The position numbers and the translations under genes were made by a program. Below the pieces are notes generated by a model that was not told the origin of the DNA, made no database searches, and saw only the letters and a program-made list of their open reading frames with translations. DNA of 64,000 nucleotides from Blastopirellula sediminis (GTDB taxonomy: Bacteria; Planctomycetota; Planctomycetia; Pirellulales; Pirellulaceae): positions 3,814,481 through 3,878,480 of the forward strand of contig NZ_JAJKFT010000010.1 in the NCBI RefSeq assembly GCF_020966755.1, written 5' to 3'. Below, piece after piece: positions 1 through 64,000 of the stretch (its first letter is position 1; each line of letters starts with the position of its first letter).

Positions 1-2218
1 ACCATTCGAGCTTGCCGGTACCGTTGGCTTGCTTCGACACCGCGAAGGTGATCGAGTTTTCGCCCACTTGGGAGAGCTGATCCATGATGCCGCGATAGGG
101 GCCGGTACGACCGACGTAACCGAGGTTCAGGCCGTTGATCTCGAGTGCGTTGGCGCTGATCGTCAGGTTGTTGATCATCACCGAGCCGTCGGCCAGGATG
201 GTCCAGCCGGCCGGCAGCGGATTGTTCATCGCCGTACCGTACTTGTAGACGAACTTCGGCTGCGTCACTTTGACCGAGTAGGTCCCTTCGTCGATGCCGG
301 CGAACCGGAACGTCCCGTCCGCTTCCGACGAGAAGGCGGTGCCGACGACCACGCCTCCCTGGTACAGGGTTACTTGGACGCCGCCGATGAACTGTTCCGG
401 GCTGGCGTTGTTATTCGCATTGTCGTCCCACTCTTGGTCGTTGTTGACGTCGAAGAAGAGTTGACCCGTGATCAGGCTGTGGATCGGCACGCGGATCGTG
501 ACGGTCGCGGTGTCGGTGATCGGCATCCCGCTTGCGTCGAGGACCGGATCGCCGGCGTCATCGACGTAGGTGATCGTGTAGGTGAAGGTTTCGAGGCCTG
601 GAGTCGCCGAAGCGGTGTAGTCGATCGACTTCATGTCGGCCGCGATGACGACGCGACCGTCGGCTACCGCCGTACCGCTGTCGTCGGCGATTCCGGTGAT
701 GATGATATTATCAATCGAAACCGCCTGGCCGTCGCCGGCGACGAAGTCATTGGCCAGGACGTCGAGGTTCTGCGACTCGTTAACTTCCACAACGGCGAAT
801 GGAGTCACCGCGTCGCCATCATCCACCGCAACGGCAGCCGCGGAGATGTTGATCGTGACCTTCGCCATGTTCGAGGTCATGGGATCGGTCGCATCGGTCA
901 GCGTGTAGAAAAACGACTCCGTTCCCGATAGGTCGGTCGGCAGGCGATAAAGCAGGAACTCATCCTTAAAACCAGCGACCGGGTTGGCCAACTGATTGGT
1001 GATCATGACGCGGCTTACCAAATCCGGATTGGTGGTAAGCGAGGTGTCGGCGGAGATGCCGCCCGGCGTGAGGATCACTTCCGAGCCGTCGGTCAGCAGG
1101 TTTCCGTTGAAGTCGAGGTCGTTCGCTTTGACGTCGATCGCCAGGTACTTTACCCCACCGATGTCGACGATCCGCGGATCGCTCGCTTCCATTTCGTTCA
1201 CCAAGTCGGCCGAAACGTCGACCAGGTCGTTGTTGGCGCCCGGAACTGGAAGGATGGTGATATTGAACTTGGGAAAAGCCAGATTGACGATGTCGAGCGG
1301 CTGGCCCAGCGGAGCGTCGACGCCGTCGCCGACGGCGTCCTGGAAGAGGACGGCGGCCAGGTTGATGCTCGGCGTCACCGGATCATCAAAGACCGCTTTG
1401 GAGCCTTGGAGCATGAAAGTGCCGGCTTGGGTCGGGGTGAAGTCGACGGTGTACAGCATTTGCATCTCTTCCCAGCCGGCGCCGATGAGGTCGGTATTGG
1501 CGACGCTGGAATTACCGCCGGCATGGGCGATCAAGCCGGGGGTGCTAATGCTGGTCGGGACGCCGCCGCTGCCATCGAACGGAAGTTCGACCGTGCCGGC
1601 ATCGACCGGCTGAACGATCGTCGAATCGAAGCTGATGTCGAGATAAGCCGCGGTAACGTCAGGCGTGGTAAACGCGCCGCCGGTGAGAGCCGACGTGTTG
1701 CGCATGTAAACCTTCAGCGTGAAGGTGTCTTGCGTAAGGTTGATGTTCACGGGGGTCATGACCGGCATGTTCGCCATGTCGAACGTCGTGTCGGCGGTGT
1801 CGACCAACATCCCGTTTTGATAGATCTCAAACGTGAATGCGGCGGAATACGACGAATCGGCGTCTTCCCCTTCGATCAGCGAAGAGAGCATCGAGTTGAG
1901 GTCGAGCGGATTGAAGGCGCCGTCGTTGTTGACGTCGAGATAGAGGACCTGCTCCCCTTCGAGTCCCCCAGCCGCTTGCGAATTGACCATGTAGTTTTGG
2001 AATCCAAGTTCCAGTTGCGAAACCAGAATTTGGAGGTCGGTTTGGTCAACGACCTCGTCGCCGTTGACGTCGTGCGACATGTTGGCGTTATGCCACGCGT
2101 TGAGGTCAGCAGCCATCATGGCTCGTGATTCCAGGGCTTCCATTTTGGCGCCAAGATTCCGCGAGGAGCGACGGGCGGAGGGGCGGCGTTTGGAGGCAGA
2201 TTTATTTCGCTTTTTCAT
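1..2218 (-). CDS. Secreted dockerin-repeat surface protein, 3' part missing
   Basis: The frame is open from an ATG at 2218 to the left edge (739 codons seen), so the C-terminus lies outside the window. The N-terminus is very basic and ends in MEALESRAMMAA, the planctomycete L-E-x-R export motif. Two dockerin-like calcium loops follow at about residues 49-120 (DVNGDEVVDQTDL and DVNNDGAFNPLDL). Next comes a beta-sandwich at about 130-300 that resembles a cohesin or carbohydrate-binding fold, then cadherin/Ig-like modules, including one near 460-560 with the LDVLANDF signature. An SdrD-B-like domain is at about 580-650 (GQLFFDVNNDQEWDD, then an SVKVTQP strand). Role inferred: extracellular structural or adhesive protein. 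The dockerin is N-terminal here, while its neighbours carry theirs near the C-terminus. No Shine-Dalgarno is visible before the ATG. Sure of coding and export class, unsure of function. Confidence 0.9.
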   Translation of the reverse strand, partial: MKKRNKSASKRRPSARRSSRNLGAKMEALESRAMMAADLNAWHNANMSHDVNGDEVVDQTDLQILVSQLELGFQNYMVNSQAAGGLEGEQVLYLDVNNDGAFNPLDLNSMLSSLIEGEDADSSYSAAFTFEIYQNGMLVDTADTTFDMANMPVMTPVNINLTQDTFTLKVYMRNTSALTGGAFTTPDVTAAYLDISFDSTIVQPVDAGTVELPFDGSGGVPTSISTPGLIAHAGGNSSVANTDLIGAGWEEMQMLYTVDFTPTQAGTFMLQGSKAVFDDPVTPSINLAAVLFQDAVGDGVDAPLGQPLDIVNLAFPKFNITILPVPGANNDLVDVSADLVNEMEASDPRIVDIGGVKYLAIDVKANDLDFNGNLLTDGSEVILTPGGISADTSLTTNPDLVSRVMITNQLANPVAGFKDEFLLYRLPTDLSGTESFFYTLTDATDPMTSNMAKVTINISAAAVAVDDGDAVTPFAVVEVNESQNLDVLANDFVAGDGQAVSIDNIIITGIADDSGTAVADGRVVIAADMKSIDYTASATPGLETFTYTITYVDDAGDPVLDASGMPITDTATVTIRVPIHSLITGQLFFDVNNDQEWDDNANNNASPEQFIGGVQVTLYQGGVVVGTAFSSEADGTFRFAGIDEGTYSVKVTQPKFVYKYGTAMNNPLPAGWTILADGSVMINNLTISANALEINGLNLGYVGRTGPYRGIMDQLSQVGENSITFAVSKQANGTGKLEW

Positions 2219-2703
2219 GGCCAGCCAACGGTTCTGGATGTGGTTAAACGGGAGAAGCGGGGAGGTTTGGGGCGTCTTGTGCCCCAGGATAGTTATGCCA
2301 ATCAGGCTTCGCAAACAAATTCCTCAAATCGCCCTGATCGCTACGGTTCATCCGAGCGGAGTAATTTGTGCGGTCCGGCAATTCGATGCTTTTTGTCGCA
2401 GCGCCCGGATGAGTAGTTCCCGAACTGGAGGATTTTTTTGCGAAATCGTTGGATTTTGCCGCGAGAAGGCCGGGAGTAAGGAACTTCGCGCCATATAAGC
2501 GCGTCAGATTTTCACGAACCGTCCCGAGTTGAGCCGTAATAATCGCTACAGTCGTCATAAATGCCGCAATTGCACCTGTAGCGGCAGAATAATTGTTGTT
2601 GGCTTCTCGGGACGCAATTATCGTGGGGATGTTGCTTTCCGACATCACTTCGTTTCCACCCCTTCCATCAACGCTCCCTTTTCGCGGAACGCGAGAACTG
2701 CCC
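2219..2703. other. Divergent intergenic region between two surface-protein genes
   Basis: This 485-bp gap separates two divergently read surface-protein genes, so it must carry promoters for both. It is AT-richer than its flanks around 2400-2650. A small hairpin (6-bp arms TGGGGC/GCCCCA, 2268-2286) lies in the leader of the minus-strand gene. A 155-codon minus-strand open frame crosses it but has no recognisable domain or ribosome site, and I do not accept it as a gene. Confidence 0.5.
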
Positions 2704-4566
2704 ATGTCCAAAAGCTTGCGTCGATACCGTCCTCTTTTTGAGACGCTGGAAGCTCGAGAGGTACTTACCGCCTATATGGGGGTAACGCTCCAGGCGAAAG
2801 ATCTGGCGGGGAATACGATTACCTCGGTAGCTGCGGGGCAGTCGTTCAACCTGCAGGTCTGGGTCGACGACTATCGCTACATTGCAGAAGCGTCCGCGAA
2901 TTACGTGACGGATCCCGACGGGGACCAGTACAATCCCAACCCGCTCGGCATTTCCTCGGCGTTCGTCGATATCTTGTACAACGCGGGGGCGTTCGATTTC
3001 GATTCGGTCACCGGTCTGAAATCGGGGTCGGGTTCGCCCGGTTTGGGGGCTGCGTCCTACAACGCCGTAACTTCAAGTGACGGCAAATTGGAGCGAGTCG
3101 GTACCATCCAGACGTCGTTAGCCTACGGCAATGGGCTGGCTCGTCTGTGGGTGACCGTGCCGATGATCGCCGAGAGCACGTTAGGGCAGTTCACGATTTC
3201 CGCCCAGCATCCGGTCACCAACGAAACCTTCCCCAATACAACCGAAGGAAATCAGCAGCGTCGCGCGTTCATCGACAACAACCCCTCCGTTCTGTTGGCC
3301 GGCGGCAGCGTAGCGTTGAACCCGAACGAAGTCGACTATTCCGGCGCCACGTTGACGCTGGAAATCGTCGAGCCGGGCGCGCCGGTCGATATTGAACTGC
3401 GAATTGTGAAAACGCCGACCGCCGTCGACTCCAACGGCGAAATCAACAGCAACATGTTGCCCAACGACGCCGAGTGGCTCGACGAGTGGGACAATTTCTA
3501 TGTCGAAGTCTATGCGACGGCGCCCGACAGCTATTACCTGAAAACGGTCACGCTGACCCTCAATTTCACCAACTCGTACCACAACGTCCTTTCCTTCTCG
3601 GACGCGTCGAACGATTCGTCGTTGAAATTCACGACTTCCGGCAAGTCCTACAACAACGGCACCAGCAATGTGACCGTCACTTTCTCGACGGCGCTGAACG
3701 GGCTCGGCGATAACGGCAAGTCGGCGCTGCTCGGACGAATTTACTTCGGTCCCGATACCGGCACTGGGGCTGGCGTCGCGAACGCTGCGACGACCGATTA
3801 TCCCGCTCCGGTCGATACCAAGTTCACGCTGACCAGTGGAGCGGCCGGCGTTCAGCTCAACTCCAGCGCTCCGGTCGAACCGGCGATTTTGTCGATCGGT
3901 TCATCAACCAACGCCGATCTTTTTGCGGTTCCGTATGACCTGGACGACGACAAGGCGATTTCGCTGGTCGACCTGACCTACATCGTGCGAAACATCGGAA
4001 CGCCGGTGACGACCAGCAACAAGCTGTACCGGATGGACTACACGCATGACGGATACATCGACCTGGTCGACCTGGCGATGATGATTCGGAATATCGGGAC
4101 GTCGACCACCAACGCCAAGAGTTCCCCGCGGATTTACTACTCGGGCTTCCCCTACTTCGGGTCGGCCATGGGGCTGATGGAAGGGGAGTCGATTACCTTG
4201 AGCGGTAACGCAGGTTTCGTGTTGGAAGGGGAATCGATCGTTCAGGAATCGACGCCGATCGAAAATACCACGTCGACGACCGCCTCGATCCCCAGTTCGA
4301 CGACGAGTTCGACCTACGTACCGCTGTTCATCGCCGAGCCGACCACGAGCGTCACGATTGAGTCGGAATCGGATCCAGAGGTTGATTCGGCCCTCGTCGG
4401 TCAGGAAACTATCGGTAGCGCCCTGACGACCGATGGCGACGCGCAAACCTTGTTGATCATTGATGCGGCCGAACAGTCGCTGAAAGAAGAATCGACGTCC
4501 GATTCGGATGCGGTCGACGAAGTATTCGCCGACCTGGCCGTGGAAGACCCGCATTTAACGATGTAA
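2704..4566 (+). CDS. Secreted dockerin protein with cohesin-like beta-sandwich domains
   Basis: The ATG at 2704 gives a 620-aa protein beginning MSKSLRRYRPLFETLEAREV, the basic L-E-x-R planctomycete export signal. The frame extends 37 codons upstream, but the signal dictates the start. Residues ~20-180 and ~230-400 form two beta-rich regions. The first contains FNLQVWVDD and GISSAFVDILY, which align with FTLKVYMRN and VTAAYLDISF of the truncated protein at 1-2218. A dockerin-like pair lies at ~412-470 (DLDDDKAISLVDL, DYTHDGYIDLVDL, each followed by IRNIGT). A Ser/Thr-rich linker follows, then an acidic tail (DAVDEVFADLAVED). The gene lies 58 bp upstream of the metalloprotease gene with no terminator between, so the two are probably co-transcribed. 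Inferred role: surface scaffold or adhesin. The cohesin-like assignment rests on strand pattern only. Confidence 0.9.
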   Translation: MSKSLRRYRPLFETLEAREVLTAYMGVTLQAKDLAGNTITSVAAGQSFNLQVWVDDYRYIAEASANYVTDPDGDQYNPNPLGISSAFVDILYNAGAFDFDSVTGLKSGSGSPGLGAASYNAVTSSDGKLERVGTIQTSLAYGNGLARLWVTVPMIAESTLGQFTISAQHPVTNETFPNTTEGNQQRRAFIDNNPSVLLAGGSVALNPNEVDYSGATLTLEIVEPGAPVDIELRIVKTPTAVDSNGEINSNMLPNDAEWLDEWDNFYVEVYATAPDSYYLKTVTLTLNFTNSYHNVLSFSDASNDSSLKFTTSGKSYNNGTSNVTVTFSTALNGLGDNGKSALLGRIYFGPDTGTGAGVANAATTDYPAPVDTKFTLTSGAAGVQLNSSAPVEPAILSIGSSTNADLFAVPYDLDDDKAISLVDLTYIVRNIGTPVTTSNKLYRMDYTHDGYIDLVDLAMMIRNIGTSTTNAKSSPRIYYSGFPYFGSAMGLMEGESITLSGNAGFVLEGESIVQESTPIENTTSTTASIPSSTTSSTYVPLFIAEPTTSVTIESESDPEVDSALVGQETIGSALTTDGDAQTLLIIDAAEQSLKEESTSDSDAVDEVFADLAVEDPHLTM

Positions 4567-4624
4567 TTGAATTCCAGCGACGTCGCGTCTGGTTTCTTCC
4601 CTTTTTGACGGCTGTTTCCGCTCT

Positions 4625-7363
4625 ATGTCCTCCGCTCGCCGATTTCGACAGCAGCGCACGCGCCGCAACGGAAAATCGGCGTCGGCGGCGCTGCGGTTCG
4701 AATCGCTCGAATCGCGGATTAATTTCTCAGGCGTCCCGTTCGGCGCCGCTGCGACCGATACCGGCGAATTCATGCTGGGGGACGTCTCCGTCACCGTCGT
4801 CTTTCTTGAGTCGAACGGCCAGATTGACGCGAGCACCGAAGATTGGACGCAGTCCCTGATCGACGCCAACAAAGCGAAGGTGGACGAGGCGCTGCAGTGG
4901 TGGGTCGATACGCTCGCGCTGCAGAATTCGGTCCACGAGCTTAACTTCCATATCGACTATCAATACGCCGATACGCCTGTGCCGACCCGCTATGAGCCGA
5001 TCAAGCATACGGCCGCCGAATTCGACAAGTGGGTCGGCGATTTCTTGACCTACGTCGGCGCCGAACGGACCGGCGATATTATTAAAGACATCCGGCTCTA
5101 CAACAATTTCGTCCGCGTTACCGAAGGGACCAATTGGGCCTTTACGATTTTCATCGCCAACGCAGATGATGATGCTGACGGCTTTTGGGATGGCAATGTT
5201 CTCGGCGGGTTTTCGATCGCGGGGGGCGCATTCCTGGCGTTGCCTAGTTCCCGTCCCGCCAGCACGATCGCCCATGAAACGGCACACCAGTTTTGGGCGA
5301 TGGACGAGTATGGCGGTAAAGATTACTACGATCACCGCGGCTACTACGATACCCAAAACACCAATGCGACCCTCGAAAATCCGCATCCTGAATTGATCGT
5401 CGATAGTCTGATGCTATCGGGCCAACGGCTGCAGAACGCGTACGACAGTCACACGAGTTCGACCTCGCTGTTTGAAACGATCGGCTGGAAAGACTCCGAC
5501 GGCGACGGCATCTTCGACGTTCTCGATCAGCCGCTTTCGCTGAAGGGCAGCGGGGCGCTCGACGCCGATACGCTGCAGTATCATTTCGTCGGTCAAGCGG
5601 CGGTCGGCGTTCTGCCGAATTTAAACACCGCCGGAACGCAGCAGTCGGTGAATAAGTTTCTGCAGCATGACATGACCATCAATACGGTCGCCGCCGTGCA
5701 GTACCGGATTGACGGCGGCGATTGGCAGACGGCGCAGACGTACGACGATTACGTCGCCGACATCGACATTTCGATCGCATTGCCCAATTCGGGGAATCAT
5801 ACGATCGAGATTCGCGCGATCGATGCGACCGGAGCGATTACGTCCGACGTCTTGACTGGCTCCACGTCCGAGATCACGCCGGTCGCGCAATTGGGCGCCA
5901 ACGGCTTTCTGTTTGCAGATCGCAACGGCAACGGCGTCTACGATTTCGGCGAGACGGGGCTGACCGGCTGGACCGTCGCCCTGGTCGATTCGCAAAGCAC
6001 GCCGGTCCAGACCGAGATCCTGGTTGAGCCGGACGACTTTGGCGCCGGCGACGTCATCGACGATCTCGTGCCAGGAGCTTCGTTCTCCGCCTTCGGCGAC
6101 AATATTACCCCGGTCTTCCCCAACGTCTTTTCGCTGACCAACGTCGATGCGACGACCGGAGCCCGCGTCTTTGGCTACTATCGTTCGACCGACGAGTCGA
6201 CGGGCAACTTTTCCGAGTGGAATTCGCTCCAGCAACTGCGGGTCGATTTCGACTCGCTGGTTAGTCGCGTTTCGATCGACGCCATCGGGACCGACGTCGG
6301 CAGCATCGGGCGGCTGGAAGCGTTTGACGCCTTGGGCAATCTGATCGGTCGCTATACGACCGCGGAACTCGCCGCCGGGGAAGCCGAAACGATGAGCGTC
6401 GAATTCGATTCGCCGCAGATCTCTTACATTGTGGTCGCGGGCCAGTTGGAGACGAGCGTTCGTCTCGATAACTTCTCGGCCGGTCGACCTGCAACGGTCG
6501 AGACCGACGCTTTTGGCGCGTTCGCGCTGCAAATGGACGTCGCCGGCGACTATCAACTGCAAATCACGCCTCCTGGGGGCGACTCTCAGTCTTACTCCAT
6601 CGTCGGCAGCACGACCGTCAACTACGCCCTGGCGCCTTTGACCGGGTTTCAGTTTGCGATCCACATCGAAACGTTGGCTTGGCGCAATCCTTATAACGCC
6701 GCTGACGTTAACGATGACGGGACGGCCGATGAGAGCGACTTTGAGTTGATCCTGGCGGAACTTACGAACCAAACCTATTTGGCCGTTGGCCAGATCACCG
6801 GGGATCACTCCTCCCCTGCCCCGTTCCTCGACGCGAACGGAGATGGCTATTTCAATTTGCTCGACGCCATGCGGGTCCTCGACCGGCTCCTGATCGCTCA
6901 ATTGGGAACGCCGCCGCAGGAAGGGGAAGCGGTCGTCGCTGGCGACAGCTTCATTGCGGGCTCGAGCAGCGGCGATGAAGCGATCGATTCGAGCCAGGAA
7001 TCGTCTCTGGAGGCTGCGAGCCTTCCGGGAGAATCGTTGGTTGAGTCCGAATCGAGCGTTTCGGCGTCAAACGACTTCGTCGTTGCGACCGCCGCTCAGC
7101 CCTTCTCCGCCTCTCTGGCCGATCTGGGGCTGGGTAAGTTGACCGCAACCGTCGCTGTCGAGGGCGAAGACATCGCCTTCGAGGGAGGCGTGGCGAGCGA
7201 TGAGGTTTCGCTTTCGATTGATTCGTCGAATTCCATGACGGTCGACGATCGGATTCTGGCGATTGCCGCTGACGATTTCTACTTGGGGCTGGGTCGCGAC
7301 GACGAAGACGGGGAATTCGATTTGTTCGATCCCTGGGGCGGCGACCTGGACATTATTGAATAG
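4625..7363 (+). CDS. Secreted zinc metalloprotease with SdrD-B-like and dockerin domains
   Basis: A 912-aa protein starting MSSARRFRQQRTRRNGK and reaching FESLESRINFSG, the shared L-E-x-R export signal. A catalytic zinc motif HETAHQFWAMDEY is at residues 217-229: two histidines and the general-base glutamate, with a DEY a few residues on. This resembles the M64 (IgA peptidase) pattern HExGHxxxxxxDEY, but one residue shorter. An SdrD-B-like module follows (GFLFADRNGNGVYDFGETG, about 423), then a long beta-region and a dockerin-like pair at ~690-757 (DVNDDGTADESDF, DANGDGYFNLLDA). The tail is serine-rich then strongly acidic, ending GGDLDIIE. It probably shares a transcript with the preceding dockerin gene. 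Inferred role: extracellular or cell-surface protease tethered by the dockerin. Protease activity is likely but the family is uncertain. Confidence 0.92.
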   Translation: MSSARRFRQQRTRRNGKSASAALRFESLESRINFSGVPFGAAATDTGEFMLGDVSVTVVFLESNGQIDASTEDWTQSLIDANKAKVDEALQWWVDTLALQNSVHELNFHIDYQYADTPVPTRYEPIKHTAAEFDKWVGDFLTYVGAERTGDIIKDIRLYNNFVRVTEGTNWAFTIFIANADDDADGFWDGNVLGGFSIAGGAFLALPSSRPASTIAHETAHQFWAMDEYGGKDYYDHRGYYDTQNTNATLENPHPELIVDSLMLSGQRLQNAYDSHTSSTSLFETIGWKDSDGDGIFDVLDQPLSLKGSGALDADTLQYHFVGQAAVGVLPNLNTAGTQQSVNKFLQHDMTINTVAAVQYRIDGGDWQTAQTYDDYVADIDISIALPNSGNHTIEIRAIDATGAITSDVLTGSTSEITPVAQLGANGFLFADRNGNGVYDFGETGLTGWTVALVDSQSTPVQTEILVEPDDFGAGDVIDDLVPGASFSAFGDNITPVFPNVFSLTNVDATTGARVFGYYRSTDESTGNFSEWNSLQQLRVDFDSLVSRVSIDAIGTDVGSIGRLEAFDALGNLIGRYTTAELAAGEAETMSVEFDSPQISYIVVAGQLETSVRLDNFSAGRPATVETDAFGAFALQMDVAGDYQLQITPPGGDSQSYSIVGSTTVNYALAPLTGFQFAIHIETLAWRNPYNAADVNDDGTADESDFELILAELTNQTYLAVGQITGDHSSPAPFLDANGDGYFNLLDAMRVLDRLLIAQLGTPPQEGEAVVAGDSFIAGSSSGDEAIDSSQESSLEAASLPGESLVESESSVSASNDFVVATAAQPFSASLADLGLGKLTATVAVEGEDIAFEGGVASDEVSLSIDSSNSMTVDDRILAIAADDFYLGLGRDDEDGEFDLFDPWGGDLDIIE

Positions 7364-7586
7364 TCCGCCGCCGCTGATCTGTCGCTGTTTGTCGCTTCTG
7401 ATTGGGCAGAGACGGACCGTCGTCCATTCGGCCGCGTGCGTCTTGCTGTAGCACGCTGTCGCTCCGGCCCCCTTTCTCTCCGGGCAGGCCTTGTCGATCG
7501 ATAGACCGCATCCTGCGGACGTCGCTGCGGCCTCCCATTCGCGCGATCGCCCTGGCGCCTCCGATGCTGCCCCGCAATCGACCAAC

Positions 7587-7618
7587 AAAAAAGGCCTCCC
7601 CGTGAAGGGAGGCCTTTC
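7587..7618 (-). terminator. Rho-independent terminator of the giant protein gene
   Basis: A perfect 10-bp stem, AAGGCCTCCC (7591-7600) with GGGAGGCCTT (7607-7616), encloses a 6-nt loop. Read on the minus strand it ends in a run of six T, and it lies about 30 bp past the stop of the giant gene. On the plus strand the T run is only three, so it could serve the convergent metalloprotease gene only weakly. Confidence 0.88.
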
Positions 7619-7644
7619 GTTTGGTTGTCTGCGAACGGAGGAGA

Positions 7645-10600
7645 CTACGCTTGGTCGTCGCTGATCAGGGCGATCAGGTCGTCCATCTCGTCCGAATCTT
7701 CGCCATCGACTCGCCAGGCGTCGTTGACGTCATCGGCGACCGACAACAGCACGGCGTCGATCGAATCGTCGAGGAGCAACTCGTCGCTAAACGACTCGTC
7801 AATTTCGTCGTACGCGACAGTCGACGAACTGGTTTGGCTCGACGTCGTAACGGTCGACTTCGTCTGCTGAATGCTCAGGCCGAAGAGGTCAATCGTCGGT
7901 TGGCTCGTCGGGTTGGCCGAGATCGTCGTCGTCGACGAATCGACAAGCGTGCTCGACGTCGTCGTAAAGGTCGGCGAGACCGATAGGCTGGCATCCGTTT
8001 GCGCTTCGCTCGTCGAGGCGACGACCAGCGGAGTGTTCTCAACCGCCGGGTTCACCACTTCGATCGACGAAACCATGCCGGAGTCTTCCACCAATTCCGG
8101 ATTGACGACCACCGGGTTAGCCAGCAGGTAATTCAGGACGATGTTGTAGTCCAGAATCGTGACGGCGTAGTCGTCATTGGCGTCCAGGTAGTTCGGGATG
8201 CCGTTGGGGAACATAATCGCCGCGGCGGCGTTGTCGAAGCCGTCGTTGACCGGATGGTACGGCGACAGGAATTCGCCGGTCATCGAGTCGGTGTAGACGT
8301 GGTGCTCCAGTTCGTACAGGATCGCCGTCAAGTCGTGTGAACTGACGACCGTATCACCCGGCGTAATGCCGGCCGGCAAGGCCGCTCGGTACCATGGGTT
8401 TTCCAATCCCGGCGTCAGCGTGACTTGGTAGTCTTCCACTTCGCCGTCGATCGCCAGGCCGGTTGCGCTGAGGCCGCCGGTGCTGCTGTATCGCACCCGC
8501 ATGAAGGTTTCGCCGATAACGCCTTCCGAGGAAAGCTTGAAGGAGATCGCCTGGCCTTGGCCGACGTTGGCGCCGCTGACGGCGTCGATGGTCAAAGCCC
8601 GGTCGAAGACGAGTTCGTCGTCCTCGAACATGCCGTTGCCGTCGAGGTCGACCCAGGCTTGGACGAAACCGTAGTTGGTTTCGTTCAGCGGAACGGTCGC
8701 TTCGATGTAGACGGTGTTGGTCTTGCCGATCGCCAACGAGCCGGAGCTGGTCGTGCTCGGGTCTTCAAACGTCACGCCGTCGTCAAAGTTGTCGCCGGTG
8801 GCGTCAACGTTCGGCTTGCCGTTCAGTTCCGAGTCGATCCCGGCGCCCAGGTGGAAGTCTTCTCGGATCAGGTGGCGAGCGCCATCGTTCTCCACATAGG
8901 TGTTGTATCCAGGCGAACCGATGACGTCCGGAGCGTCGCCGAAGTCGAGCAGGCCGCCGACTCGGATGAAGAAGCTCGTTTCATTGCCGGCGACCTTGTT
9001 CGGCTCGATCGAGTTCCCCGCGTTGTCCTTGATCAGGACCGGATCGGTCGGGTCGTAGGCCATGCCGGTGGTCGGATCAATCGTGAAGCGGTTCTTCAGC
9101 GTGACCTTGTAGGTGACCCCTTCTTCAAATACGCCGGAAACCGGAGTGATTCGAATAATGTTGTTGGTCGCGTCGTAGTCGAAGCGATAGTCGACCCCTT
9201 CGACCAACGTGGTCACCACGCCGGAGCTAATCTTCTCGACGATGAACGAATCGGACGAGACGGTCGAGTCGTCGATGCCGGAACCCTGCGGTTGCGTCGA
9301 GAGACCGCTGCTGTCGATCAGCTGGATCGAAATGTTGGTCAGCGGACCGTTGAGCAGCTGAACCACGTCGACGGTTTGGTCCAGGTCCAGGTTCGCGGCG
9401 TCGTTGTCCTGCGGATCGATCAGCACGCCGCTCGGACCGCGGGTATCGGCGCGGTCGAGGGCGCCGACGTCCTTGAAGCTGCTGACGCCGACGCCGCCGC
9501 TCGAAGCGACGGTCGGATCGTCGTAACGCAGCTGCCCCGACTGATCGCGAATCGGCGCGATCACCGGCGAGGTGGCGATGCCCAGCGGGCTGTTCAGCGT
9601 GTTGAACTCGGTGCGATCGGCGATCGAGTCGAACGCCGCGTCAATCGCTTGCGAGCCGGACGCCAGGTAGAAGTTGCCGTCGGCGGCGTCAACGAACAAC
9701 GCAGCGCCGCTGGCCAGCAGGATCGGCGATTGTCCAGTCGTCGCCGAGGCGCCGGTGTTGGCGCCGTTGTCCTGGAAGACCGTACGGATGATGCGAGTTT
9801 GCGTCGGCGAGACGCCGTCGGCGGCGACCGAAATGCCGGTCGCAAAGTTCGCAACGATATTGTTGACGATCCACGGACCGGCCTGGTTGTTGACCTGGAT
9901 GCCGATGTCGCCCGAGTTGACGCCGTACAACGTGTTGTTGATGATGCGGCCGACCGGGACCGAGCCTGGGGCTTGCGTCGTCGACGACGAGTCGCCGCTA
10001 TACAGGATGGCGCCGGTTTCGTTGTTGAAGACGATGTTGTTGACGATCGTCACGCCGGTCGCCAGGCGAGCCGTGTTGAGCTCGCGAGTAACGCGTGCCG
10101 AGCCCTGGTTCGGCAGGTTGTCGCCGCCGTCGGCCGCCGAGCCGCGAGCGGCTGCGTCGACCAGGATGCCCCAACCGGACGAGTAGGAGACGCGATTCGA
10201 GCTGATGATGATCTGCCCTTGGTCGCGGAAGTTGTTGCGATCTCCATCGTCGCCGTTGCCGTACGTGACGAATTGGAACGGATTGACGTAGCCGTCGTTG
10301 ATGGCGATCTTCAGCTCGTAGGCGCCCTTCACGTCCGAATAGGTGCGGCCATTGTTCATGGCGTCGCTCGGATCGACGTTCGGATTGTATGCGGCGTTGG
10401 TGTTATGGCTGACCGCGACGATGTAGTGGCCCGTTTGCAGCGGGTTGTTGACGGTATAGGTCAAAAGCGGATCCGAGGCGCCGCCGGAAATTGCGGAAGC
10501 GACTTGAATCGTGTTGGTCCCGTCGAAGTAGAAGAGCCGGACCGCCGTGGCTAGCGGAGAGCCGAGCGCCAAAGCGTCGACGTCGATCTGGATCGTGTTG

Positions 10601-13600
10601 CCAAGGCCCAGTTCGACCCGGTACATGTCGACGTCGCCGTTGAGCGTCGAATCGTTCGGATCGTTGGCCAGCGGGTTGTCGCCGATCTGACCACGAGCGT
10701 GGTACTCGGCGTAGCCCGGAATGTTGACGCCGTCCAGCTTGGTGTTGGTCAAGCGAGCGGTGTAGGAGTATTGATATAAAGGGCTGTTCGTAGCTGTAAC
10801 GTCATTAAGGAAGTAGTCATTGTTCCCTTCAACGAACCGCAGGGTCCCTGCGTTGATCGTGCCCAGGAGGCCGACGATCACTTCGTCGGTGTAAGGATTC
10901 TTCGGCGAGAGGTCGATCTGGCCGCGGGTCGTCTGCGAAGCGGTCTGCGAATTGACGCGAGCGATGACGCCGAAGGTTCGGGTCGATTCGGTCAAGCCGC
11001 GAGTCTTCTGGCCGGTGGTGTCGTTGATCCCACTGGTCAGGGCGCGAGCGACGTCCGCTTCGGACCAGCTCGCTCGATAACCGATCGTGTAGACTCCGGC
11101 GATCGTGTCCTGCTGAACCGTCGGGTAGGTCGTTTGCTGGTCCAGATCCCAGAAGCGGAAGACGATCGTGTCGACGCCGTCGCTGATTTCAATGCGGCTG
11201 TTGTTGGCGATGTCCTGGCCGGCGGCCGCCATGATCGAGTGCGAATCCGACAGACGGTCGTTGGTGTCCCAGACGTTCGTGGCGATGCGATCGCCGAAGA
11301 CGACGAATGTGTATTCCGTTCCCTCACGCAACTCCAGCTGGTACTGACCGGTGAAGACGTCGACGTTAATCGCATTCGGGTTATTGGTGTAAGCGGTGCC
11401 GCCGTTGGAGGCGCCGGTCACCATTTCGCCACGTTCGGCGAAGCCGATGATCAAGTCGTCGATGAAGACGCCCTGGCCGGTATTGGCGACGCCCCGTTCG
11501 CGCGACTGGTTTTGCGCCGTATTGCGGTTGAAGACGTCGACCTGTCCATTGTTGGTGTTGGACGAATTGATGAAGTCCTGCATCACGCCGAAGGTGTCGC
11601 CCTGCAGGTCCGCATCCAGGCCGATGCGGGAAGTGACCGTGAGTCCGGTGAACGAATCGGTGTACGAGATGCGGTTGACGGAGTAGCCAGCCAGCATGTA
11701 GACGAATTCGTCGTGGATGGGGAACGCCTCGTAGTCGATGAGGTCGGTCGTCGTGTTGATCGTCGCCAGGGCCATCTCTTCGTGGAAGACGCGCCGCATG
11801 ATTCTGGCGATCGTTTCATCGCTAACGCGTTGCTCACCCGCTCCATTCGGAGCTTCGTTCACAAAGCGATCGTCATGCAAGTCGATCACGGCCGTCGCTT
11901 GGCCTGCGAACATGCCGATGGTGCTTTCGTAGCCCTCGATCGCCAGGCCGCGAATCCCCAGGACGCCGTCGGTGTTGACCACGTACCGCGTTACGCTATT
12001 CGCCGTGACCGCAATGCGATCGGCGTTGTCGACGTCTTGAATGTCGCGAATCGTCACGGCGTTGCCGTAGCGGAAGACGCGAACCGGCGAGATCGTGAAG
12101 GCGTTGCTGACCGCCTGGCGGATCTTCTCGGCGATGTTGTCCGGCGTGTCGTTCAAGTCGAGCGAGATCGTAACGTCGCCGAAGGCGGCGCCGTCGCCGT
12201 TCTTGTCGAACTCGAACGTATGGGTTTCCATGCCGTCGGCCGAAGTCAACGTGAAGCGGTCCCCATCGGCGAATTCAGCGTACGAGCCGGCGGTGAACGT
12301 TTGCCCCTTGTTGAATTCGTAGTAGTAAACGTTTCCTGAATACGGGTCGGTTACCGAGAAGATTTCGCCGTCGACATGCTTGTTGGAGTCAAGGGCGCGA
12401 ATTTCCGACGTGTCCGCCGAGAACTGCGAAACCGCCGGCGGGTTGGGGTCATTCGGATCGATCTGGGTCACCGCAACGCCGCCGATGTTCACCTGACCGC
12501 CGGTCGAGAAGTCGAACCGGAGCTTCAGGTTATCCATTCCTGCGAATTTCGACAGGTCGATGCGGACCTGACGCCAGCTGCCGGTGTTGTCCCAAATCTG
12601 CTGGACGGTCGTGGTCGCGCCGCTGGCGGTCGTCGGGGTCGTGACGGCACGCTGTTCGAGAGTTTCCTTGTCGGTTCGATCGAATTCGTCGTCGACCGTT
12701 CCGCCGAGAATGGCGTTGTTGTTGGTCGCCAACTGTTGCCAGTTGCCGTCGTCGCCCGCGATGAAGACGCGGAGGGTGTCTCGCGCCAAGTCGCCATTGA
12801 CGTTGTCGGTGTCGGAGAAGTAGTTGAAGTACAACACCGGCAGGTCGGCCGCATCATAGCCTTGCAGGCTGAAGTCTTCTGTGATCAGCGTACCGTGGGC
12901 GCCCCCCGCATAGTCGTAGTTGTTGTTGGTGGCGTTGCCGGTCGCGTTGCCTTGCAAGTAGGTCTGTTGTTCGTTGCCGAACCAGAAACTGGAACCGCCG
13001 CCCTCGGCGTCGCGCCAATCGGTCACCGGCACGCTGATGCCGTGTCCGGCGTCGCCGGAACGAGTGCTCGTCATGTGCCAGAGGTTGCGATTCAGCGTGC
13101 TGAAGGCGACGCCGGTGATGTTGGCGGAACCAAGGTTGACCCCTTGGCCCATCGCCGTCGTGATCGAAGTGCGGCCGCCGGCGAAGACCGGCGCCTTGAT
13201 CGCTTCTTCGTTGCCGAAGGCGTCGTCCTGGAGCGTGATCGCGTACATTGCGCCGTCATCGGTCATGGCGAAGAGGACGTTGGCGTAGTCGCCGCCGCTG
13301 ACCAGGTTCGGTCCCGCATCGAGGCTGACGAAGCTGATCGGATTGCCGCCCTCGTCGGTGATGGAACCAAGGTAGTCGGTCGCGAACGTGCCGCCGTTGG
13401 CGCCATAGATGCGGAACACGCCCCCTAAGTCGTCAACCGCGTACAGGTTGCCCTGCAAGATCGTCAAGCCGGTAACCTGACCGCCCGAGCCGACGCCGCC
13501 GACTTGGAAGAGCATGTTGGTGTCGTCGACGGAGGCCGTTCCGCCGTTGAAGGTAACGAGCGAGGAAGTGGCGATCGCTGTAAATTGTCCCATGAACCCG

Positions 13601-16600
13601 TCGACGGCGGCGGCGATCTTCGCAGCGACGGTCGCCGCGGTGTCGCCGGCGCCGATGTTGACCACGACGTCGCCGGTATCTGGCGTATCGTTGGTCACGG
13701 TCGCCCAGCCGGGGCCGGTCAAGCCGGTGAAGCTGCCGGCGGTGGCCTGGATGGTCACACGGGTGCCAAACTGGCTTCCCGCACCTGGAACGGCGGTATT
13801 AACCGCCACGGCGACGGCCGCCGCCATTTCGGTCTCGGTCGGCGCCAGGTCAATCACGACTGGGACGGATCCGGCAGGGGCGCCCAAAAATGGGACCGCA
13901 TTCTGGAAGTTGATCGTCGTGCCGCCGAAGCTGCCGGTGATCGACATCGAGGCGTCGCCGATCACGGAAATCGCGTTCCCCGCTCGATAGGCCGTACCTG
14001 CGAACTGCGAGTTAACGTTGTTGACGCTCGAGTTGTCGTTGATCGCTTTGACGACGGCGTTGATGAGCGTGTCGACCGATTGACCCGGCGTGTATTGAAT
14101 AGTGACTCGAGAATCGGTCCCCACGTCGAAACCGCCCGGCGTGATCGACGCCGAGTCGGTGGTGCTGCCGTCCGACCCGTCTTCGAGGAAGACGAACAGG
14201 TCAACGCCAAATTCGTCGGTGACCCGCAGGTACGAACCTTCGTCGCCGGCCGTCAGGGCGCTGAAAGTGCCGAAGTCGACGTAGTCGTCGAACACGATTT
14301 GATAGGTATCGCCGTCCGCAGCAAATGTGTTGCCTTCTGAGACGGTGGTGCCGAGGGTGCGGGTGATCAGACCGGCGCCGTTGTCGGAGATCTGGCGATT
14401 AAACGCATTGAACAGGATGTCGAAACCCATGTTCAATTCGACCGTGATGACATTGCCGAGCCCGTCATCCAGGTCGAACGTGTCGCCGTCCTGGTAGTTG
14501 CGGATGATGGTCGTACCATTGGTCGCAAACGAGGTCGCGTCTTGGGTGATGATCGTCGACGAGCCTTGGCTTATGGCGTCGAACTCGGTGAAGATCTGTC
14601 CCACGGCGATCGCGTCGGCGCCGCCCAATCCGCTATATCGACCGCCGGCGGTCGCTCCGTTGTTGGAGGAGCCGTTCGAGTCGATGATCACGCCGCGATC
14701 GACGCCGTTCGTATCGAGTTCTGTGGCGTCCGTGCGGTAGAGAATGTTAGTTCCGTCGGTACGCATCGGGTCGTCGAAGTTGCCGGCGCGATCGCCAACG
14801 ACGAAACCAAGCAAGCTTTGCGCACTGGAGCCGCTACCGTTGAGATAGCCGTAGGCGAGCGCGTTCCACTTATAGCCGTAACCGTAGCGGACGTTATTGA
14901 ACAAGTGGTCGACGACCGGCGCCTTGGCGTTGGCGTCGAATTCGTACGTTTGCAGACCGTCGTCACGCAGGTTCGTTACAGCGCCGGTGCCGGTGTCGAT
15001 TTGCAGGAAGTTACCGTTGCCGGCCGCCGTCTGGCTCGGGTTGCCGACGTTGTCGATCGAGTAGGCGTACAGGCTGCCGTCCGGGTGAATCGCGATGTCG
15101 CCGACGTCGAAGCCGAACTGGCCGAGGTAGGCTTCCACGGCGCCGGTGAACGGGTTGATCGCCCAAATCTGCGTCTGCTCGTTGCCGACGTCGACCGAGA
15201 CGAACATCACCATGTCGCTCAGGTGATAGTCCTTCACCTGTTGACCGCTGTCGAGGAAGGTCTGAATGTCGGGAGCGCCCGCCGTCGACGAGGTGTTGCC
15301 GCCGATGTGCTCTTCGACAATGCGCTGAATCGAGTCGACCGGTTCCAAGCGGACCAAGGGGTTGGTCGGATTCTGCGTGTAGAACTGGGTCAGCTGGCTC
15401 GGGATCTGGGCCGTCGACGAAACCGCGACGTAGTAGGTCCCTTGCGGAATCTGAATGGTGCCGATGTACGGATCGTTCGTGCTGAGCGAGCCCCGCGTCA
15501 GGTCGGCTTCCTGCGTGTAATCCGAGTCGTACGCCGTGTTGGCGATGAACTGTGTGTTCGTCTGGTCGTCGCTGACGTTCGAGTCGGTGCTGACCAAAAC
15601 CAGTTGGCCGGCCGAGTCGAAGACGGCGATCTGGGCGTTACCGCGGGTACCGCCCATGTAGTCGAGGTCGAGGATCAAGCTGGCGAACAACGAGTCGGCC
15701 GAGAAGCCCGGGATCGACTGCAGGTACTCTCGCGTCAGGTCAAACCGGAACCAGTCGACGTCGCCGGCGGCGGCGATGTTGCCGGCGATGCTGATCGCAT
15801 CGCGGTCGGTGGTCAGAACGTTGCCGACGTTTTGAGCCGATCCTTGCGAGTTGTTGTTGTCGCTGGTGGTGTCGTTGTCTTCCGCCGATTCGCCCAGCAG
15901 CGGCGAGTGGGCCGGTTGGCCGATGACTTCGATGCCGTTGGTCGCGTAGCGAACGTCGGCTTGCTTGATGGTCGAACCGCCGAATTCGTCAATTTCACGC
16001 AGGCGGATTTGCAGTTGGTAAACGCCGGAGGTCAAGCCGCCGGTCAGTTGATCGTTGCTGACCAGGTAGCTGCCGCTGGCGTTTTGCGTCGTACCGAGGT
16101 CATTGCTGTTGCTGCGAATGCGGACGTGGTAGTTGCGAACGGCCGCAGTCGGGTTGCCCGGCAACACGATTCGCATGCTCGGATCGCGCGGGTTGATCGT
16201 CCAGCGATCTTCGTCGTACGTGCCCGACTTCGGCATCGTGTTCAACTGGTTCGCGGCGTCGATATTGCCGAACAGCGTATCGTTGTCGAGCGAGCGAGCG
16301 ATCACATTGCCGCTATCGTCGATCAATTCGATGATCGCATCCAAGGCGTAGGTTGTGAGGTCAAGGTCGAGCCAGACTTCGGTTCCCGGCACCGCTTGGA
16401 ACGAGTAGACGTCGACGTCGCTTGGCGAGCTCAGGAAGCCCTGGACCTCGAAACCGAGACGACGGTTGTCGTCGCCCGAGTATTCGTCCGGCGCCAGAAT
16501 GCCGAGCGCCTGGGCCGACTGCGGCGAGCCGTTGGTGCCGACCGAAACGGCGTTGTTGCTTTCCGATTCGACGATGGTGTCGACGTTGCGATCGTTCGCG

Positions 16601-19600
16601 TACTCGTCGATCAACAGGCTACGCCAATCGCCAGGCGCCGCGGCGTTGGCGCTGCCGTTGTTGTTGGTGTCGGTTTGGGCCATGCCGTTTTCATCGAAGC
16701 CGGCGCCGACGGTGTCGTCCCGGAACGAGGTGAAGACGACCGGGAAGCCGGGCTGGCCGATGACTTGCAACGTACCGCCGACGCGATCTTCGATGTCGAG
16801 CGGATTGCCGCTTGCGGTGATGCCGGCGTTGGCGCCTTGCAGTTTGACGACCAGGCTTTCCTTGGTCGAGCTTTCGATTCGCAGACCGCCGTAGGTGTGA
16901 AGGTCCGGAATGACGATTTCGTTAAACAGAACATGAACGATGTCGGTGTCGTCCCAAACCCCTTCGGTGTTCAGCACGCCGCCGCGGATGATCATGCCGT
17001 TGATGCCGTTGTTCGTCAGCAAGTTGTAGCGAACGAGGGCGCCTTGGTTGTCGCCGACGCCCGGGGTGACGTCGATGAAGCCGGTTGAACGTCCCCAGTC
17101 GACGACCAGGTCTTTGTTCAACGAATTGACGTTGATGTTGATCGCGGCGCTTTCGTTGTTACGAATGTTGTTGCCGACGATGACCGGTTGGGCGCCCGCG
17201 ACGAAGATCGTGCCGGTCGCGTTCGCGCTATGGCCGGAGCGAGTGGCTCCGGTGTTGTTGACCCCCAGGCCGTCCGCATTCAATTCCAACAAACTGTTGG
17301 CGACGCGAACCGTGGCCTGGTGAATTTCGATCGGGTTGAAGAAGGCGAGACCGCCGTCCACGCGCGAGTTGCCGCCGCCGTAGGCCAAGATGACGTGATC
17401 CAGGCTGCCGGTCGAGGTCTGAGCGAAGTAGATGCCGCTCCAGTCGCCCGCCGCCGCGGTGGTCGCAGTGCCGTTGCCGTTCGTGTCGAAGGTGCCGCCG
17501 AAACCGAAACGATCGTCATGCAGCGAGGTGAAGATCACTTCGTTGCCGCTCGAACCTTCCGCGGTCAAGTTGGCGCCCATTTGGACTTCGATACGCGAGC
17601 CGTTCGACTTGAGAACGATGTTCGGATCGATCAGCAGGCCAGCGTCCAAGCGAGGTCGCAGGATGCCGAACTGGTCGACGAACAGGCCGCCCGGAGTCCC
17701 TTCGATCAGCAGGTTTTCGAGCAGGACGTGAACGATGTCGGTATCGTCGAACTTGGCGGTAACGGTCAGCTTTTCGGTGAGGTTACCGGCCGGAGTTACG
17801 ATCCGAATCGCAATGCCGTTGTAGGAGTTGTCGTCGTACAATTCGAGGTACGGAGCGCTGCCGTCGGTCGGCGTAACAAGTACTCCGGTATCCGCAACGA
17901 AGTCGTTGCCGAAGATCGCCGGGCCCGAGCGGGTATAGTCGGGAGTCGCCGCATTGAACTGCCCGGAGCGATAGCTGCCGGTCGTGGCGTCGTAGACCTG
18001 GAAGTTGGTTTGCTCGAAGCTGTTCGGGTCGGCCGAGAACGCGGCGCCGCCGCTGGCGACGACCTGGTTGAAGTACAACGCCGGGCGGGTTTCTTCGAGG
18101 TAAACCGGAGCCAGCGTGAAATCTTCGCCGTTGATCGACGCGATGCCGCCGCCGAAGCGGAAATCGCCGCCGACGACCGAGTTCAAGAAGATGCCGTTGT
18201 CCTGCCAGGCGCCGTTCTCTTGTTCACGGTCGACTTCATTGTTGAAGAAAATGCCGCCCCAGTCGCCGGCCGCAGGAGCGAACTGCAGGTTGCTGCGATC
18301 CCCTACCCCATCTTCGTTGTACGAGGTGAAGATTACGCGTTTGCCCGCTCGCGCCGTATCCTGAATGACGTCGCCGTCGGCGTTGACGTACGGATCGAAG
18401 CGTTCCGGAATGCCGAGAACTTGCATCGACGCGAAGCTGCGATCTTCGCTGACCGACGTCGAGCCGACTACGACGGCGCCGCCGACGCCAAACTTGAAGA
18501 TGGCGCCTTCGTCGATCATCACGGTGACGCTTTGCGGAACGATCAACTGCAGACCGTCTTCCAGTACCGTGCCCTGGGTCGTGTCGTAACCGATATAGTA
18601 GGCCAAGTCCTGGTCGTTGCCGACGATTCGGATGACGTCGCCGACCGGTTGGCCGAACAGGTTGATCGCGGCGACGTTGCGCGCTTCGGCGAAGTTGATC
18701 GCGTCCTGGATGTTGTTAAACGGACGTTCCAGCGTACCGTCCAGCGCCGGCATGTTCTGGCCGCCGCGGGTCGACGATTTGTCGACGTAGATGGTGATCG
18801 GCTGGTTGATTTGGACGACGTCGCCGTCGTAGTGCGAAGTTTCGGCGCGGAACCAGAAGTTGTAGTTGCCGCCGACCGCTCCATCCAAATCGCCGTCGAT
18901 GGCGGCCCCTTCGGCGGCCCCGCCCGACACGCGCATCGCATCCAGGGTTTCGATCGCAGCTGAGAACACGACCGGAGAATTTCCGGCGACGTTCGTCAGG
19001 TCGATACGATTGCCGACGTTGGTGGCAACGACTGCGAAACTCGGGTTGGACGCGAGCGCTCCGTTGTTGATCGCGTCTACGAGCGCAGCGACGATGTCGC
19101 TGGCCAGCGCCGTGCGGAGAATCGGGACCGCAACATTGCCTGCTGCGACGGTGTCCGGGTCGCTGAGGCTGGTCTTGAAGTCGAGCTCAAACGTTACCGA
19201 GTTGCCGATTGTGTCCTTGATGGTGATCGTGTTCTGGCCGTCGACGTCGTAGTTTGGGTCGCCGAGGACGTAAGTGTCCGCCAGAGTGTTGACCTGAATC
19301 GAAACGCCAGATTCGAGTTCGGCGCCGGTGTCTTTGATCGCGTTGGTCGCGTCGGGACGGAAGCGGATTTGCAGATCGTAGGCGCCTTCCGTCTTACCGC
19401 CGAAGCCGGAGTCGGCGATCGAAGGATCGTAGGCGTTGTTGCCGCTCGCGCTGACGCCGATGTAGTAGGTTCCCTGCTGCAACAGCAGATCGACGAACGA
19501 ATCTTCGCTGTAGTAGTCGTCGTTACGGGCGATGAGCGTGCGCGAGCCGTCGCCGTTTTCCTGGTAGATGGTGATCAACGCGTCGAGGCTGCTGAGGGCG

Positions 19601-21765
19601 TTGCCGTTGGCGTCGGTCAAACGTTCCGCCAGGATTTCCGCCGTCAAGCGGCCGGTCTCCGGAATCTCGAGCTTGTAAAGGTCGATATCCTTCGATTCCG
19701 GGTTGTACATGTACTGCATGTGGACGATGTCGTTATCGCCCGGGAAGATATTTTCCGCGCCCAGACCGTAGTTGTTGGCCCCGCTGCTTTGCGTGGTGAG
19801 CGGCGGCAACTCGTACGAGTGTCCCAGACCCAGGAAGTGACCGATTTCGTGAGTCGCGGTGCTCTGCCACGCGGCGCCATATTCGTCGTCGCCAGCATTC
19901 TGGTGATCGTAAACGTCCATCACCACCAAGCCGCCGCCGGCGATGCCGGCCACGCCGCCGACGCCGGTCGGAACGGTCGGGGCGACCGCACGCAAGTCGC
20001 CGGTGACGACGCCGAGATCCCAGTTCTGGCCGTTCCACGGCAGGTTCGGATCGTACGAAACTTCGACGAAGGTGACGCCGGCGTAGTAGCTGTACAACGC
20101 CATGATTTCGCGCGTACGCTGCTTCTGCGCTTCGGTGATTACGTTGATCAACGCGGCGCCGGTGGCCGGGTCGACTCCATATTGAATCGGGAACCCATAT
20201 CGGAATTCGGTAATGCCGGCATGGTTGTCGGCGCCGCCGAGCAAGTGTGCCTGCTGATCGGCGTAGTCTTCGCGGTGACCCGGTTCGTCGGAGGCACCCG
20301 GCAGATTGAGCCCGTAAGGCGTGACATTCGTAATTTCGCCATGAATGACGACCGTTTGCGAGCGATCGACGATCAAGCCGACCGTGGCGTCGCTGACGGA
20401 CATCGTCGGACGACCCGTGGGGCTGGTGATCTTGTAACGCGTGTCGCTGTAGGTAGTCGCGAGGGTGACGTTCACCGTGACCGGCGTCATCTGGGCGAGG
20501 AACCCAGCTTCAATACCGGCGGCGATGGTCGAAGCCAGCATCGCACGCGTGCTGGAGGTGTTGCTGATCAGAGCCGAAATGTCGATGGCGATGTAGTTCG
20601 CATTCGACGCTACCATGCCGTCGGTCAGTTCGAACGTCAGGACCGTGCCGGCGCCGTCGTCGATCGTGAAAATCTGACCGAGGACGTCCGCCACCAAGTC
20701 GCCGTTCGCGTCGATATACGCGGCGCGGGTGACTTCAAACTCGTTGTTGCCTTGGAGCAGGCTGTTGCCGTTGGCGTCCGAAATGTCGGTCGCCGTATCG
20801 AACATATCGCCGGCGTCGGTCGAGTTGGTGTTCGTGTTGATCGTGTCGACGCCGAGGGTTCCGGTCCATTCCTTCGACGTGATTTCCTTGCTGCCGATCT
20901 GCAGGCGATAGACGGTCGCCGCGGTCGGATCATAGCCGGAGGTGCTTTCCGCCAATTTGTCGAGATCATCCGAGAACGTCAGGATGATGAGGTCGAGATC
21001 GGAGTCGTAATCCACGTGGGTGGGGAAGAAAGCGACTTCGCCGTTTTGAATGCTGGCCGAACCGCTGCTGGTCGTTTGGAACAACAACTGGTAGTAGCCC
21101 GGATCTTCGGCCAGGACCGGATCCAGATCGTCGTTGTTCATGTAGATGTAGATCTGGTCGGCTGCGACGCTCAGGTCCCCGTTCGGCAGCGCGGTGACCG
21201 GTTGCGGAACGATCGACAGAATCTGGGCGCCCAGGTTCAACTCGAACGTCGTCGACGAAGTGAGGGCGTCGTCGAGAGTGCCGCCGGAGTTGGTCGCCTT
21301 CAGCGCGCTGGTGACTTCCAGGCGATATTGATCGTCCGGCAAGGCTTCGCCAAAGCGGATGACGATTTCATTGGGGCTGTCGCCGATCCCAATGAACCCG
21401 CCGAACGCCGCCGAGCCGCCAACGATATCGACATCGTCGGCGTCCCCTAGCACGTTGTTGTCGCCGGCGCGATAGATGTGGATGCCGGCCGCAATCGTGG
21501 TCGGGTCGATGACGTGATTCTCATCAAACCGCAGCGTCAGATTGTGCGGCGAGCTATTGAGGATCTCGTTATTTTCCAGCAGGTCGCCGTCATTGGTCTG
21601 AATGCCGATCAGCTGGAACGAGTCGGCCGCCATGACCTGACGTTCTTCCAGTTGCTCGTGATTCAGCGCTCGCTTCCCACTGTTTCGCTTCTTGCTACGC
21701 AGGTGATTCTTGAGGGCAGCTTTGCGTTCAGTGGTTGTACGTCGACGAGTGTAGCGAATGGTCAT
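7645..21765 (-). CDS. Giant 4706-aa secreted multidomain protein with metzincin site
   Basis: I start at the ATG at 21765 (AGAGG 8 nt upstream) rather than an in-frame GTG 21 bp earlier. The basic N-terminus leads to LEERQVMAA, the planctomycete export motif. An Ig-like Big_5 region follows, then a metzincin zinc site HEIGHFLGLGH near residue 638 (three His ligands plus catalytic Glu). At least four PPC-like domains are spread along the chain (near 690, 1780, 2000 and 3710). Three copies of a VIFTS...DD...AAGDW module (about 1140-1700) and another beta-helix near 3900 give right-handed-helix character. Six or more modules of about 80 aa begin with a DG-x-VTFEF type strand. The C-terminus has a Big_5-like domain, a GEVED domain (~4350-4450), a dockerin-like pair (~4475-4550), a Ser/Thr linker and an acidic tail. 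Probably a cell-surface protease-adhesin. No frameshift seen. Confidence 0.95.
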   Translation of the reverse strand: MTIRYTRRRTTTERKAALKNHLRSKKRNSGKRALNHEQLEERQVMAADSFQLIGIQTNDGDLLENNEILNSSPHNLTLRFDENHVIDPTTIAAGIHIYRAGDNNVLGDADDVDIVGGSAAFGGFIGIGDSPNEIVIRFGEALPDDQYRLEVTSALKATNSGGTLDDALTSSTTFELNLGAQILSIVPQPVTALPNGDLSVAADQIYIYMNNDDLDPVLAEDPGYYQLLFQTTSSGSASIQNGEVAFFPTHVDYDSDLDLIILTFSDDLDKLAESTSGYDPTAATVYRLQIGSKEITSKEWTGTLGVDTINTNTNSTDAGDMFDTATDISDANGNSLLQGNNEFEVTRAAYIDANGDLVADVLGQIFTIDDGAGTVLTFELTDGMVASNANYIAIDISALISNTSSTRAMLASTIAAGIEAGFLAQMTPVTVNVTLATTYSDTRYKITSPTGRPTMSVSDATVGLIVDRSQTVVIHGEITNVTPYGLNLPGASDEPGHREDYADQQAHLLGGADNHAGITEFRYGFPIQYGVDPATGAALINVITEAQKQRTREIMALYSYYAGVTFVEVSYDPNLPWNGQNWDLGVVTGDLRAVAPTVPTGVGGVAGIAGGGLVVMDVYDHQNAGDDEYGAAWQSTATHEIGHFLGLGHSYELPPLTTQSSGANNYGLGAENIFPGDNDIVHMQYMYNPESKDIDLYKLEIPETGRLTAEILAERLTDANGNALSSLDALITIYQENGDGSRTLIARNDDYYSEDSFVDLLLQQGTYYIGVSASGNNAYDPSIADSGFGGKTEGAYDLQIRFRPDATNAIKDTGAELESGVSIQVNTLADTYVLGDPNYDVDGQNTITIKDTIGNSVTFELDFKTSLSDPDTVAAGNVAVPILRTALASDIVAALVDAINNGALASNPSFAVVATNVGNRIDLTNVAGNSPVVFSAAIETLDAMRVSGGAAEGAAIDGDLDGAVGGNYNFWFRAETSHYDGDVVQINQPITIYVDKSSTRGGQNMPALDGTLERPFNNIQDAINFAEARNVAAINLFGQPVGDVIRIVGNDQDLAYYIGYDTTQGTVLEDGLQLIVPQSVTVMIDEGAIFKFGVGGAVVVGSTSVSEDRSFASMQVLGIPERFDPYVNADGDVIQDTARAGKRVIFTSYNEDGVGDRSNLQFAPAAGDWGGIFFNNEVDREQENGAWQDNGIFLNSVVGGDFRFGGGIASINGEDFTLAPVYLEETRPALYFNQVVASGGAAFSADPNSFEQTNFQVYDATTGSYRSGQFNAATPDYTRSGPAIFGNDFVADTGVLVTPTDGSAPYLELYDDNSYNGIAIRIVTPAGNLTEKLTVTAKFDDTDIVHVLLENLLIEGTPGGLFVDQFGILRPRLDAGLLIDPNIVLKSNGSRIEVQMGANLTAEGSSGNEVIFTSLHDDRFGFGGTFDTNGNGTATTAAAGDWSGIYFAQTSTGSLDHVILAYGGGNSRVDGGLAFFNPIEIHQATVRVANSLLELNADGLGVNNTGATRSGHSANATGTIFVAGAQPVIVGNNIRNNESAAININVNSLNKDLVVDWGRSTGFIDVTPGVGDNQGALVRYNLLTNNGINGMIIRGGVLNTEGVWDDTDIVHVLFNEIVIPDLHTYGGLRIESSTKESLVVKLQGANAGITASGNPLDIEDRVGGTLQVIGQPGFPVVFTSFRDDTVGAGFDENGMAQTDTNNNGSANAAAPGDWRSLLIDEYANDRNVDTIVESESNNAVSVGTNGSPQSAQALGILAPDEYSGDDNRRLGFEVQGFLSSPSDVDVYSFQAVPGTEVWLDLDLTTYALDAIIELIDDSGNVIARSLDNDTLFGNIDAANQLNTMPKSGTYDEDRWTINPRDPSMRIVLPGNPTAAVRNYHVRIRSNSNDLGTTQNASGSYLVSNDQLTGGLTSGVYQLQIRLREIDEFGGSTIKQADVRYATNGIEVIGQPAHSPLLGESAEDNDTTSDNNNSQGSAQNVGNVLTTDRDAISIAGNIAAAGDVDWFRFDLTREYLQSIPGFSADSLFASLILDLDYMGGTRGNAQIAVFDSAGQLVLVSTDSNVSDDQTNTQFIANTAYDSDYTQEADLTRGSLSTNDPYIGTIQIPQGTYYVAVSSTAQIPSQLTQFYTQNPTNPLVRLEPVDSIQRIVEEHIGGNTSSTAGAPDIQTFLDSGQQVKDYHLSDMVMFVSVDVGNEQTQIWAINPFTGAVEAYLGQFGFDVGDIAIHPDGSLYAYSIDNVGNPSQTAAGNGNFLQIDTGTGAVTNLRDDGLQTYEFDANAKAPVVDHLFNNVRYGYGYKWNALAYGYLNGSGSSAQSLLGFVVGDRAGNFDDPMRTDGTNILYRTDATELDTNGVDRGVIIDSNGSSNNGATAGGRYSGLGGADAIAVGQIFTEFDAISQGSSTIITQDATSFATNGTTIIRNYQDGDTFDLDDGLGNVITVELNMGFDILFNAFNRQISDNGAGLITRTLGTTVSEGNTFAADGDTYQIVFDDYVDFGTFSALTAGDEGSYLRVTDEFGVDLFVFLEDGSDGSTTDSASITPGGFDVGTDSRVTIQYTPGQSVDTLINAVVKAINDNSSVNNVNSQFAGTAYRAGNAISVIGDASMSITGSFGGTTINFQNAVPFLGAPAGSVPVVIDLAPTETEMAAAVAVAVNTAVPGAGSQFGTRVTIQATAGSFTGLTGPGWATVTNDTPDTGDVVVNIGAGDTAATVAAKIAAAVDGFMGQFTAIATSSLVTFNGGTASVDDTNMLFQVGGVGSGGQVTGLTILQGNLYAVDDLGGVFRIYGANGGTFATDYLGSITDEGGNPISFVSLDAGPNLVSGGDYANVLFAMTDDGAMYAITLQDDAFGNEEAIKAPVFAGGRTSITTAMGQGVNLGSANITGVAFSTLNRNLWHMTSTRSGDAGHGISVPVTDWRDAEGGGSSFWFGNEQQTYLQGNATGNATNNNYDYAGGAHGTLITEDFSLQGYDAADLPVLYFNYFSDTDNVNGDLARDTLRVFIAGDDGNWQQLATNNNAILGGTVDDEFDRTDKETLEQRAVTTPTTASGATTTVQQIWDNTGSWRQVRIDLSKFAGMDNLKLRFDFSTGGQVNIGGVAVTQIDPNDPNPPAVSQFSADTSEIRALDSNKHVDGEIFSVTDPYSGNVYYYEFNKGQTFTAGSYAEFADGDRFTLTSADGMETHTFEFDKNGDGAAFGDVTISLDLNDTPDNIAEKIRQAVSNAFTISPVRVFRYGNAVTIRDIQDVDNADRIAVTANSVTRYVVNTDGVLGIRGLAIEGYESTIGMFAGQATAVIDLHDDRFVNEAPNGAGEQRVSDETIARIMRRVFHEEMALATINTTTDLIDYEAFPIHDEFVYMLAGYSVNRISYTDSFTGLTVTSRIGLDADLQGDTFGVMQDFINSSNTNNGQVDVFNRNTAQNQSRERGVANTGQGVFIDDLIIGFAERGEMVTGASNGGTAYTNNPNAINVDVFTGQYQLELREGTEYTFVVFGDRIATNVWDTNDRLSDSHSIMAAAGQDIANNSRIEISDGVDTIVFRFWDLDQQTTYPTVQQDTIAGVYTIGYRASWSEADVARALTSGINDTTGQKTRGLTESTRTFGVIARVNSQTASQTTRGQIDLSPKNPYTDEVIVGLLGTINAGTLRFVEGNNDYFLNDVTATNSPLYQYSYTARLTNTKLDGVNIPGYAEYHARGQIGDNPLANDPNDSTLNGDVDMYRVELGLGNTIQIDVDALALGSPLATAVRLFYFDGTNTIQVASAISGGASDPLLTYTVNNPLQTGHYIVAVSHNTNAAYNPNVDPSDAMNNGRTYSDVKGAYELKIAINDGYVNPFQFVTYGNGDDGDRNNFRDQGQIIISSNRVSYSSGWGILVDAAARGSAADGGDNLPNQGSARVTRELNTARLATGVTIVNNIVFNNETGAILYSGDSSSTTQAPGSVPVGRIINNTLYGVNSGDIGIQVNNQAGPWIVNNIVANFATGISVAADGVSPTQTRIIRTVFQDNGANTGASATTGQSPILLASGAALFVDAADGNFYLASGSQAIDAAFDSIADRTEFNTLNSPLGIATSPVIAPIRDQSGQLRYDDPTVASSGGVGVSSFKDVGALDRADTRGPSGVLIDPQDNDAANLDLDQTVDVVQLLNGPLTNISIQLIDSSGLSTQPQGSGIDDSTVSSDSFIVEKISSGVVTTLVEGVDYRFDYDATNNIIRITPVSGVFEEGVTYKVTLKNRFTIDPTTGMAYDPTDPVLIKDNAGNSIEPNKVAGNETSFFIRVGGLLDFGDAPDVIGSPGYNTYVENDGARHLIREDFHLGAGIDSELNGKPNVDATGDNFDDGVTFEDPSTTSSGSLAIGKTNTVYIEATVPLNETNYGFVQAWVDLDGNGMFEDDELVFDRALTIDAVSGANVGQGQAISFKLSSEGVIGETFMRVRYSSTGGLSATGLAIDGEVEDYQVTLTPGLENPWYRAALPAGITPGDTVVSSHDLTAILYELEHHVYTDSMTGEFLSPYHPVNDGFDNAAAAIMFPNGIPNYLDANDDYAVTILDYNIVLNYLLANPVVVNPELVEDSGMVSSIEVVNPAVENTPLVVASTSEAQTDASLSVSPTFTTTSSTLVDSSTTTISANPTSQPTIDLFGLSIQQTKSTVTTSSQTSSSTVAYDEIDESFSDELLLDDSIDAVLLSVADDVNDAWRVDGEDSDEMDDLIALISDDQA

Positions 21766-22162
21766 GTAGACGACCTCTATCCTCACTGGAAGGGGGCGGG
21801 AGTTTCTCCCGGGGGGGAGAACCGCGTAGGACCTGTTTGGTGTTGTTTTTGGGTTGGATCACCCCTGTGATGTTGCGTTATTGCATCATTTCAGGGGTTA
21901 AGCCGGATTGTAATTACGCCCAAACTGTGTTCCGCATGAAATGTACGGAATTACCCAGATTGCCCATTCCTTCCTTCTTTAAGGGGTTGGAATGTTCTAG
22001 CGGGACCGGTTTTAACGATTCCGCCAGGGCGTAGAACCTCACTCGAAACGCGCAAATCGAAGCTTGGTTCGACGTTTGGACGTAAGGGCCTGACTGGAAG
22101 TTCCGGTAATTTCGTCCCAACCGTTGAAATTTGGCAACGGAGGTTTGCGGAAAAAATAAGAA
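21766..22162. other. Leader and promoter region of the giant gene
   Basis: The 397 bp between the giant gene and the methyltransferase gene (both minus strand) must hold the giant's promoter. It carries two hairpins: a 5-bp GGGAG/CTCCC stem with TTT loop at 21798-21810, and a longer bulged stem at 21861-21898, listed separately. No convincing gene was found. Confidence 0.5.
21861..21898 (-). promoter_or_regulatory. Bulged hairpin in the leader of the giant gene
   Basis: ACCCCTG (21861-21867) pairs with CAGGGGT (21892-21898). Directly inside, TGATG pairs with CATCA, leaving a 3-nt bulge on one side and an 11-nt loop: 12 base pairs in 38 nt. It sits about 95 bp upstream of the start codon, most likely in the 5' untranslated leader. 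No poly-T follows in the minus direction, so a terminator is unlikely. Function unknown. Confidence 0.4.
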
Positions 22163-22918
22163 TTATGCTTGGCGCGTAAGGGTGTGCCCGCAGACCGCAT
22201 AAGTACGGGGACCAAAGTCCCACTTCCAGGGTGGGGTGGTGCTCAGAGCGTGGGTTGGGGCCAGGGCCTGTAGCTCGCCGGCGACAACCGCGGGATTAAG
22301 ACCCATAAACAGCTTCTGTTCTAAGGCCAGCTGCACCAAAAGGGGGCCGAGCATCGGGTCTTCGCATGTTTTGACGCTTGGCTCGGAGTCGCTCGAGACC
22401 GCTTCGTTGGCGATCGCAATGCTCCCTTCGGGACCTGCCAGGCTGGCCAGCAGTTCCAGGTGACGCCTGCGAATCTGCCGAACTAGCGGGAGTCCCTCTT
22501 CTTTGTTTTTCTGTTCTTCCGGAATCGCGTCGATCAGCTGCGAAAGGACGCAAAGGGACGCGACGACGTCAAACTTGCCGAGGGAGGAGAGTTGGGAAGC
22601 GACGTCTTCGGCGTCGAGATCGACCGGCGCGTGAATCAGGATTTTCCCCTGGAGCCCGCTGAATTGCCGTTTCAGCCCTTGCTGAACCGCATCTTTGTCG
22701 AAATCGATCAGGTGAATTTCACGGAACCTCTTGGCGATCGCCGTCAGTTCGACGTCGTTGCAGTTGCCGGCGCCCAAGAGGCAAAGCCGGGGGGCATCTA
22801 GAGGAGCGGCTTCGAGAATCAGGCGCGTGCAGTGCCGGCGATGCTCTGCGTAGCGTTTCCAATCGCCGGCAGAGTCGAGATTGCGCTGTCGCAGTTTAGC
22901 CAGTGATTCTTCGTTCAC
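22163..22918 (-). CDS. SAM-dependent methyltransferase-like protein
   Basis: A 251-aa protein. I start at the GTG at 22918 because AAGGA lies 6 nt upstream. A TTG 21 bp further out is also in frame but has no ribosome site. The glycine-rich loop LCLLGAGNCNDVEL and the acidic strand end LIDFD are the nucleotide-binding motif I and motif II of Rossmann-fold methyltransferases. A third strand (FDVVASLCVLSQLID) fits motif IV. The protein has no export signal, so it acts in the cytoplasm. Substrate unknown. It stands between two giant exported-protein genes, all read the same way, but with its own upstream terminator and a long gap downstream, so it is probably transcribed separately. Close families I cannot distinguish include small-molecule and protein methyltransferases. 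Confidence 0.85.
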   Translation of the reverse strand: MNEESLAKLRQRNLDSAGDWKRYAEHRRHCTRLILEAAPLDAPRLCLLGAGNCNDVELTAIAKRFREIHLIDFDKDAVQQGLKRQFSGLQGKILIHAPVDLDAEDVASQLSSLGKFDVVASLCVLSQLIDAIPEEQKNKEEGLPLVRQIRRRHLELLASLAGPEGSIAIANEAVSSDSEPSVKTCEDPMLGPLLVQLALEQKLFMGLNPAVVAGELQALAPTHALSTTPPWKWDFGPRTYAVCGHTLTRQA

Positions 22919-22940
22919 CTGATTTCCTTCCAAGGCCAAT

Positions 22941-22974
22941 AAAAAAGCGGCGGAGAGACGAGCTGCTCCGCCGC
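22941..22974 (-). terminator. Rho-independent terminator of the subtilase-like gene
   Basis: GCGGCGGAG (22947-22955) pairs with CTCCGCCGC (22966-22974) around a 10-nt loop. On the minus strand the stem is followed by six T. It lies 26 bp after the stop of the subtilase-like gene and directly before the methyltransferase start, separating the two transcripts. Confidence 0.9.
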
Positions 22975-23000
22975 AAGTGGTTCGATTGCCGCAGGGGACG

Positions 23001-26000
23001 TTAGCCGCTGATCAGATCTTCTTCCCAGGCGGCGTCAACGTCAATCGCGATTTCATCGATGGCCGATTCGACCTCTTCCGTCATCAGCGTTGAGCTGCTC
23101 GACGAGTCGATCAGGAGGTATTCGGTCGAACTGTCGGGATAGAGGTAATCGACCATTTCTCCTTCAACTAACGTTTCGTCCACAGAGCTTTCCGAGTCCT
23201 GGCTCAGCAAGCTGCTTTGACCATTCGGCTTTTCCAGAACGCCAGCCAGGTAGAAGCTGACGTCGCTGGACGACGAGGAAGTGGTCGCGGCGTTGGAGGA
23301 AGTGAGGGTTGAAGATTGCGTCGTGGGGGAGGGATCGAGGATCGGCGCCGGCGTAATGGTCTCGGAGATCGAATCTTCGACGGCAAACGCCGCGTCCACC
23401 GCTTCGCCTTCGGCTTCCCCTTCTCGGTTGAGCTTCTGTTGAATCATCTTCCCGAGGAGTGAGGCGTAGTCGAGTACGTTAAAGGCGCCGTCGCCGTTAA
23501 CGTCGATGTACTTGTTGAAGCCGGCGCCCGGCGAGCCGAGTACCGGTAGGGTTCGCGCCCCTTGATGATCAAGTTCGTACAGGAGGATCGTCAGGTCGTG
23601 CGAAGAGAGGACGCCGTCGCCGTTAACGTCGCCGCTATTCGTTTGGTTGATGAACGAGGTGCTGAAAATCGACAGCGCCCCAGCGCCCGGCAATCGCAGG
23701 GTCAAGGTAGCGGTTTCGGTGAAGCCGGCCGAGTCCATCGCGGTGTATTCGACGACGATATCTTCGGTCAGTCCAGTGATGCCGGTGGCGTCAAAGACCA
23801 GTTTGTTGCCAACAATTGAAAACGCCGAATCGGGCGCTCCAGCGGTTTGCGAGCTGAAGCCGGTCAACGTGATCGTGCGATTGAAGAACGTTTTGTCGTT
23901 CGCCAAGACGTCGTAGGTCTGATCGGGCGTGTCTTCCAAGTAGGTGAAAACGTCGTCCTTCAGGAAGAGACCGCTTTCGGGGTCACCTTTAATGTAGACC
24001 TGGTAGTCCTCGACTTCGCCCGCGAAGCCGGCGCCGGTTGGGCCAAGGTTCTGTTGGTAATCGAGGCGGAACCGAGCGTTCAGCGGAATGCGATACGCAT
24101 CCGGCAAGCTCGAATCGTCGATGACGGTATTCGGGATCGTAAACGTGTAAGTGTGAATGCCGGACTGCAGTTGCAGATTCTTGAAGATCTGTTCGCCGGG
24201 GTCGTTGAAGTCGCCGTCCTTGTTGAAGTCCATCCAGGCCTGCAACAGGGCGGTCGAAATGACCGTCGACGAGTCGATGGTGACCGTGTTGGTTCCGATC
24301 TTCAATCCCGAGCCGAACACGACGCCGTCGTCTTCAAATGGCGAATCGCCCAACTGCAAACCGTCGACCACCGGAGCGGCCGCGTAAGGCAGGCCAGCGT
24401 CGCCGTAGTCGACCGCCGGAATGGCGCCCGAGTCGAGCGACGCGTTGATGGTGATCCGCGTGCCGTTCACTTCGATGGTGTGCGTGATCGGGTCGGTATT
24501 GTAATAACCGGGCTCGATCACCTGCAAAATGTTGAACGTGCCGCTCTGACGCGGATAGAGCGTGAACTTGCCGCTCGCGTCGGTGACGGCGGCCGGTTCG
24601 CACAAGCCAATCTTGCCGTCGCCGTTTTCGTCAATGAAGAACGTAAAGCCGGCCAGGCCCGGTTCGTTCGCTTGGCGAACGCCGTCCAGGTTGATGTCGT
24701 TGAACTTGTAGCCGATCACGCCGTGCATCAGGATGTCGGTTTCGGCATTCGCCGTCACCAACTCGTCGTTCGAGAAGGCGACGTTCGTCGCGGCGAGAGA
24801 GATATCCTCGCCAAAGTCGCGGCGTTCAGTCAGGAAGAAGTTATCGTCGTAGTTGATGAAACTCGAATAGGATTCTGCGGCGTTGGCCATCGTGGCGGTG
24901 AAGCCAAGCGCCTGCCCTTCGGCCGTCGGAGCGTAGAGCGTAGCCGAAGCGGCCAAGTCGGCTGCGGTGACGGCGCCGGTCGGCAGGAAGTCGTAGTATC
25001 CCGTTCCGATGCTGCCGCCGCCTGCCCAGACGTCCAGCCCGCGAGTGTTCACCGCAGCGGCGATCAAGGACTTCGCGGCGACGATCGAGTCGATCTGGAG
25101 ATCGTCCAGGCCGTCGGTCGGGACGGCGTTGATGTCGGACAAAATGATCAGGGCGTCATTGGAAAGGATCTGAGTCCAAACCGACGAGGTGATGTTGTCA
25201 ATGTCGTAGAAGGTGGTCGACTGATAACCGACTGCATACTGGCTGCCGCTCGAGAATCCCCAACTGGCGGTATCGTTACCGATAATCGCGATCGAGTACT
25301 GATCGGCGGCGATTTCCTGCGAGGTTCCCTTGCCGCGGAGGAAGTTGAGGATTTCGTAGTCGTATCCCAACTGCCCGTTGTCGACGCCGTTATCAAGAAC
25401 CGAGTGCCCCGTGACGAACAGGTTGGCGCCAAGTCCGGCATGAATTTGAATCGCCGGCGGCCCGGTGTAAACGCCGCAGGTATCGGACGAGCCGATTGTG
25501 TCGCCGCCTGCGAAGAGAGCGGTGAGAACGGCTTCAAGACCATTGACGTAACCGTACCCAGTGCCGAAGTCGTATCCCGAGTCATAGCCGGCGGTCGCGG
25601 GATCATCCATGTCGATCGCGGTGTCGCGCATGATGTCGTTGATTTCCAAAGCCGTCAGAGACGGATTGGCCTGACGCATCAAAGCGGCGAGCGCCGCGGC
25701 GTGCGGAGCGGCGGCCGACGTACCGAAGAAGTTCGGGAAGCCGTTCAGGTCAACGTCGAAGCCGAAGAAGGTCGTATCGGTTCCGTCGGGAGCGACGATG
25801 TCGACGTTCTGGCGAATGACCGGATCAATTCGGAGACCGTTCTGGTCGATCAAAATCGGCGTACCGCCCGCCGACGAAAAGCTTTCGAGTTGCGGCGGCG
25901 ACGTGCCAAACTCCGGCGTATCGACATAGTAGGCGGCGCCAACGCTCATCGCATAGGCGGCGTTCGAGTGACCGACGGCCGTGCCGCTGTCGGTGGCGTA

Positions 26001-27440
26001 CTCGTTGATCACCATGTTGCCGGAGAAAATGTTGTACTTGATTCTGGTCGGGAATTCGCCATTTTGAGCGAGGATCATGATCTCGGCGTTGACGTCGGTC
26101 AGGCCGGAGTTGATCACGCCGAAGAACTCAAAGCCGTCCACGTTGATGTCGACGCCGCCGGCGACGACTCGGTTGTTGACGAGCAGGTAAATGTCGAGGT
26201 CGGAGTAAGCTGACAGGCCGTTTTCCGTAAAGAAGTTGTCGTCCCATTGGAACGCGATCACGGCAATGCTCAGCGCGGGAATCGTAACCGACTGACGGTC
26301 GTCGACGCCGGTCTCGCTCGGGTCAAAGTCGTATGCAGTGCCGCCGAAGAAGAACGGAGCGCCAGCGACTCGGCCGATCTGACCAGGGTAGTAAACGTTT
26401 TCGCTCGCCACGAACGGAGCTTCGTACGATTCGCGAGCGCTATTGCCTGCCGACGTGAAGTAGGCGACGTTGTTTTGGACCACGGCGTCGGCGGCGCGGG
26501 CGATCATGCCGTCAGAGAACCACGGTTCACTCGCATAGCCGACGTCGTCGACGATCACGTTCGCTCCGGCGGCGGCCAGGTTGTAAATCCCTTGGGCGAA
26601 ACCGGCTTTGCCGGTGAAGGCCGTCGTAAACGCCAACTCGGCGCCCGGAGCGACGTCATGCACCAACTGCAACATGCCGCGTCCTTCGTCGGTTGATGAC
26701 GAAGTGATGTAATCTTGAAGCACCTGAACCGGGGTGGTATTGCCGAGCGGATTGCCGATGCCCGGAAGGTCGCCGGTGCTGACGTCGAGCGCTGCGCCGC
26801 CAAGCGCATCGTAACTGTCCGAAAGAACGCCGATCTTTACGCCGGTTCCGTCAAAGCCATATTCGGCGCGAACGGTATCGGTAAACATCGAGGCATCCCC
26901 TTGGCTGTCGACCGAGCCTACGCTGGTCGACACGATCGACGGCGAAACGCCGCCGAGCGCAGGAATCGCCGCCAAGTCCGCCAGCGAGGTGATCGGCAGC
27001 CAACCAGATACGGTGTTGCCATACTCGCCGGTTTGCGTGAAGCCAATCTGCGACAAGCTGGTCTTTAGCAGCGACTTCGCGGCTGCGTTGGTCGGCGCCA
27101 GGTCGAGCAAGACCCGATCGTTCGAGTCGATCAAAAACGGATCGCGAATCTCGGCGGAAACGACGCTGCCGGAAGTGCCGTCGGCAGCATCGGGGTCGTC
27201 GACGCCGGTACCAACGCCGCTTCCCCCACCAGTGATCGTGTCGTGATAGAGAAGGGTTAGGTTCCAGCCCAGGACCGCCAAGGGACCGTCCTTGCCGACG
27301 CGGTCGGTTCCCATAAATGAATCGAGTGCGTCCTCGTAGCCGGTCGCATCCATCACCATGCGGGCTTCCAGCGATTCCAACCGCGCCTGCGAGCCACGGA
27401 ATTGACGGCGGTTTTTGGCTTTACGAGAGGACCGTTTCAT
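23001..27440 (-). CDS. Secreted subtilase-like protein with GEVED and dockerin domains
   Basis: The ATG at 27440 has GGAG 9 nt upstream and gives 1479 aa. Its start MKRSSRKAKNRRQ leads to RLESLEARMVMDA, the L-E-x-R export signal. A subtilisin-fold domain spans about 190-600: catalytic Asp208 (IGVLSDSYD) and Ser575 (FFGTSAAAPHAAA). The histidine position is replaced by DEGRGML with Glu252, followed by VAPGAELAF. Further along are an SdrD-B-like domain (GVIGYKFNDINLDGVRQ), a GEVED domain (AGEVEDYQV), a cadherin-like module (YDVLANDK) and a dockerin-like pair (DVNGDGVLSSHDL, DVNGDGAFNVLDY). A Ser/Thr-rich linker and an acidic tail DVDAAWEEDLISG end the chain. Cell-surface location inferred. Whether it cleaves proteins depends on whether the glutamate can act as base, as in sedolisins. 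Confidence 0.93.
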   Translation of the reverse strand: MKRSSRKAKNRRQFRGSQARLESLEARMVMDATGYEDALDSFMGTDRVGKDGPLAVLGWNLTLLYHDTITGGGSGVGTGVDDPDAADGTSGSVVSAEIRDPFLIDSNDRVLLDLAPTNAAAKSLLKTSLSQIGFTQTGEYGNTVSGWLPITSLADLAAIPALGGVSPSIVSTSVGSVDSQGDASMFTDTVRAEYGFDGTGVKIGVLSDSYDALGGAALDVSTGDLPGIGNPLGNTTPVQVLQDYITSSSTDEGRGMLQLVHDVAPGAELAFTTAFTGKAGFAQGIYNLAAAGANVIVDDVGYASEPWFSDGMIARAADAVVQNNVAYFTSAGNSARESYEAPFVASENVYYPGQIGRVAGAPFFFGGTAYDFDPSETGVDDRQSVTIPALSIAVIAFQWDDNFFTENGLSAYSDLDIYLLVNNRVVAGGVDINVDGFEFFGVINSGLTDVNAEIMILAQNGEFPTRIKYNIFSGNMVINEYATDSGTAVGHSNAAYAMSVGAAYYVDTPEFGTSPPQLESFSSAGGTPILIDQNGLRIDPVIRQNVDIVAPDGTDTTFFGFDVDLNGFPNFFGTSAAAPHAAALAALMRQANPSLTALEINDIMRDTAIDMDDPATAGYDSGYDFGTGYGYVNGLEAVLTALFAGGDTIGSSDTCGVYTGPPAIQIHAGLGANLFVTGHSVLDNGVDNGQLGYDYEILNFLRGKGTSQEIAADQYSIAIIGNDTASWGFSSGSQYAVGYQSTTFYDIDNITSSVWTQILSNDALIILSDINAVPTDGLDDLQIDSIVAAKSLIAAAVNTRGLDVWAGGGSIGTGYYDFLPTGAVTAADLAASATLYAPTAEGQALGFTATMANAAESYSSFINYDDNFFLTERRDFGEDISLAATNVAFSNDELVTANAETDILMHGVIGYKFNDINLDGVRQANEPGLAGFTFFIDENGDGKIGLCEPAAVTDASGKFTLYPRQSGTFNILQVIEPGYYNTDPITHTIEVNGTRITINASLDSGAIPAVDYGDAGLPYAAAPVVDGLQLGDSPFEDDGVVFGSGLKIGTNTVTIDSSTVISTALLQAWMDFNKDGDFNDPGEQIFKNLQLQSGIHTYTFTIPNTVIDDSSLPDAYRIPLNARFRLDYQQNLGPTGAGFAGEVEDYQVYIKGDPESGLFLKDDVFTYLEDTPDQTYDVLANDKTFFNRTITLTGFSSQTAGAPDSAFSIVGNKLVFDATGITGLTEDIVVEYTAMDSAGFTETATLTLRLPGAGALSIFSTSFINQTNSGDVNGDGVLSSHDLTILLYELDHQGARTLPVLGSPGAGFNKYIDVNGDGAFNVLDYASLLGKMIQQKLNREGEAEGEAVDAAFAVEDSISETITPAPILDPSPTTQSSTLTSSNAATTSSSSSDVSFYLAGVLEKPNGQSSLLSQDSESSVDETLVEGEMVDYLYPDSSTEYLLIDSSSSSTLMTEEVESAIDEIAIDVDAAWEEDLISG

Positions 27441-27545
27441 GGTGTGAATCTCCGAACGCTGATCCGGCCCGAGAGAAGTTGCGGGCTGAATCCCTTGCGT
27501 TATGGCTGTCTTAGCTGTCGGTGGTGAGGAGTATGCGGATCGTAC

Positions 27546-27599
27546 CGGGTTAGTCAAATCTTCGGACTACAACAAGTCCAAAGAGGGGAGACTTACCCG
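27546..27599 (-). promoter_or_regulatory. Nested (cruciform-like) inverted repeat upstream of the subtilase-like gene
   Basis: An outer 10-bp stem with one mismatch, CGGGTTAGTC (27546-27555) with GACTTACCCG (27590-27599), encloses an inner hairpin GGACT (27564-27568) / AGTCC (27575-27579) with a 6-nt loop. The inner stem extends by flanking A/T and G/C pairs. It lies 106-159 bp before the start codon. It may be a protein-binding site or an RNA leader structure. No T run follows, so not a terminator. Confidence 0.4.
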
Positions 27600-27767
27600 T
27601 AGCAATGAAAATAGTTGCTCGCCAGTCCGATTACAACGGATCTAACGCAGTCTCGCCGAATTACCTAGATTTTCTGGTTTTGGCAATTGTAGGAGAGTTT
27701 GCAACGCGGCTTAGACGCAGCGGCAAGACGGGGAGTTCCCCGAATTTCTCGGCGAGAAACGCAAAAA

Positions 27768-27798
27768 GAAAAGGCCGGCGAGATTCGCCGGCCTTTTC
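27768..27798 (-). terminator. Terminator downstream of the BBP7 gene
   Basis: A perfect 14-bp stem: GAAAAGGCCGGCGA (27768-27781) pairs with TCGCCGGCCTTTTC (27785-27798) around a GAT loop. Read on the minus strand the stem ends in CTTTTC, about 30 bp past the stop of the BBP7 protein gene. The A/T flanks make it usable in both directions. Confidence 0.85.
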
Positions 27799-27827
27799 TT
27801 AAGTTCTTAATTTGCAACCGGTAGCGA

Positions 27828-29357
27828 CTACCAGACGCACTCCAGCCCGGCCGTGGCGCCGTGATAGAGAGCCGATCCGTTGTCGTCGATCGAGATCGAG
27901 CGGCCAACCAGGGCGGCTGGGCCCGTTCCCAACGCGGTCGTGAAGTTGTAGTTGTCGATCGAAAGGGCGACGCCGTCGACGTAAACCACTTGGTAACCGA
28001 GCTTTAGGGTGGCGTGCGGCGTCAGCTTGAAGTTGCCGTGGAACCCACCTTCGGTCACCATCGAAGCCCGATTCGCCGAAGCTTCTTCAAATACCCCGGC
28101 GACCGTGCCACCATCGTTCAGCAGGATCGTCGAGTGTTGAACCCCCCGATTGCCGTACAGGCCGCATTCCAGGAAGCCGGTCAGGCTCAAGCGAGTCGTC
28201 AGGCGGGTCGTCAAATCGCCACCCAACTGCACGCCGTACATGTCGTTGTCGGTGTCAACCGAGTAGTCCATGGCGCCGGTCGCACCGATCGCGACGTAGT
28301 TCGAGCGTTCGCTCAGGCGGAAGTAGCGGAAACCGCCCCACCACGAGCCTTGGAACCAGCAGCCGGCGCCGGTCCAACCACGCTTCAGATTGATTTCGAT
28401 CGAGTCGAAGCGGTTGTTGAGCGAGAGACCGACGAAGTCCGACTGATCGCTTTCGGCATAGCCGCCAAGCGGGTCGCTACCGAAGTTCGACAGCGGCGAG
28501 TAGAGGTCGCCGGCTCCCGTGACGAAGGCGCCGCTTCCCCAGTTGCCAACGCCCATGTAGCTGACTTCAAGGGTCGAGCCCGCGAAGCAGATCCAGTTAC
28601 CGGTCATACGAATGCCACCTTCGGTCTCGAAACCGAGCTGGTTGCTGTCGAGAACCGTCGGGCCAAGGACCCCGGACGAAGCGAAAGCCCGACTCGGAAC
28701 GTTTCCTTCCAACTTGAAGAGGGTCGCTTCGGCGCTGAAGTCGAAGTAGCGGGGAGCACAACGGCCGCCGTATTCCGACAGGTCCCAAGCGTTGCCGATC
28801 CCACGGCTGAAGCCGCAGTACTGGCCGCCGCCGAACAGGCCGCAGCAGCCTTGGCAGCCGTTGCCGCAGCAACCGCAGCCCGAGCCGCGACAAGTCGCAC
28901 AGCCGTGACCGCCGCAAGCGGCACACGTACCGTTGTGGTACGACGCTTCAACGACGCTGGGATCTTGTTGGATCATCGGGTTCGGCTGAGCGTAAGCGGC
29001 CGGAGCGGCGCCATACGGCATCATGCCGGGGTAACCCATGCCGGGCTGGGGCATCATGCCCGGATAGCCCATGCCAGGCTGCGGCATCATGCCGCCGGTC
29101 ATCATCGTCGGTTGGTAGGGGTTGGCCTGCGGATATTGGCCCGGTTGGGCGTTTTGTCCGCTACCGCCTTGCGACGGGGGATCGCTGACCAACGGCTGGC
29201 GCCACTGGCCGCTCGCCAGATAGGCGATGCCGGAGGGTTGGCCTGCGGAATCGTGTTGGTCAGAGCCGGTCGCGTACGTGGCTTTCTGCGCGACCGCATC
29301 CGTCGATGCTGCGAGCATCGCCATCAAGGAAACGATCCACAAACTATGGGCTCTCAT
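27828..29357 (-). CDS. BBP7-family outer-membrane beta-barrel protein with Cys-rich insert
   Basis: A 509-aa protein whose ATG at 29357 has AGAGGA just upstream. A Sec signal peptide covers residues 1-24 (ends AVAQ). Two copies of MMPQPGMGYPG (about 90-111) lie in a Pro/Gly/Met-rich linker. A cysteine cluster at 145-172 has ten Cys in 28 residues, in CxxCGGHGCxxCRGSGC order. From about residue 180 the chain is alternating aromatic beta-strands (FDFSAEATLFKLEG, GFRYFRLSERSNY, LEVSYMG), ending in the aromatic GLECVW expected at an outer-membrane barrel C-terminus. This pattern and length match the BBP7 family of planctomycetes. Located in the outer membrane. Transport or structural role unknown. 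Confidence 0.9.
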   Translation of the reverse strand: MRAHSLWIVSLMAMLAASTDAVAQKATYATGSDQHDSAGQPSGIAYLASGQWRQPLVSDPPSQGGSGQNAQPGQYPQANPYQPTMMTGGMMPQPGMGYPGMMPQPGMGYPGMMPYGAAPAAYAQPNPMIQQDPSVVEASYHNGTCAACGGHGCATCRGSGCGCCGNGCQGCCGLFGGGQYCGFSRGIGNAWDLSEYGGRCAPRYFDFSAEATLFKLEGNVPSRAFASSGVLGPTVLDSNQLGFETEGGIRMTGNWICFAGSTLEVSYMGVGNWGSGAFVTGAGDLYSPLSNFGSDPLGGYAESDQSDFVGLSLNNRFDSIEINLKRGWTGAGCWFQGSWWGGFRYFRLSERSNYVAIGATGAMDYSVDTDNDMYGVQLGGDLTTRLTTRLSLTGFLECGLYGNRGVQHSTILLNDGGTVAGVFEEASANRASMVTEGGFHGNFKLTPHATLKLGYQVVYVDGVALSIDNYNFTTALGTGPAALVGRSISIDDNGSALYHGATAGLECVW

Positions 29358-29763
29358 GGGTTCCTCTTTCGCAGACGAAAGGCTGTCTTATCGTTGTGGA
29401 GACGAAGGCGGGCCAAATGCCATGTCCACGCGCTCCGTTGATTGCCGCCAAACTGACGACGAATCGATACGATGACTGCGAGGCGTATTTTCGATACCTT
29501 CACCACCACCCATCGGCACGAAACGCTCGCATTAACCAGCACTTTCAGAACGAGCCGTACATTTTTGCCAAATTCGCGCGGCCGGAGATTGCGAGCTTTC
29601 GCCGGTGGGCGGCAAGGTTTGCCTGAATTGCCGAGATTGCGTGCTAGCGGGTGGTTTCGGCGCCGGGAGGCGGAAATCGCCGCCGATATCCCTCTTTGCT
29701 CGTAGGCGATAAACTGGCGTTCCGATCGCGTTCGACCCCTGACGACTCCTGGATATCGCTCCC
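29358..29763. other. Divergent intergenic region, BBP7 gene and msrC-like gene
   Basis: The two genes flanking this 406-bp gap are read away from each other, so promoters for both should lie here. I see no hairpin, repeat or convincing small gene. The short open frames inside have skewed, arginine-rich composition. Confidence 0.4.
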
Positions 29764-30264
29764 ATGCACGAGATTTCCGCCTCCGGCGATCCGTCGCTCA
29801 ACAAGGCTTCCTTCTACGCTCAGCTTCGCGAAGACGTCAGCGCCATCCTGACCGGCGAGCGGGATTGGATCGCCAACACCGCCAACTGCGCCGCGGTCCT
29901 CTATCACGCATTACGCGATGTGAATTGGGCCGGCTTCTATTTCCTGCAGGGGGAAGAGTTGGTGCTGGGACCGTTTCAAGGAAAGCCGGCCTGCGTGCGC
30001 ATTGGACCCGGCCGCGGGGTATGCGGCGCGGCGGTTGTGCAGCGGCAGACGCTCGTGGTCCCGAACGTTCATGAATTCCCTGGCCATATTGCTTGCGACT
30101 GCGCCTCCAATGCGGAGATCGTCGTTCCGCTGATCGTGGGGGATCGCATCATTGGCGTGCTCGACATCGATAGTCCGGTGCTTGAGCGCTTCAGCGAAGA
30201 GGACGCCGCGGGGTTGGAATCGATCGTCGCTTGCTTGCTGTCGGCGTCGGAAGTCGGGGGATAG
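29764..30264 (+). CDS. msrC: Free methionine-R-sulfoxide reductase (GAF domain)
   Basis: A 166-aa cytoplasmic single GAF-domain protein. This family reduces free methionine-R-sulfoxide back to methionine using thioredoxin, protecting against oxidants. Sequence signs: DVNWAGFYF near 52-60, GPFQGKPACVRI (Cys77), GVCGAAV (Cys87), HIACDCASNAEIVVPL (Cys111, Cys113), GVLDIDSP. Cys77, Cys87 and Cys111 keep the same spacing as the three cysteines of E. coli fRMsr (Cys84, Cys94, Cys118), with a constant offset of 7. Length is standard for the family. It appears monocistronic, followed by a 168-bp gap. No strong ribosome site is visible, so a few codons of start uncertainty remain. Confidence 0.93.
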   Translation: MHEISASGDPSLNKASFYAQLREDVSAILTGERDWIANTANCAAVLYHALRDVNWAGFYFLQGEELVLGPFQGKPACVRIGPGRGVCGAAVVQRQTLVVPNVHEFPGHIACDCASNAEIVVPLIVGDRIIGVLDIDSPVLERFSEEDAAGLESIVACLLSASEVGG

Positions 30265-30432
30265 TCGGCCGGCATGTTAAGCTTCTGCGCGCTTTCTCCG
30301 TAAGCGCCTGTTGCGACTCCTTCGAGCCGCGCCGATCAACTATGATGGAAGGGCCTGCTTGAACCCACAGCGTGGCGCGTTGCGATTCCCCTTCCCTACC
30401 CCGCTCATTCCCCCTTCTCCAGGAAAGTTCCC

Positions 30433-31347
30433 ATGCCGCTGCATCTTCCTTCCGTCAGTCGTCGTCAGTTCCTCACGCATTCGGCCGCCGCGCTGGCTGG
30501 TCTCTCCGTCTTGCGCGTCGGTTACGCCGCTGATGCCGACGAGTCTGTAACGTTGGCGTTCCTCTCCGACACGCACATTCCGGAAACGCCGATGGTGGAA
30601 GCGCGCGGCGTGAACATGACCGCCAACCTGGAAGCGGCGATCAAGGAGATCAACGCGCTCTCGACCAAGCCTGCGGCGGTGCTGTTCAACGGCGATTGCG
30701 CTTACCTCAAAGGGCTGCCGAAGGACTATGCCAACTTCGCCAAGTGCGTGCAGCCGCTGCTCGACGCCGGGCAAGAGTTGCATATGACGATGGGGAATCA
30801 CGATAACATTCCCGCGTTCTACGACGCGCTGCAGAGCCAAAAGCCGGAGCAGCCGCTGGTCGAATCGAAACATGTCGGCATCTTAGAGACTCCCTTCGCC
30901 AACATCTTCCTGCTCGATTCGTTGATGACAACCAACGTCGTCACCGGCGAGCTGGGTGACGCGCAGCTGAAATGGCTGAGCGAAGCGCTTGACGCGCGAG
31001 CCGATAAGCCGGCGGTGGTGATGGCCCATCACACGCTCGACAAGACGCCCCCGCAAGCTGGCAAAGTGATCAGCGGACTCGCCGACACCGCCGAATTCCT
31101 GGAACTGATGCACGCCAAAAAGAACGTCAAGGCGTACGTCTTCGGCCACTCGCACGTTTGGGCTCACACCCATGAGGGCGACCTGAACTTGATCAATCTG
31201 CCGGCTTGCGCCTACGTCTTTAGCGACGCCCAGCCGAACGGTTGGACGCTAGGTCGCTTGAATAAGGATGGAATCGAATTCGAACTGCAAGCCCACGACA
31301 AGGGCCGCAAGGAGCATGGTCAGGTCTTCACGGTGAAGTGGGCGTAG
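30433..31347 (+). CDS. Tat-exported calcineurin-like phosphoesterase
   Basis: A 304-aa protein with AGGAA 7 nt before its ATG. The N-terminus carries a twin-arginine motif SRRQFL (residues 9-14), a hydrophobic stretch and a plausible cleavage site at ~YAADA, so it is folded in the cytoplasm and exported by Tat. Metal-binding motifs of the metallophosphoesterase fold appear in order: LSDTHIP (Asp46, His48), NGDCAY, GNHDNIP, MAHHTL and GHSHVWAH. Such enzymes use two metals to hydrolyse phosphomono- or diesters. The exact substrate cannot be read from sequence. It is convergent with the M24 gene, with 28 bp between stops. Confidence 0.92.
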   Translation: MPLHLPSVSRRQFLTHSAAALAGLSVLRVGYAADADESVTLAFLSDTHIPETPMVEARGVNMTANLEAAIKEINALSTKPAAVLFNGDCAYLKGLPKDYANFAKCVQPLLDAGQELHMTMGNHDNIPAFYDALQSQKPEQPLVESKHVGILETPFANIFLLDSLMTTNVVTGELGDAQLKWLSEALDARADKPAVVMAHHTLDKTPPQAGKVISGLADTAEFLELMHAKKNVKAYVFGHSHVWAHTHEGDLNLINLPACAYVFSDAQPNGWTLGRLNKDGIEFELQAHDKGRKEHGQVFTVKWA

Positions 31348-31375
31348 ATCGCTTGCGACCCGTTCGCTACGACGT

Positions 31376-32080
31376 TTACAGTTCGACGATGCGCCCATCG
31401 TCGTCAACGCGATAGATGTTTTCATGTTTGAATCCCCACGTTCCGCCGATTTGGCGAATGTGGGGTTCAAACGTAAAGCAGGCGACTTCTTTCAATCGCG
31501 TCGGATCTCCAGTCTGGATGTAGATTCGTTCGTCCAGGCGGCCCGGCAGCGTATGGCCGAAGTTCCCCAGAAAGTCGAGCGTCTCATAACCGCCGTCAAC
31601 AATCACGGCCAGCATCTGATCGTAGAGTTCGCCGAACGTTGTATTGCTGTCGGCGATCGACGGCAGTATCTGATGAAGTTGCAGGACGAAGCGTTTGCCC
31701 CGCCGCAGCTCCGGTAGCGAAGGCTCGTCAACAGCGCGTCCATCTTCCACGCAATAGCTGCGAGCGCAATCCCCCCAGACGCCGTCGAGCGAGGGACTTA
31801 TGTCGACCGTCACCAAGTTGGTCGCGCCAACTAGTTCGTTCGCCGGCTGATAAACTTTGCCCGAACTTGAAAGCGAACTGCGCGAGCCGAGCAGTACCAG
31901 CGCCGGGCAATCGTAATACCACGTTTCCGACACGCCCTGATCTTGAAGCATGCCGACCGCCCGATCGGCGATCGACTGTTCCGTATCGGTCGAGACGATC
32001 GTCGGCCCAAGATCGCGAAGGACTCGCTTGGCGATCGTTTGGACCTGCTGACGTCGCTTTAGCAGGGTTGTCGCGTCCAT
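31376..32080 (-). CDS. M24-family metallopeptidase (Xaa-Pro/creatinase fold)
   Basis: A 234-aa protein covering just the pita-bread catalytic domain, without the N-terminal domain of typical Xaa-Pro aminopeptidases. All five metal ligands are present: Asp93 and Asp104 (VTVDISPSLDGVWGD), His176 (FGHTLPG), Glu205 (FTFEPHI) and Glu220 (KHENIYRV). It therefore should bind two metals and act as an aminopeptidase or related hydrolase, in the cytoplasm (no signal). The gene starts 9 bp after the RND pump stop, so it is the fourth gene of the MarR-MFP-RND operon, an unusual partner for an efflux system. Substrate unknown. Confidence 0.9.
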   Translation of the reverse strand: MDATTLLKRRQQVQTIAKRVLRDLGPTIVSTDTEQSIADRAVGMLQDQGVSETWYYDCPALVLLGSRSSLSSSGKVYQPANELVGATNLVTVDISPSLDGVWGDCARSYCVEDGRAVDEPSLPELRRGKRFVLQLHQILPSIADSNTTFGELYDQMLAVIVDGGYETLDFLGNFGHTLPGRLDERIYIQTGDPTRLKEVACFTFEPHIRQIGGTWGFKHENIYRVDDDGRIVEL

Positions 32081-32089
32081 TGGTCACCG

Positions 32090-35000
32090 TCAGGCGCCAT
32101 GCTTCGACTTCTCCGAGTCGGATTGCGTCGTGCCGTTAGCGCCGTTCGCTTCTTTCTTCGGCAGCACGTAATTGGCGACGGTTTCTTGCTCCGCTTGACC
32201 TGAAGTCGCCGGCAAGAGACGAGTCGCTTTCGGTTTCTCCATCTGCGTCTTCTTGCCCCAGATCATTTGTACCAGCGCTTCGTACGCTTCGACCGTCAGG
32301 CTGAACATGCTGGGGACCAGCACCAGCGTGAAGATGGTTGAGAGGATTAGCCCGCCGAGGACCACGCTGCCGAGACCGCGATAGAGTTCGCTGCCGGAGC
32401 CGGGGAACATCACCAGCGGCATCAGACCGAGCACCGTGGTCGTGGTGGTCATAAAGATCGGGCGAATACGGGAACCGACGCTCTCCAACACCGCTTCGTC
32501 GAGGTTCATCCCATCTTCCCGGATGTGATTGAGCGCCTGGTGAACGATCAGAATCGGGTTGTTCACCACCGTACCGATCAGAATCACGAAGCCGAGCATT
32601 GTCAGCACGTCGAGCGATTGCAGCACGAACAGATTGAGGAGACTCAATCCCATGATCCCGCCGGCGGCGCCAAGCGGTACGCTGAAGATGATCACAAACG
32701 GATAGAGCCACGACTCAAAGAGAGCCGCCATCAGCAAGTAAGTGATCAACAGCGCCAGAATCAGATTGAAGCGGAGCGACGTCCAGGTTTTGCCTAGCTT
32801 GTCGGCGGTGCCGGCCAGGTTGATCCGATATTCCTGGCCCAGCTGTCCGCTCGCTTCCAGCGGCTGGATGATTTCGCTGGTGATCTGATCCATCGCGTAT
32901 TCCATCGGCACCTCCGGCGGCGGCGTCACTTCGATGATGATCGAACGGAGTCGTTCGCGGTGATTCACCTGCTCCGGACCGCTGCCGATGTCGACGTTGG
33001 CGATAGCGCCCAGCGGCACGATCGAACCAAGCGGCGTCGCGACCGGCAGCGCTTCGATCTTTTGCGTCGCGTCGGCGAACCGGGTTTCCCCTTTGATCGT
33101 CAGGTCGATCTTTTTGCCGTCCAGGAAGTAGTCCCCTGCGTAGGCGCCGTCGACCAGCGCGTTGACCGCATAGCCCATATCGGCGCTCGAAAGGCCGATG
33201 TCGGCCGCTTGAATCAAACGTGGCGAAACGTGCACTTCCGGGCTCGAAAGGTCGAGACTCGGAACCGGGCGAATCTGGGCGTTCGGAATCAATTGGACCG
33301 ACTGCCGCAAGATATTGCCGCCGAGACCCACCAGTTTCGGCAGGTCAGGACCGGTGATTTCAATTTCAATTTTGCGACCGCCGGTGAGCCCGCGTTCGAA
33401 CAAGCTTGATTGCGTCGCAACGGCGAACGTCCCCGGCAACTTGCCGCTGACGCGCTGAATGAGCGGGATCAGCTCGGCGACGCGCTGGTCGTCATACGTC
33501 TTCAGTCCCATAAAGACCTGGCGTCCTCGCGCGACGAAGAAGAAGTCGCGAATCGCCGGGAATTCTCCCTGATCGAAGTCCGCATCGGTCGGATTGACGT
33601 CCCAATAGGGCTTCAGGTCGGTTTCGACCACTTCGCCCAGGTCCATCAACTGGTCGAGGTTATAACCCGGCGGCGGCAGCAACACGCCGAAGACCAGGTT
33701 GCGGTTGCCGTTCGGCAGGTATTCGACCTTCGGCCAGAACGCCCAGCAAAGGAAAATCGCTCCCGCGGTAATCCCGCTGATGAGCGCGATCCGGCGAAGA
33801 ACGCCTCCTTGGAACCAGCGATTGAGCTCGACGATTCCGCGAACCATCTTCTGGCCGGCGCCGGATATCGTTTGTTCCACCGCGCCCATCCGATGGCCGT
33901 CAGCGGCGATGACCGCTGGGATGTTGCGCTTTTCGTCGATTTGCTTGTTGCTGTCTCGATTTTCCTCGTCTTCTTTGCTGAAGAGTCGCGACGCCGCGAC
34001 CGGAATCACGGTAATCGAAACGATCAGCGACAGGGCGACCGCGGCGCTAATCGCTAGCGCAATGTCGGCGAACAACTGCCCCGCTTCTTCCTGCACAAAG
34101 ACGACCGGCAAAAAGACCGCAACGGTGGTCGCCGTCGATGCGAAGACGGCGCCCCACACTTCGGTCGTCCCGCGAGCGGCGGCCGCCAATGGGGAATAGC
34201 CCTTCGAGTAATAGGTGTAAATGTTTTCGAGCACGACGACCGCGTTGTCCACTAACATGCCGACGGCGAACGCCATACCGGCGAGGCTGATCACGTTGAG
34301 CGAGCGGCCGAGAACACCCAGAATCAGGAACGTGCCGACGATACTGATCGGAATCGCCAGCGCCACGACGAGCGCCCCACGGGCGAACCAGAAACCGGCG
34401 CCGATCAAGATCGCCATGCAGAGGACGAACCACCACGGACTGAGATAGGCCGAAGCGATCGCCGACGCCATCGCAAACGGAATCAAAATCAGCGTCCGCG
34501 CCCCAAGGTGCAAGAAGAGCATCAGCACGCACATCGTCAGCGCGCCGCCGATAAAGATGTTTTCCTGCACCAGGTTGATCGAAGAATTAATGTAATCGGT
34601 TTCGTCGTAGACCTGGGTCAGCTCCAGGTTGTTGTCCTTCAAAACCCCTTCGTTCAGCAGCTTGTTCGTCTCCTTCAGGCCATCCATCACGTCAAGGACG
34701 TTGGCGCCGGTCTCGCGCATGCAGTTGATTGCGATGCTTGATTCGCCAAAGCGGCGGACGATGCTGTCGGGCTTCTTATGTCCCAGTTCAACGTGTGCGA
34801 CGTCGCGGACGAAGACCGGCGCCCCGTCTCGAATCGCCAGCAATTGGTACTCGACCTGCTCCGGCGATTTGAACTGGCCGAGCGCACGGACCACGTACCG
34901 GCGTTTCCCTTCCCAGAAGTCGCCGGCTGAGGTGTCTTCGTTCTGGCTCATCAAGACGCGGCGGACGTCGCCGATGGTGAGCTGACGCGCGGCGAGCAGT

Positions 35001-35890
35001 TCCGGATCGACGATCACTTGCAGTTCGTCTTCCAGGCCGCCGTTGACGTTCGATTGCGACACGCCGCTGACTCGTTCGAAACGGGCTTCGATCTCATCTT
35101 CGGCGAAGCGGCGGAAGTTCATCACGTCGAACGGCTTCGGCTCGCAAAGATCGAGGAACTCCGGACTGGCTTGGGCGAGTTGCTGCAAGCTGTAGAGGAG
35201 TTCCGAGTTGTTCTCCGCCTCTTTCCGAGCCTTGGCCAGTTCCGCCGCCAAATCCGGATGAGCGTGCCCGAACGCGTCGAGCTGTGCATCGCTGAAGATC
35301 GGCGGCGGCATCAGTTTGACGTATTCGGGATTCGTCTCAAGCAACTTTCGCAACCGGACCATCAGCACCGCCGGATTTTCGGTCGCGCGGGCCATTTTGA
35401 GGTTCTCGGCCTGATCGGGATGCTCCTGCAAGAACTTCGCGTATCGCGCTTCGGTCGGCATGCGGGCGCTCAGCATGAACCAGGCGATCGGTTTGTCCGA
35501 CGCGTTGCTGGTGGTGATGACCGGCTGATCGGCGTCTTCCGGGTAGTCGGGGACCTGGGCGAGTCGGCTGTTCACCAGCAAGAGCGCTTCGCTCATGTTG
35601 GTGCCGATCAAGAACTCGAGCGTGATCGTCCCTTTCGAGTCGGCGCTTTCCGAAGTCATCTTGGTGATGCCTTCGACGCTTTTCAGCTGCTCTTCCTGCT
35701 CGATGATGATTTCCTGTTCGACTTCCTGTGGGCTGGCGCCGGTCCACTTGGTTTCGATGGTGAGGGTCGGCGTATCGACCTCCGGCGTCAATTGCATCGG
35801 CATCCGCAGCAGCGCGACCACGCCGAACAGCGAGACCAGCAAGACGCCGACCGCGACTTTGACCGGGTTGTTGAGAAGTGCGTCAATCAT
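32090..35890 (-). CDS. RND efflux transporter inner-membrane subunit (AcrB/HAE type)
   Basis: A 1266-aa proton-driven export pump, larger than the usual ~1030-1050. The ATG at 35890 has AAGG 7 nt upstream. TM1 is near residues 12-29, with the typical PxVDTPTLTI porter strand after it. TM helices cluster near 450-640 and in the last 250 residues. TM4 reads VGMLVDNAVVVLENI, with Asp-Asn where AcrB has Asp-Asp. Residues ~144-256, in the first porter region, are an extra segment made of two ~46-aa tandem repeats (HPDQAENLKMARATENPAV and HPDLAAELAKARKEAENNSE). It follows the membrane-fusion gene by 9 bp. No outer-membrane channel gene is in the window, so one must be shared from elsewhere. Substrate unknown, likely drugs or toxic lipophiles. 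Confidence 0.94.
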   Translation of the reverse strand: MIDALLNNPVKVAVGVLLVSLFGVVALLRMPMQLTPEVDTPTLTIETKWTGASPQEVEQEIIIEQEEQLKSVEGITKMTSESADSKGTITLEFLIGTNMSEALLLVNSRLAQVPDYPEDADQPVITTSNASDKPIAWFMLSARMPTEARYAKFLQEHPDQAENLKMARATENPAVLMVRLRKLLETNPEYVKLMPPPIFSDAQLDAFGHAHPDLAAELAKARKEAENNSELLYSLQQLAQASPEFLDLCEPKPFDVMNFRRFAEDEIEARFERVSGVSQSNVNGGLEDELQVIVDPELLAARQLTIGDVRRVLMSQNEDTSAGDFWEGKRRYVVRALGQFKSPEQVEYQLLAIRDGAPVFVRDVAHVELGHKKPDSIVRRFGESSIAINCMRETGANVLDVMDGLKETNKLLNEGVLKDNNLELTQVYDETDYINSSINLVQENIFIGGALTMCVLMLFLHLGARTLILIPFAMASAIASAYLSPWWFVLCMAILIGAGFWFARGALVVALAIPISIVGTFLILGVLGRSLNVISLAGMAFAVGMLVDNAVVVLENIYTYYSKGYSPLAAAARGTTEVWGAVFASTATTVAVFLPVVFVQEEAGQLFADIALAISAAVALSLIVSITVIPVAASRLFSKEDEENRDSNKQIDEKRNIPAVIAADGHRMGAVEQTISGAGQKMVRGIVELNRWFQGGVLRRIALISGITAGAIFLCWAFWPKVEYLPNGNRNLVFGVLLPPPGYNLDQLMDLGEVVETDLKPYWDVNPTDADFDQGEFPAIRDFFFVARGRQVFMGLKTYDDQRVAELIPLIQRVSGKLPGTFAVATQSSLFERGLTGGRKIEIEITGPDLPKLVGLGGNILRQSVQLIPNAQIRPVPSLDLSSPEVHVSPRLIQAADIGLSSADMGYAVNALVDGAYAGDYFLDGKKIDLTIKGETRFADATQKIEALPVATPLGSIVPLGAIANVDIGSGPEQVNHRERLRSIIIEVTPPPEVPMEYAMDQITSEIIQPLEASGQLGQEYRINLAGTADKLGKTWTSLRFNLILALLITYLLMAALFESWLYPFVIIFSVPLGAAGGIMGLSLLNLFVLQSLDVLTMLGFVILIGTVVNNPILIVHQALNHIREDGMNLDEAVLESVGSRIRPIFMTTTTTVLGLMPLVMFPGSGSELYRGLGSVVLGGLILSTIFTLVLVPSMFSLTVEAYEALVQMIWGKKTQMEKPKATRLLPATSGQAEQETVANYVLPKKEANGANGTTQSDSEKSKHGA

Positions 35891-35899
35891 GACAAGGCC

Positions 35900-37189
35900 T
35901 TAGCGCGGGGAGGAGCTGGTGGAGGTGGGAGCGGCGGCCGCTTCTTTTTCTTCCAGTACGCGAATCGGCTGGCCGGGACGAAGCCGCTCGTTACCGAGCG
36001 TCACCACTTTGCTATCGGGCGAGATGGAGCCGAGGATCTCGATCTTGTTGCCGCTGGTAATGCCAAGTTGCACCGGAACCAACTGCACGATTAGTGAGTT
36101 GTCAGGACCGGGCGCGGTGACGAAGACCGACGCTTTGCCGGCGCCAAGCACGAGCGCGTCTTTCGGGCAGAGGATCGCTTGTTTCGTTCCGCCGGTCGGT
36201 AGTTGGACGCGAGCCAACATGCCGGCCTTCAGCAGCGGAACGCCGTTTTCCATTTCGTTGGTCAGGCGGACTTTGACCGGAAAAGTGCGAGTCCGAACGT
36301 CGGCCTGCGGAACGATCGCGACGACCGTGCCGGTGAAGATTTTGTCGGGAATCGCCGAGATTTCGACCCGAACCGTGGCCCCCATCGGGATGTACGGAAC
36401 ATGGTGTTCGGCGACGTAAGCGGTGACGTCGACTTCATCCAGTTCGACCACGTCGACCATGTCGGCCCCCTGCTCCGCCCACGAACCGACGTCGGTATGC
36501 TTGCGGCTGATATAGCCATTGAACCGGGAGCGGATGGTGTACTTTTTCAAGCGATCTTCGAGTTCGCCGACCACCGCTTCCTGCACGTTGACGCGAGCTT
36601 GGGCTTGGGCGATCTTCTCGTCGCGCGCTCCTTTGACCATCATTTGGTGATGCGCTTCCGACGCTTTGTACGCTTCGATCGCCGCTTCGGCGGCGGAGAC
36701 CGCTTCGTCATATTCTTCTTTCGAGCTGACGCGGCGCGTTTCGTACAAATCGGTCGTTCGATTGCGGCGCGCGATCAGGTAATCCATCCGCGCCTTGGCC
36801 GACATCATCTCGGCGTTCGACTGGGCGATCTCCTCTGCTCGGTTGCCATTCTTCAGTTCGGCCAGTTCCGCTTTGCGAAGTTCCAGCTCCGCTTTGGCGG
36901 CGGCGATTTGCAGGTTGATCGTCTCGGTCAGGATCTGCGCGATCGGCTCTCCTTCTTTCACGGCGTCCCCTTCGTCGAAGTAGAACTCCGAGACGCGACC
37001 GGCGACCGCGCTGCCGATCACCGCCTGACGGCGCGGCATGACGGTGGCGACGAACGCCTGGCTCGAGGAGACCTCCTCTTCATGAAGCGACTCGATCACG
37101 ACCGGAGCGGCCGGCATCGCTTTTTGAGCTTGCGCCGACGCGGCGCCGGCGAGCGCAAACAGCACGCTGAGAATAACGAGACGCGACAT
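35900..37189 (-). CDS. RND efflux membrane-fusion (periplasmic adaptor) protein
   Basis: The ATG at 37189 shares its first base with the TAA of the marR-like gene, so the two are translationally coupled. It gives 429 aa with a signal peptide (MSRLVILSVLFALAGAASAQ). The frame is open upstream, but the coupling and signal fix the start. Regions in order: lipoyl half (GSAVAGRVSEFYFDEGDAVK), a long alpha-helical hairpin (~100-220, rich in Ala, Glu, Arg), second lipoyl half (YTIRSRFNGYISRKHTDVG), beta-barrel and membrane-proximal domains (VRLTNEMENGVPLLKAGMLA). It links the inner-membrane pump to an outer-membrane channel across the periplasm. No lipobox cysteine, so it is probably soluble or anchored by the signal. 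A Ser/Thr tail ends it. Confidence 0.93.
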   Translation of the reverse strand: MSRLVILSVLFALAGAASAQAQKAMPAAPVVIESLHEEEVSSSQAFVATVMPRRQAVIGSAVAGRVSEFYFDEGDAVKEGEPIAQILTETINLQIAAAKAELELRKAELAELKNGNRAEEIAQSNAEMMSAKARMDYLIARRNRTTDLYETRRVSSKEEYDEAVSAAEAAIEAYKASEAHHQMMVKGARDEKIAQAQARVNVQEAVVGELEDRLKKYTIRSRFNGYISRKHTDVGSWAEQGADMVDVVELDEVDVTAYVAEHHVPYIPMGATVRVEISAIPDKIFTGTVVAIVPQADVRTRTFPVKVRLTNEMENGVPLLKAGMLARVQLPTGGTKQAILCPKDALVLGAGKASVFVTAPGPDNSLIVQLVPVQLGITSGNKIEILGSISPDSKVVTLGNERLRPGQPIRVLEEKEAAAAPTSTSSSPR

Positions 37190-37689
37190 TACGAGGTTTC
37201 CTGTTCTTGGGGGGTAATCGCGGCGTCCAGGACGAGCACGGGATTGGACGCAGGGCGGGATAGGTTGTGCAATACGCGCTTGAGCAGCGATTGCAGTTGA
37301 TCGATTTCTTCGCGAGTCATGCCGGCGGTCGCTTCTTGACGCGACTCCATCAGGCATTGAACCACCTGTTTCCATACCGGCGCCGCGCCGGGCGAGACGG
37401 TGATCAACTTGCGGCGGCGATCATTGGTGGCCGTCTTACGCACGATCCACCCCATCGCTTCCATCCGGCAGAGAATGCCGGCCAGCGTGGGCGGCTCGAT
37501 CATCAGCCGCTTCGCCAGTTCGGCCTGGGTCATTTCGCGGTCATGGACCAGCCAACCTAGTACCTGAAACTGGCGGAACGTAATGCCAAACGGCATCAAA
37601 CGCTCGTCGAGCGTTTGATGCATCGTGTGCGCGGTGAGCCCGATCCAATAACCGATGCTCGACTGAAAGTCGTACTCTAGAGGATCCAT
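37189..37689 (-). CDS. MarR-family transcriptional regulator
   Basis: A 166-aa winged-helix repressor. The core reads FGITFRQFQVLGWLVHDREM, then TQAELAKRLMIEPPTLAGIL (recognition helix), MEAMGWIVRKTATNDRRRK (wing with the conserved D-x-R), ending in the C-terminal dimerisation helix. Proteins of this family bind palindromic operators as dimers and release them on binding phenolic or lipophilic ligands. It is the first gene of the operon with the adaptor, pump and M24 peptidase, and a 38-bp palindrome covers the space just before its start, so autoregulation of the whole operon is very likely. Confidence 0.93.
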   Translation of the reverse strand: MDPLEYDFQSSIGYWIGLTAHTMHQTLDERLMPFGITFRQFQVLGWLVHDREMTQAELAKRLMIEPPTLAGILCRMEAMGWIVRKTATNDRRRKLITVSPGAAPVWKQVVQCLMESRQEATAGMTREEIDQLQSLLKRVLHNLSRPASNPVLVLDAAITPQEQETS

Positions 37690-37696
37690 GTTTTCC

Positions 37697-37734
37697 GCAA
37701 ATAATTAGTTAGCCTAGCTAATATAATTATTTGC
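37697..37734 (-). promoter_or_regulatory. Candidate MarR operator: nested palindrome
   Basis: A perfect 11-bp inverted repeat, GCAAATAATTA (37697-37707) and TAATTATTTGC (37724-37734), encloses a second palindrome TTAGC-cta-GCTAA (37709-37721) that shares nearly the same centre. It lies 8 bp upstream of the marR-like ATG, so a bound dimer would block the promoter or early transcript. The A/T-rich arms could also hold the -10 element. Confidence 0.8.
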
Positions 37735-37780
37735 TAGCGGAACTGGATCGCAAGCGCAAACTGCCCAAAGGGGCTAATTC

Positions 37781-38710
37781 TTAGCGAGCAGCCCGGCCCC
37801 CTCGGCCGAGGTAAAACGCCGGGTCGTCGATGATCCACGGCGTTGACCAGCTCTTGCCGTCGTCGTGGTTGAAGATGTTGAAGAACATCCCCTGCACCGA
37901 TTCGATCGTGTAGTTGTACGGCTTGTGCGACGCGACAAGATCCTGGGCGGTCAGGTCGTCGACCCCCTTCGAGATGTAATAGTGGCAGCGACCATCGGGC
38001 GTGAACGACATGCCGATCGTGTACCAGCCGGTCTCGGTGATTTCGGATGAACGGAAGTCGCCCCGTTCCGAACCGCGGATGACCCAGAAGGCTCGCGACC
38101 CTTCTTTGGTGAGTTGATGCTCGATAAAGATGCCGGGCCAGCTCTGTTCTCGTTCGGTGGAACTACGGCTGAACAAACCGCCGCCGCTTTGTTTATGACG
38201 GCTGCCGGTCACGGTAGCGCGAAAACCGAATGACGCCGCTTCGGTGAATTGTTCCCACTTGTCGAACGGCTGCAGGTAGACGCGAACGACGCAGCTCGGG
38301 TATTGCGAGACCGAGTACGAACCAGGAATGCGGCAGATCAGATCGTCTTGGCCAAGGTCGCCGCTCGGACGCCCCGGGACGTTCGACTGCAACGTCATCA
38401 TCAGCAGCGAACCTTCGCTACCTTCAATGCCATCCGGCGGAGTGTGGAAGCGTTCGATATGATCGGGATGGCCGCGCTTCGAGCTTTCGCCCCACATTTT
38501 GTTTTTCGACATGCCGCCCGGCAAACGAACGTTATTGTCTTGCTCGTGGCTCGCCTTCGGGTTGTTGGGAACGTATTCCCACTCTTCATTTTCGAAGTCG
38601 TCGTACCAGATTCGCGTGCCAGTTCCGGGGACGAGCGGTCCCTGAGCGGCGGCGAATTGGGAAACCGAGGCGACGGCCAGAACCAGGCTAAGCAGCAGAA
38701 TACGCGACAT
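37781..38710 (-). CDS. Secreted protein of unknown function
   Basis: A 309-aa protein with a clear Sec signal peptide (MSRILLLSLVLAVASVSQFAAAQ). The mature part begins GTGTRIWYDDFENEEWEYV and is rich in aromatic beta-strands (FGFRATVTGSR, SWPGIFIEHQLTK, WYTIGMSFTPDGRCHYYI), resembling a concanavalin/LamG-like jelly roll used for sugar binding or glycan cleavage. I cannot place a catalytic site. The C-terminus ends GRGGRAAR. It is transcribed toward, but separately from, the marR operon and lies downstream of the PQQ-like propeller gene. Similar exported proteins are common in planctomycetes. Function unknown. Confidence 0.85.
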   Translation of the reverse strand: MSRILLLSLVLAVASVSQFAAAQGPLVPGTGTRIWYDDFENEEWEYVPNNPKASHEQDNNVRLPGGMSKNKMWGESSKRGHPDHIERFHTPPDGIEGSEGSLLMMTLQSNVPGRPSGDLGQDDLICRIPGSYSVSQYPSCVVRVYLQPFDKWEQFTEAASFGFRATVTGSRHKQSGGGLFSRSSTEREQSWPGIFIEHQLTKEGSRAFWVIRGSERGDFRSSEITETGWYTIGMSFTPDGRCHYYISKGVDDLTAQDLVASHKPYNYTIESVQGMFFNIFNHDDGKSWSTPWIIDDPAFYLGRGGRAAR

Positions 38711-38843
38711 GACGACTACTCAATAATAACGCTAGCGAGAGCGAATTAGGGGAAGTGACGCAGGCCCCACTAGGCGACGTATCGGCGCATAGCAGGGTCG
38801 GATTTCAGTAAACCAGTACGATTGTGCCGGGTTTTTCGCTTGG

Positions 38844-40121
38844 CTATTGGGGGCCAATCGCCCAAAGGGCTTGGAACGTGCGGAGATAAATCCGTCCCCC
38901 AGAGATCGCCGGCGAGGCCGAAATTTCTTCGTCCAGCTTGTTTTCGGCCAGGATCTCAAAGTTCGGTCCTGGTTTGACGACCGTCACCTGGCCGTCCCGG
39001 CTGGTGAGATAGATCTTGTCGTCTCCATAGACCGGCGAAGCGCGATGGCGATCGCGATGCGTCCGTTCTTCATACAACTGCTTGCCCGTCTTCCGTTCCA
39101 GGCAGATCAAGTTGCCGTTTTCACGGCAAAGGTAAACGTAGTCGCCCACTGCTAGCGGCGAGGGGACGTCCGGAGTGGTGTCGAACTTCCAGAGGTAGTT
39201 CTCCGCCTTGTCGGTGATGTTCCCCTTCGAGTCGGGCTTCACCGCGACCAGGATGCCGCGTTTGGCGCTCGGCACGACGATCAAACCAGGCGCCGCCAAC
39301 GGCGAAGCGACAAACCGCAACGTCTGATCGTAGCCGGCCGGCGGATGCAAACCGCCGACGCGCCACAATTCTTTGCCGTTGTCCAAGTCGTAGGCGATCG
39401 AGTAGTCGGCGCCATGGGTCAGCAGGAAGCGGAGCTTGCCGTCGTCGTAAACCATCGGCGAAGCGTACGAGTGTTCGCATTCGGCGTAGGCGTCGCTCTC
39501 GCGTTTGACCTGCCACGCTTCGGCGCCGGTGTCGGCGTTGAGCGCGATCACTTTCGCGCCGCCGCTATGAATCAATTGCAGGTAAAGCTTGCCGTCGTAC
39601 AAGACCGGCGTCGACGTCAGCCCGAACTGAATGTCGAACTTGCCGAAACGATCCTGCACGTTCGTCTTCCAAATCTCTTTGCCGTCGAAATCGAAGCAAG
39701 CCAGATCGCCGGTGGTGAAGAAGCACCAGACATGCTTGCCGTCGGTCACCGGCGAAGGAGAAGCGGAGTTCCCCTCGTCGCCTCGAACAACTTTATTCCC
39801 TTCGCCGACCGCCTTCTTCCAAAGCTGCTTGCCGGAAGTGTCGAGACAGATCAGCACCAGCTCTTCTCCATCGACCGACGTCAAGAAGATGTGGTCGCCC
39901 CAGATGACCGGAGTCGCGCCGGCCGCGCCCGGCAGTTCGACGCGCCAAGCGACGTTGTTATCTTTCGACCAGGTGGTCGGCAGGTTCTTTTCGCTGCTGA
40001 TCCCAGCGTTGTTGGGACCGCGCCAATCGGGCCAATTTTCGGCGTGGGCTGTCAGGCAGGCAAGAAACGACACCAGGCAGGCGAATAACGGAAGTGAGCG
40101 GAGTGAAGTGCGAGAAGGCAT
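38844..40121 (-). CDS. Secreted PQQ-like beta-propeller protein
   Basis: A 425-aa exported protein (signal MPSRTSLRSLPLFACLVSFL then AHAENWPDWRG). Repeated blade motifs follow: LICLDTSGKQLWKKAV, LACFDFDGKEIWKTNV, VIALNADTGAEAWQVK, AYDLDNGKELWRVGG, LICLERKTGKQLYEE. These W-docking repeats define the PQQ-binding-like/outer-membrane-assembly propeller. Without the quinoprotein catalytic residues it is probably a binding or scaffold protein rather than a dehydrogenase. The WPDWRGPNNAGISSEKNLP start is typical of planctomycete members. Located in the periplasm. Partners unknown. Confidence 0.92.
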   Translation of the reverse strand: MPSRTSLRSLPLFACLVSFLACLTAHAENWPDWRGPNNAGISSEKNLPTTWSKDNNVAWRVELPGAAGATPVIWGDHIFLTSVDGEELVLICLDTSGKQLWKKAVGEGNKVVRGDEGNSASPSPVTDGKHVWCFFTTGDLACFDFDGKEIWKTNVQDRFGKFDIQFGLTSTPVLYDGKLYLQLIHSGGAKVIALNADTGAEAWQVKRESDAYAECEHSYASPMVYDDGKLRFLLTHGADYSIAYDLDNGKELWRVGGLHPPAGYDQTLRFVASPLAAPGLIVVPSAKRGILVAVKPDSKGNITDKAENYLWKFDTTPDVPSPLAVGDYVYLCRENGNLICLERKTGKQLYEERTHRDRHRASPVYGDDKIYLTSRDGQVTVVKPGPNFEILAENKLDEEISASPAISGGRIYLRTFQALWAIGPQ

Positions 40122-40262
40122 GATTTAGGTCTCGGTAGGCGGAAAAAACGACCAAGATGGTCTAGTTTCCGGCATTTGGGGCGGCAGGTCAAGCAAAGCA
40201 GACGCTTCCCACCCTTAGAAGTAAGGTAGAATAGTAGAGTCACTCCCTAGGCGAACATCTGC

Positions 40263-42035
40263 ATGCGATTGTCCAGCATTCCCCAGCTCTACCGCAACAT
40301 GAACCGCGGCGCCGAGATTGTAGCGGTGCTCAGCCGGTACGGCCTGGCCGATTGGATTCAGCAGTTCAACATCGATTTCGCCAAAGGAATCTTGAAGGCG
40401 AAAGATGGCGAGCTGCTGGCCAAGTACACCCGCGAAGCGCGGATTCGGATGGCGATCTCCGATCTGGGGCCGACCTACATCAAGCTCGGACAGATCCTCA
40501 GCACGCGCCCCGATATCGTTGGGGTCGAACTGGCCGACGAACTGAAGAAGCTGCAAGCGGACGTCCCGGCAGATCCGTTTCACATCGTTCGCAAGACGCT
40601 TGAGGCGGAGCTTTGCCAGTCGATTGAGTCGATCTTCGCCCGATTCGATGAGACGCCGATCGCTTCGGCGTCGATCGGTCAGGTTCATCTGGCCGAGCTT
40701 CTCGACGGCAAGACGGTGGTGGTGAAGGTTCAGCACGCCGACATCGAAAAGAAGGTGAACGAGGACCTCGACATCCTGGCTGGTTTCGCCAGCCTGGCGG
40801 AGCGTCTGCCGGAGTTCGCGCCGTATCACCCGGTCACGACCGTCGCCGAGTTTCAGCGCGCCCTGCGGCGCGAACTCGATTACGGGCGTGAAGAGCGAAA
40901 CATGCTGCAGTTCGCAGCGCAGTTCAACGACGACGAAACGGTTTCGATTCCGGAAGTCTATTCCGAGTATTGCACCTCGCGGGTGCTGACGATGGAATAT
41001 GTCGAAGGGGTCAAGCTGTCGCACCGCGAAGCGCTGCTCGAGATGGGGGTTAATCTGCCGGAAGTCGCGCGACGCGGCGCCGAACTATACGTCCGGATGA
41101 TCTTCGATCTTGGCTTCTATCACGCTGATCCGCATCCCGGCAACATTTTGATTCTGCCGGGCGACGTGATCGGCCTGCTCGACTTCGGCATGGTGGGGCG
41201 GATCGACGATCGGCTGCGCGAAGAGATGGAAGATCTGCTCGTCGGTCTGACCAGCAGCGACTCCGACATGCTGGCCAGCGTGATTATGCGCTGGGGAACC
41301 TTGCCGAAGCACCTGGACGAAAACAACCTGCGGCGCGAAGTCTCCGACTTTATCAACGACTACGCGAACCGTCCGCTCGACAAGATGAACTTCGGCGAAG
41401 TGATCAACGACATGTTTCGGATCATACGCCACTATCAAATCGCGTTGCCGCCGCAGGTCGCGATGCTGTTGAAGACGATGGTGATGCTCGACGGAACCGG
41501 CCGGATGCTCGATCCGGATTTCAACCTGGTTGGACTGCTGCAAAAGCATCGTCGCCGCATCATGATGAAGCGGTTCTCGCCGATGCGGCGAATTCGCAAA
41601 TGGACCCGGTTTTATCGCGAAGTGGAGCGATTGGCGGAAGTCGCGCCGCGGCGCGTCTCGGAAATGCTCGAGCAGATCCGGACCGGCAAGTTCGACGTCC
41701 ATCTCGACCTGCGGATGCTGGGACCGACCGTCAATCGTTTGGTGACCGGGATCATCGCGAGCAGTTTATTTCTCGGCTCGTCGCTGATGCTCAGCATGAA
41801 AGTGCCGCCGCTGTTGTTTCATGAACGGGGGACTCGAACGCATGTCGAGTCGCCGCTCAATCCAGTCGAGAATGCCGAAGAGGAAATCAAATCGGTCGTC
41901 GCAGAGGATGCGGCCTACATGGGGATGCGCGACATCTCGATCGTCGGCATGTCAGGCATCATCATCAGCTTCGGCATCTCCTTACGACTGTTGCTGGCGA
42001 TTAACAAATCGGGGCATCTCGACCGGTCGGAATAG
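40263..42035 (+). CDS. ubiB: ABC1/UbiB-family atypical kinase
   Basis: A 590-aa protein of the ABC1/ADCK family, which supports ubiquinone or lipid-quinone metabolism by an ATP-dependent role. Signs: TYIKLGQILSTRPD (KxGQ motif), ASIGQVHLAEL (A-rich nucleotide loop), VVVKVQHADIEKK (Lys), LTMEYVEGVKL, FYHADPHPGNIL (catalytic Asp and Asn) and DFGMVGR. Two C-terminal hydrophobic segments (VTGIIASSLFLGSSLMLSMK, SGIIISFGISLRLLLAI) anchor it in the membrane. Length agrees with UbiB (~545). No neighbouring quinone genes. A REP-like palindrome follows its stop. Confidence 0.92.
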   Translation: MRLSSIPQLYRNMNRGAEIVAVLSRYGLADWIQQFNIDFAKGILKAKDGELLAKYTREARIRMAISDLGPTYIKLGQILSTRPDIVGVELADELKKLQADVPADPFHIVRKTLEAELCQSIESIFARFDETPIASASIGQVHLAELLDGKTVVVKVQHADIEKKVNEDLDILAGFASLAERLPEFAPYHPVTTVAEFQRALRRELDYGREERNMLQFAAQFNDDETVSIPEVYSEYCTSRVLTMEYVEGVKLSHREALLEMGVNLPEVARRGAELYVRMIFDLGFYHADPHPGNILILPGDVIGLLDFGMVGRIDDRLREEMEDLLVGLTSSDSDMLASVIMRWGTLPKHLDENNLRREVSDFINDYANRPLDKMNFGEVINDMFRIIRHYQIALPPQVAMLLKTMVMLDGTGRMLDPDFNLVGLLQKHRRRIMMKRFSPMRRIRKWTRFYREVERLAEVAPRRVSEMLEQIRTGKFDVHLDLRMLGPTVNRLVTGIIASSLFLGSSLMLSMKVPPLLFHERGTRTHVESPLNPVENAEEEIKSVVAEDAAYMGMRDISIVGMSGIIISFGISLRLLLAINKSGHLDRSE

Positions 42036-42042
42036 CTCTTCA

Positions 42043-42066
42043 CTAGCCCGCAGCACAAGCGTGGGA
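42043..42066 (+). repeat. REP-like palindromic element (degenerate)
   Basis: The sequence from CTAGCCCG (42043) to GTGGGA (42066) matches the same pattern as the REP-like element at 45597 with a few changes. It lies in the 57-bp convergent gap between the ubiB gene and the helical-repeat gene. Confidence 0.55.
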
Positions 42067-42092
42067 AATGCGGTGTCCGTTCGATCGCACGC

Positions 42093-44189
42093 CTACCGCG
42101 TATACCGACTCTTCTGCAAAGGTTGCGTACCTTTGAGGTTGGCGAGTTCTGCGACGACGCTGTCGCGGCGCTGGTTGTTGCCCTGCGAATTGAGAAATGC
42201 GAGATATTCTTCGCGATATTCGATTCGCCGCTGCAAAGGAAATACCGGATTGTCGTCGGAGATTTGGATCAGCTCTTCATAGATCGGCTGGAGGTCGTCG
42301 AGGTCGTCAATCGCGACTTTTCCTCGCGTGAACTCCTGGAGCAGGCGAGCGTAAAATGGAGAATACTCACCGTATTTGGGAGGCTTGCCATAGAGCCCGC
42401 TGCGGGCATAGTGGAGCGCTCGGCGATGCTCGCCCGCCTCGTTCAGCATCTTGGCGAGAAAGCTGGTCAATAACGCGTAGTAGGGACCTTGGTCGAGATC
42501 TTCAAACTCTAGCAGTGCGACCGCTTTTTCTCCGGCTTCAATTGCCGGCCCACTTTCGTTTTGTCCAATATGCAACCGGCATAAGACGGCGAGAGTCGTG
42601 CGATAGAGGGTCGAGAGATACGCGCCGTTCGCTTCCACCACCTTGCGGACGTGACTCGCCGCGGCGATCGCCTCAGTTCGCCGTCTCTCATCCCCCATTT
42701 CCACAATCGTTTCGGCCCAAGAAACTTCAGCGCAAGCGTAGAGATGCGAATCGACGCCAACTGCCGTTTTCGCATGCTCCATCGCCTGTTCGAAATGAAC
42801 AAGCGCATCCCACTGTTTTTTCTCGTCTTTGCTACTCTGTCCCAAGCGACGCTCCTGTTCCGAGCGAATGGCAATCTCGCGGACCTCCTCGGACGACTTT
42901 TCCAGATGCAACAAGTCTTTCAGGACGAAGTCAGCCTCCGCGACTCTCGCGGCGGAACCCGCCGCTTTTAGCGCGGCGGCGGCTTCGCGAAATTCGTAGA
43001 GCGCCTTGATTTTTCCCGGAAGGTCAAACTCCATTCTCGCTTGGTCGTATTTCGCCATGCCTGCGTAATATTGAGCCGACAATCGCTGTTGTTCCTCTCC
43101 GGCAGGACTTGGTTCCGGCGGCGAAACGCCTTTGAGTTGCGCGATTTGCAGGTCGACTTCCGGGATGCGGTCTTCCAATGCGAGCGATTGTAAGACCGAT
43201 CGATATTCGACCAGCAGTTCACGTCGTTCGTGCAGCGGGAAACAAGGGACGTTAGTCGTGAACATCAGGATGTCCGACCATGCGTCCTGAACGCCGTCAT
43301 GGTCCTGAAGCTTGATCTTTGCGCGAGAGTACTCTCGCAACAACCGAATGTGATCGTCCGTTTGCAAGCCGTTTAGCGGCAGGCTGTCGTTCATCCCGGT
43401 CCGCGCATAGTGGAGCGCTTGCTCGTGCTGGCCCGCTTCATTGAGCAATTTTGCCAGTGTCCCGGTCAGCGTCGCATATTCGCGTCTTCGCTTGTCGCCA
43501 GGCGTTTCAAATAACGCCGCCGCCTGCTTGCCGGTTTCGATCGCTTTGGTGAAATCATCTCGCATGACGTAAAGAGCGAACAAGACGACTAGCGCGTCAC
43601 GGGCCCGATTGGATCGGCTGGCTCCAAGCGAGTCGAGCACTTGCAACAGATGGTTGGTTCGCTGGAACGCCTCTTCTCGTTTCTCCGGGATACTGTATAG
43701 GTGGTGTGCGATCGACAATTCGCAAGTAATGTAGTGATGCGACGCCTCCCCAAATAGCTCGGCTGCGATTTCGCGACCTCGTTGAAAGTGCCGCACTTTC
43801 TCGTCAGGATCTTTCGTTTCGTCGCCCCGTTGCTTTTCGGTTTGGATTTCTCGAACTCGTGCGAACTGGTCCGGCGGAAACGTCGCGGCAAGTTCGAGGT
43901 CGCGCAAATGAAGTCGGATGTCGGCAGCGCAGGCGGGCGGGGTCTCAAAATTGGTCGCCGCCATCAGCTGGTTGAGCGTTCGTAGCGTCTCAAGTTGTCC
44001 ATTAAGATCGAATGCTGCGATCGCTCCTTTGAGCCGGACGTCTAGGTCGCTTGCTTTGCTCTCAAATTCTTCTTGGGAGAGTGCCCCTTCCGCCCAGACT
44101 TGACTTCGACGAGCGGCGGCCTCGAGGGCAAAGATAGCGGCCAAGAAAATGAGGATCGAGAGTTGCCTGATCAACTTCGGGCGCTCCAA
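42093..44189 (-). CDS. Exported helical-repeat protein with internal duplication
   Basis: A 698-aa protein with a TTG start (another in-frame TTG five codons later has GGAG 9 nt before it and may be the true start). A hydrophobic segment LSILIFLAAIFALEAA near the start is a signal or anchor. The rest is alpha-helical with TPR-like character. The two halves repeat each other: LAKLLNEAGQHEQALHYART in the first corresponds to LAKMLNEAGEHRRALHYARS in the second. Likewise VPCFPLHERRELLVEYRSVL corresponds to NPVFPLQRRIEYREEYLAFL, each followed by an ELANLKG/QIAQLKG type end. A periplasmic scaffold or binding protein seems likely. Partner unknown. Confidence 0.85.
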   Translation of the reverse strand: MERPKLIRQLSILIFLAAIFALEAAARRSQVWAEGALSQEEFESKASDLDVRLKGAIAAFDLNGQLETLRTLNQLMAATNFETPPACAADIRLHLRDLELAATFPPDQFARVREIQTEKQRGDETKDPDEKVRHFQRGREIAAELFGEASHHYITCELSIAHHLYSIPEKREEAFQRTNHLLQVLDSLGASRSNRARDALVVLFALYVMRDDFTKAIETGKQAAALFETPGDKRRREYATLTGTLAKLLNEAGQHEQALHYARTGMNDSLPLNGLQTDDHIRLLREYSRAKIKLQDHDGVQDAWSDILMFTTNVPCFPLHERRELLVEYRSVLQSLALEDRIPEVDLQIAQLKGVSPPEPSPAGEEQQRLSAQYYAGMAKYDQARMEFDLPGKIKALYEFREAAAALKAAGSAARVAEADFVLKDLLHLEKSSEEVREIAIRSEQERRLGQSSKDEKKQWDALVHFEQAMEHAKTAVGVDSHLYACAEVSWAETIVEMGDERRRTEAIAAASHVRKVVEANGAYLSTLYRTTLAVLCRLHIGQNESGPAIEAGEKAVALLEFEDLDQGPYYALLTSFLAKMLNEAGEHRRALHYARSGLYGKPPKYGEYSPFYARLLQEFTRGKVAIDDLDDLQPIYEELIQISDDNPVFPLQRRIEYREEYLAFLNSQGNNQRRDSVVAELANLKGTQPLQKSRYTR

Positions 44190-44308
44190 GGAAAGTGCTA
44201 CAAGCGCGGTGGATGCGTGCGAACGAAGCTAGATATGCCAGTTTGCCTCTGGAGTCAACCCCAAGTGGCGGATTCTCGCCCCGCTGCGGATGGGCGCTGC
44301 GTAAGGTG

Positions 44309-45466
44309 CTATTGCGCGTCGGCCGCCAGCAGCGACAACGTCCGTACCTCTGACTTGCGATCGAAAATGTCGATCAATTGCAGCCGTATGCTGCATTGGC
44401 GCTGGTCGACCTGGAGTGAAGAAAGGTCGATCACCACTGACCGGGCATGAGGAATCTTTTCGGCAACGCGAGCCAGCGGCTCTCCTGCGGCCGAATCGTC
44501 CGCGAAGAGTTGAATCTCATAGGCGAACTGCGGCGTGGTCGTCTCTTCCGTTTCCCAAGCGACCAGCAGATTGCCGTCATCGTTTTGCGTCAGCTTGGCG
44601 CTTTGAATCTTGATTGTCTCAAAGGCGGGCTCAGTCTCGGTTCGCTCGATGGCGAAGTTTGACGGGTTGGTCGTTGACATGGCGGTGTCGGCGCCGCCGC
44701 TCTGCATGAAGTAGTACTTCCCCGTGCTATCGCTCTGCACGCCGCCGTCCCAGTTGGTGCGGTAGTTGTACGACCGTTTCCCCTCGACCAGATCCCAACT
44801 ATTGACCGAGTAGTGCGCTTTGCCAAAGGGGAACCACGTGCCGTCCGCTTTTCGTTTCCAACCGTTGCGGAAGTTGACGGTGCGGGCGTTCTTGCCGGTG
44901 TCGAGCCAATCTTCCAGGAAGGCGTCGGTCTGTCCTTCGAACATCGTTTCCGCCGCGACGTCCATGGTGACCAGATGCGTCCACTTGCCGGTATCGCCGG
45001 CGCGGGCCCAAAAACCGAACTGCGTGTGGTCGCCGACCGGCCAGGTCCGCGCGACCAGCGTGTACCAAACGTCGACGTTCCAGCCCAATTCAAAATTCCA
45101 CGACTTCAGGCCTGTCCCTTCGCCCCCAAATTTCTCGGTCTTCGTGCCCGGGCCGTGATGTATCGCCTTGATCGGAGCGGATTGCGCTTGGTTATCCCAG
45201 ATCGAAAAGATGAAATTGTGCGCTTTCGGATGGGCTTGAACGCCTGCGTAGCCGCCCCCTTTTCCGCTCCACCCCAACGTTTCGTAATAGGTGTAGGTCG
45301 CTTCGCCGGCCTTGGGCACGCGGACCTCGTTAATGATCACGTCGCCGGCAAAGCGGTCGTCGAAATGCATGTGCGACGAGGGAGCGGCGTTCTGGGCGTT
45401 CGCGGCTGGCGAACAAAATCCAAGCAGTGAGAGCAGCGCCAAAGCGACGCAGATAAACCGGTTCAT
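44309..45466 (-). CDS. Secreted DUF3472-like protein
   Basis: A 385-aa protein from the ATG at 45466 (MNRFICVALALLSLLGFCS, cleavage after AANAQ). A region near 50-230 reads YAGVQAHPKAHNFIFSIWDN, then GGEGTGLKSWNFELG, WYTLVARTWP and FGFWARAGDTGKWTHLVTMD, all fitting the DUF3472 family. This family is exported and uncharacterised. The C-terminal ~100 residues (AYEIQLFADDSAAGEP) look like a fibronectin-type beta-sandwich. It may bind or modify carbohydrate, but no catalytic residues can be assigned. A pair of REP-like repeats lies upstream. Starting at the TTG six bases earlier is possible. Confidence 0.85.
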   Translation of the reverse strand: MNRFICVALALLSLLGFCSPAANAQNAAPSSHMHFDDRFAGDVIINEVRVPKAGEATYTYYETLGWSGKGGGYAGVQAHPKAHNFIFSIWDNQAQSAPIKAIHHGPGTKTEKFGGEGTGLKSWNFELGWNVDVWYTLVARTWPVGDHTQFGFWARAGDTGKWTHLVTMDVAAETMFEGQTDAFLEDWLDTGKNARTVNFRNGWKRKADGTWFPFGKAHYSVNSWDLVEGKRSYNYRTNWDGGVQSDSTGKYYFMQSGGADTAMSTTNPSNFAIERTETEPAFETIKIQSAKLTQNDDGNLLVAWETEETTTPQFAYEIQLFADDSAAGEPLARVAEKIPHARSVVIDLSSLQVDQRQCSIRLQLIDIFDRKSEVRTLSLLAADAQ

Positions 45467-45596
45467 TTCCAAGAGACTCGCGTTTGGGATCGTCTGTTCC
45501 GCCCACGAAGATGGGCGAGAACGCTACGATCATCGTACTCGGAACGCGATGCTTCTCAACACGGCGGGCACTTCGGATGGCTAGACTGGCCCAGAG

Positions 45597-45735
45597 ATAC
45601 TAGCCCGAGGCGCGAGCCGAGGGAATGGGGTTAGAATCATTTGAGAGGAGCGCGTCTTCTCCAGGCCGCAGTGCGAACGGCGTCTCTTTTTGTAGCGCAA
45701 ACCACTCTCCCTCGGCTCGCGCCTCGGGCTAGTAT
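45597..45735. repeat. REP-like inverted repeat pair
   Basis: Two perfect 28-bp inverted arms lie at 45597-45624 (ATACTAGCCCGAGG...) and 45708-45735 (...CCTCGGGCTAGTAT), 83 bp apart. Each arm itself contains the CTAGCCCG...GAGGGA core seen at 42043 and 55868. Such paired elements (BIME-like) are dispersed repeats mobilised by RAYT transposases. None is in the window. They sit in the 293-bp gap between the DUF3472-like gene and a small gene. Confidence 0.8.
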
Positions 45736-45759
45736 TTTGCGCTGCGGCCTACCCTGCCC

Positions 45760-45945
45760 TTACGCAGCGCGGCGTTGGTCTTCTTGGACCGGAACCGGGA
45801 CGGGAATCAGTTCCGGTTCGGGGCGAACGACGAGCGTCGCGAGCAGTTCTTCGAGACGGCGGTTGAGATTATCGAGCTCTTCCAGCACGTAGTCTTGGCG
45901 GGCGTTAATCTCTTCGACGATGTTGTTGCCGAGCGGTAACTTCAA
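45760..45945 (-). CDS. Small coiled-coil protein
   Basis: A short protein of 61 aa if started at the TTG at 45945 (AGGAG 7 nt upstream), or 71 aa from a TTG at 45975. The core NNIVEEINARQDYVLEELDN is followed by NRRLEELLATLVV, an amphipathic helix with heptad spacing of leucines, so a coiled-coil dimer is likely. A proline/valine tail (PEPELIPVPVPVQ) ends it. No known family recognised. An inverted repeat (GCGCTGCG/CGCAGCGC, 45740-45771) overlaps its end. Real gene probable but unproven. Confidence 0.5.
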   Translation of the reverse strand: MKLPLGNNIVEEINARQDYVLEELDNLNRRLEELLATLVVRPEPELIPVPVPVQEDQRRAA

Positions 45946-46291
45946 AGGGAGGCTCCTCGTCGATGGTTGGCTCAAATCTGCCTACCGAAGATCGTCCAGC
46001 CGAGCCGCCAGAATGAACGTGCGGATGCGCCTCTTGTGAAGATCGCGCCCCCAGGGTGAGAAACTTTGCCGCCTGGGCAAAGCTTGTCTGGCTGCTGGCG
46101 TGCCGAATTGCTAGCGATTCGGCGTAGGCGATAGCAGCTAGACGTTCCGCGACAGCGACTGCGTTGGATGGTGACAAGCTCTTGCGGCGTCTTCGCCGGA
46201 TGAGCATGTCTTCGCCCTATCGAAACGCATTGAAGACATGCTTACCCGGCTATCGCCGTGAAAGCATGGCGCCAAGTAAGAGGGCGAGTCG
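45946..46291. other. Non-coding gap with short repeats
   Basis: About 346 bp between the small coiled-coil gene and the pilC-like gene. It holds one copy of a 22-bp direct repeat (46137-46158) whose other copy is the 3' end of the pilC-like gene, and a hairpin with 7-bp CTTTGCC/GGCAAAG stems (46064-46082). A 100-codon minus-strand frame (start 46207) covers most of the gap but lacks a ribosome site, and I do not call it. Confidence 0.4.
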
Positions 46292-47485
46292 CTAGACGTT
46301 CCGCGACAGCGAGAAGATCGGCAGCAGCAGCGCCATCGCGATGCCGCCGACCACCGTTCCCATCACGGTGATCATCAGCGGTTCGATCAGGCTGGTCGCC
46401 GTCTTGATCGACAGGTCAACTTCCTGCTCGTAGTGGCGACTGACCTTCATCAGGACGTCGTCCAAGCGTCCCGTCTCTTCGCCGGCCGAGATCATTTGCA
46501 CCACGGTCGGCGGGATCAGCTTGCTTTTGGCGAGGGTCTCGTGAATCTGATGACCCGAGGTGACCGAGTCGATCACGTTCCGCCACAGCTTGTCGTAATA
46601 GTAGTTCTGGCTGATGTCGGCGGTCAGCTCAAGCGATTGCAACACCGGCACGTCGCTGCGAACCAGCGTACCGAGCGTGCTCAGACTGCGCGCGATCGTG
46701 ATCTTGCGCATCATCGGGCCGATGATCGGCACGCTGATCTTGATGCTGTCGATCGTCTGCCGACCTTTTTCGGTCTTCCGGAAGAAGTAGAACCCGATCC
46801 CGGCGGCAAGCAACCCAATCAACCAGGCCCACCAATAATCAAGCAGCACGTCGGACGCGGTCATCATAATAATGGTCGGCGTCGGCAGCTTGGCGCCTTT
46901 CCGCTCGAACAGCGGAGTGAACTTCGGCAGGACGTAAGTCAGCAGGAAGATGGTGACCGCCGTCGCTAGCACGACCATCACCGCCGGGTAGGCGAGCGCG
47001 GCGCGGACTTTGTTCCGAATTTCGACTTCGTTGCGGAGGTAGGCGGCGATCCGTTCCAACATTTCCCCGAGCATACCGGTCTGTTCGCTCGCTTTGACCA
47101 GCGAGATATAGGTCCGGTTGAAATGCTTTGGGTAACGGGCCAAGGCGGTCGAAAAGTCTTCGCCCCCTTCGACGCTGCGGCGGATGTCGGTCAGCAGCGT
47201 CTTGAGCGCTTCGTTCTTCTCTTGCGACGCGACCGATTCGATGGCGGTCGACAAGTTGATGCCGGTATCGACCATCACCGCCAGCTGGTTGGTGAAGTAA
47301 ATGATGTCCGACCTGCTGATTCGGGACGGAAAGAGAGAGCCCGCTTCTTCTTCCTGCTCGAGCGACAGGACGTGCATCCCGTCGCGGTGCAGCATCATCG
47401 CCGCTTCTTCCGGCGAACCGGCTTCAAGCGCGCCTTCGTGCACATGGCCGAGCGAATCGCGAGCTGAATAGGCGAAGCTTAACAT
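46292..47485 (-). CDS. pilC: Type II secretion/type IV pilus inner-membrane protein (GspF/PilC)
   Basis: A 397-aa polytopic platform protein. Two homologous GspF domains each contain helical bundles followed by TM segments (AYPAVMVVLATAVTIFLLTYVLPKF near 165-190 and the final MITVMGTVVGGIAMALLLPIF). The motif SGHQIHETLAKSKLIPPTVVQMISAGEETGRLDDVL is represented by conserved G-E-E-x-G-x-L, and an equivalent SEQTGMLGEML lies in the first half. It sits in the inner membrane, couples to the ATPase encoded 25 bp upstream and anchors pseudopilus assembly. Last gene of the five-gene operon. No pilin gene follows. Confidence 0.95.
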   Translation of the reverse strand: MLSFAYSARDSLGHVHEGALEAGSPEEAAMMLHRDGMHVLSLEQEEEAGSLFPSRISRSDIIYFTNQLAVMVDTGINLSTAIESVASQEKNEALKTLLTDIRRSVEGGEDFSTALARYPKHFNRTYISLVKASEQTGMLGEMLERIAAYLRNEVEIRNKVRAALAYPAVMVVLATAVTIFLLTYVLPKFTPLFERKGAKLPTPTIIMMTASDVLLDYWWAWLIGLLAAGIGFYFFRKTEKGRQTIDSIKISVPIIGPMMRKITIARSLSTLGTLVRSDVPVLQSLELTADISQNYYYDKLWRNVIDSVTSGHQIHETLAKSKLIPPTVVQMISAGEETGRLDDVLMKVSRHYEQEVDLSIKTATSLIEPLMITVMGTVVGGIAMALLLPIFSLSRNV

Positions 47486-47510
47486 GATTGGGATTCTTAC
47501 CGACTTGGGG

Positions 47511-49244
47511 TTACGTCAAATTGGCCATCGAAACGTCGCCGGTGGCGTGGAGCACTTCTTCAATGGTCGTGATTCCTTCGCGAACCTTGCGGAAGCCGTC
47601 GTGCTGCATGGTGATCAAGTTCTTGCTCTTCACGGCCAGTCGTCGCAAGTCGCCGATCGAGACGCCGGCCACGATCGCGTCGCGCAGTTCGTCGTCGATC
47701 GTCAGCATTTCGTGCACGCCGAGACGACCGCTGTAGCCGGAGTTGCGGCAATAGCGGCAGCCGATCCCTTTGCGGAAGACCGGGATTTCGTACCCCATTC
47801 GCTCCAGCGTTTTGCGCAAGTTGCGGGGAGGTTCGTACGGTTCGCTGCACTTCGGGCAGATGCTGCGGACCAGTCGCTGGGCCAGCACCATGTTGAGCGC
47901 GGCGCCGATCAGGTACGGTTCGACCCCCATGTTCACGAGTCGCGTCACCGCCGAAACTGCGTCGTTGGTGTGGAGCGTGCTGAATACCAAGTGCCCGGTC
48001 AGGGCCGCTTGAATCGCCGTACGCCCCGTCTCCTCATCGCGGACTTCACCGACCATGATCACGTCCGGGTCTTGGCGAAGCAGCGTGCGAAGCGCTTTAG
48101 AGAAGGTCAGGCCGACTCGCTCCTGCACCTGAAACTGGTTGATCAGCGGCAGATGGTATTCGATCGGGTCTTCGACGGTGCAGATGTTGTTTTCCATGGT
48201 GGCGATTTCGTTGAGCGCCGCGTAAAGCGTCGTCGACTTACCGCTACCGGTCGGACCTGTCACCAGCACGATGCCGTTGGGAGCGTGAATGTTGGAGAGG
48301 AAGCGGTCGAGAATGTCCTCGGCGAAACCGAGATGCTTCAGGACCAGCGTCACCTTTTTCGTATCGAGCACGCGAATCACGGTCTTTTCGCCGCGATTAC
48401 CGGGGAACGTGCTCACACGCAAGTCGATCTTGCGAGAGTCGAGCATCACGTGGACGCGACCATCCTGCGGCAAACGCCGCTCGCTGATGTCGAGCCCGGC
48501 CATAATCTTGATACGACTGTTGACCGCGTTCAAAAGGTGCTGAGGAACTTCCAGCGATTTGTGCAGCTTGCCGTCGATGCGATACCGCACCCGCATGCAG
48601 CGCTCGGCCGGTTCAATATGAATATCGCTGGCGCCTTCTTTGACGGCGTTGTAAATCACGTAGTTGACCAGGCGAATGACCGGAGACTGGCCCGCGATTT
48701 CCTCGACGTCGCCGATGTCTTCGATCGCGTCCTCGATCAGCGTCACTTCCGACTGATCGCTATCCTCGATGATGTCGTCGATGACGAACACCTTCGAGTC
48801 GGGCAGGTTCTGGATCATCCGCCGCACGTCGCGCGGCGACGAAGCGACGATCTGCACCTGCTTGTCGGTGAGGGTCTGGATTTCGTCGATCAGAAAGAGA
48901 TTGGAGATTTCGGTGACCGCGATCGTCAGGACGTCGTCGATCAAAAAGAGAGGGAAGACCAGGTTCTTTTCGATGTAGTCGCGCTGCAGGATCCCGACCA
49001 CCTTGGGATCGTAAAGTCGCGCTTCGAGCTTGGCGTAAGGAATGCCGTATTCGACCGCCAGGCACTCGATGATCTGGTCTTCGGTGCAATAGCCGAGGTC
49101 GACGAGGATTTCGCCGAGAAGCTTGTTCTTTCCTTTGTTCTTTTGGTGGTCGAGCGCGAGCTCCAATTGCTCGATCGTAACGAACCCACGCTTGGTGAGA
49201 ACGTTACCTAATCGCATCGGGGCGCTCGTGGTGGGCGCGTTCAT
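47511..49244 (-). CDS. pilB: Type II secretion/pilus assembly ATPase (GspE/PilB)
   Basis: A 577-aa hexameric ATPase powering pilus or pseudopilus assembly. An N-terminal MshEN domain begins RLGNVLTKRGFVTIEQLELA (residues 11-30), which fits the c-di-GMP-binding motif RLGxxL...L...L..Q. A second, less exact copy follows (LLGEILVDLGYCTEDQII). Walker A is GPTGSGKSTTLYAA, the Asp box is TVEDPIEYHL, Walker B and the His box are GEVRDEETGRTA and FSTLHTNDA. A zinc site has CPKC...CRYC. Cytoplasmic, bound to the PilC protein encoded downstream. The STAS and two-component genes upstream may regulate its use. Confidence 0.95.
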   Translation of the reverse strand: MNAPTTSAPMRLGNVLTKRGFVTIEQLELALDHQKNKGKNKLLGEILVDLGYCTEDQIIECLAVEYGIPYAKLEARLYDPKVVGILQRDYIEKNLVFPLFLIDDVLTIAVTEISNLFLIDEIQTLTDKQVQIVASSPRDVRRMIQNLPDSKVFVIDDIIEDSDQSEVTLIEDAIEDIGDVEEIAGQSPVIRLVNYVIYNAVKEGASDIHIEPAERCMRVRYRIDGKLHKSLEVPQHLLNAVNSRIKIMAGLDISERRLPQDGRVHVMLDSRKIDLRVSTFPGNRGEKTVIRVLDTKKVTLVLKHLGFAEDILDRFLSNIHAPNGIVLVTGPTGSGKSTTLYAALNEIATMENNICTVEDPIEYHLPLINQFQVQERVGLTFSKALRTLLRQDPDVIMVGEVRDEETGRTAIQAALTGHLVFSTLHTNDAVSAVTRLVNMGVEPYLIGAALNMVLAQRLVRSICPKCSEPYEPPRNLRKTLERMGYEIPVFRKGIGCRYCRNSGYSGRLGVHEMLTIDDELRDAIVAGVSIGDLRRLAVKSKNLITMQHDGFRKVREGITTIEEVLHATGDVSMANLT

Positions 49245-49266
49245 AGGGGCATGTTTCCAATGACGA

Positions 49267-49593
49267 TTAGACGAAGCTCTTTACCGCTTCGATCATGTTT
49301 TCAAATACCTCCAACCGCTTGTCCAATCGGGTGATCTCCAGGATCTTGCGATTGACGTGATTGGAAGTGGTGATTTTCAATTCTCCTCCCCCTTCACGCA
49401 GTCGCTGCTGCGCCGAAAGGAGGCAGGTCAAACCGGCGCTGTCGATCGTTTCGGTCCCGTCCAGGTCGACGATCACCCGATTGCGTTCGCGCGAAAGCAG
49501 GAACGCTTCGACGCCGTCCGCCTGGTCCTCGCCCAACTCTTCCGGCGTGTGAACCACAACGACTTCACCAAAGATTTCGGTTTGCAAGCTCAT
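49267..49593 (-). CDS. STAS-domain anti-sigma-factor antagonist
   Basis: A 108-aa single STAS domain. The switch loop TIDSAGLTCL places Ser52 where SpoIIAA-type proteins are phosphorylated by an anti-sigma kinase. The EVVVVHTPEEL and NRVIVDLDG strands fit the fold. In partner-switching systems the unphosphorylated form sequesters the anti-sigma factor. No anti-sigma kinase or sigma factor is in the window, so the partner is elsewhere or the protein serves another switch. It is third in the operon, 21 bp after the response-regulator gene and 22 bp before the pilB-like gene. Confidence 0.92.
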   Translation of the reverse strand: MSLQTEIFGEVVVVHTPEELGEDQADGVEAFLLSRERNRVIVDLDGTETIDSAGLTCLLSAQQRLREGGGELKITTSNHVNRKILEITRLDKRLEVFENMIEAVKSFV

Positions 49594-49614
49594 GACGATC
49601 TAGGGGAGAACGGT

Positions 49615-50100
49615 TTAACGGAGGAAGCTGACCGGCGGCTGCTCGAACGAACCTGTCGTGAGAACCGATTCGACGCAATTGACCAGGCCGCGGGGACTGA
49701 ACGGTTTCGCCAGGATCGCGGCGATGTCGAGCGACTCGAGGTTGTCGTCCGACGTCATCTCAAAACCTTTGGCGGTCAGCATGACGATCGGCAGTTGGCG
49801 AGTCGCAGCGTCGTCACGAACGCGGCGGCAAAGGCCGAGGCCGTCGAGTCGCGGCATGTGGAAGTCGGTGATCAGCAAGTCAGGTATTTGCTCCTGAATC
49901 GCCTCCCACGCTTGCTCGCCGTCTTCGACGCATTCAATTTCGTAACCGCTTCGCTTCAGTTTGAACTCGGCGGCGCGGAGGATGTGCATTTCGTCGTCGA
50001 CCAGCAAAATGCGCTTGCCGACGTTCGCGGCCGAAGCGGCGTCCGCCGGATCAGTCGCCACTTGATGGAACTCTTGGAGGGATTGTTGAGGAGCGCTCAT
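49615..50100 (-). CDS. Single-domain response regulator
   Basis: A 161-aa protein from the ATG at 50100 (AAGG 8 nt upstream; a TTG 15 bp earlier is less likely). A receiver domain starts at about residue 30: RILLVDDEMHIL (acidic Asp35, Asp36), DLLITDFHMPRLDG (phospho-acceptor Asp79), LTAKGF and AKPFSP (Lys ~132). There is no output domain, only a ~28-residue N-terminal extension (MSAPQQSLQEFHQV) and a short tail. Cognate partner of the histidine kinase encoded 27 bp upstream. It probably works by protein contact, possibly with the pilus motor. Confidence 0.93.
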   Translation of the reverse strand: MSAPQQSLQEFHQVATDPADAASAANVGKRILLVDDEMHILRAAEFKLKRSGYEIECVEDGEQAWEAIQEQIPDLLITDFHMPRLDGLGLCRRVRDDAATRQLPIVMLTAKGFEMTSDDNLESLDIAAILAKPFSPRGLVNCVESVLTTGSFEQPPVSFLR

Positions 50101-50127
50101 CTTGATTGCCTTCAAGTGAAATTGGGG

Positions 50128-51615
50128 CTACGAGACGGTTTCGGCCACTTGGACCGTGGGGAGGCGAATGCGGAATGTCGAACCGACGCCCGGTTCGCTG
50201 GTGACGTTCAGGTCGCCGCCGTGAACGTCTTCCACAATATGTTTGGCCAACGGCAAACCGAGCCCGGTTCCGGAGGCCATCTTTTGATCTTTCTTCACGC
50301 GGTAGAACTTCTCGAACACGCGATCGCAGTCTTCCGGGCTGAGGCCGACGCCGGTGTCTTCCACCTCAAACACGACGTCGCGGTCCTGCATTCGACTGCG
50401 GAGCGTCACTTTGCCGTTGTCGGGGGTGTACTTCAGGGCGTTCGACAGCAGGTTGATCGCGGCCTGCATAATCATGTCGCGATCGACCAGCACGCCCAGG
50501 TACATCGGGCTGAGGTCGGAAATGAGCGTGATGTTCTTTTGCTCGGCGGTCGGTTGCACGATGCGGAAGGCTTCTTCCAGCAGTTCGTTAAGCGAACGCG
50601 GCTTTTTGTTGACGTTGACGACCCCTGCTTCGATCCGGGCCAAATTCAGCAGGTTATCGATCAACCGTTGCAGGCGATCGGCCTGGCTGTTGATCACTTG
50701 CAGGAACTCGTCCCGCGTCTGTTCATCTTCCGCTTCGCCGTCGGCGAGCAGTTCGACGTAGGCCTTGATGCCGGCCAGCGGGGTTTTCATTTCGTGGCTG
50801 ACCGCCGAAACGAATTCGGCGTTGCGGCGTTGGATCGCTTTGTAACCGCTAATGTCGCGCAAGACGGCGACGGCGCCAAAGTTCGGCTCGTCGGCGCCCA
50901 GCTCGTTTTCGAGCTGCTGGCCGATCGTGCTGACGGTGATGCGGTACCAATGTTTGTCGCCGGTCGAGTCGAGCAGCTCGATTTCGCTGACGCGCTGCGT
51001 TGGCGTTTTGCGGAGCCGGGTCTCTTGCAGCAGTTGGACGATTCCTTCCGACGCGATCGCTTCTTGGGCCATCTTCTTTTCGATCAGGTCGGTGATGCCG
51101 AAGATTTCGCGGGAGATTTCGTTGGCGAAGATGATCTCGTCGTACTGGTTCGTCATCAGAACCGGTTCCGACAGCTTCTCGACGATCTCGCGCATCTGTT
51201 CGTGGCGGAGTCCGGTCAAATGCGCCTTTACTTCGCTGCGGACGCGCGATTGTTGCAGTTCGAGCGCCTCGTCCGACAGCGCCTTCATCCGCCGATAGCA
51301 GAGTTCGAGCGGCGATTTCCAGCGGGGCAAGTCGCGAGCTTGCGGGCAAGCGGCGTGCAGATCGTCACTTTCCAATTGTTCGATTGTCGCGTTGGCCAGC
51401 ATTTGCAGCTGGCGAATCGCGCGGTCTTCGGTCGATCGTGCGGTGCGCCAGATGACGAACAGAGCGACCGTAGCGACTCCGCCCGCTCCGCATGCGAGCA
51501 TGCTGCCGACGCCGAGCTCACCCGTCACCAGGCAGACGATAGTCGCCGTAGCCAGTAGCAGCGCGCAGGCGATTGCGGCTATTAGCTCATTGGCGATAGG
51601 CGACTTTTTGATCAT
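50128..51615 (-). CDS. PAS-containing membrane sensor histidine kinase
   Basis: A 495-aa sensor. Two N-terminal TM segments (ELIAAIACALLLATATIVCL and GSMLACGAGGVATVALFVIW) enclose almost no periplasmic loop, so the signal is probably membrane or cytoplasmic. A PAS region at about 140-260 (VLMTNQYDEIIFANEI) precedes the HisKA box SAVSHEMKTPLAGI (phospho-His) and the ATPase domain (LLSNALKYTPDNG, DTGVGLSPED, GTGLGLPLAKHIVED). First gene of a five-gene operon. It should phosphorylate the response regulator encoded next. A hairpin-dense leader lies directly upstream. Confidence 0.95.
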   Translation of the reverse strand: MIKKSPIANELIAAIACALLLATATIVCLVTGELGVGSMLACGAGGVATVALFVIWRTARSTEDRAIRQLQMLANATIEQLESDDLHAACPQARDLPRWKSPLELCYRRMKALSDEALELQQSRVRSEVKAHLTGLRHEQMREIVEKLSEPVLMTNQYDEIIFANEISREIFGITDLIEKKMAQEAIASEGIVQLLQETRLRKTPTQRVSEIELLDSTGDKHWYRITVSTIGQQLENELGADEPNFGAVAVLRDISGYKAIQRRNAEFVSAVSHEMKTPLAGIKAYVELLADGEAEDEQTRDEFLQVINSQADRLQRLIDNLLNLARIEAGVVNVNKKPRSLNELLEEAFRIVQPTAEQKNITLISDLSPMYLGVLVDRDMIMQAAINLLSNALKYTPDNGKVTLRSRMQDRDVVFEVEDTGVGLSPEDCDRVFEKFYRVKKDQKMASGTGLGLPLAKHIVEDVHGGDLNVTSEPGVGSTFRIRLPTVQVAETVS

Positions 51616-51726
51616 CGTATTAACTCGATTTCAATGACACATTTGCCCCTGTAGCGCGACGGCGGCGGAATCTAGGCGCATTAGCGCCCACCCGCGTTTG
51701 ACGCAACATCTTTGAAAAACTAGGTC

Positions 51727-51828
51727 GGACAACGGGTTTGTCCAAGAAACGGAGTCCACCAACCCGGTGGGAAGATACCCCTTTTCGGGGCTTATGGCGC
51801 CGAAGATGCCGATTATGCCTGTGGCGCC
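51727..51828 (-). ncRNA. Four-hairpin structured element upstream of the histidine-kinase operon
   Basis: Four stems stand in a row: GGACAA/TTGTCC (51727-51743), CCACC/GGTGG (51756-51770), CCCC/GGGG (51778-51790) and GGCGCC/GGCGCC (51796-51828). The loops of the first two are complementary (CGGGT with AACCC), which allows a kissing contact. The element lies between the methyltransferase stop and the kinase start, about 110-215 bp upstream of the latter. It could be a leader RNA, a small RNA or a terminator cluster. Orientation is inferred from the flanking genes. No known riboswitch class recognised. Confidence 0.45.
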
Positions 51829-51857
51829 GAGAAAATCAGATGCCGCGACGGTTTCCC

Positions 51858-52751
51858 TTATGCGACCTGAGAACTGCGGCTCTCGCCGGTGCGGACCGCT
51901 CGCAGCGAAGCGGCGAGCTGCGACAGCTCTCCCCCCGCTTCATATTGAAAGGAGATTTCGACCACGTCCCCCGCTTCGACCTGCTGGGGGCGATCGAGCG
52001 GCATCACCAGGAACTGGTTATGCCAGGGAACGACTCGCTGATCCTCGATCAAGACGGTCAGCGCGTTCTTGGTGATGAAACGAACGCCGTTCATCATGCC
52101 CGCCTTGGCGATTCGGAACTTGCCGCTCCAGGCAATATTGGTGCGCAGCGGTCGGTCGTACCAGACCATGTGATGCACCGCCGTCTCCGCCAGCACGCTA
52201 GTGTCAGCATGCTCGTCGGCCGGAGCCTGGAAGAGGGGCCCGGTCGCCAGGAAGCCTTCAAACTCAAAGCATTGCTCGACCGGTTGGCATGCCAGCAGCG
52301 TCCCTTCGGGAATGAAACGCGGAAGCTGCGGCCCATGCGCGGCGATGTAATTCTTCTGGAACGCCGAGATCACTTGGACCTGCTTTTCCCGCAGCAGTCC
52401 GACGTGCAGCATCTCGCAAACGACCGCATCGACCGGCGTCGGCGGTGCGAATTCGGCCGCGTCGGCCTGGACGATATGAACCTGGTCGGCGACGTTATTC
52501 GCTTGCAGCATTCGTTCGGCCGCTTCGACCAGTTCCGGGTTCCGCTCGCAGTACCAGACTTCAGCCCCGGCCCGAGCGGCGAAGAACGACATCACGCCGG
52601 TACCGCCCCCAAGATCGACCACCTTGTCGCCCGGTTGAACGCTCGCTTCGATCGCCTCGCGAAAGCTCTTCATGCGATAGCTGTCGCGGAGCATTTCAAA
52701 GTGATAGTGAAGCGGAATGTACTGTCCAAGGACCTCAGTTTCTTTGGGCAT
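51858..52751 (-). CDS. PRMT-like SAM-dependent methyltransferase
   Basis: A 297-aa protein from the ATG at 52751 (GAGAG upstream; the open frame extends further but without signal). Order: HYHFEMLRDSYRMKSFREAI (the conserved N-terminal helices of protein arginine methyltransferases), VVDLGGGTGVMSFFAAR (motif I, 44-60), YCERNPELVEAAER (acidic end of beta-2, Glu69), then VCEMLHVGLL, where the family's double-E loop lies (only one Glu aligned). A C-terminal beta-rich half (TSVLAETAVHHMVWYDRPL, VEISFQYEAGGE) fits the PRMT barrel. Cytoplasmic. Arginine methylation is possible but bacterial relatives often have other substrates. Probably its own transcript. Confidence 0.9.
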   Translation of the reverse strand: MPKETEVLGQYIPLHYHFEMLRDSYRMKSFREAIEASVQPGDKVVDLGGGTGVMSFFAARAGAEVWYCERNPELVEAAERMLQANNVADQVHIVQADAAEFAPPTPVDAVVCEMLHVGLLREKQVQVISAFQKNYIAAHGPQLPRFIPEGTLLACQPVEQCFEFEGFLATGPLFQAPADEHADTSVLAETAVHHMVWYDRPLRTNIAWSGKFRIAKAGMMNGVRFITKNALTVLIEDQRVVPWHNQFLVMPLDRPQQVEAGDVVEISFQYEAGGELSQLAASLRAVRTGESRSSQVA

Positions 52752-53021
52752 AATCTCTCTTCGGCAAAGCTGGCAAAGAACGGGCGCAGAGCGAGGGTGG
52801 GAAAAATAGCAGGCGCCAGCATTTGACGCAAGCGAGAAATAGCGCACGCATTTGGCGAGAAAATGCAAAAAGACGCCCTAAGAATGCCAGGAAAGGAGGT
52901 TTTTCCGGAAATTAGCTCGTCTTTTTCCTCGGGTATGGAATAAAATTAACAGGGTAGGAAGCGATGAGGTCGCATACCCTCTCCTGCAGTCGCACCACAC
53001 GCGAAACGGAGTTCTTCAATC

Positions 53022-53264
53022 ATGCCTCTGAAAAGCTTATTGCTGATAATCGGAGCCGGCTGGATCATGCTTGGCTCGCTGGCGCTAGGTCCAGGATTGA
53101 TCGTCTATCCGCTGGCCTGGACGGCGGTGGCGGTCGGCTTCTACCTGCTGCACCGGATGCTGGGGGGCCAAATCTCGGGCATCAGCACGCAAGCAGTCGC
53201 GTCTAAAGGGGCTGCGCCGCATGCCGGCGCCAGCGGATCGTCCTCGCGAGCTTCGACGGCGTAA
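53022..53264 (+). CDS. Small two-helix membrane protein
   Basis: An 80-aa protein with GGAG 10 nt upstream of the ATG. Residues ~5-25 (LLLIIGAGWIMLGSLALGPG) and ~26-46 (LIVYPLAWTAVAVGFYLLHR) are two hydrophobic segments joined by a Gly-Pro turn. The remainder is a Ser/Ala-rich soluble tail. No known family. Faces the divergently read methyltransferase. Coding is supported by the ribosome site and hydrophobic profile. Confidence 0.6.
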   Translation: MPLKSLLLIIGAGWIMLGSLALGPGLIVYPLAWTAVAVGFYLLHRMLGGQISGISTQAVASKGAAPHAGASGSSSRASTA

Positions 53265-53474
53265 CGTCTTCGACCGAATAACCATGACGTTTTAACATCG
53301 CGTGCTATCAACACGCGCTGGATGTGCCGATCGCTCCGATAAAAATTTCGCGCTGCATCGCGATCTGGAAGAACGTGGGAAACCGACGGAAGCCAATCTC
53401 AATCCGTCGCATCGGCTCGCCGATACTTCGGGATAGTTTCGCCCCGATTGGTTTCTTACTGCTCAGGATCGCAC

Positions 53475-53660
53475 ATGCTGAAGGAATTGGACGTCGAGAA
53501 TCTGTCTGCCGAAGAAATCGAGATCTTGCTCTCGTGCGGCAGCGACATTTTGTCCCCCTCGCAAGTGCTCGAAGTGCAACTCTTCGTGCAGCGAATTGGC
53601 GGGATTACGAACGCTTACGAAGCGGTACGCGTTCTGAAGAAGTTGGAAGCGGCCGGTTAG
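53475..53660 (+). CDS. Small acidic helical protein
   Basis: A 61-aa protein (MLKELDVENLSAEEIEILLS, then DILSPSQVLEVQLFVQRIGG) with AGGA 6 nt before its ATG. An upstream in-frame ATG at 53448 lacks a ribosome site. Predicted all-helical and acidic, probably a binding or regulatory protein. No recognised family. Convergent with the next small gene. Confidence 0.6.
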   Translation: MLKELDVENLSAEEIEILLSCGSDILSPSQVLEVQLFVQRIGGITNAYEAVRVLKKLEAAG

Positions 53661-53710
53661 CTGCAAATGCAGCCGGCTGCCGTCGGTAAGACGGTCAGCC
53701 CGAATAACGA

Positions 53711-53881
53711 CTACTCCGCGGACCCGCTTGAGGTTTCGTACCGCATCAGCTCGACCCAATCGAGGTAATCCTCGATCTCGTCATACGGCATACCGAGCTC
53801 CAGCGCCGACTGAATCGCAGCGATTCGTTCTAAGTACGAGTGCGACGACTCGAGCAGCAACTTCGCTTTTTCATGAGCCAT
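53711..53881 (-). CDS. Small helical protein
   Basis: A 56-aa protein from the ATG at 53881 (GGAG 9 nt upstream): MAHEKAKLLLESSHSYLERI followed by QSALELGMPYDEIEDYLDWV. Two amphipathic helices with acidic and aromatic residues. A longer frame (76 aa) starts further out without ribosome site. No known family. The composition resembles the small acidic protein encoded beside it. Confidence 0.55.
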   Translation of the reverse strand: MAHEKAKLLLESSHSYLERIAAIQSALELGMPYDEIEDYLDWVELMRYETSSGSAE

Positions 53882-54187
53882 GGGCGATGTCTCCCCCCAA
53901 GGTACGACCTGTTCGTTGCAACCATAGCACCGAATAGGCATTCAAGAAATACGAACTTTAAAAATCGTCGTGCGCTAGCCCTCTATCGACCTGCGCGCGG
54001 GGCTAACAATAGTTATCTGCAATAAATCTATGGCGCTAGCGGCGCTGTCGCGTTAGCTGGTGCGTTCCGGTTATGACGGTCGCGCTAATTATAGGAGCGC
54101 CGCTTATGCAGGGAATGGTCGGCACGTCCCGTTTTGGCGAACTAGACTTCAAAGCCCAGTCTCTTCTGCCATTAACGGAGGTTCGCC
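53882..54187. other. Gap upstream of the AAA+ ATPase gene
   Basis: 306 bp between the small divergent gene and the ATPase. A weak inverted repeat GCTAGCCC...GGGGCTAAC (53974-54007) resembles the REP core. The right end holds GGAGGT 5 nt before the ATPase start, the strongest ribosome site in the window. No gene seen. Confidence 0.4.
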
Positions 54188-55516
<1,329 letters not shown>

Positions 55517-55599
55517 TCCGATTCGTAGCACAAAGCGTTAGAGCGGAGTGATACAATCGTTGAGCAAGCGGTTTCCTACCGAATCGGGACTTGCCAACG

Positions 55600-55848
55600 A
55601 TGCTCCGCGAAGAAGAAATCCAGACCCATGCCGGCGGCGCATCGCACGGCGGCGACTTCCCGCGACTCGTTCATGCTCCTACCGGAATTGAACGATGTCA
55701 TCCCGGTCCCTTAGCAGGCGTCAATCGCTACGAACTTACGCAGCAATGGTTGGCGGAAATCGAAGCGGAATTGGTCGCGCACGGCCTTCACCAATACGTC
55801 ATTCCAGAGTATCGAACGAAGAACCGGCGGCAGCAGAAGCGGCCGTAA
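55600..55848 (+). CDS. Small uncharacterised protein
   Basis: An 82-aa frame (MLREEEIQTHAGGASHGGDF, then LTQQWLAEIEAELVAHGLHQ) starting from the ATG at 55600; a TTG nine bases earlier is also in frame. The second half is amphipathic helical and ends with a basic tail KNRRQQKRP. No clear ribosome site and no known family. A REP-like element and terminator follow. Could be a real small gene or chance. Confidence 0.4.
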   Translation: MLREEEIQTHAGGASHGGDFPRLVHAPTGIERCHPGPLAGVNRYELTQQWLAEIEAELVAHGLHQYVIPEYRTKNRRQQKRP

Positions 55849-55867
55849 TTGGTGCGCCGACCGCATT

Positions 55868-55890
55868 TCCCTCGCTTGCGCTTCAGGCTA
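55868..55890. repeat. REP-like element (degenerate)
   Basis: TCCCTCGCTTGCGCTTCAGG (55868-55887) followed by CTA corresponds to the arm core at 45708-45735 with about five differences. It sits between the small protein gene and the terminator of the next gene. The Pirellulaceae-type consensus CTAGCCCGAAGCGC...GAGGGA is recalled from general knowledge, not searched. Confidence 0.5.
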
Positions 55891-55897
55891 CGAAGAT

Positions 55898-55926
55898 AAA
55901 AAAAGGGTGCGTCGAAACGCACCCTT
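55898..55926 (-). terminator. Rho-independent terminator of the GGDEF-CBS gene
   Basis: AAGGGTGCGT (55903-55912) pairs with ACGCACCCTT (55917-55926) around CGAA. In the minus direction seven T follow. It lies 18 bp after the stop of the GGDEF-CBS protein gene. Confidence 0.9.
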
Positions 55927-55944
55927 AGTTCACCGTTTTGTCGA

Positions 55945-57348
55945 TTACGCTTCGGCGCCCATTTCCACCATCAGCGGCCGACTGACGACGTAGAATTCGG
56001 TCGTCGGGATGTCGTCGCGAGATTCGGCGTAGCTGGTCGAATCGATCGGTTCGCTCAAGAGGGCCAAGTCGTCGCGAGAGACGAAGCCGAGCGGTTTTCC
56101 TCGGTCGACGATCGCGACGCAAGGAGTGGGATGTTCCGAGAAGTAGTTCACCAGCTCGCTGAAGGAAGCGTTCGATTCCATCTGCGGGAAGTTGGCGTCG
56201 ACCAGTTCGGCCGCCGTCAGTTCGCGGGAACGGACCGCACGGTTTTGGACCACGTCACGGGTAATGGCGCCGGCGAATTTCCGCTGGGCGTCGAGAACCG
56301 GGGCGACGTCCAGGTCATGCTTGGCGAACGCCGCAATCACCTCGTCGGCTGGAGTGGTAGAGGCCAATTGAACGAAGGTGGGACGAAGGACGTCGGCGGT
56401 TGTGGTGCCGTCAAACAAGCGGCCGTGCGAACTGCCGCCAGCGGCGTCTTCGTTCTGCAGTTGACGCAGCGAAGCGACGAAGTTGCCCCCTGATTTTTTC
56501 GCGAATTCGAGCCGTTCCTGGACGTTTTCCCACAGTTCCTCGGCGATCGGTCCCGAATCGGCCGAAGCGGCGACGCCGACGCTGACCGACAATTTGAGGG
56601 TGCTGTCGGCATGTTGGAAATCGGCGGCGGCGATCGTTTGCCGGATTTCCTCGGCCCACTGATACGCCTCATCCGAGGTCGAATTGGGAAGCAGAACCGC
56701 TAACTGATCGACCGAAGGCTGACACATGCGGTAGGTCGGCAGCATTTCGCTGCGAATGATCGTCGTCACCTGTTCGACGATCCGATCAAAACCGGGATCG
56801 GGACCAAAGCGAAGCGCGTAATCGACGTCAAACAGAACCAGGCTCACTTCGTTGCCGGTTGTAGCGGCGTCGCGCAAATCTTCACGCAAGAGACGGAGGA
56901 GAACCCCGGAGTTCCCCAAACCCGAACCCGAACGCCGACCGACCCGACGATGAAGACGGCTTTCGACTTCCAAAGAGCGAGCTGCGGCCCGAATGCGGAC
57001 CAGCAGTTCGGTAAAACGCAGCGGACGCGGAATGATGTCGTCAGCCCCCCCGGCCAGCGCGTCGAAGACCCGCTCCGGCGAGTCGCTGTCGGTGATCGCG
57101 ATCGCATAGACGTACGCTTGGGTGGAGTGCTGATCCCGCCGTGGACTTTGCAGAACGGCGGCCGCCCGCGGCGTGTTGGTGTCGACAATGACCAGGTCCG
57201 GCTCACGACTAGCGAGGGCCCATTCGGCCTGATCAGCGTCGGCCGCCACGTACGCTTCCAAGCGGCAAGCGCTCAAGAATTCGGCCGTACGTCGGAGAAA
57301 AGAGCGGTCAGGCGATACGAGCAATACGCGGAGCGGTCGGCGTTGCAT
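55945..57348 (-). CDS. Response regulator with degenerate GGDEF and paired CBS domains
   Basis: A 467-aa protein from the ATG at 57348. A receiver domain (1-115) keeps Asp56 (VIVDTNTP), but the first acidic pair is SPDRS and the conserved Lys is Arg108, so phosphorylation may be altered. The GGDEF domain (~145-300) keeps LVLFDVDYAL, but the active-site GGDEF itself is SVDQL (212-216, in PSVDQLAVLLP). It therefore cannot make c-di-GMP in the usual way. A C-terminal CBS pair follows (ADVLRPTFVQLASTTPADEV, VDANFPQMESNASFSELVNY), which in other proteins binds adenine nucleotides. Cytoplasmic sensor or scaffold inferred. Divergent from the FHA gene. Confidence 0.9.
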   Translation of the reverse strand: MQRRPLRVLLVSPDRSFLRRTAEFLSACRLEAYVAADADQAEWALASREPDLVIVDTNTPRAAAVLQSPRRDQHSTQAYVYAIAITDSDSPERVFDALAGGADDIIPRPLRFTELLVRIRAAARSLEVESRLHRRVGRRSGSGLGNSGVLLRLLREDLRDAATTGNEVSLVLFDVDYALRFGPDPGFDRIVEQVTTIIRSEMLPTYRMCQPSVDQLAVLLPNSTSDEAYQWAEEIRQTIAAADFQHADSTLKLSVSVGVAASADSGPIAEELWENVQERLEFAKKSGGNFVASLRQLQNEDAAGGSSHGRLFDGTTTADVLRPTFVQLASTTPADEVIAAFAKHDLDVAPVLDAQRKFAGAITRDVVQNRAVRSRELTAAELVDANFPQMESNASFSELVNYFSEHPTPCVAIVDRGKPLGFVSRDDLALLSEPIDSTSYAESRDDIPTTEFYVVSRPLMVEMGAEA

Positions 57349-57659
57349 AAGCGTCACTTGCTGAATAGCGGTCGAAAAGAAGAGAAGAGCGTTGACTTTT
57401 GGCAACATCGCCGCCGAAGCGACTTTGCAAGCCATCGATAACATAGGTCAAAAAGATTCGGCAAGCGGAGCAATCTTGGGAAACAAATTGGCAGGATTCT
57501 GGAAAATCCGTCGGTCCGGAGAATTCAATGCTATGTTTTCGATGCATGTCGCTCCGCTGCGCGTGCGCATAACCTTATCCAATGTCCCCTTTCTCGGCAA
57601 AAACTCGATGTCGGAAGGGTTCAAATCGACGTGACTTTTCGCCTGCGAGAAGGTTCCCC
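57349..57659. other. Divergent promoter region, GGDEF-CBS and FHA genes
   Basis: 311 bp between two divergently read genes, so both promoters must lie here. TTGACT at about 57393 (plus strand) resembles a -35 box, but no confident -10 partner was identified. No small gene or repeat. Confidence 0.45.
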
Positions 57660-58787
57660 ATGCACACAGAAGTCCTGTTCGATCCGCAAGTAGGCGCCCC
57701 GTACTTCGAAATTATTTCGGCGGAGAGCGGCGAGACGCGCAAACTGGCGATCGAAAAGTTTCCTTTTTCCATCGGCCGCAACGACTCGTGCGACTATCCG
57801 GTGGAATCGGGACGCGTATCTCGCGAGCACGCCTTGCTGCTGAAAGAAGGCAACCAGTATCTGCTTCGCGATTTGAACAGCACCAACGGGACCTTCGTTA
57901 ACGGCGAGAAGATCACGGAGAAGGTAATCTCCGACGGCGATACCTTGATGGTCGCCGACATCGAATTTGACTTCCACAGCGGCAATCAGGCGCAGCAGCG
58001 GCAAACCGTCACGCTGCAAATGGACGGAAGCCCTCCTGCGGCGCCGGCGAGCGAAGGAACTTTTTTCGATTCGCTGCATGCGTTCCGCCGCTGGCAAGAG
58101 ATCGCCGCCGTGGGCGGAGTTCGCGTCGATTTCGACGGCATCTACGATCTAACTTCCGGCGATCCCTTCGGCTTTCTTGTCCGCCGCATGATTGACGGCA
58201 ACGTCAGTCCGGACGATCCGATCAGCCGCAAGATTCTTGATACCGAGTGCCGTTTGACCGAACGTCTGCTCCGTTTGCACCGGCTGCGGGCTTACTCGGC
58301 GGCTGAGATGCTGCCGGAGAACGCCTGTTTGTTTCTGCGGCCGGAGCAATACGAGATCGGCTCGACCAGCTTTCTCGATTCGGTCGCCTACGCGCGTGAT
58401 CAGTCGCCGGAAGCGCGGCGGACCGTCATCGTCATTCCGGACGAAGCGGTGTGCGAACTGCCGTTCTTCCGTGAGTTTATGAACGAATTGCAGTCGATCG
58501 GTTGCGAAACGGCGTTCGCCGGGTTCCATCCGTCGAAGTCGCGGCTGGAGGATTACCTGGACCTGGCGCCCGACTACATCGAATTCCACGAAACGGTCGC
58601 CCGCGAAATCGACGACGATGCGCGACTGCAAGAGGCGATGCGCGAAGTGATTCGCACTTGCCAGGAAAAACACATTACTACGATTGCGACTGGGGTGCAT
58701 GCCGAAGCGAGCGCGCAGCGGTTCCGCGACCTGGGAGCGAATATGAGTCGAGGAAGGTATCGACGTCGCGACGCTGGGCAAGCGTAG
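57660..58787 (+). CDS. FHA-domain protein with degenerate EAL domain
   Basis: A 375-aa protein. The ATG at 57660 has AAGG 6 nt upstream, and the frame is open 26 codons further. The N-terminal FHA domain (~30-115) has the phosphothreonine pocket: IGRNDSCDYPV, GRVSREHALL (Ser54, His57) and LNSTNGTFVNG. The rest (~150-360) follows an EAL phosphodiesterase fold (FDGIYDLTSGDPFGFLVRRM, near the end TIATGVHAEASAQRFRDLG). The EAL, ITE-like, DDFG and EGVE motifs are all lost. So it probably binds rather than cleaves c-di-GMP, or neither. The end ...GRYRRRDAGQA lies out of register with the fold. A +1 shift would continue in good codons to 58815. Confidence 0.9.
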   Translation: MHTEVLFDPQVGAPYFEIISAESGETRKLAIEKFPFSIGRNDSCDYPVESGRVSREHALLLKEGNQYLLRDLNSTNGTFVNGEKITEKVISDGDTLMVADIEFDFHSGNQAQQRQTVTLQMDGSPPAAPASEGTFFDSLHAFRRWQEIAAVGGVRVDFDGIYDLTSGDPFGFLVRRMIDGNVSPDDPISRKILDTECRLTERLLRLHRLRAYSAAEMLPENACLFLRPEQYEIGSTSFLDSVAYARDQSPEARRTVIVIPDEAVCELPFFREFMNELQSIGCETAFAGFHPSKSRLEDYLDLAPDYIEFHETVAREIDDDARLQEAMREVIRTCQEKHITTIATGVHAEASAQRFRDLGANMSRGRYRRRDAGQA

Positions 58788-58895
58788 CAAAGACGTCTTA
58801 CAAATATCGCGTTGATAGAGTAACCGGAGCGCGTTTCCAGGCCGGGCCGTCTGGAGACCATCGCAACCATGAAAGCGTTTTAAGGCGAACTTTCC

Positions 58896-61800
58896 GTGTC
58901 AACCGAAGTTCCAGCGCATGTACGCGAAGTAGCAGGCTACCGCGTGCGCCAAAGAATTGGCGCAGGTGGGTACGGCGAAGTATGGATCGCCGACGCCCCT
59001 GGCGGACTGCAAAAGGCCGTGAAGTTCGTCTATGGTTTCCATGACGAAGCCCGCGCCGCTCGCGAATTGAAAGCGCTTTACCGTATCCGTAGCGTGCGAC
59101 ATCCCTTCCTCCTCTCTCTCGAGCGGGTCGAAGTGATCGAAGGTCAATTGGTCATCGTGACCGAGTTGGCCGACAAGAGCTTGAAGGATCGTTTTGAAGA
59201 GTGCCGCACCGCCGGGTTGCCGGGCGTTCCGCGGGCCGAGTTGCTTCGCTATCTCTGCGACTCGGCCGAAGGTCTCGACTACATGAGCGAGCAGCACTCG
59301 CTCCAGCACCTCGACGTGAAGCCGGAGAACCTGCTGATCGTCGGCGATCACTCGAAAGTGGCCGACTTCGGCCTGGTGAAACATCTGCAGGACGTCACCG
59401 CTTCGATGATGGCGGGGCTGACTCCGGTCTATGCGGCGCCGGAAGTCTTTCACGATCAGCCCTCCAAGCAAAGCGACCAATACAGCCTGGCGATCGTCTT
59501 CCAGGAAATGCTGACCGGCGCCCTCCCCTTCCCTGGGAAAACTCCGGCGCAATTGACGGCGCAACATCTCAGCAGCAGACCGCGACTCAACTCTCTGCCG
59601 GAAGCGGATCGTCCGATCATCGATCGTGCACTGGCCAAGGATCCCGCTCAACGCTATCGCAGCTGCCGCGAACTTTTGCAGGCGCTCGTCGCCGCGTCCG
59701 ATCCGTCGTCGAATCTGCCGGCGAGCGGCGTCAGCGTTCCGCTGGAAACGACCAACACGGATACGAAGACGATCTGCGCCTCCGACACGCGCACCACCGA
59801 GCCGACCGACGAAGAAACTTCGTGCGAACAGTCGGCGACGATGGATATGTCGGCGCCGGAACCTTCTCCGCTCAATCACCAGCTGTGGGACCATCTTCCC
59901 GAGCTGCAACCGACTCGCAAAGGGCCGGCCGCGTGGAACGCCGCCGAGTCGAAGCATCGCCCGACCTTGGTGGTCGGCGTCGGTGGGATCGGCGTCCGTT
60001 TGGCCTACTCGATCGAGCAGAAGTATCGCGACAGCGGTAAAGAACAGGGACAAGCCTGGTATCGTGCGCTCGCGGTCGATACCGACTCGCGGACGTTGAA
60101 CTCGATGGAGATTCCGCCGCCGCTTCCGGAAGCGACCGACATCACGCGGGTTTTGATTCCGCTGCGCCGACCGCAATCGTATCGAAGCGAATCGGCTCGC
60201 ATTATGCAGTCGGTCAGCCGCCGCTGGCTCTACAACATTCCGAACTCGCTGGCGACCGAAGGTTTGCGACCGCTGGGACGGATCGCCTACCTCGATCACA
60301 TCGACACAATTCTGCAACAGATCGGCGATGCGATTGACGATGTCGGCGAGCAAGCGCAGCTTACGCCGAACGCCGTCGCCGGCGATCCGCGCGTCATCGT
60401 GCTGGCGTCGATCAACGGCGGCGCCGGCAGCGGAATCGTCCTCGACCTGGCCTTCGCGATCTGTAATTTGTTGCAGAAAAGAGGACAGGATCTGAGTGAT
60501 CTGGAAGTGATGCTGGTCCATGCCAGTCCGCGCAAGACCGACGAACAGGACCTCGCACGCTCCAATGCGCTCGCCTGTTTGACCGAACTGCATCAGGTCT
60601 TGGCGTCTCAGAAGTATCCAGGCGATCCGTCGGCACGAGTTCCTGAAATTGATCTTCGCGGCGTCCGTCGCCCAATTTTCCAGTTGCTGCACTGGGGGGA
60701 TGAGCTGAACGAGGGTGACTACGATCGCCAGATCGACGAGCTGTCCGACTATCTGCTAATGCGAGCTCGCAGTCGCAGCGGCTGCTATCTCGACAATCTG
60801 AACGCCGAATGCTCGCAGAATGAAGGGGGCGTACCGACGGTCAACACCTTCTCGACCTACACCGTCCCGCTCAGCTCACGCTCGGCGACCGAACGCTATA
60901 GCTGCGAAATCGCCAGCGCCGTCGTCCAACGTTGGTTGGGGGGCGAAGAGCTCTCTGGCGGCGATCGTCGCCGCATGGCGATGCTCAACAAGCAGGACGA
61001 AGAGGGGGAAGAACGCCAGAATCGCTTCGAACGAATCCTGCAGCAGCATGTCGAACAGCTGGTGAGCGACGAGAACCTGTCGCTAGATCCGCTGTTGCAG
61101 ACGATGTTCGTGATGGTCCACAACGAACTGGGGGCCGATCCGGACGAATACTTCCGCGCGATCTTGTCGCAAGAGTTCAAGCAACTCGACCAGCCGTGCG
61201 ATGATCCGCTGCAGCGTTCGCTGAAAGTCTTTGAGTTCCTGGATCAGGTAATCGGTCAGGGCGCGGCCGAAATGGAATCGACCGAAAAACGAGGCGTATC
61301 GCTGCGCAGCGAAATCTCGCCGAAGCTGCGTGGACATGGCGAAGAGACCGCGCATCGCGTAATCGCCTGGCTGCTGTCCCACTTGGACCAGGAGGAATTC
61401 CGGCTGCAGCGAACGCGCGAATTGCAACACGCGGTCGACGACTATTTTCGCCAGTTGGAAGACAAAGCCCGCGCGATGGCCGAGCGTCTGCAAGGAGAAG
61501 TCTATCGGCATCGGCAGAAACTGCTTGACGCGAACTTTGACGGCAAAGACGCTCGCAGCCGCGATCGGGCGAAGAACGCCGCCAGCGATTATGAAGCGTG
61601 GATCAAATACGCCCACCTTCGAACGCATGGCGTAGCCCTGCTCGGCGTATGTCAGTTTGCGCAGGTCTTGCGAGCGAAGCTGCTCGACACGAATCTCGCG
61701 CTCAAAACCGTCGAAGGTGAGTTGCGTCGGCTCGCGAACTTCTTCGACTTAGAGATCGGCGCCGCTTCCGATACGTCGATTCGAGCGGTAGAGCCGCGTT

Positions 61801-62315
61801 TCCATGAGTTTCTGCTGGTCGCCGACCGCGAAGCGCGCGCCCGAATCTGCGAAGAGTATCATGGCCTCCAGAATCTGCTGGTTTGCACACGCGATGGAGC
61901 GATGAAGGGGGCGAAGATGTTGGAGAATATCTGCCGGACCGTCATCATTCGAGCCCAAACCGATCTTTCGCAATCGGTGAGTCCCGTTTCGCTGACCGGC
62001 GCTCCGCCCCGTGACGAAATCGCAAGGGCGCTGACCGATTGTCGGCCGCGACTCGCCTCGTTGGGAGGCGCCTGCGCCGTGAGCGTCTTTTTCCCCTGCT
62101 CGAACATTGGGGAATCGGAAGTTGGCAAGCTGCCGACGGCGGAAGGCGCCGCCGGGCTCGTTCCGTGCGATGTGCCGGAAGTCGTTTACTGTCAGCACGT
62201 CGAAGGGACGCCGTTGCGCGATGCGGCCCGGATGTTGGTCGACAACCGTCCCGAGTACCGCGATATCGCAGCGCGGTTGCACGGGCGAATTGACGTTAAC
62301 TGGCGCGAACTCTAG
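58896..62315 (+). CDS. Ser/Thr protein kinase fused to a tubulin/FtsZ-like domain
   Basis: A 1139-aa protein (GTG start, AAGG 10 nt upstream). Residues ~14-270 are a eukaryote-type kinase: GAGGYGEV loop (22-29), Lys43, Glu57, HLDVKPEN (138-145), DFG 157-159 and an AAPE motif. HLD replaces HRD, so it is a non-RD kinase, probably active. A Thr/Ser/Glu-rich linker (~280-345) follows. Residues ~355 on have VVGVGGIGVRLAYSIEQ and INGGAGSGIVLDLA (506-519), the glycine-rich loop of tubulin and FtsZ proteins, so this half likely binds GTP and may polymerise. The remaining ~500 residues are helical with no known family. FHA neighbour could read its phosphorylation. Cytoplasmic. Confidence 0.92.
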   Translation: MSTEVPAHVREVAGYRVRQRIGAGGYGEVWIADAPGGLQKAVKFVYGFHDEARAARELKALYRIRSVRHPFLLSLERVEVIEGQLVIVTELADKSLKDRFEECRTAGLPGVPRAELLRYLCDSAEGLDYMSEQHSLQHLDVKPENLLIVGDHSKVADFGLVKHLQDVTASMMAGLTPVYAAPEVFHDQPSKQSDQYSLAIVFQEMLTGALPFPGKTPAQLTAQHLSSRPRLNSLPEADRPIIDRALAKDPAQRYRSCRELLQALVAASDPSSNLPASGVSVPLETTNTDTKTICASDTRTTEPTDEETSCEQSATMDMSAPEPSPLNHQLWDHLPELQPTRKGPAAWNAAESKHRPTLVVGVGGIGVRLAYSIEQKYRDSGKEQGQAWYRALAVDTDSRTLNSMEIPPPLPEATDITRVLIPLRRPQSYRSESARIMQSVSRRWLYNIPNSLATEGLRPLGRIAYLDHIDTILQQIGDAIDDVGEQAQLTPNAVAGDPRVIVLASINGGAGSGIVLDLAFAICNLLQKRGQDLSDLEVMLVHASPRKTDEQDLARSNALACLTELHQVLASQKYPGDPSARVPEIDLRGVRRPIFQLLHWGDELNEGDYDRQIDELSDYLLMRARSRSGCYLDNLNAECSQNEGGVPTVNTFSTYTVPLSSRSATERYSCEIASAVVQRWLGGEELSGGDRRRMAMLNKQDEEGEERQNRFERILQQHVEQLVSDENLSLDPLLQTMFVMVHNELGADPDEYFRAILSQEFKQLDQPCDDPLQRSLKVFEFLDQVIGQGAAEMESTEKRGVSLRSEISPKLRGHGEETAHRVIAWLLSHLDQEEFRLQRTRELQHAVDDYFRQLEDKARAMAERLQGEVYRHRQKLLDANFDGKDARSRDRAKNAASDYEAWIKYAHLRTHGVALLGVCQFAQVLRAKLLDTNLALKTVEGELRRLANFFDLEIGAASDTSIRAVEPRFHEFLLVADREARARICEEYHGLQNLLVCTRDGAMKGAKMLENICRTVIIRAQTDLSQSVSPVSLTGAPPRDEIARALTDCRPRLASLGGACAVSVFFPCSNIGESEVGKLPTAEGAAGLVPCDVPEVVYCQHVEGTPLRDAARMLVDNRPEYRDIAARLHGRIDVNWREL

Positions 62316-62326
62316 TCGCGAGCGAC

Positions 62327-64000
62327 TTAGTAGCGACGCGTCGCCTGATTGCGCTTCGCCGCCTGCATGCGGCGATATTCTTCGACGGTAACGACCGGCG
62401 CCAAATGGGGCGTCGCGACCGGGTCCGCTTTCGGAATCAACTTCTGTTGCGTCGGCATCACGACCGGTTCCGGGATCGAAGGCGTCTGGCGTGAAGCGAC
62501 CTGCGGAACTGCGGCCGAAGTCGGCGGCGAGGCGACGCGGGGAACGGCACGCACCGGATTGGCGGGCGTCGTCGCAAGTTGCTCATGCGGCGCGGCATAT
62601 TCCGGCTCAGACGTCGGTTTCATCCCCGGTTGCTCCAAGTTGCTGACCCCGGTCGACATCTCCGACGGCGACAGTTGAGCGAACGCTTCGGGGCGAACGG
62701 GCGCGGGCAGCGGCTGCGTCATTGGCTTCGCCGGATTGGCGAGCGGAGTTGACGAGGCCAGGTCGGTCGGCAGTTGCGGCGCGGCCAGCTGTTCGGGCAT
62801 GGGGATTTCGACCGGAACCGGAGTCGCCGCGACAACGGTCGGGCGAGCAGGAGTCGCCACCGGTTGGGCCGGCGTCGGGACTTCTACCGGAGCCGGAGTC
62901 GGCTGGGCCGCAACAACGGTCGGTTGAGCGGGCATCGTTACCGGAGTCGGTTCAACAACCGGTTGAGCTGGAGCGGGAGCCGGAGTCGGAGCAGCGGCGA
63001 CAACGGCCGGGCGAGCCGGCGAGGTCGGAACTGCTTTCACCGCTTCCGCGGCGGCTTGAGCGGCAGGCGATGCCGTCCCGTTAGTTTCTCCCTCGAACAT
63101 CGGGCGGAACTTATCGACGCGACGGCTTTGTTTCAGCTGATCGATGATCGAGTCGCCAGCGTGAACTTGCGTTTGAAAGGCGACCAGCGTCGTCGCTTCG
63201 GACCGCTTCCCAGTCGATTCAGCAGCTGGCGCCGCATCTTGCGTCGGGTAGACCGCTTGCGGTTTCGCGGCCTTGGCGCCAATCGGGCTCGATGCAAGTT
63301 CGGTCATCGACGATTGCGGCATGCCTGCATCGCTACGCAGCGGATTGGCGTCTACTTTCGGAGCGGCGGTGACGACGCGCGACGAATTGACGGTCGGATT
63401 CTCGATCACCTGGGCTGCGACCGGCGGCTCCTTAGCGGTCGTGACGACCGGGGTGTTGTCCGGTTTCGGCGCGCTGAACGGCGACGAATTCAGTTCGACG
63501 ATTTGCGACGGGGCTTGAGTCGGGCTAAGCGATTGCGAAGCGATCGCAGGGTTCGTGGCCATCTGCGGCTGAGCGGTCTCGGCGACGGCCGGCAGTTGAC
63601 CGGCGGGAGAATCTTGAGCCAGACCGTCCTTGGCCGCGTCGTTCAGCGCGTTGCGGAGGGCGGCGGTCAACGAGCCCGATTGCGAACGGGGCGATTGCGA
63701 AGCGAACGTCGGCTTGGTCGGCGAGGCGAGCACTTCGGTCATCGGCGGCGCCCCGTTTTCTTGCGGCGCGTTGGCGACGGCGTGAGGATTCGTGATCGCG
63801 GTCGGCTGCGATGATTGGGGAACGACCGTTTGTTGTTGCGGGGCGGTGACGCTCGGCTGCATCTCGGCCAGGTTGCTGACCTGCGGCACAACGACCTGCG
63901 TCGGCTGCTGGGTTTTCGGCGCAACGACTCCAGCGCCGACGTCGCCGGTATTGTTGTACTCGATTTTCGGCTGCGTCGTGTTGGCGACGCTCGCTTCTTG
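62327..64000 (-). CDS. Pro/Ala-rich repetitive protein, N-terminus missing
   Basis: The frame is open to the right edge (558 codons seen), so the start lies beyond the window. The visible C-terminal half is low-complexity, Pro/Ala/Val/Thr/Gln rich, with a repeated [PT]-x-PTVVAA unit (MPAQPTVVAAQP, TPARPTVVAATP, SPARPAVVAAAP). The last residues are conserved-looking: APVVTVEEYRRMQAAKRN, ending ATRRY. Probably an envelope-spanning or surface-linker protein, as Pro/Ala-rich segments often are. Function unknown. Its stop is 11 bp from the kinase gene's stop (convergent). Confidence 0.8.
   Translation of the reverse strand, partial: QEASVANTTQPKIEYNNTGDVGAGVVAPKTQQPTQVVVPQVSNLAEMQPSVTAPQQQTVVPQSSQPTAITNPHAVANAPQENGAPPMTEVLASPTKPTFASQSPRSQSGSLTAALRNALNDAAKDGLAQDSPAGQLPAVAETAQPQMATNPAIASQSLSPTQAPSQIVELNSSPFSAPKPDNTPVVTTAKEPPVAAQVIENPTVNSSRVVTAAPKVDANPLRSDAGMPQSSMTELASSPIGAKAAKPQAVYPTQDAAPAAESTGKRSEATTLVAFQTQVHAGDSIIDQLKQSRRVDKFRPMFEGETNGTASPAAQAAAEAVKAVPTSPARPAVVAAAPTPAPAPAQPVVEPTPVTMPAQPTVVAAQPTPAPVEVPTPAQPVATPARPTVVAATPVPVEIPMPEQLAAPQLPTDLASSTPLANPAKPMTQPLPAPVRPEAFAQLSPSEMSTGVSNLEQPGMKPTSEPEYAAPHEQLATTPANPVRAVPRVASPPTSAAVPQVASRQTPSIPEPVVMPTQQKLIPKADPVATPHLAPVVTVEEYRRMQAAKRNQATRRY

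Follow-up and report, generated by a model that had tools for sequence, protein, structure and literature searches.

What does a protein that joins a Ser/Thr kinase to a tubulin/FtsZ-like domain do in planctomycetes, which lack FtsZ, and with which other genes is it associated? The window, the whole 64,000-nucleotide stretch of Blastopirellula sediminis DNA analyzed here, carries such an open reading frame on the forward strand at 58896..62315. It has a GTG start and encodes 1139 amino acids. Two genomes of the same genus encode homologues that are full-length and 84-85% identical to it.

The fusion is already known from related bacteria. Makarova & Koonin (2010; PMC2875224) described four FtsZl1 proteins of planctomycetes that carry a kinase at the N-terminus, and the same fusion was in print again in 2023 and 2024, so that the "uncommon design" put forward by the first-pass annotation was not a novelty. 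Blastopirellula marina DSM 3645 is named there among the aligned FtsZl1 species. The single PF13809 protein of that strain, which entered our sets twice as loci L025 and L043, is full-length and 84% identical to the window protein, and it is presumably the published entry. No functional study of the fusion was found in the literature searched, which included the main text of PMC2875224. Beyond that literature, our analysis found a predicted complete tubulin fold split by a long helical/coiled-coil insertion, as well as a recurrent pair of partner genes.

Domain architecture of the fusion protein

The Pfam matches of the 1139-residue protein to Pkinase (E 4e-30) and to Tubulin_2 (PF13809; E 7.1e-25, 88.4 bits against a cut-off of 27) were far above chance, while PF00091 (E 1e-4) remained under its own cut-off. 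The proposed union of a Ser/Thr kinase with a tubulin/FtsZ-like domain was thus borne out, with the profile search assigning the latter to Tubulin_2. The genome contained no PF13809 or PF00091 match besides this gene.

The kinase domain comprises residues 15-262 (58938..59681, forward strand) and contains the P-loop, K43, E57, the non-RD catalytic motif H138-L139-D140, DFG, and APE. K43, E57, H138, L139, and D140 were invariant in 87 aligned rows, window included, as were D157 and G159 in 88 rows, in which F158 occurred 87 times with a single F158Y. This full set of catalytic motifs, conserved across homologues, agrees with the earlier description of a complete non-RD kinase, which judging by its residues is probably active. 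The duplicate locus L025 was excluded from the linker, kinase, tree, and FHA-residue counts; it is still counted in the 89-locus linkage, EAL-residue, and insertion-length sets. The best PADLOC match was the MADS defence kinase MAD6, with 79.1 bits against the NCBIfam cut-off of 460. It covered residues 15-275 only, that is, the kinase, and because their matches were confined to this region, MAD6 and other kinases were rejected as identities.

Residues 263-356 (59682..59963, forward strand) form a variable linker rich in Thr, Ser, Pro, and Ala, in which TDTKTI is a candidate FHA docking site. The pattern DTx[ST][ILVM], picked after the linkers had been viewed and therefore exploratory, was present in 11 of 72 non-redundant linkers against a shuffled mean of 1.0, whereas TxxD was rarer than expected (13/72 vs. 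24.4). A docking motif found in a minority of linkers, with the pTxxD type depleted, is only weakly indicated.

A predicted tubulin fold split by a helical insertion

The first part of the tubulin fold spans residues 358-681 (59967..60938, forward strand) according to Pfam, AF2, VIA, and the alignment. It holds T1, T2 (DTD), a T3-like GLRPLGR, and T4 (NGGAGSG), names that we assigned by comparison with the FtsZ loops, and it ends at the helix after strand 648-657. The T4 glycine loop INGGAGSGIVLDLA was confirmed at residues 506-519 (60411..60452, forward strand), but the VVGVGGIG strand lies at 359-366 rather than at ~355 as annotated at first. The FtsZl1 signature GGGTG(S/T)G is recognizable in the window's NGGAGSG, with A for T and N for the first G, and the four shared glycines were kept in 66-73 of 73 rows.

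The AF2 model of residues 351-1139 had a mean pLDDT of 83.9 and a pTM of 0.70, with low pLDDT (55-63) at model residues 721-740. In a Foldseek search with this model, the top match was CetZ2 (E 3.9e-7), and the best 50 of 54 matches at E<=0.001 were all tubulin-superfamily or tubulin-containing entries. VIA aligned the model with CetZ 3zid at Z 24.4 (303 residues, rmsd 3.7, model range 4..774), with BtubABC at Z 23.2 (326 residues, model range 5..789), and with tubulins at Z of about 22-23. A tubulin fold with T1-T4 nucleotide loops is accordingly predicted, including the Rossmann GTPase fold expected after residue 345. We know of no kinase and no comparable insertion in CetZ or tubulins. Among the best 50 VIA rows, CetZ and the tubulins (PDB 3zid, 4b45, 5o09) share the fold over 303-335 residues (Z 22-24.4) at a sequence identity with the window's tubulin part of 11-16%. 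Queried against the sequences of solved structures, the tubulin part by itself returned two matches, neither of them significant. The best 60 rows for profile A3, from which six of 80 loci were dropped as short along with L049 and L076, included no FtsZ or tubulin, and the four alignments examined were helical and coiled-coil-like.

The T7 catalytic motif of FtsZ is NxDxxD. At the corresponding position, placed by eye, this motif is absent, the window reading SRSGCYLD and the family consensus approximating TxAxxFFDxCR. Of the motif, the final acidic residue was retained in 61 of 73 rows, and the N and first D were not conserved in the family columns. FtsZ-type hydrolysis across an interface is therefore doubtful, and the polymer formation put forward by the first-pass annotation is unsupported.

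The AF2 secondary structure places a helical/coiled-coil insertion at about residues 682-1055 (60939..62060, forward strand), where it would split the tubulin C-terminal domain; helices run from about residue 700 to 1055 and are followed by three strands near the C-terminal end. The insertion measures about 370 residues here and 35-427 at the same place among homologues (short forms: 35, 43, 146, 159, and 215 residues), with a median of 364 in the 91 of 101 proteins in which both flanks were found. The last-part profile was unmatched in the other 10, of which L076, L099, and L113 run off the contig, L049 is split into two ORFs, and six homologues (L116, L122, L126, L133, and two in L123) do not meet a contig end. 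The last part of the fold, about residues 1056-1139 (62061..62312, forward strand), consists of the three strands and a conserved RxDVxW tail, and these ~85 residues were retained in insertion-poor homologues. Since the VIA match ranges reach the C-terminus, ending at model residues 773-789, the tubulin fold looks complete. VIA reports ranges rather than residue pairs, and that the last strands fill the corresponding place in tubulin is what we infer from them.

The overall layout is that of FtsZl1, namely an FtsZ-like domain, an extended coiled coil, and a mostly helical C-terminal region. The ~500-residue C-terminal half, at first thought to have no recognized family, thus resolves in the model into the insertion plus the last ~85 residues joined to the tubulin fold, and by Pfam the protein is Tubulin_2/FtsZl1. 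Family and architecture are the same as in PMC2875224, whose authors could neither place T6-H7 nor relate the C-terminal domain, in contrast to the complete fold with an insertion predicted here. If true, the split-fold model answers the question raised in 2010 of where the remainder of the FtsZl1 tubulin fold is located.

Recurrent partner genes

The neighboring FHA gene pointed out at first is present at 57582..58787, on the same strand and 108 bp upstream, and it proved to be a recurrent partner of kinase-tubulin genes. Listed as 401 amino acids, its FHA-EAL product probably corresponds to 57660-58787, because close relatives start at about Met27. The FHA domain retains the conserved G-R, S, H, and N residues of a phosphothreonine reader: R66, S80, and H83 were found in 79 of 81 rows, and N102 and N107 in 80 of 81. 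Just past the FHA core, Thr142 (58005..58007, forward strand) is a candidate phosphosite, with Thr in 66/81 rows, whereas the commonest residue in each of the eight preceding columns occurred in 15-28/81. GarA/OdhI-type switches pair a Ser/Thr kinase with an FHA protein that has a conserved Thr close to its FHA domain; the window resembles them in both respects, the kinase gene being adjacent, and differs in that the candidate Thr follows the FHA core and an EAL domain occupies the same protein.

Of the eight catalytic or metal-binding EAL residues, the window protein has none, whereas all eight were present in 44 of 82 aligned rows. The EAL domain was degenerate in 35/37 proteins encoded directly upstream of the kinase-tubulin gene and intact in 43/44 encoded elsewhere. 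On a quick tree only 5 and 6 changes were required, and an independent-pairs test was without power; consequently, we do not claim a functional link.

The second partner is a 442-residue AAA+ ATPase (54188..55516, forward strand) with mostly conserved Walker A (GAPGNGKT) and Walker B (LLIDDF) motifs (L076 was left out of set A6). Among the best 50 VIA rows it matched AAA+ proteins at Z 12.9-16.7, led by an uncharacterized Pyrococcus protein (Z 16.7), Lon (Z 15), and sigma-54 activators (Z about 13-14). Spastin and katanin were outside these rows, which excludes neither, and the five AF2 models disagreed (mean pLDDT 81.6 to 53.0). Sequence similarity to VCP-like, Msp1, and spastin ATPases was weak and restricted to the surroundings of Walker A. 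A receiver-GGDEF-CBS protein (55945..57444, reverse strand; Pfam), with SVDQL at the GG(D/E)EF site as read by eye, is a possible accessory, with homologues in 37/89 loci.

Among the matches listed for 198 genomes of the class, all 38 kinase-tubulin genes had the kinase in the same ORF; at a distance of up to 10 kb, an AAA+ gene occurred in 36 cases, an FHA-EAL gene in 33, and both in 32. This set omits families f109 and f112, whose genes mostly lack an FHA-EAL protein, the weak matches of G350, G121, G181, G475, and G483, pieces of single ORFs, and second copies in G397 and G400. When these second copies, which had no linked match among the rows listed, were included, the counts were 36/40 and 33/40. 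In a set of 89 loci, which overlaps the 198 genomes (e.g., L067, L092, L104, L109, L119, and L122) and is therefore not independent, FHA-EAL homologues occurred in 82 and AAA+ homologues in 62, in several gene orders. The kinase-tubulin gene is thus a member of a recurrent module with FHA-EAL and AAA+ genes, and what was an orphan becomes a system of three proteins amenable to reconstitution in vitro.

Proposed function and alternatives

We give an even chance to the proposal that the kinase-fused FtsZl1 protein forms the core of a tubulin-fold scaffold under the control of phosphorylation. Its tubulin part would bind GTP or a related nucleotide and self-associate, with the coiled-coil insertion serving as a spacer or partner arm. 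The kinase may phosphorylate its own linker at a Thr, the conserved Thr that follows the partner's FHA core, or both, and FHA docking on that phosphothreonine would switch the complex. An intact EAL domain could tie the complex to c-di-GMP in some lineages, whereas here it would act as scaffold only, and the AAA+ ATPase may remodel or disassemble the complex. Given the patchy distribution of the family, this would be an accessory spatial or signaling system rather than a division machine. Weighing against the proposal are the missing T7 motif, the six homologues away from contig ends that lack a last-part match, the f109 and f112 genes mostly without an FHA-EAL protein, and the scarcity of the linker motif. 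The fuller version, a hitherto undescribed cytomotive signaling module of FtsZ-less bacteria with a kinase-bearing filament, an FHA-EAL reader for c-di-GMP, an AAA+ reset, and a variable coiled-coil arm opening the C-terminal domain, appears rather unlikely.

It is possible, if somewhat doubtful, that the tubulin fold is instead a non-polymerizing nucleotide switch or scaffold, in which a GTP-bound monomer or dimer gates the kinase without a filament. The missing T7 motif and the long insertion within the C-terminal domain suit such a switch, and Makarova & Koonin, unable to identify T6-H7 in FtsZl1, allow a no-filament option as the less likely one; against it, the predicted fold is nearest to the filament-forming CetZ and tubulins, although fold is no proof of function. 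The membrane-remodeling machine that Makarova & Koonin proposed for the same FtsZl1 family is improbable at this locus. The vWA, GTPase, and OmpA partners they described are frequent in the family without defining it; the seven window proteins scanned with Pfam (49.6-62.3 kb) contained no vWA or OmpA family and no GTPase family of the vWA operons, and the recurrent neighbors, identified among relatives by clustering, are FHA-EAL and AAA+ genes.

For other tubulin/GTPase/HSP70 operons, Kaur et al. (2020) predicted a role in biological conflict (anti-phage). Such a system would fit the patchy distribution, with a profile match in 85/198 class genomes, and the best PADLOC match being MAD6; we consider it very improbable here, as that match is limited to the kinase (79 vs. 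460 bits) and the seven scanned proteins included no HSP70 or known effector by Pfam. That the protein replaces FtsZ in division is extremely unlikely: although it is the sole PF13809/PF00091 match in its genome, 113/198 class genomes had no match at E<=1e-3, and a division core is expected to be nearly universal. A scaffold of the kind proposed above, if it formed filaments, would by the same sole match be a new cytoskeleton in bacteria lacking FtsZ, and the predicted split fold and the partner-gene pair make its function testable.

A Tubulin_2 domain is also found in Synechocystis Sll0445, which was compared by its published description (PMC9880817). Its cluster is cyanobacterial and, unlike the window locus, has neighbors with FtsA and DivIC domains; an interruption mutant showed impaired phototaxis and altered PSII fluorescence.

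Domain composition of the kinase-tubulin protein

The ORF at 58896-62315 (+) encodes a protein of 1139 aa, in which Pfam placed Pkinase at residues 15-262 (E 4e-30) and Tubulin_2 (PF13809) at residues 358-607 (E 7.1e-25, 88.4 bits, cut-off 27), with a weaker PF00091 match below the cut-off (E 1e-4). The tubulin/FtsZ glycine loop that the first-pass annotation had reported at residues 506-519 was located there (INGGAGSGIVLDLA). Its reading of a complete non-RD Ser/Thr kinase was also borne out, with the catalytic Lys, alpha-C Glu, HxD, and DFG all retained in an active-looking domain. Since HLD was present in 87/87 aligned rows, the window protein included, the kinase is non-RD throughout the aligned set.

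The earlier observation was real and correctly read, although the fusion is already published. Four planctomycete FtsZl1 proteins with an N-terminal kinase were reported in a study whose alignment includes Blastopirellula marina DSM 3645 (Makarova & Koonin, 2010; PMC2875224); the fusion was mentioned again in 2023 (PMC9871819), and was also in print in 2024 (PMC11032199). What goes beyond published work is the predicted splitting of the tubulin fold, together with a recurrent module of three genes; both were looked for in the literature and not found.

Probable nucleotide site and predicted fold

The family conserves T1 (GVGGIG), T2 (DTD), a T3-like GxRPLGRxA, and T4 (GGxGxG), and the tubulin part is likely to bind nucleotide. 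The T7 motif of FtsZ is NxDxxD, which was not conserved at the corresponding place (SRSGCYLD in the window protein, about TxAxxFFDxCR in the 73 family rows); the last acidic residue was kept in 61 of these rows. Hydrolysis across an interface in the manner of FtsZ appears doubtful.

An AF2 model of residues 351-1139 from 73 aligned rows (mean pLDDT 83.9, pTM 0.70) had CetZ2 as its best Foldseek match (E 3.9e-7). VIA-align gave Z 24.4 with CetZ 3zid (303 residues, rmsd 3.7, model 4..774), Z 23.2 with the BtubABC mini-microtubule (326 residues, model 5..789), and about 22-23 with tubulins, which agrees with the tubulin/FtsZ-like domain initially proposed. The aligned ranges reach the protein end despite several hundred helical residues in between. 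VIA-align gives ranges and no residue pairs; we infer that the last strands (model 709-756) are part of the tubulin C-terminal domain, which would be split by an insertion of ~370 residues. The variable spacing among homologues supports this reading: the first and last conserved parts lay 35 to 427 residues apart (median 364) in 91 of 101 proteins examined, while the last part was not matched in 10 (4 cut or split, 6 unexplained). The shortest spacings were 35 and 43 residues in two relatives, L129 and L130, and 146-215 in five others. The former two proteins (L129:7244-9868, 874 aa; L130:7458-9824, 788 aa), nearly devoid of the coiled-coil insertion, retain the kinase, tubulin core, and last part.

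In its account of the family, the 2010 paper could not identify T6-H7 and found no relation between the C-terminal domain and that of other FtsZ/tubulins. Its authors proposed that filaments form by a novel mechanism and considered it less likely that none form at all (PMC2875224).

A recurrent gene module

The FHA-EAL gene (57582-58787, +) lies 108 bp upstream of the kinase-tubulin gene; the starts of close relatives fall at about Met27 of its product. The AAA+ ATPase gene (54188-55516, +) is farther upstream, with a receiver-GGDEF-CBS gene (55945-57444, -) between them. Convergent with the kinase-tubulin gene, 62327-63889 (-) encodes a Pro/Ala-rich protein with homologues only in same-genus loci (L024, L025 = L043).

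Across 89 loci (L025 and L043 being a single place, and several stretches short), homologues of FHA-EAL, AAA+, and the GGDEF protein were found in 82, 62, and 37, respectively, in several differing gene orders. A class sample overlapping this set comprised 38 matches taken by hand from the profile matches listed, with families f109 and f112, weak matches of five genomes, pieces of one ORF, and second copies in two genomes left out; the kinase was in the same ORF in 38/38, and AAA+ lay within 10 kb in 36, FHA-EAL in 33, and both in 32. An AAA+ match occurred in 171/198 class genomes, but in most cases it was a paralogue of greater distance. Mere presence therefore says little, and linkage is the evidence. 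The FHA-EAL and AAA+ genes also stay paired with each other, adjoining directly downstream of the kinase-tubulin gene at L067:12575-15026 and >4 kb downstream on the opposite strand at L122:16276-18704.

The FHA residues R66, S80, and H83 were present in 79/81 rows, and N102 and N107 in 80/81. A Thr directly followed the FHA core in 66/81 rows; in the eight columns preceding it, the top residue never exceeded 28/81. All eight EAL residues were found in 44/82 aligned rows and none in the window protein, and EAL decay tracks direct adjacency of the FHA and kinase-tubulin genes, an association confounded by descent. Since the receiver-GGDEF-CBS protein, adjoining this degenerate EAL protein, has SVDQL at the GG(D/E)EF place, both c-di-GMP turnover domains in the window look inactive. 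An uncharacterised ATPase of Pyrococcus (Z 16.7) and Lon (Z 15) are similar in structure to the AF2 model of the AAA+ protein (pLDDT 81.6).

Proposed mechanism and role

The tubulin part may self-associate in a GTP-dependent way, and the FHA protein could dock through phospho-Thr on linker motifs or on its own Thr142. A TDTKTI-like motif occurred in 11/72 linkers (residues 263-356 here), and TxxD was depleted (n=72). Where the EAL domain is intact, c-di-GMP might feed in, and the AAA+ protein would remodel the complex. A role in cell division is unlikely, because only 85/198 class genomes had a match to the tubulin-part profile at E<=1e-3 and 113 had none. Conflict functions were predicted for other tubulin operons (Kaur et al., 2020; PMC7159879). 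A mutant of Synechocystis sll0445 (Tubulin_2) showed impaired phototaxis, and its PSII fluorescence was altered (PMC9880817); our literature search met no other experiments on Tubulin_2 proteins.

Distribution among relatives

Full-length homologues 84-85% identical were found in two same-genus genomes, and a second genus of the family had four at 40-41% identity. Three more came from another family of the class: two were 38-40% identical across roughly the first 620 residues, and the third was 29% identical over the full length. From 155 relatives found in named genomes, 80 were retained; 79 of these carried the kinase in the same ORF, the exception (L072) beginning at a contig end. Searches of the own genome with PF13809 and PF00091 gave no matches beyond the kinase-tubulin ORF; PF00091 matched in 13/14 control genomes.

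Kinase-tubulin genes also exist in families f109 and f112, with the kinase carried by 5/5 checked. Among the matches listed, these genomes had up to five tubulin-profile matches each, some of which may be pieces, and their kinase-tubulin genes mostly occurred without an FHA-EAL match. Genome G404 (f109) carries tandem kinase-tubulin genes on one strand (L123:3495-7076 and 7178-10753), and similar close pairs of profile matches were among those listed for other genomes of the same family, for example G517, G473, and G481; the arrangement recalls BtubA/B and other tubulin genes that occur in pairs.
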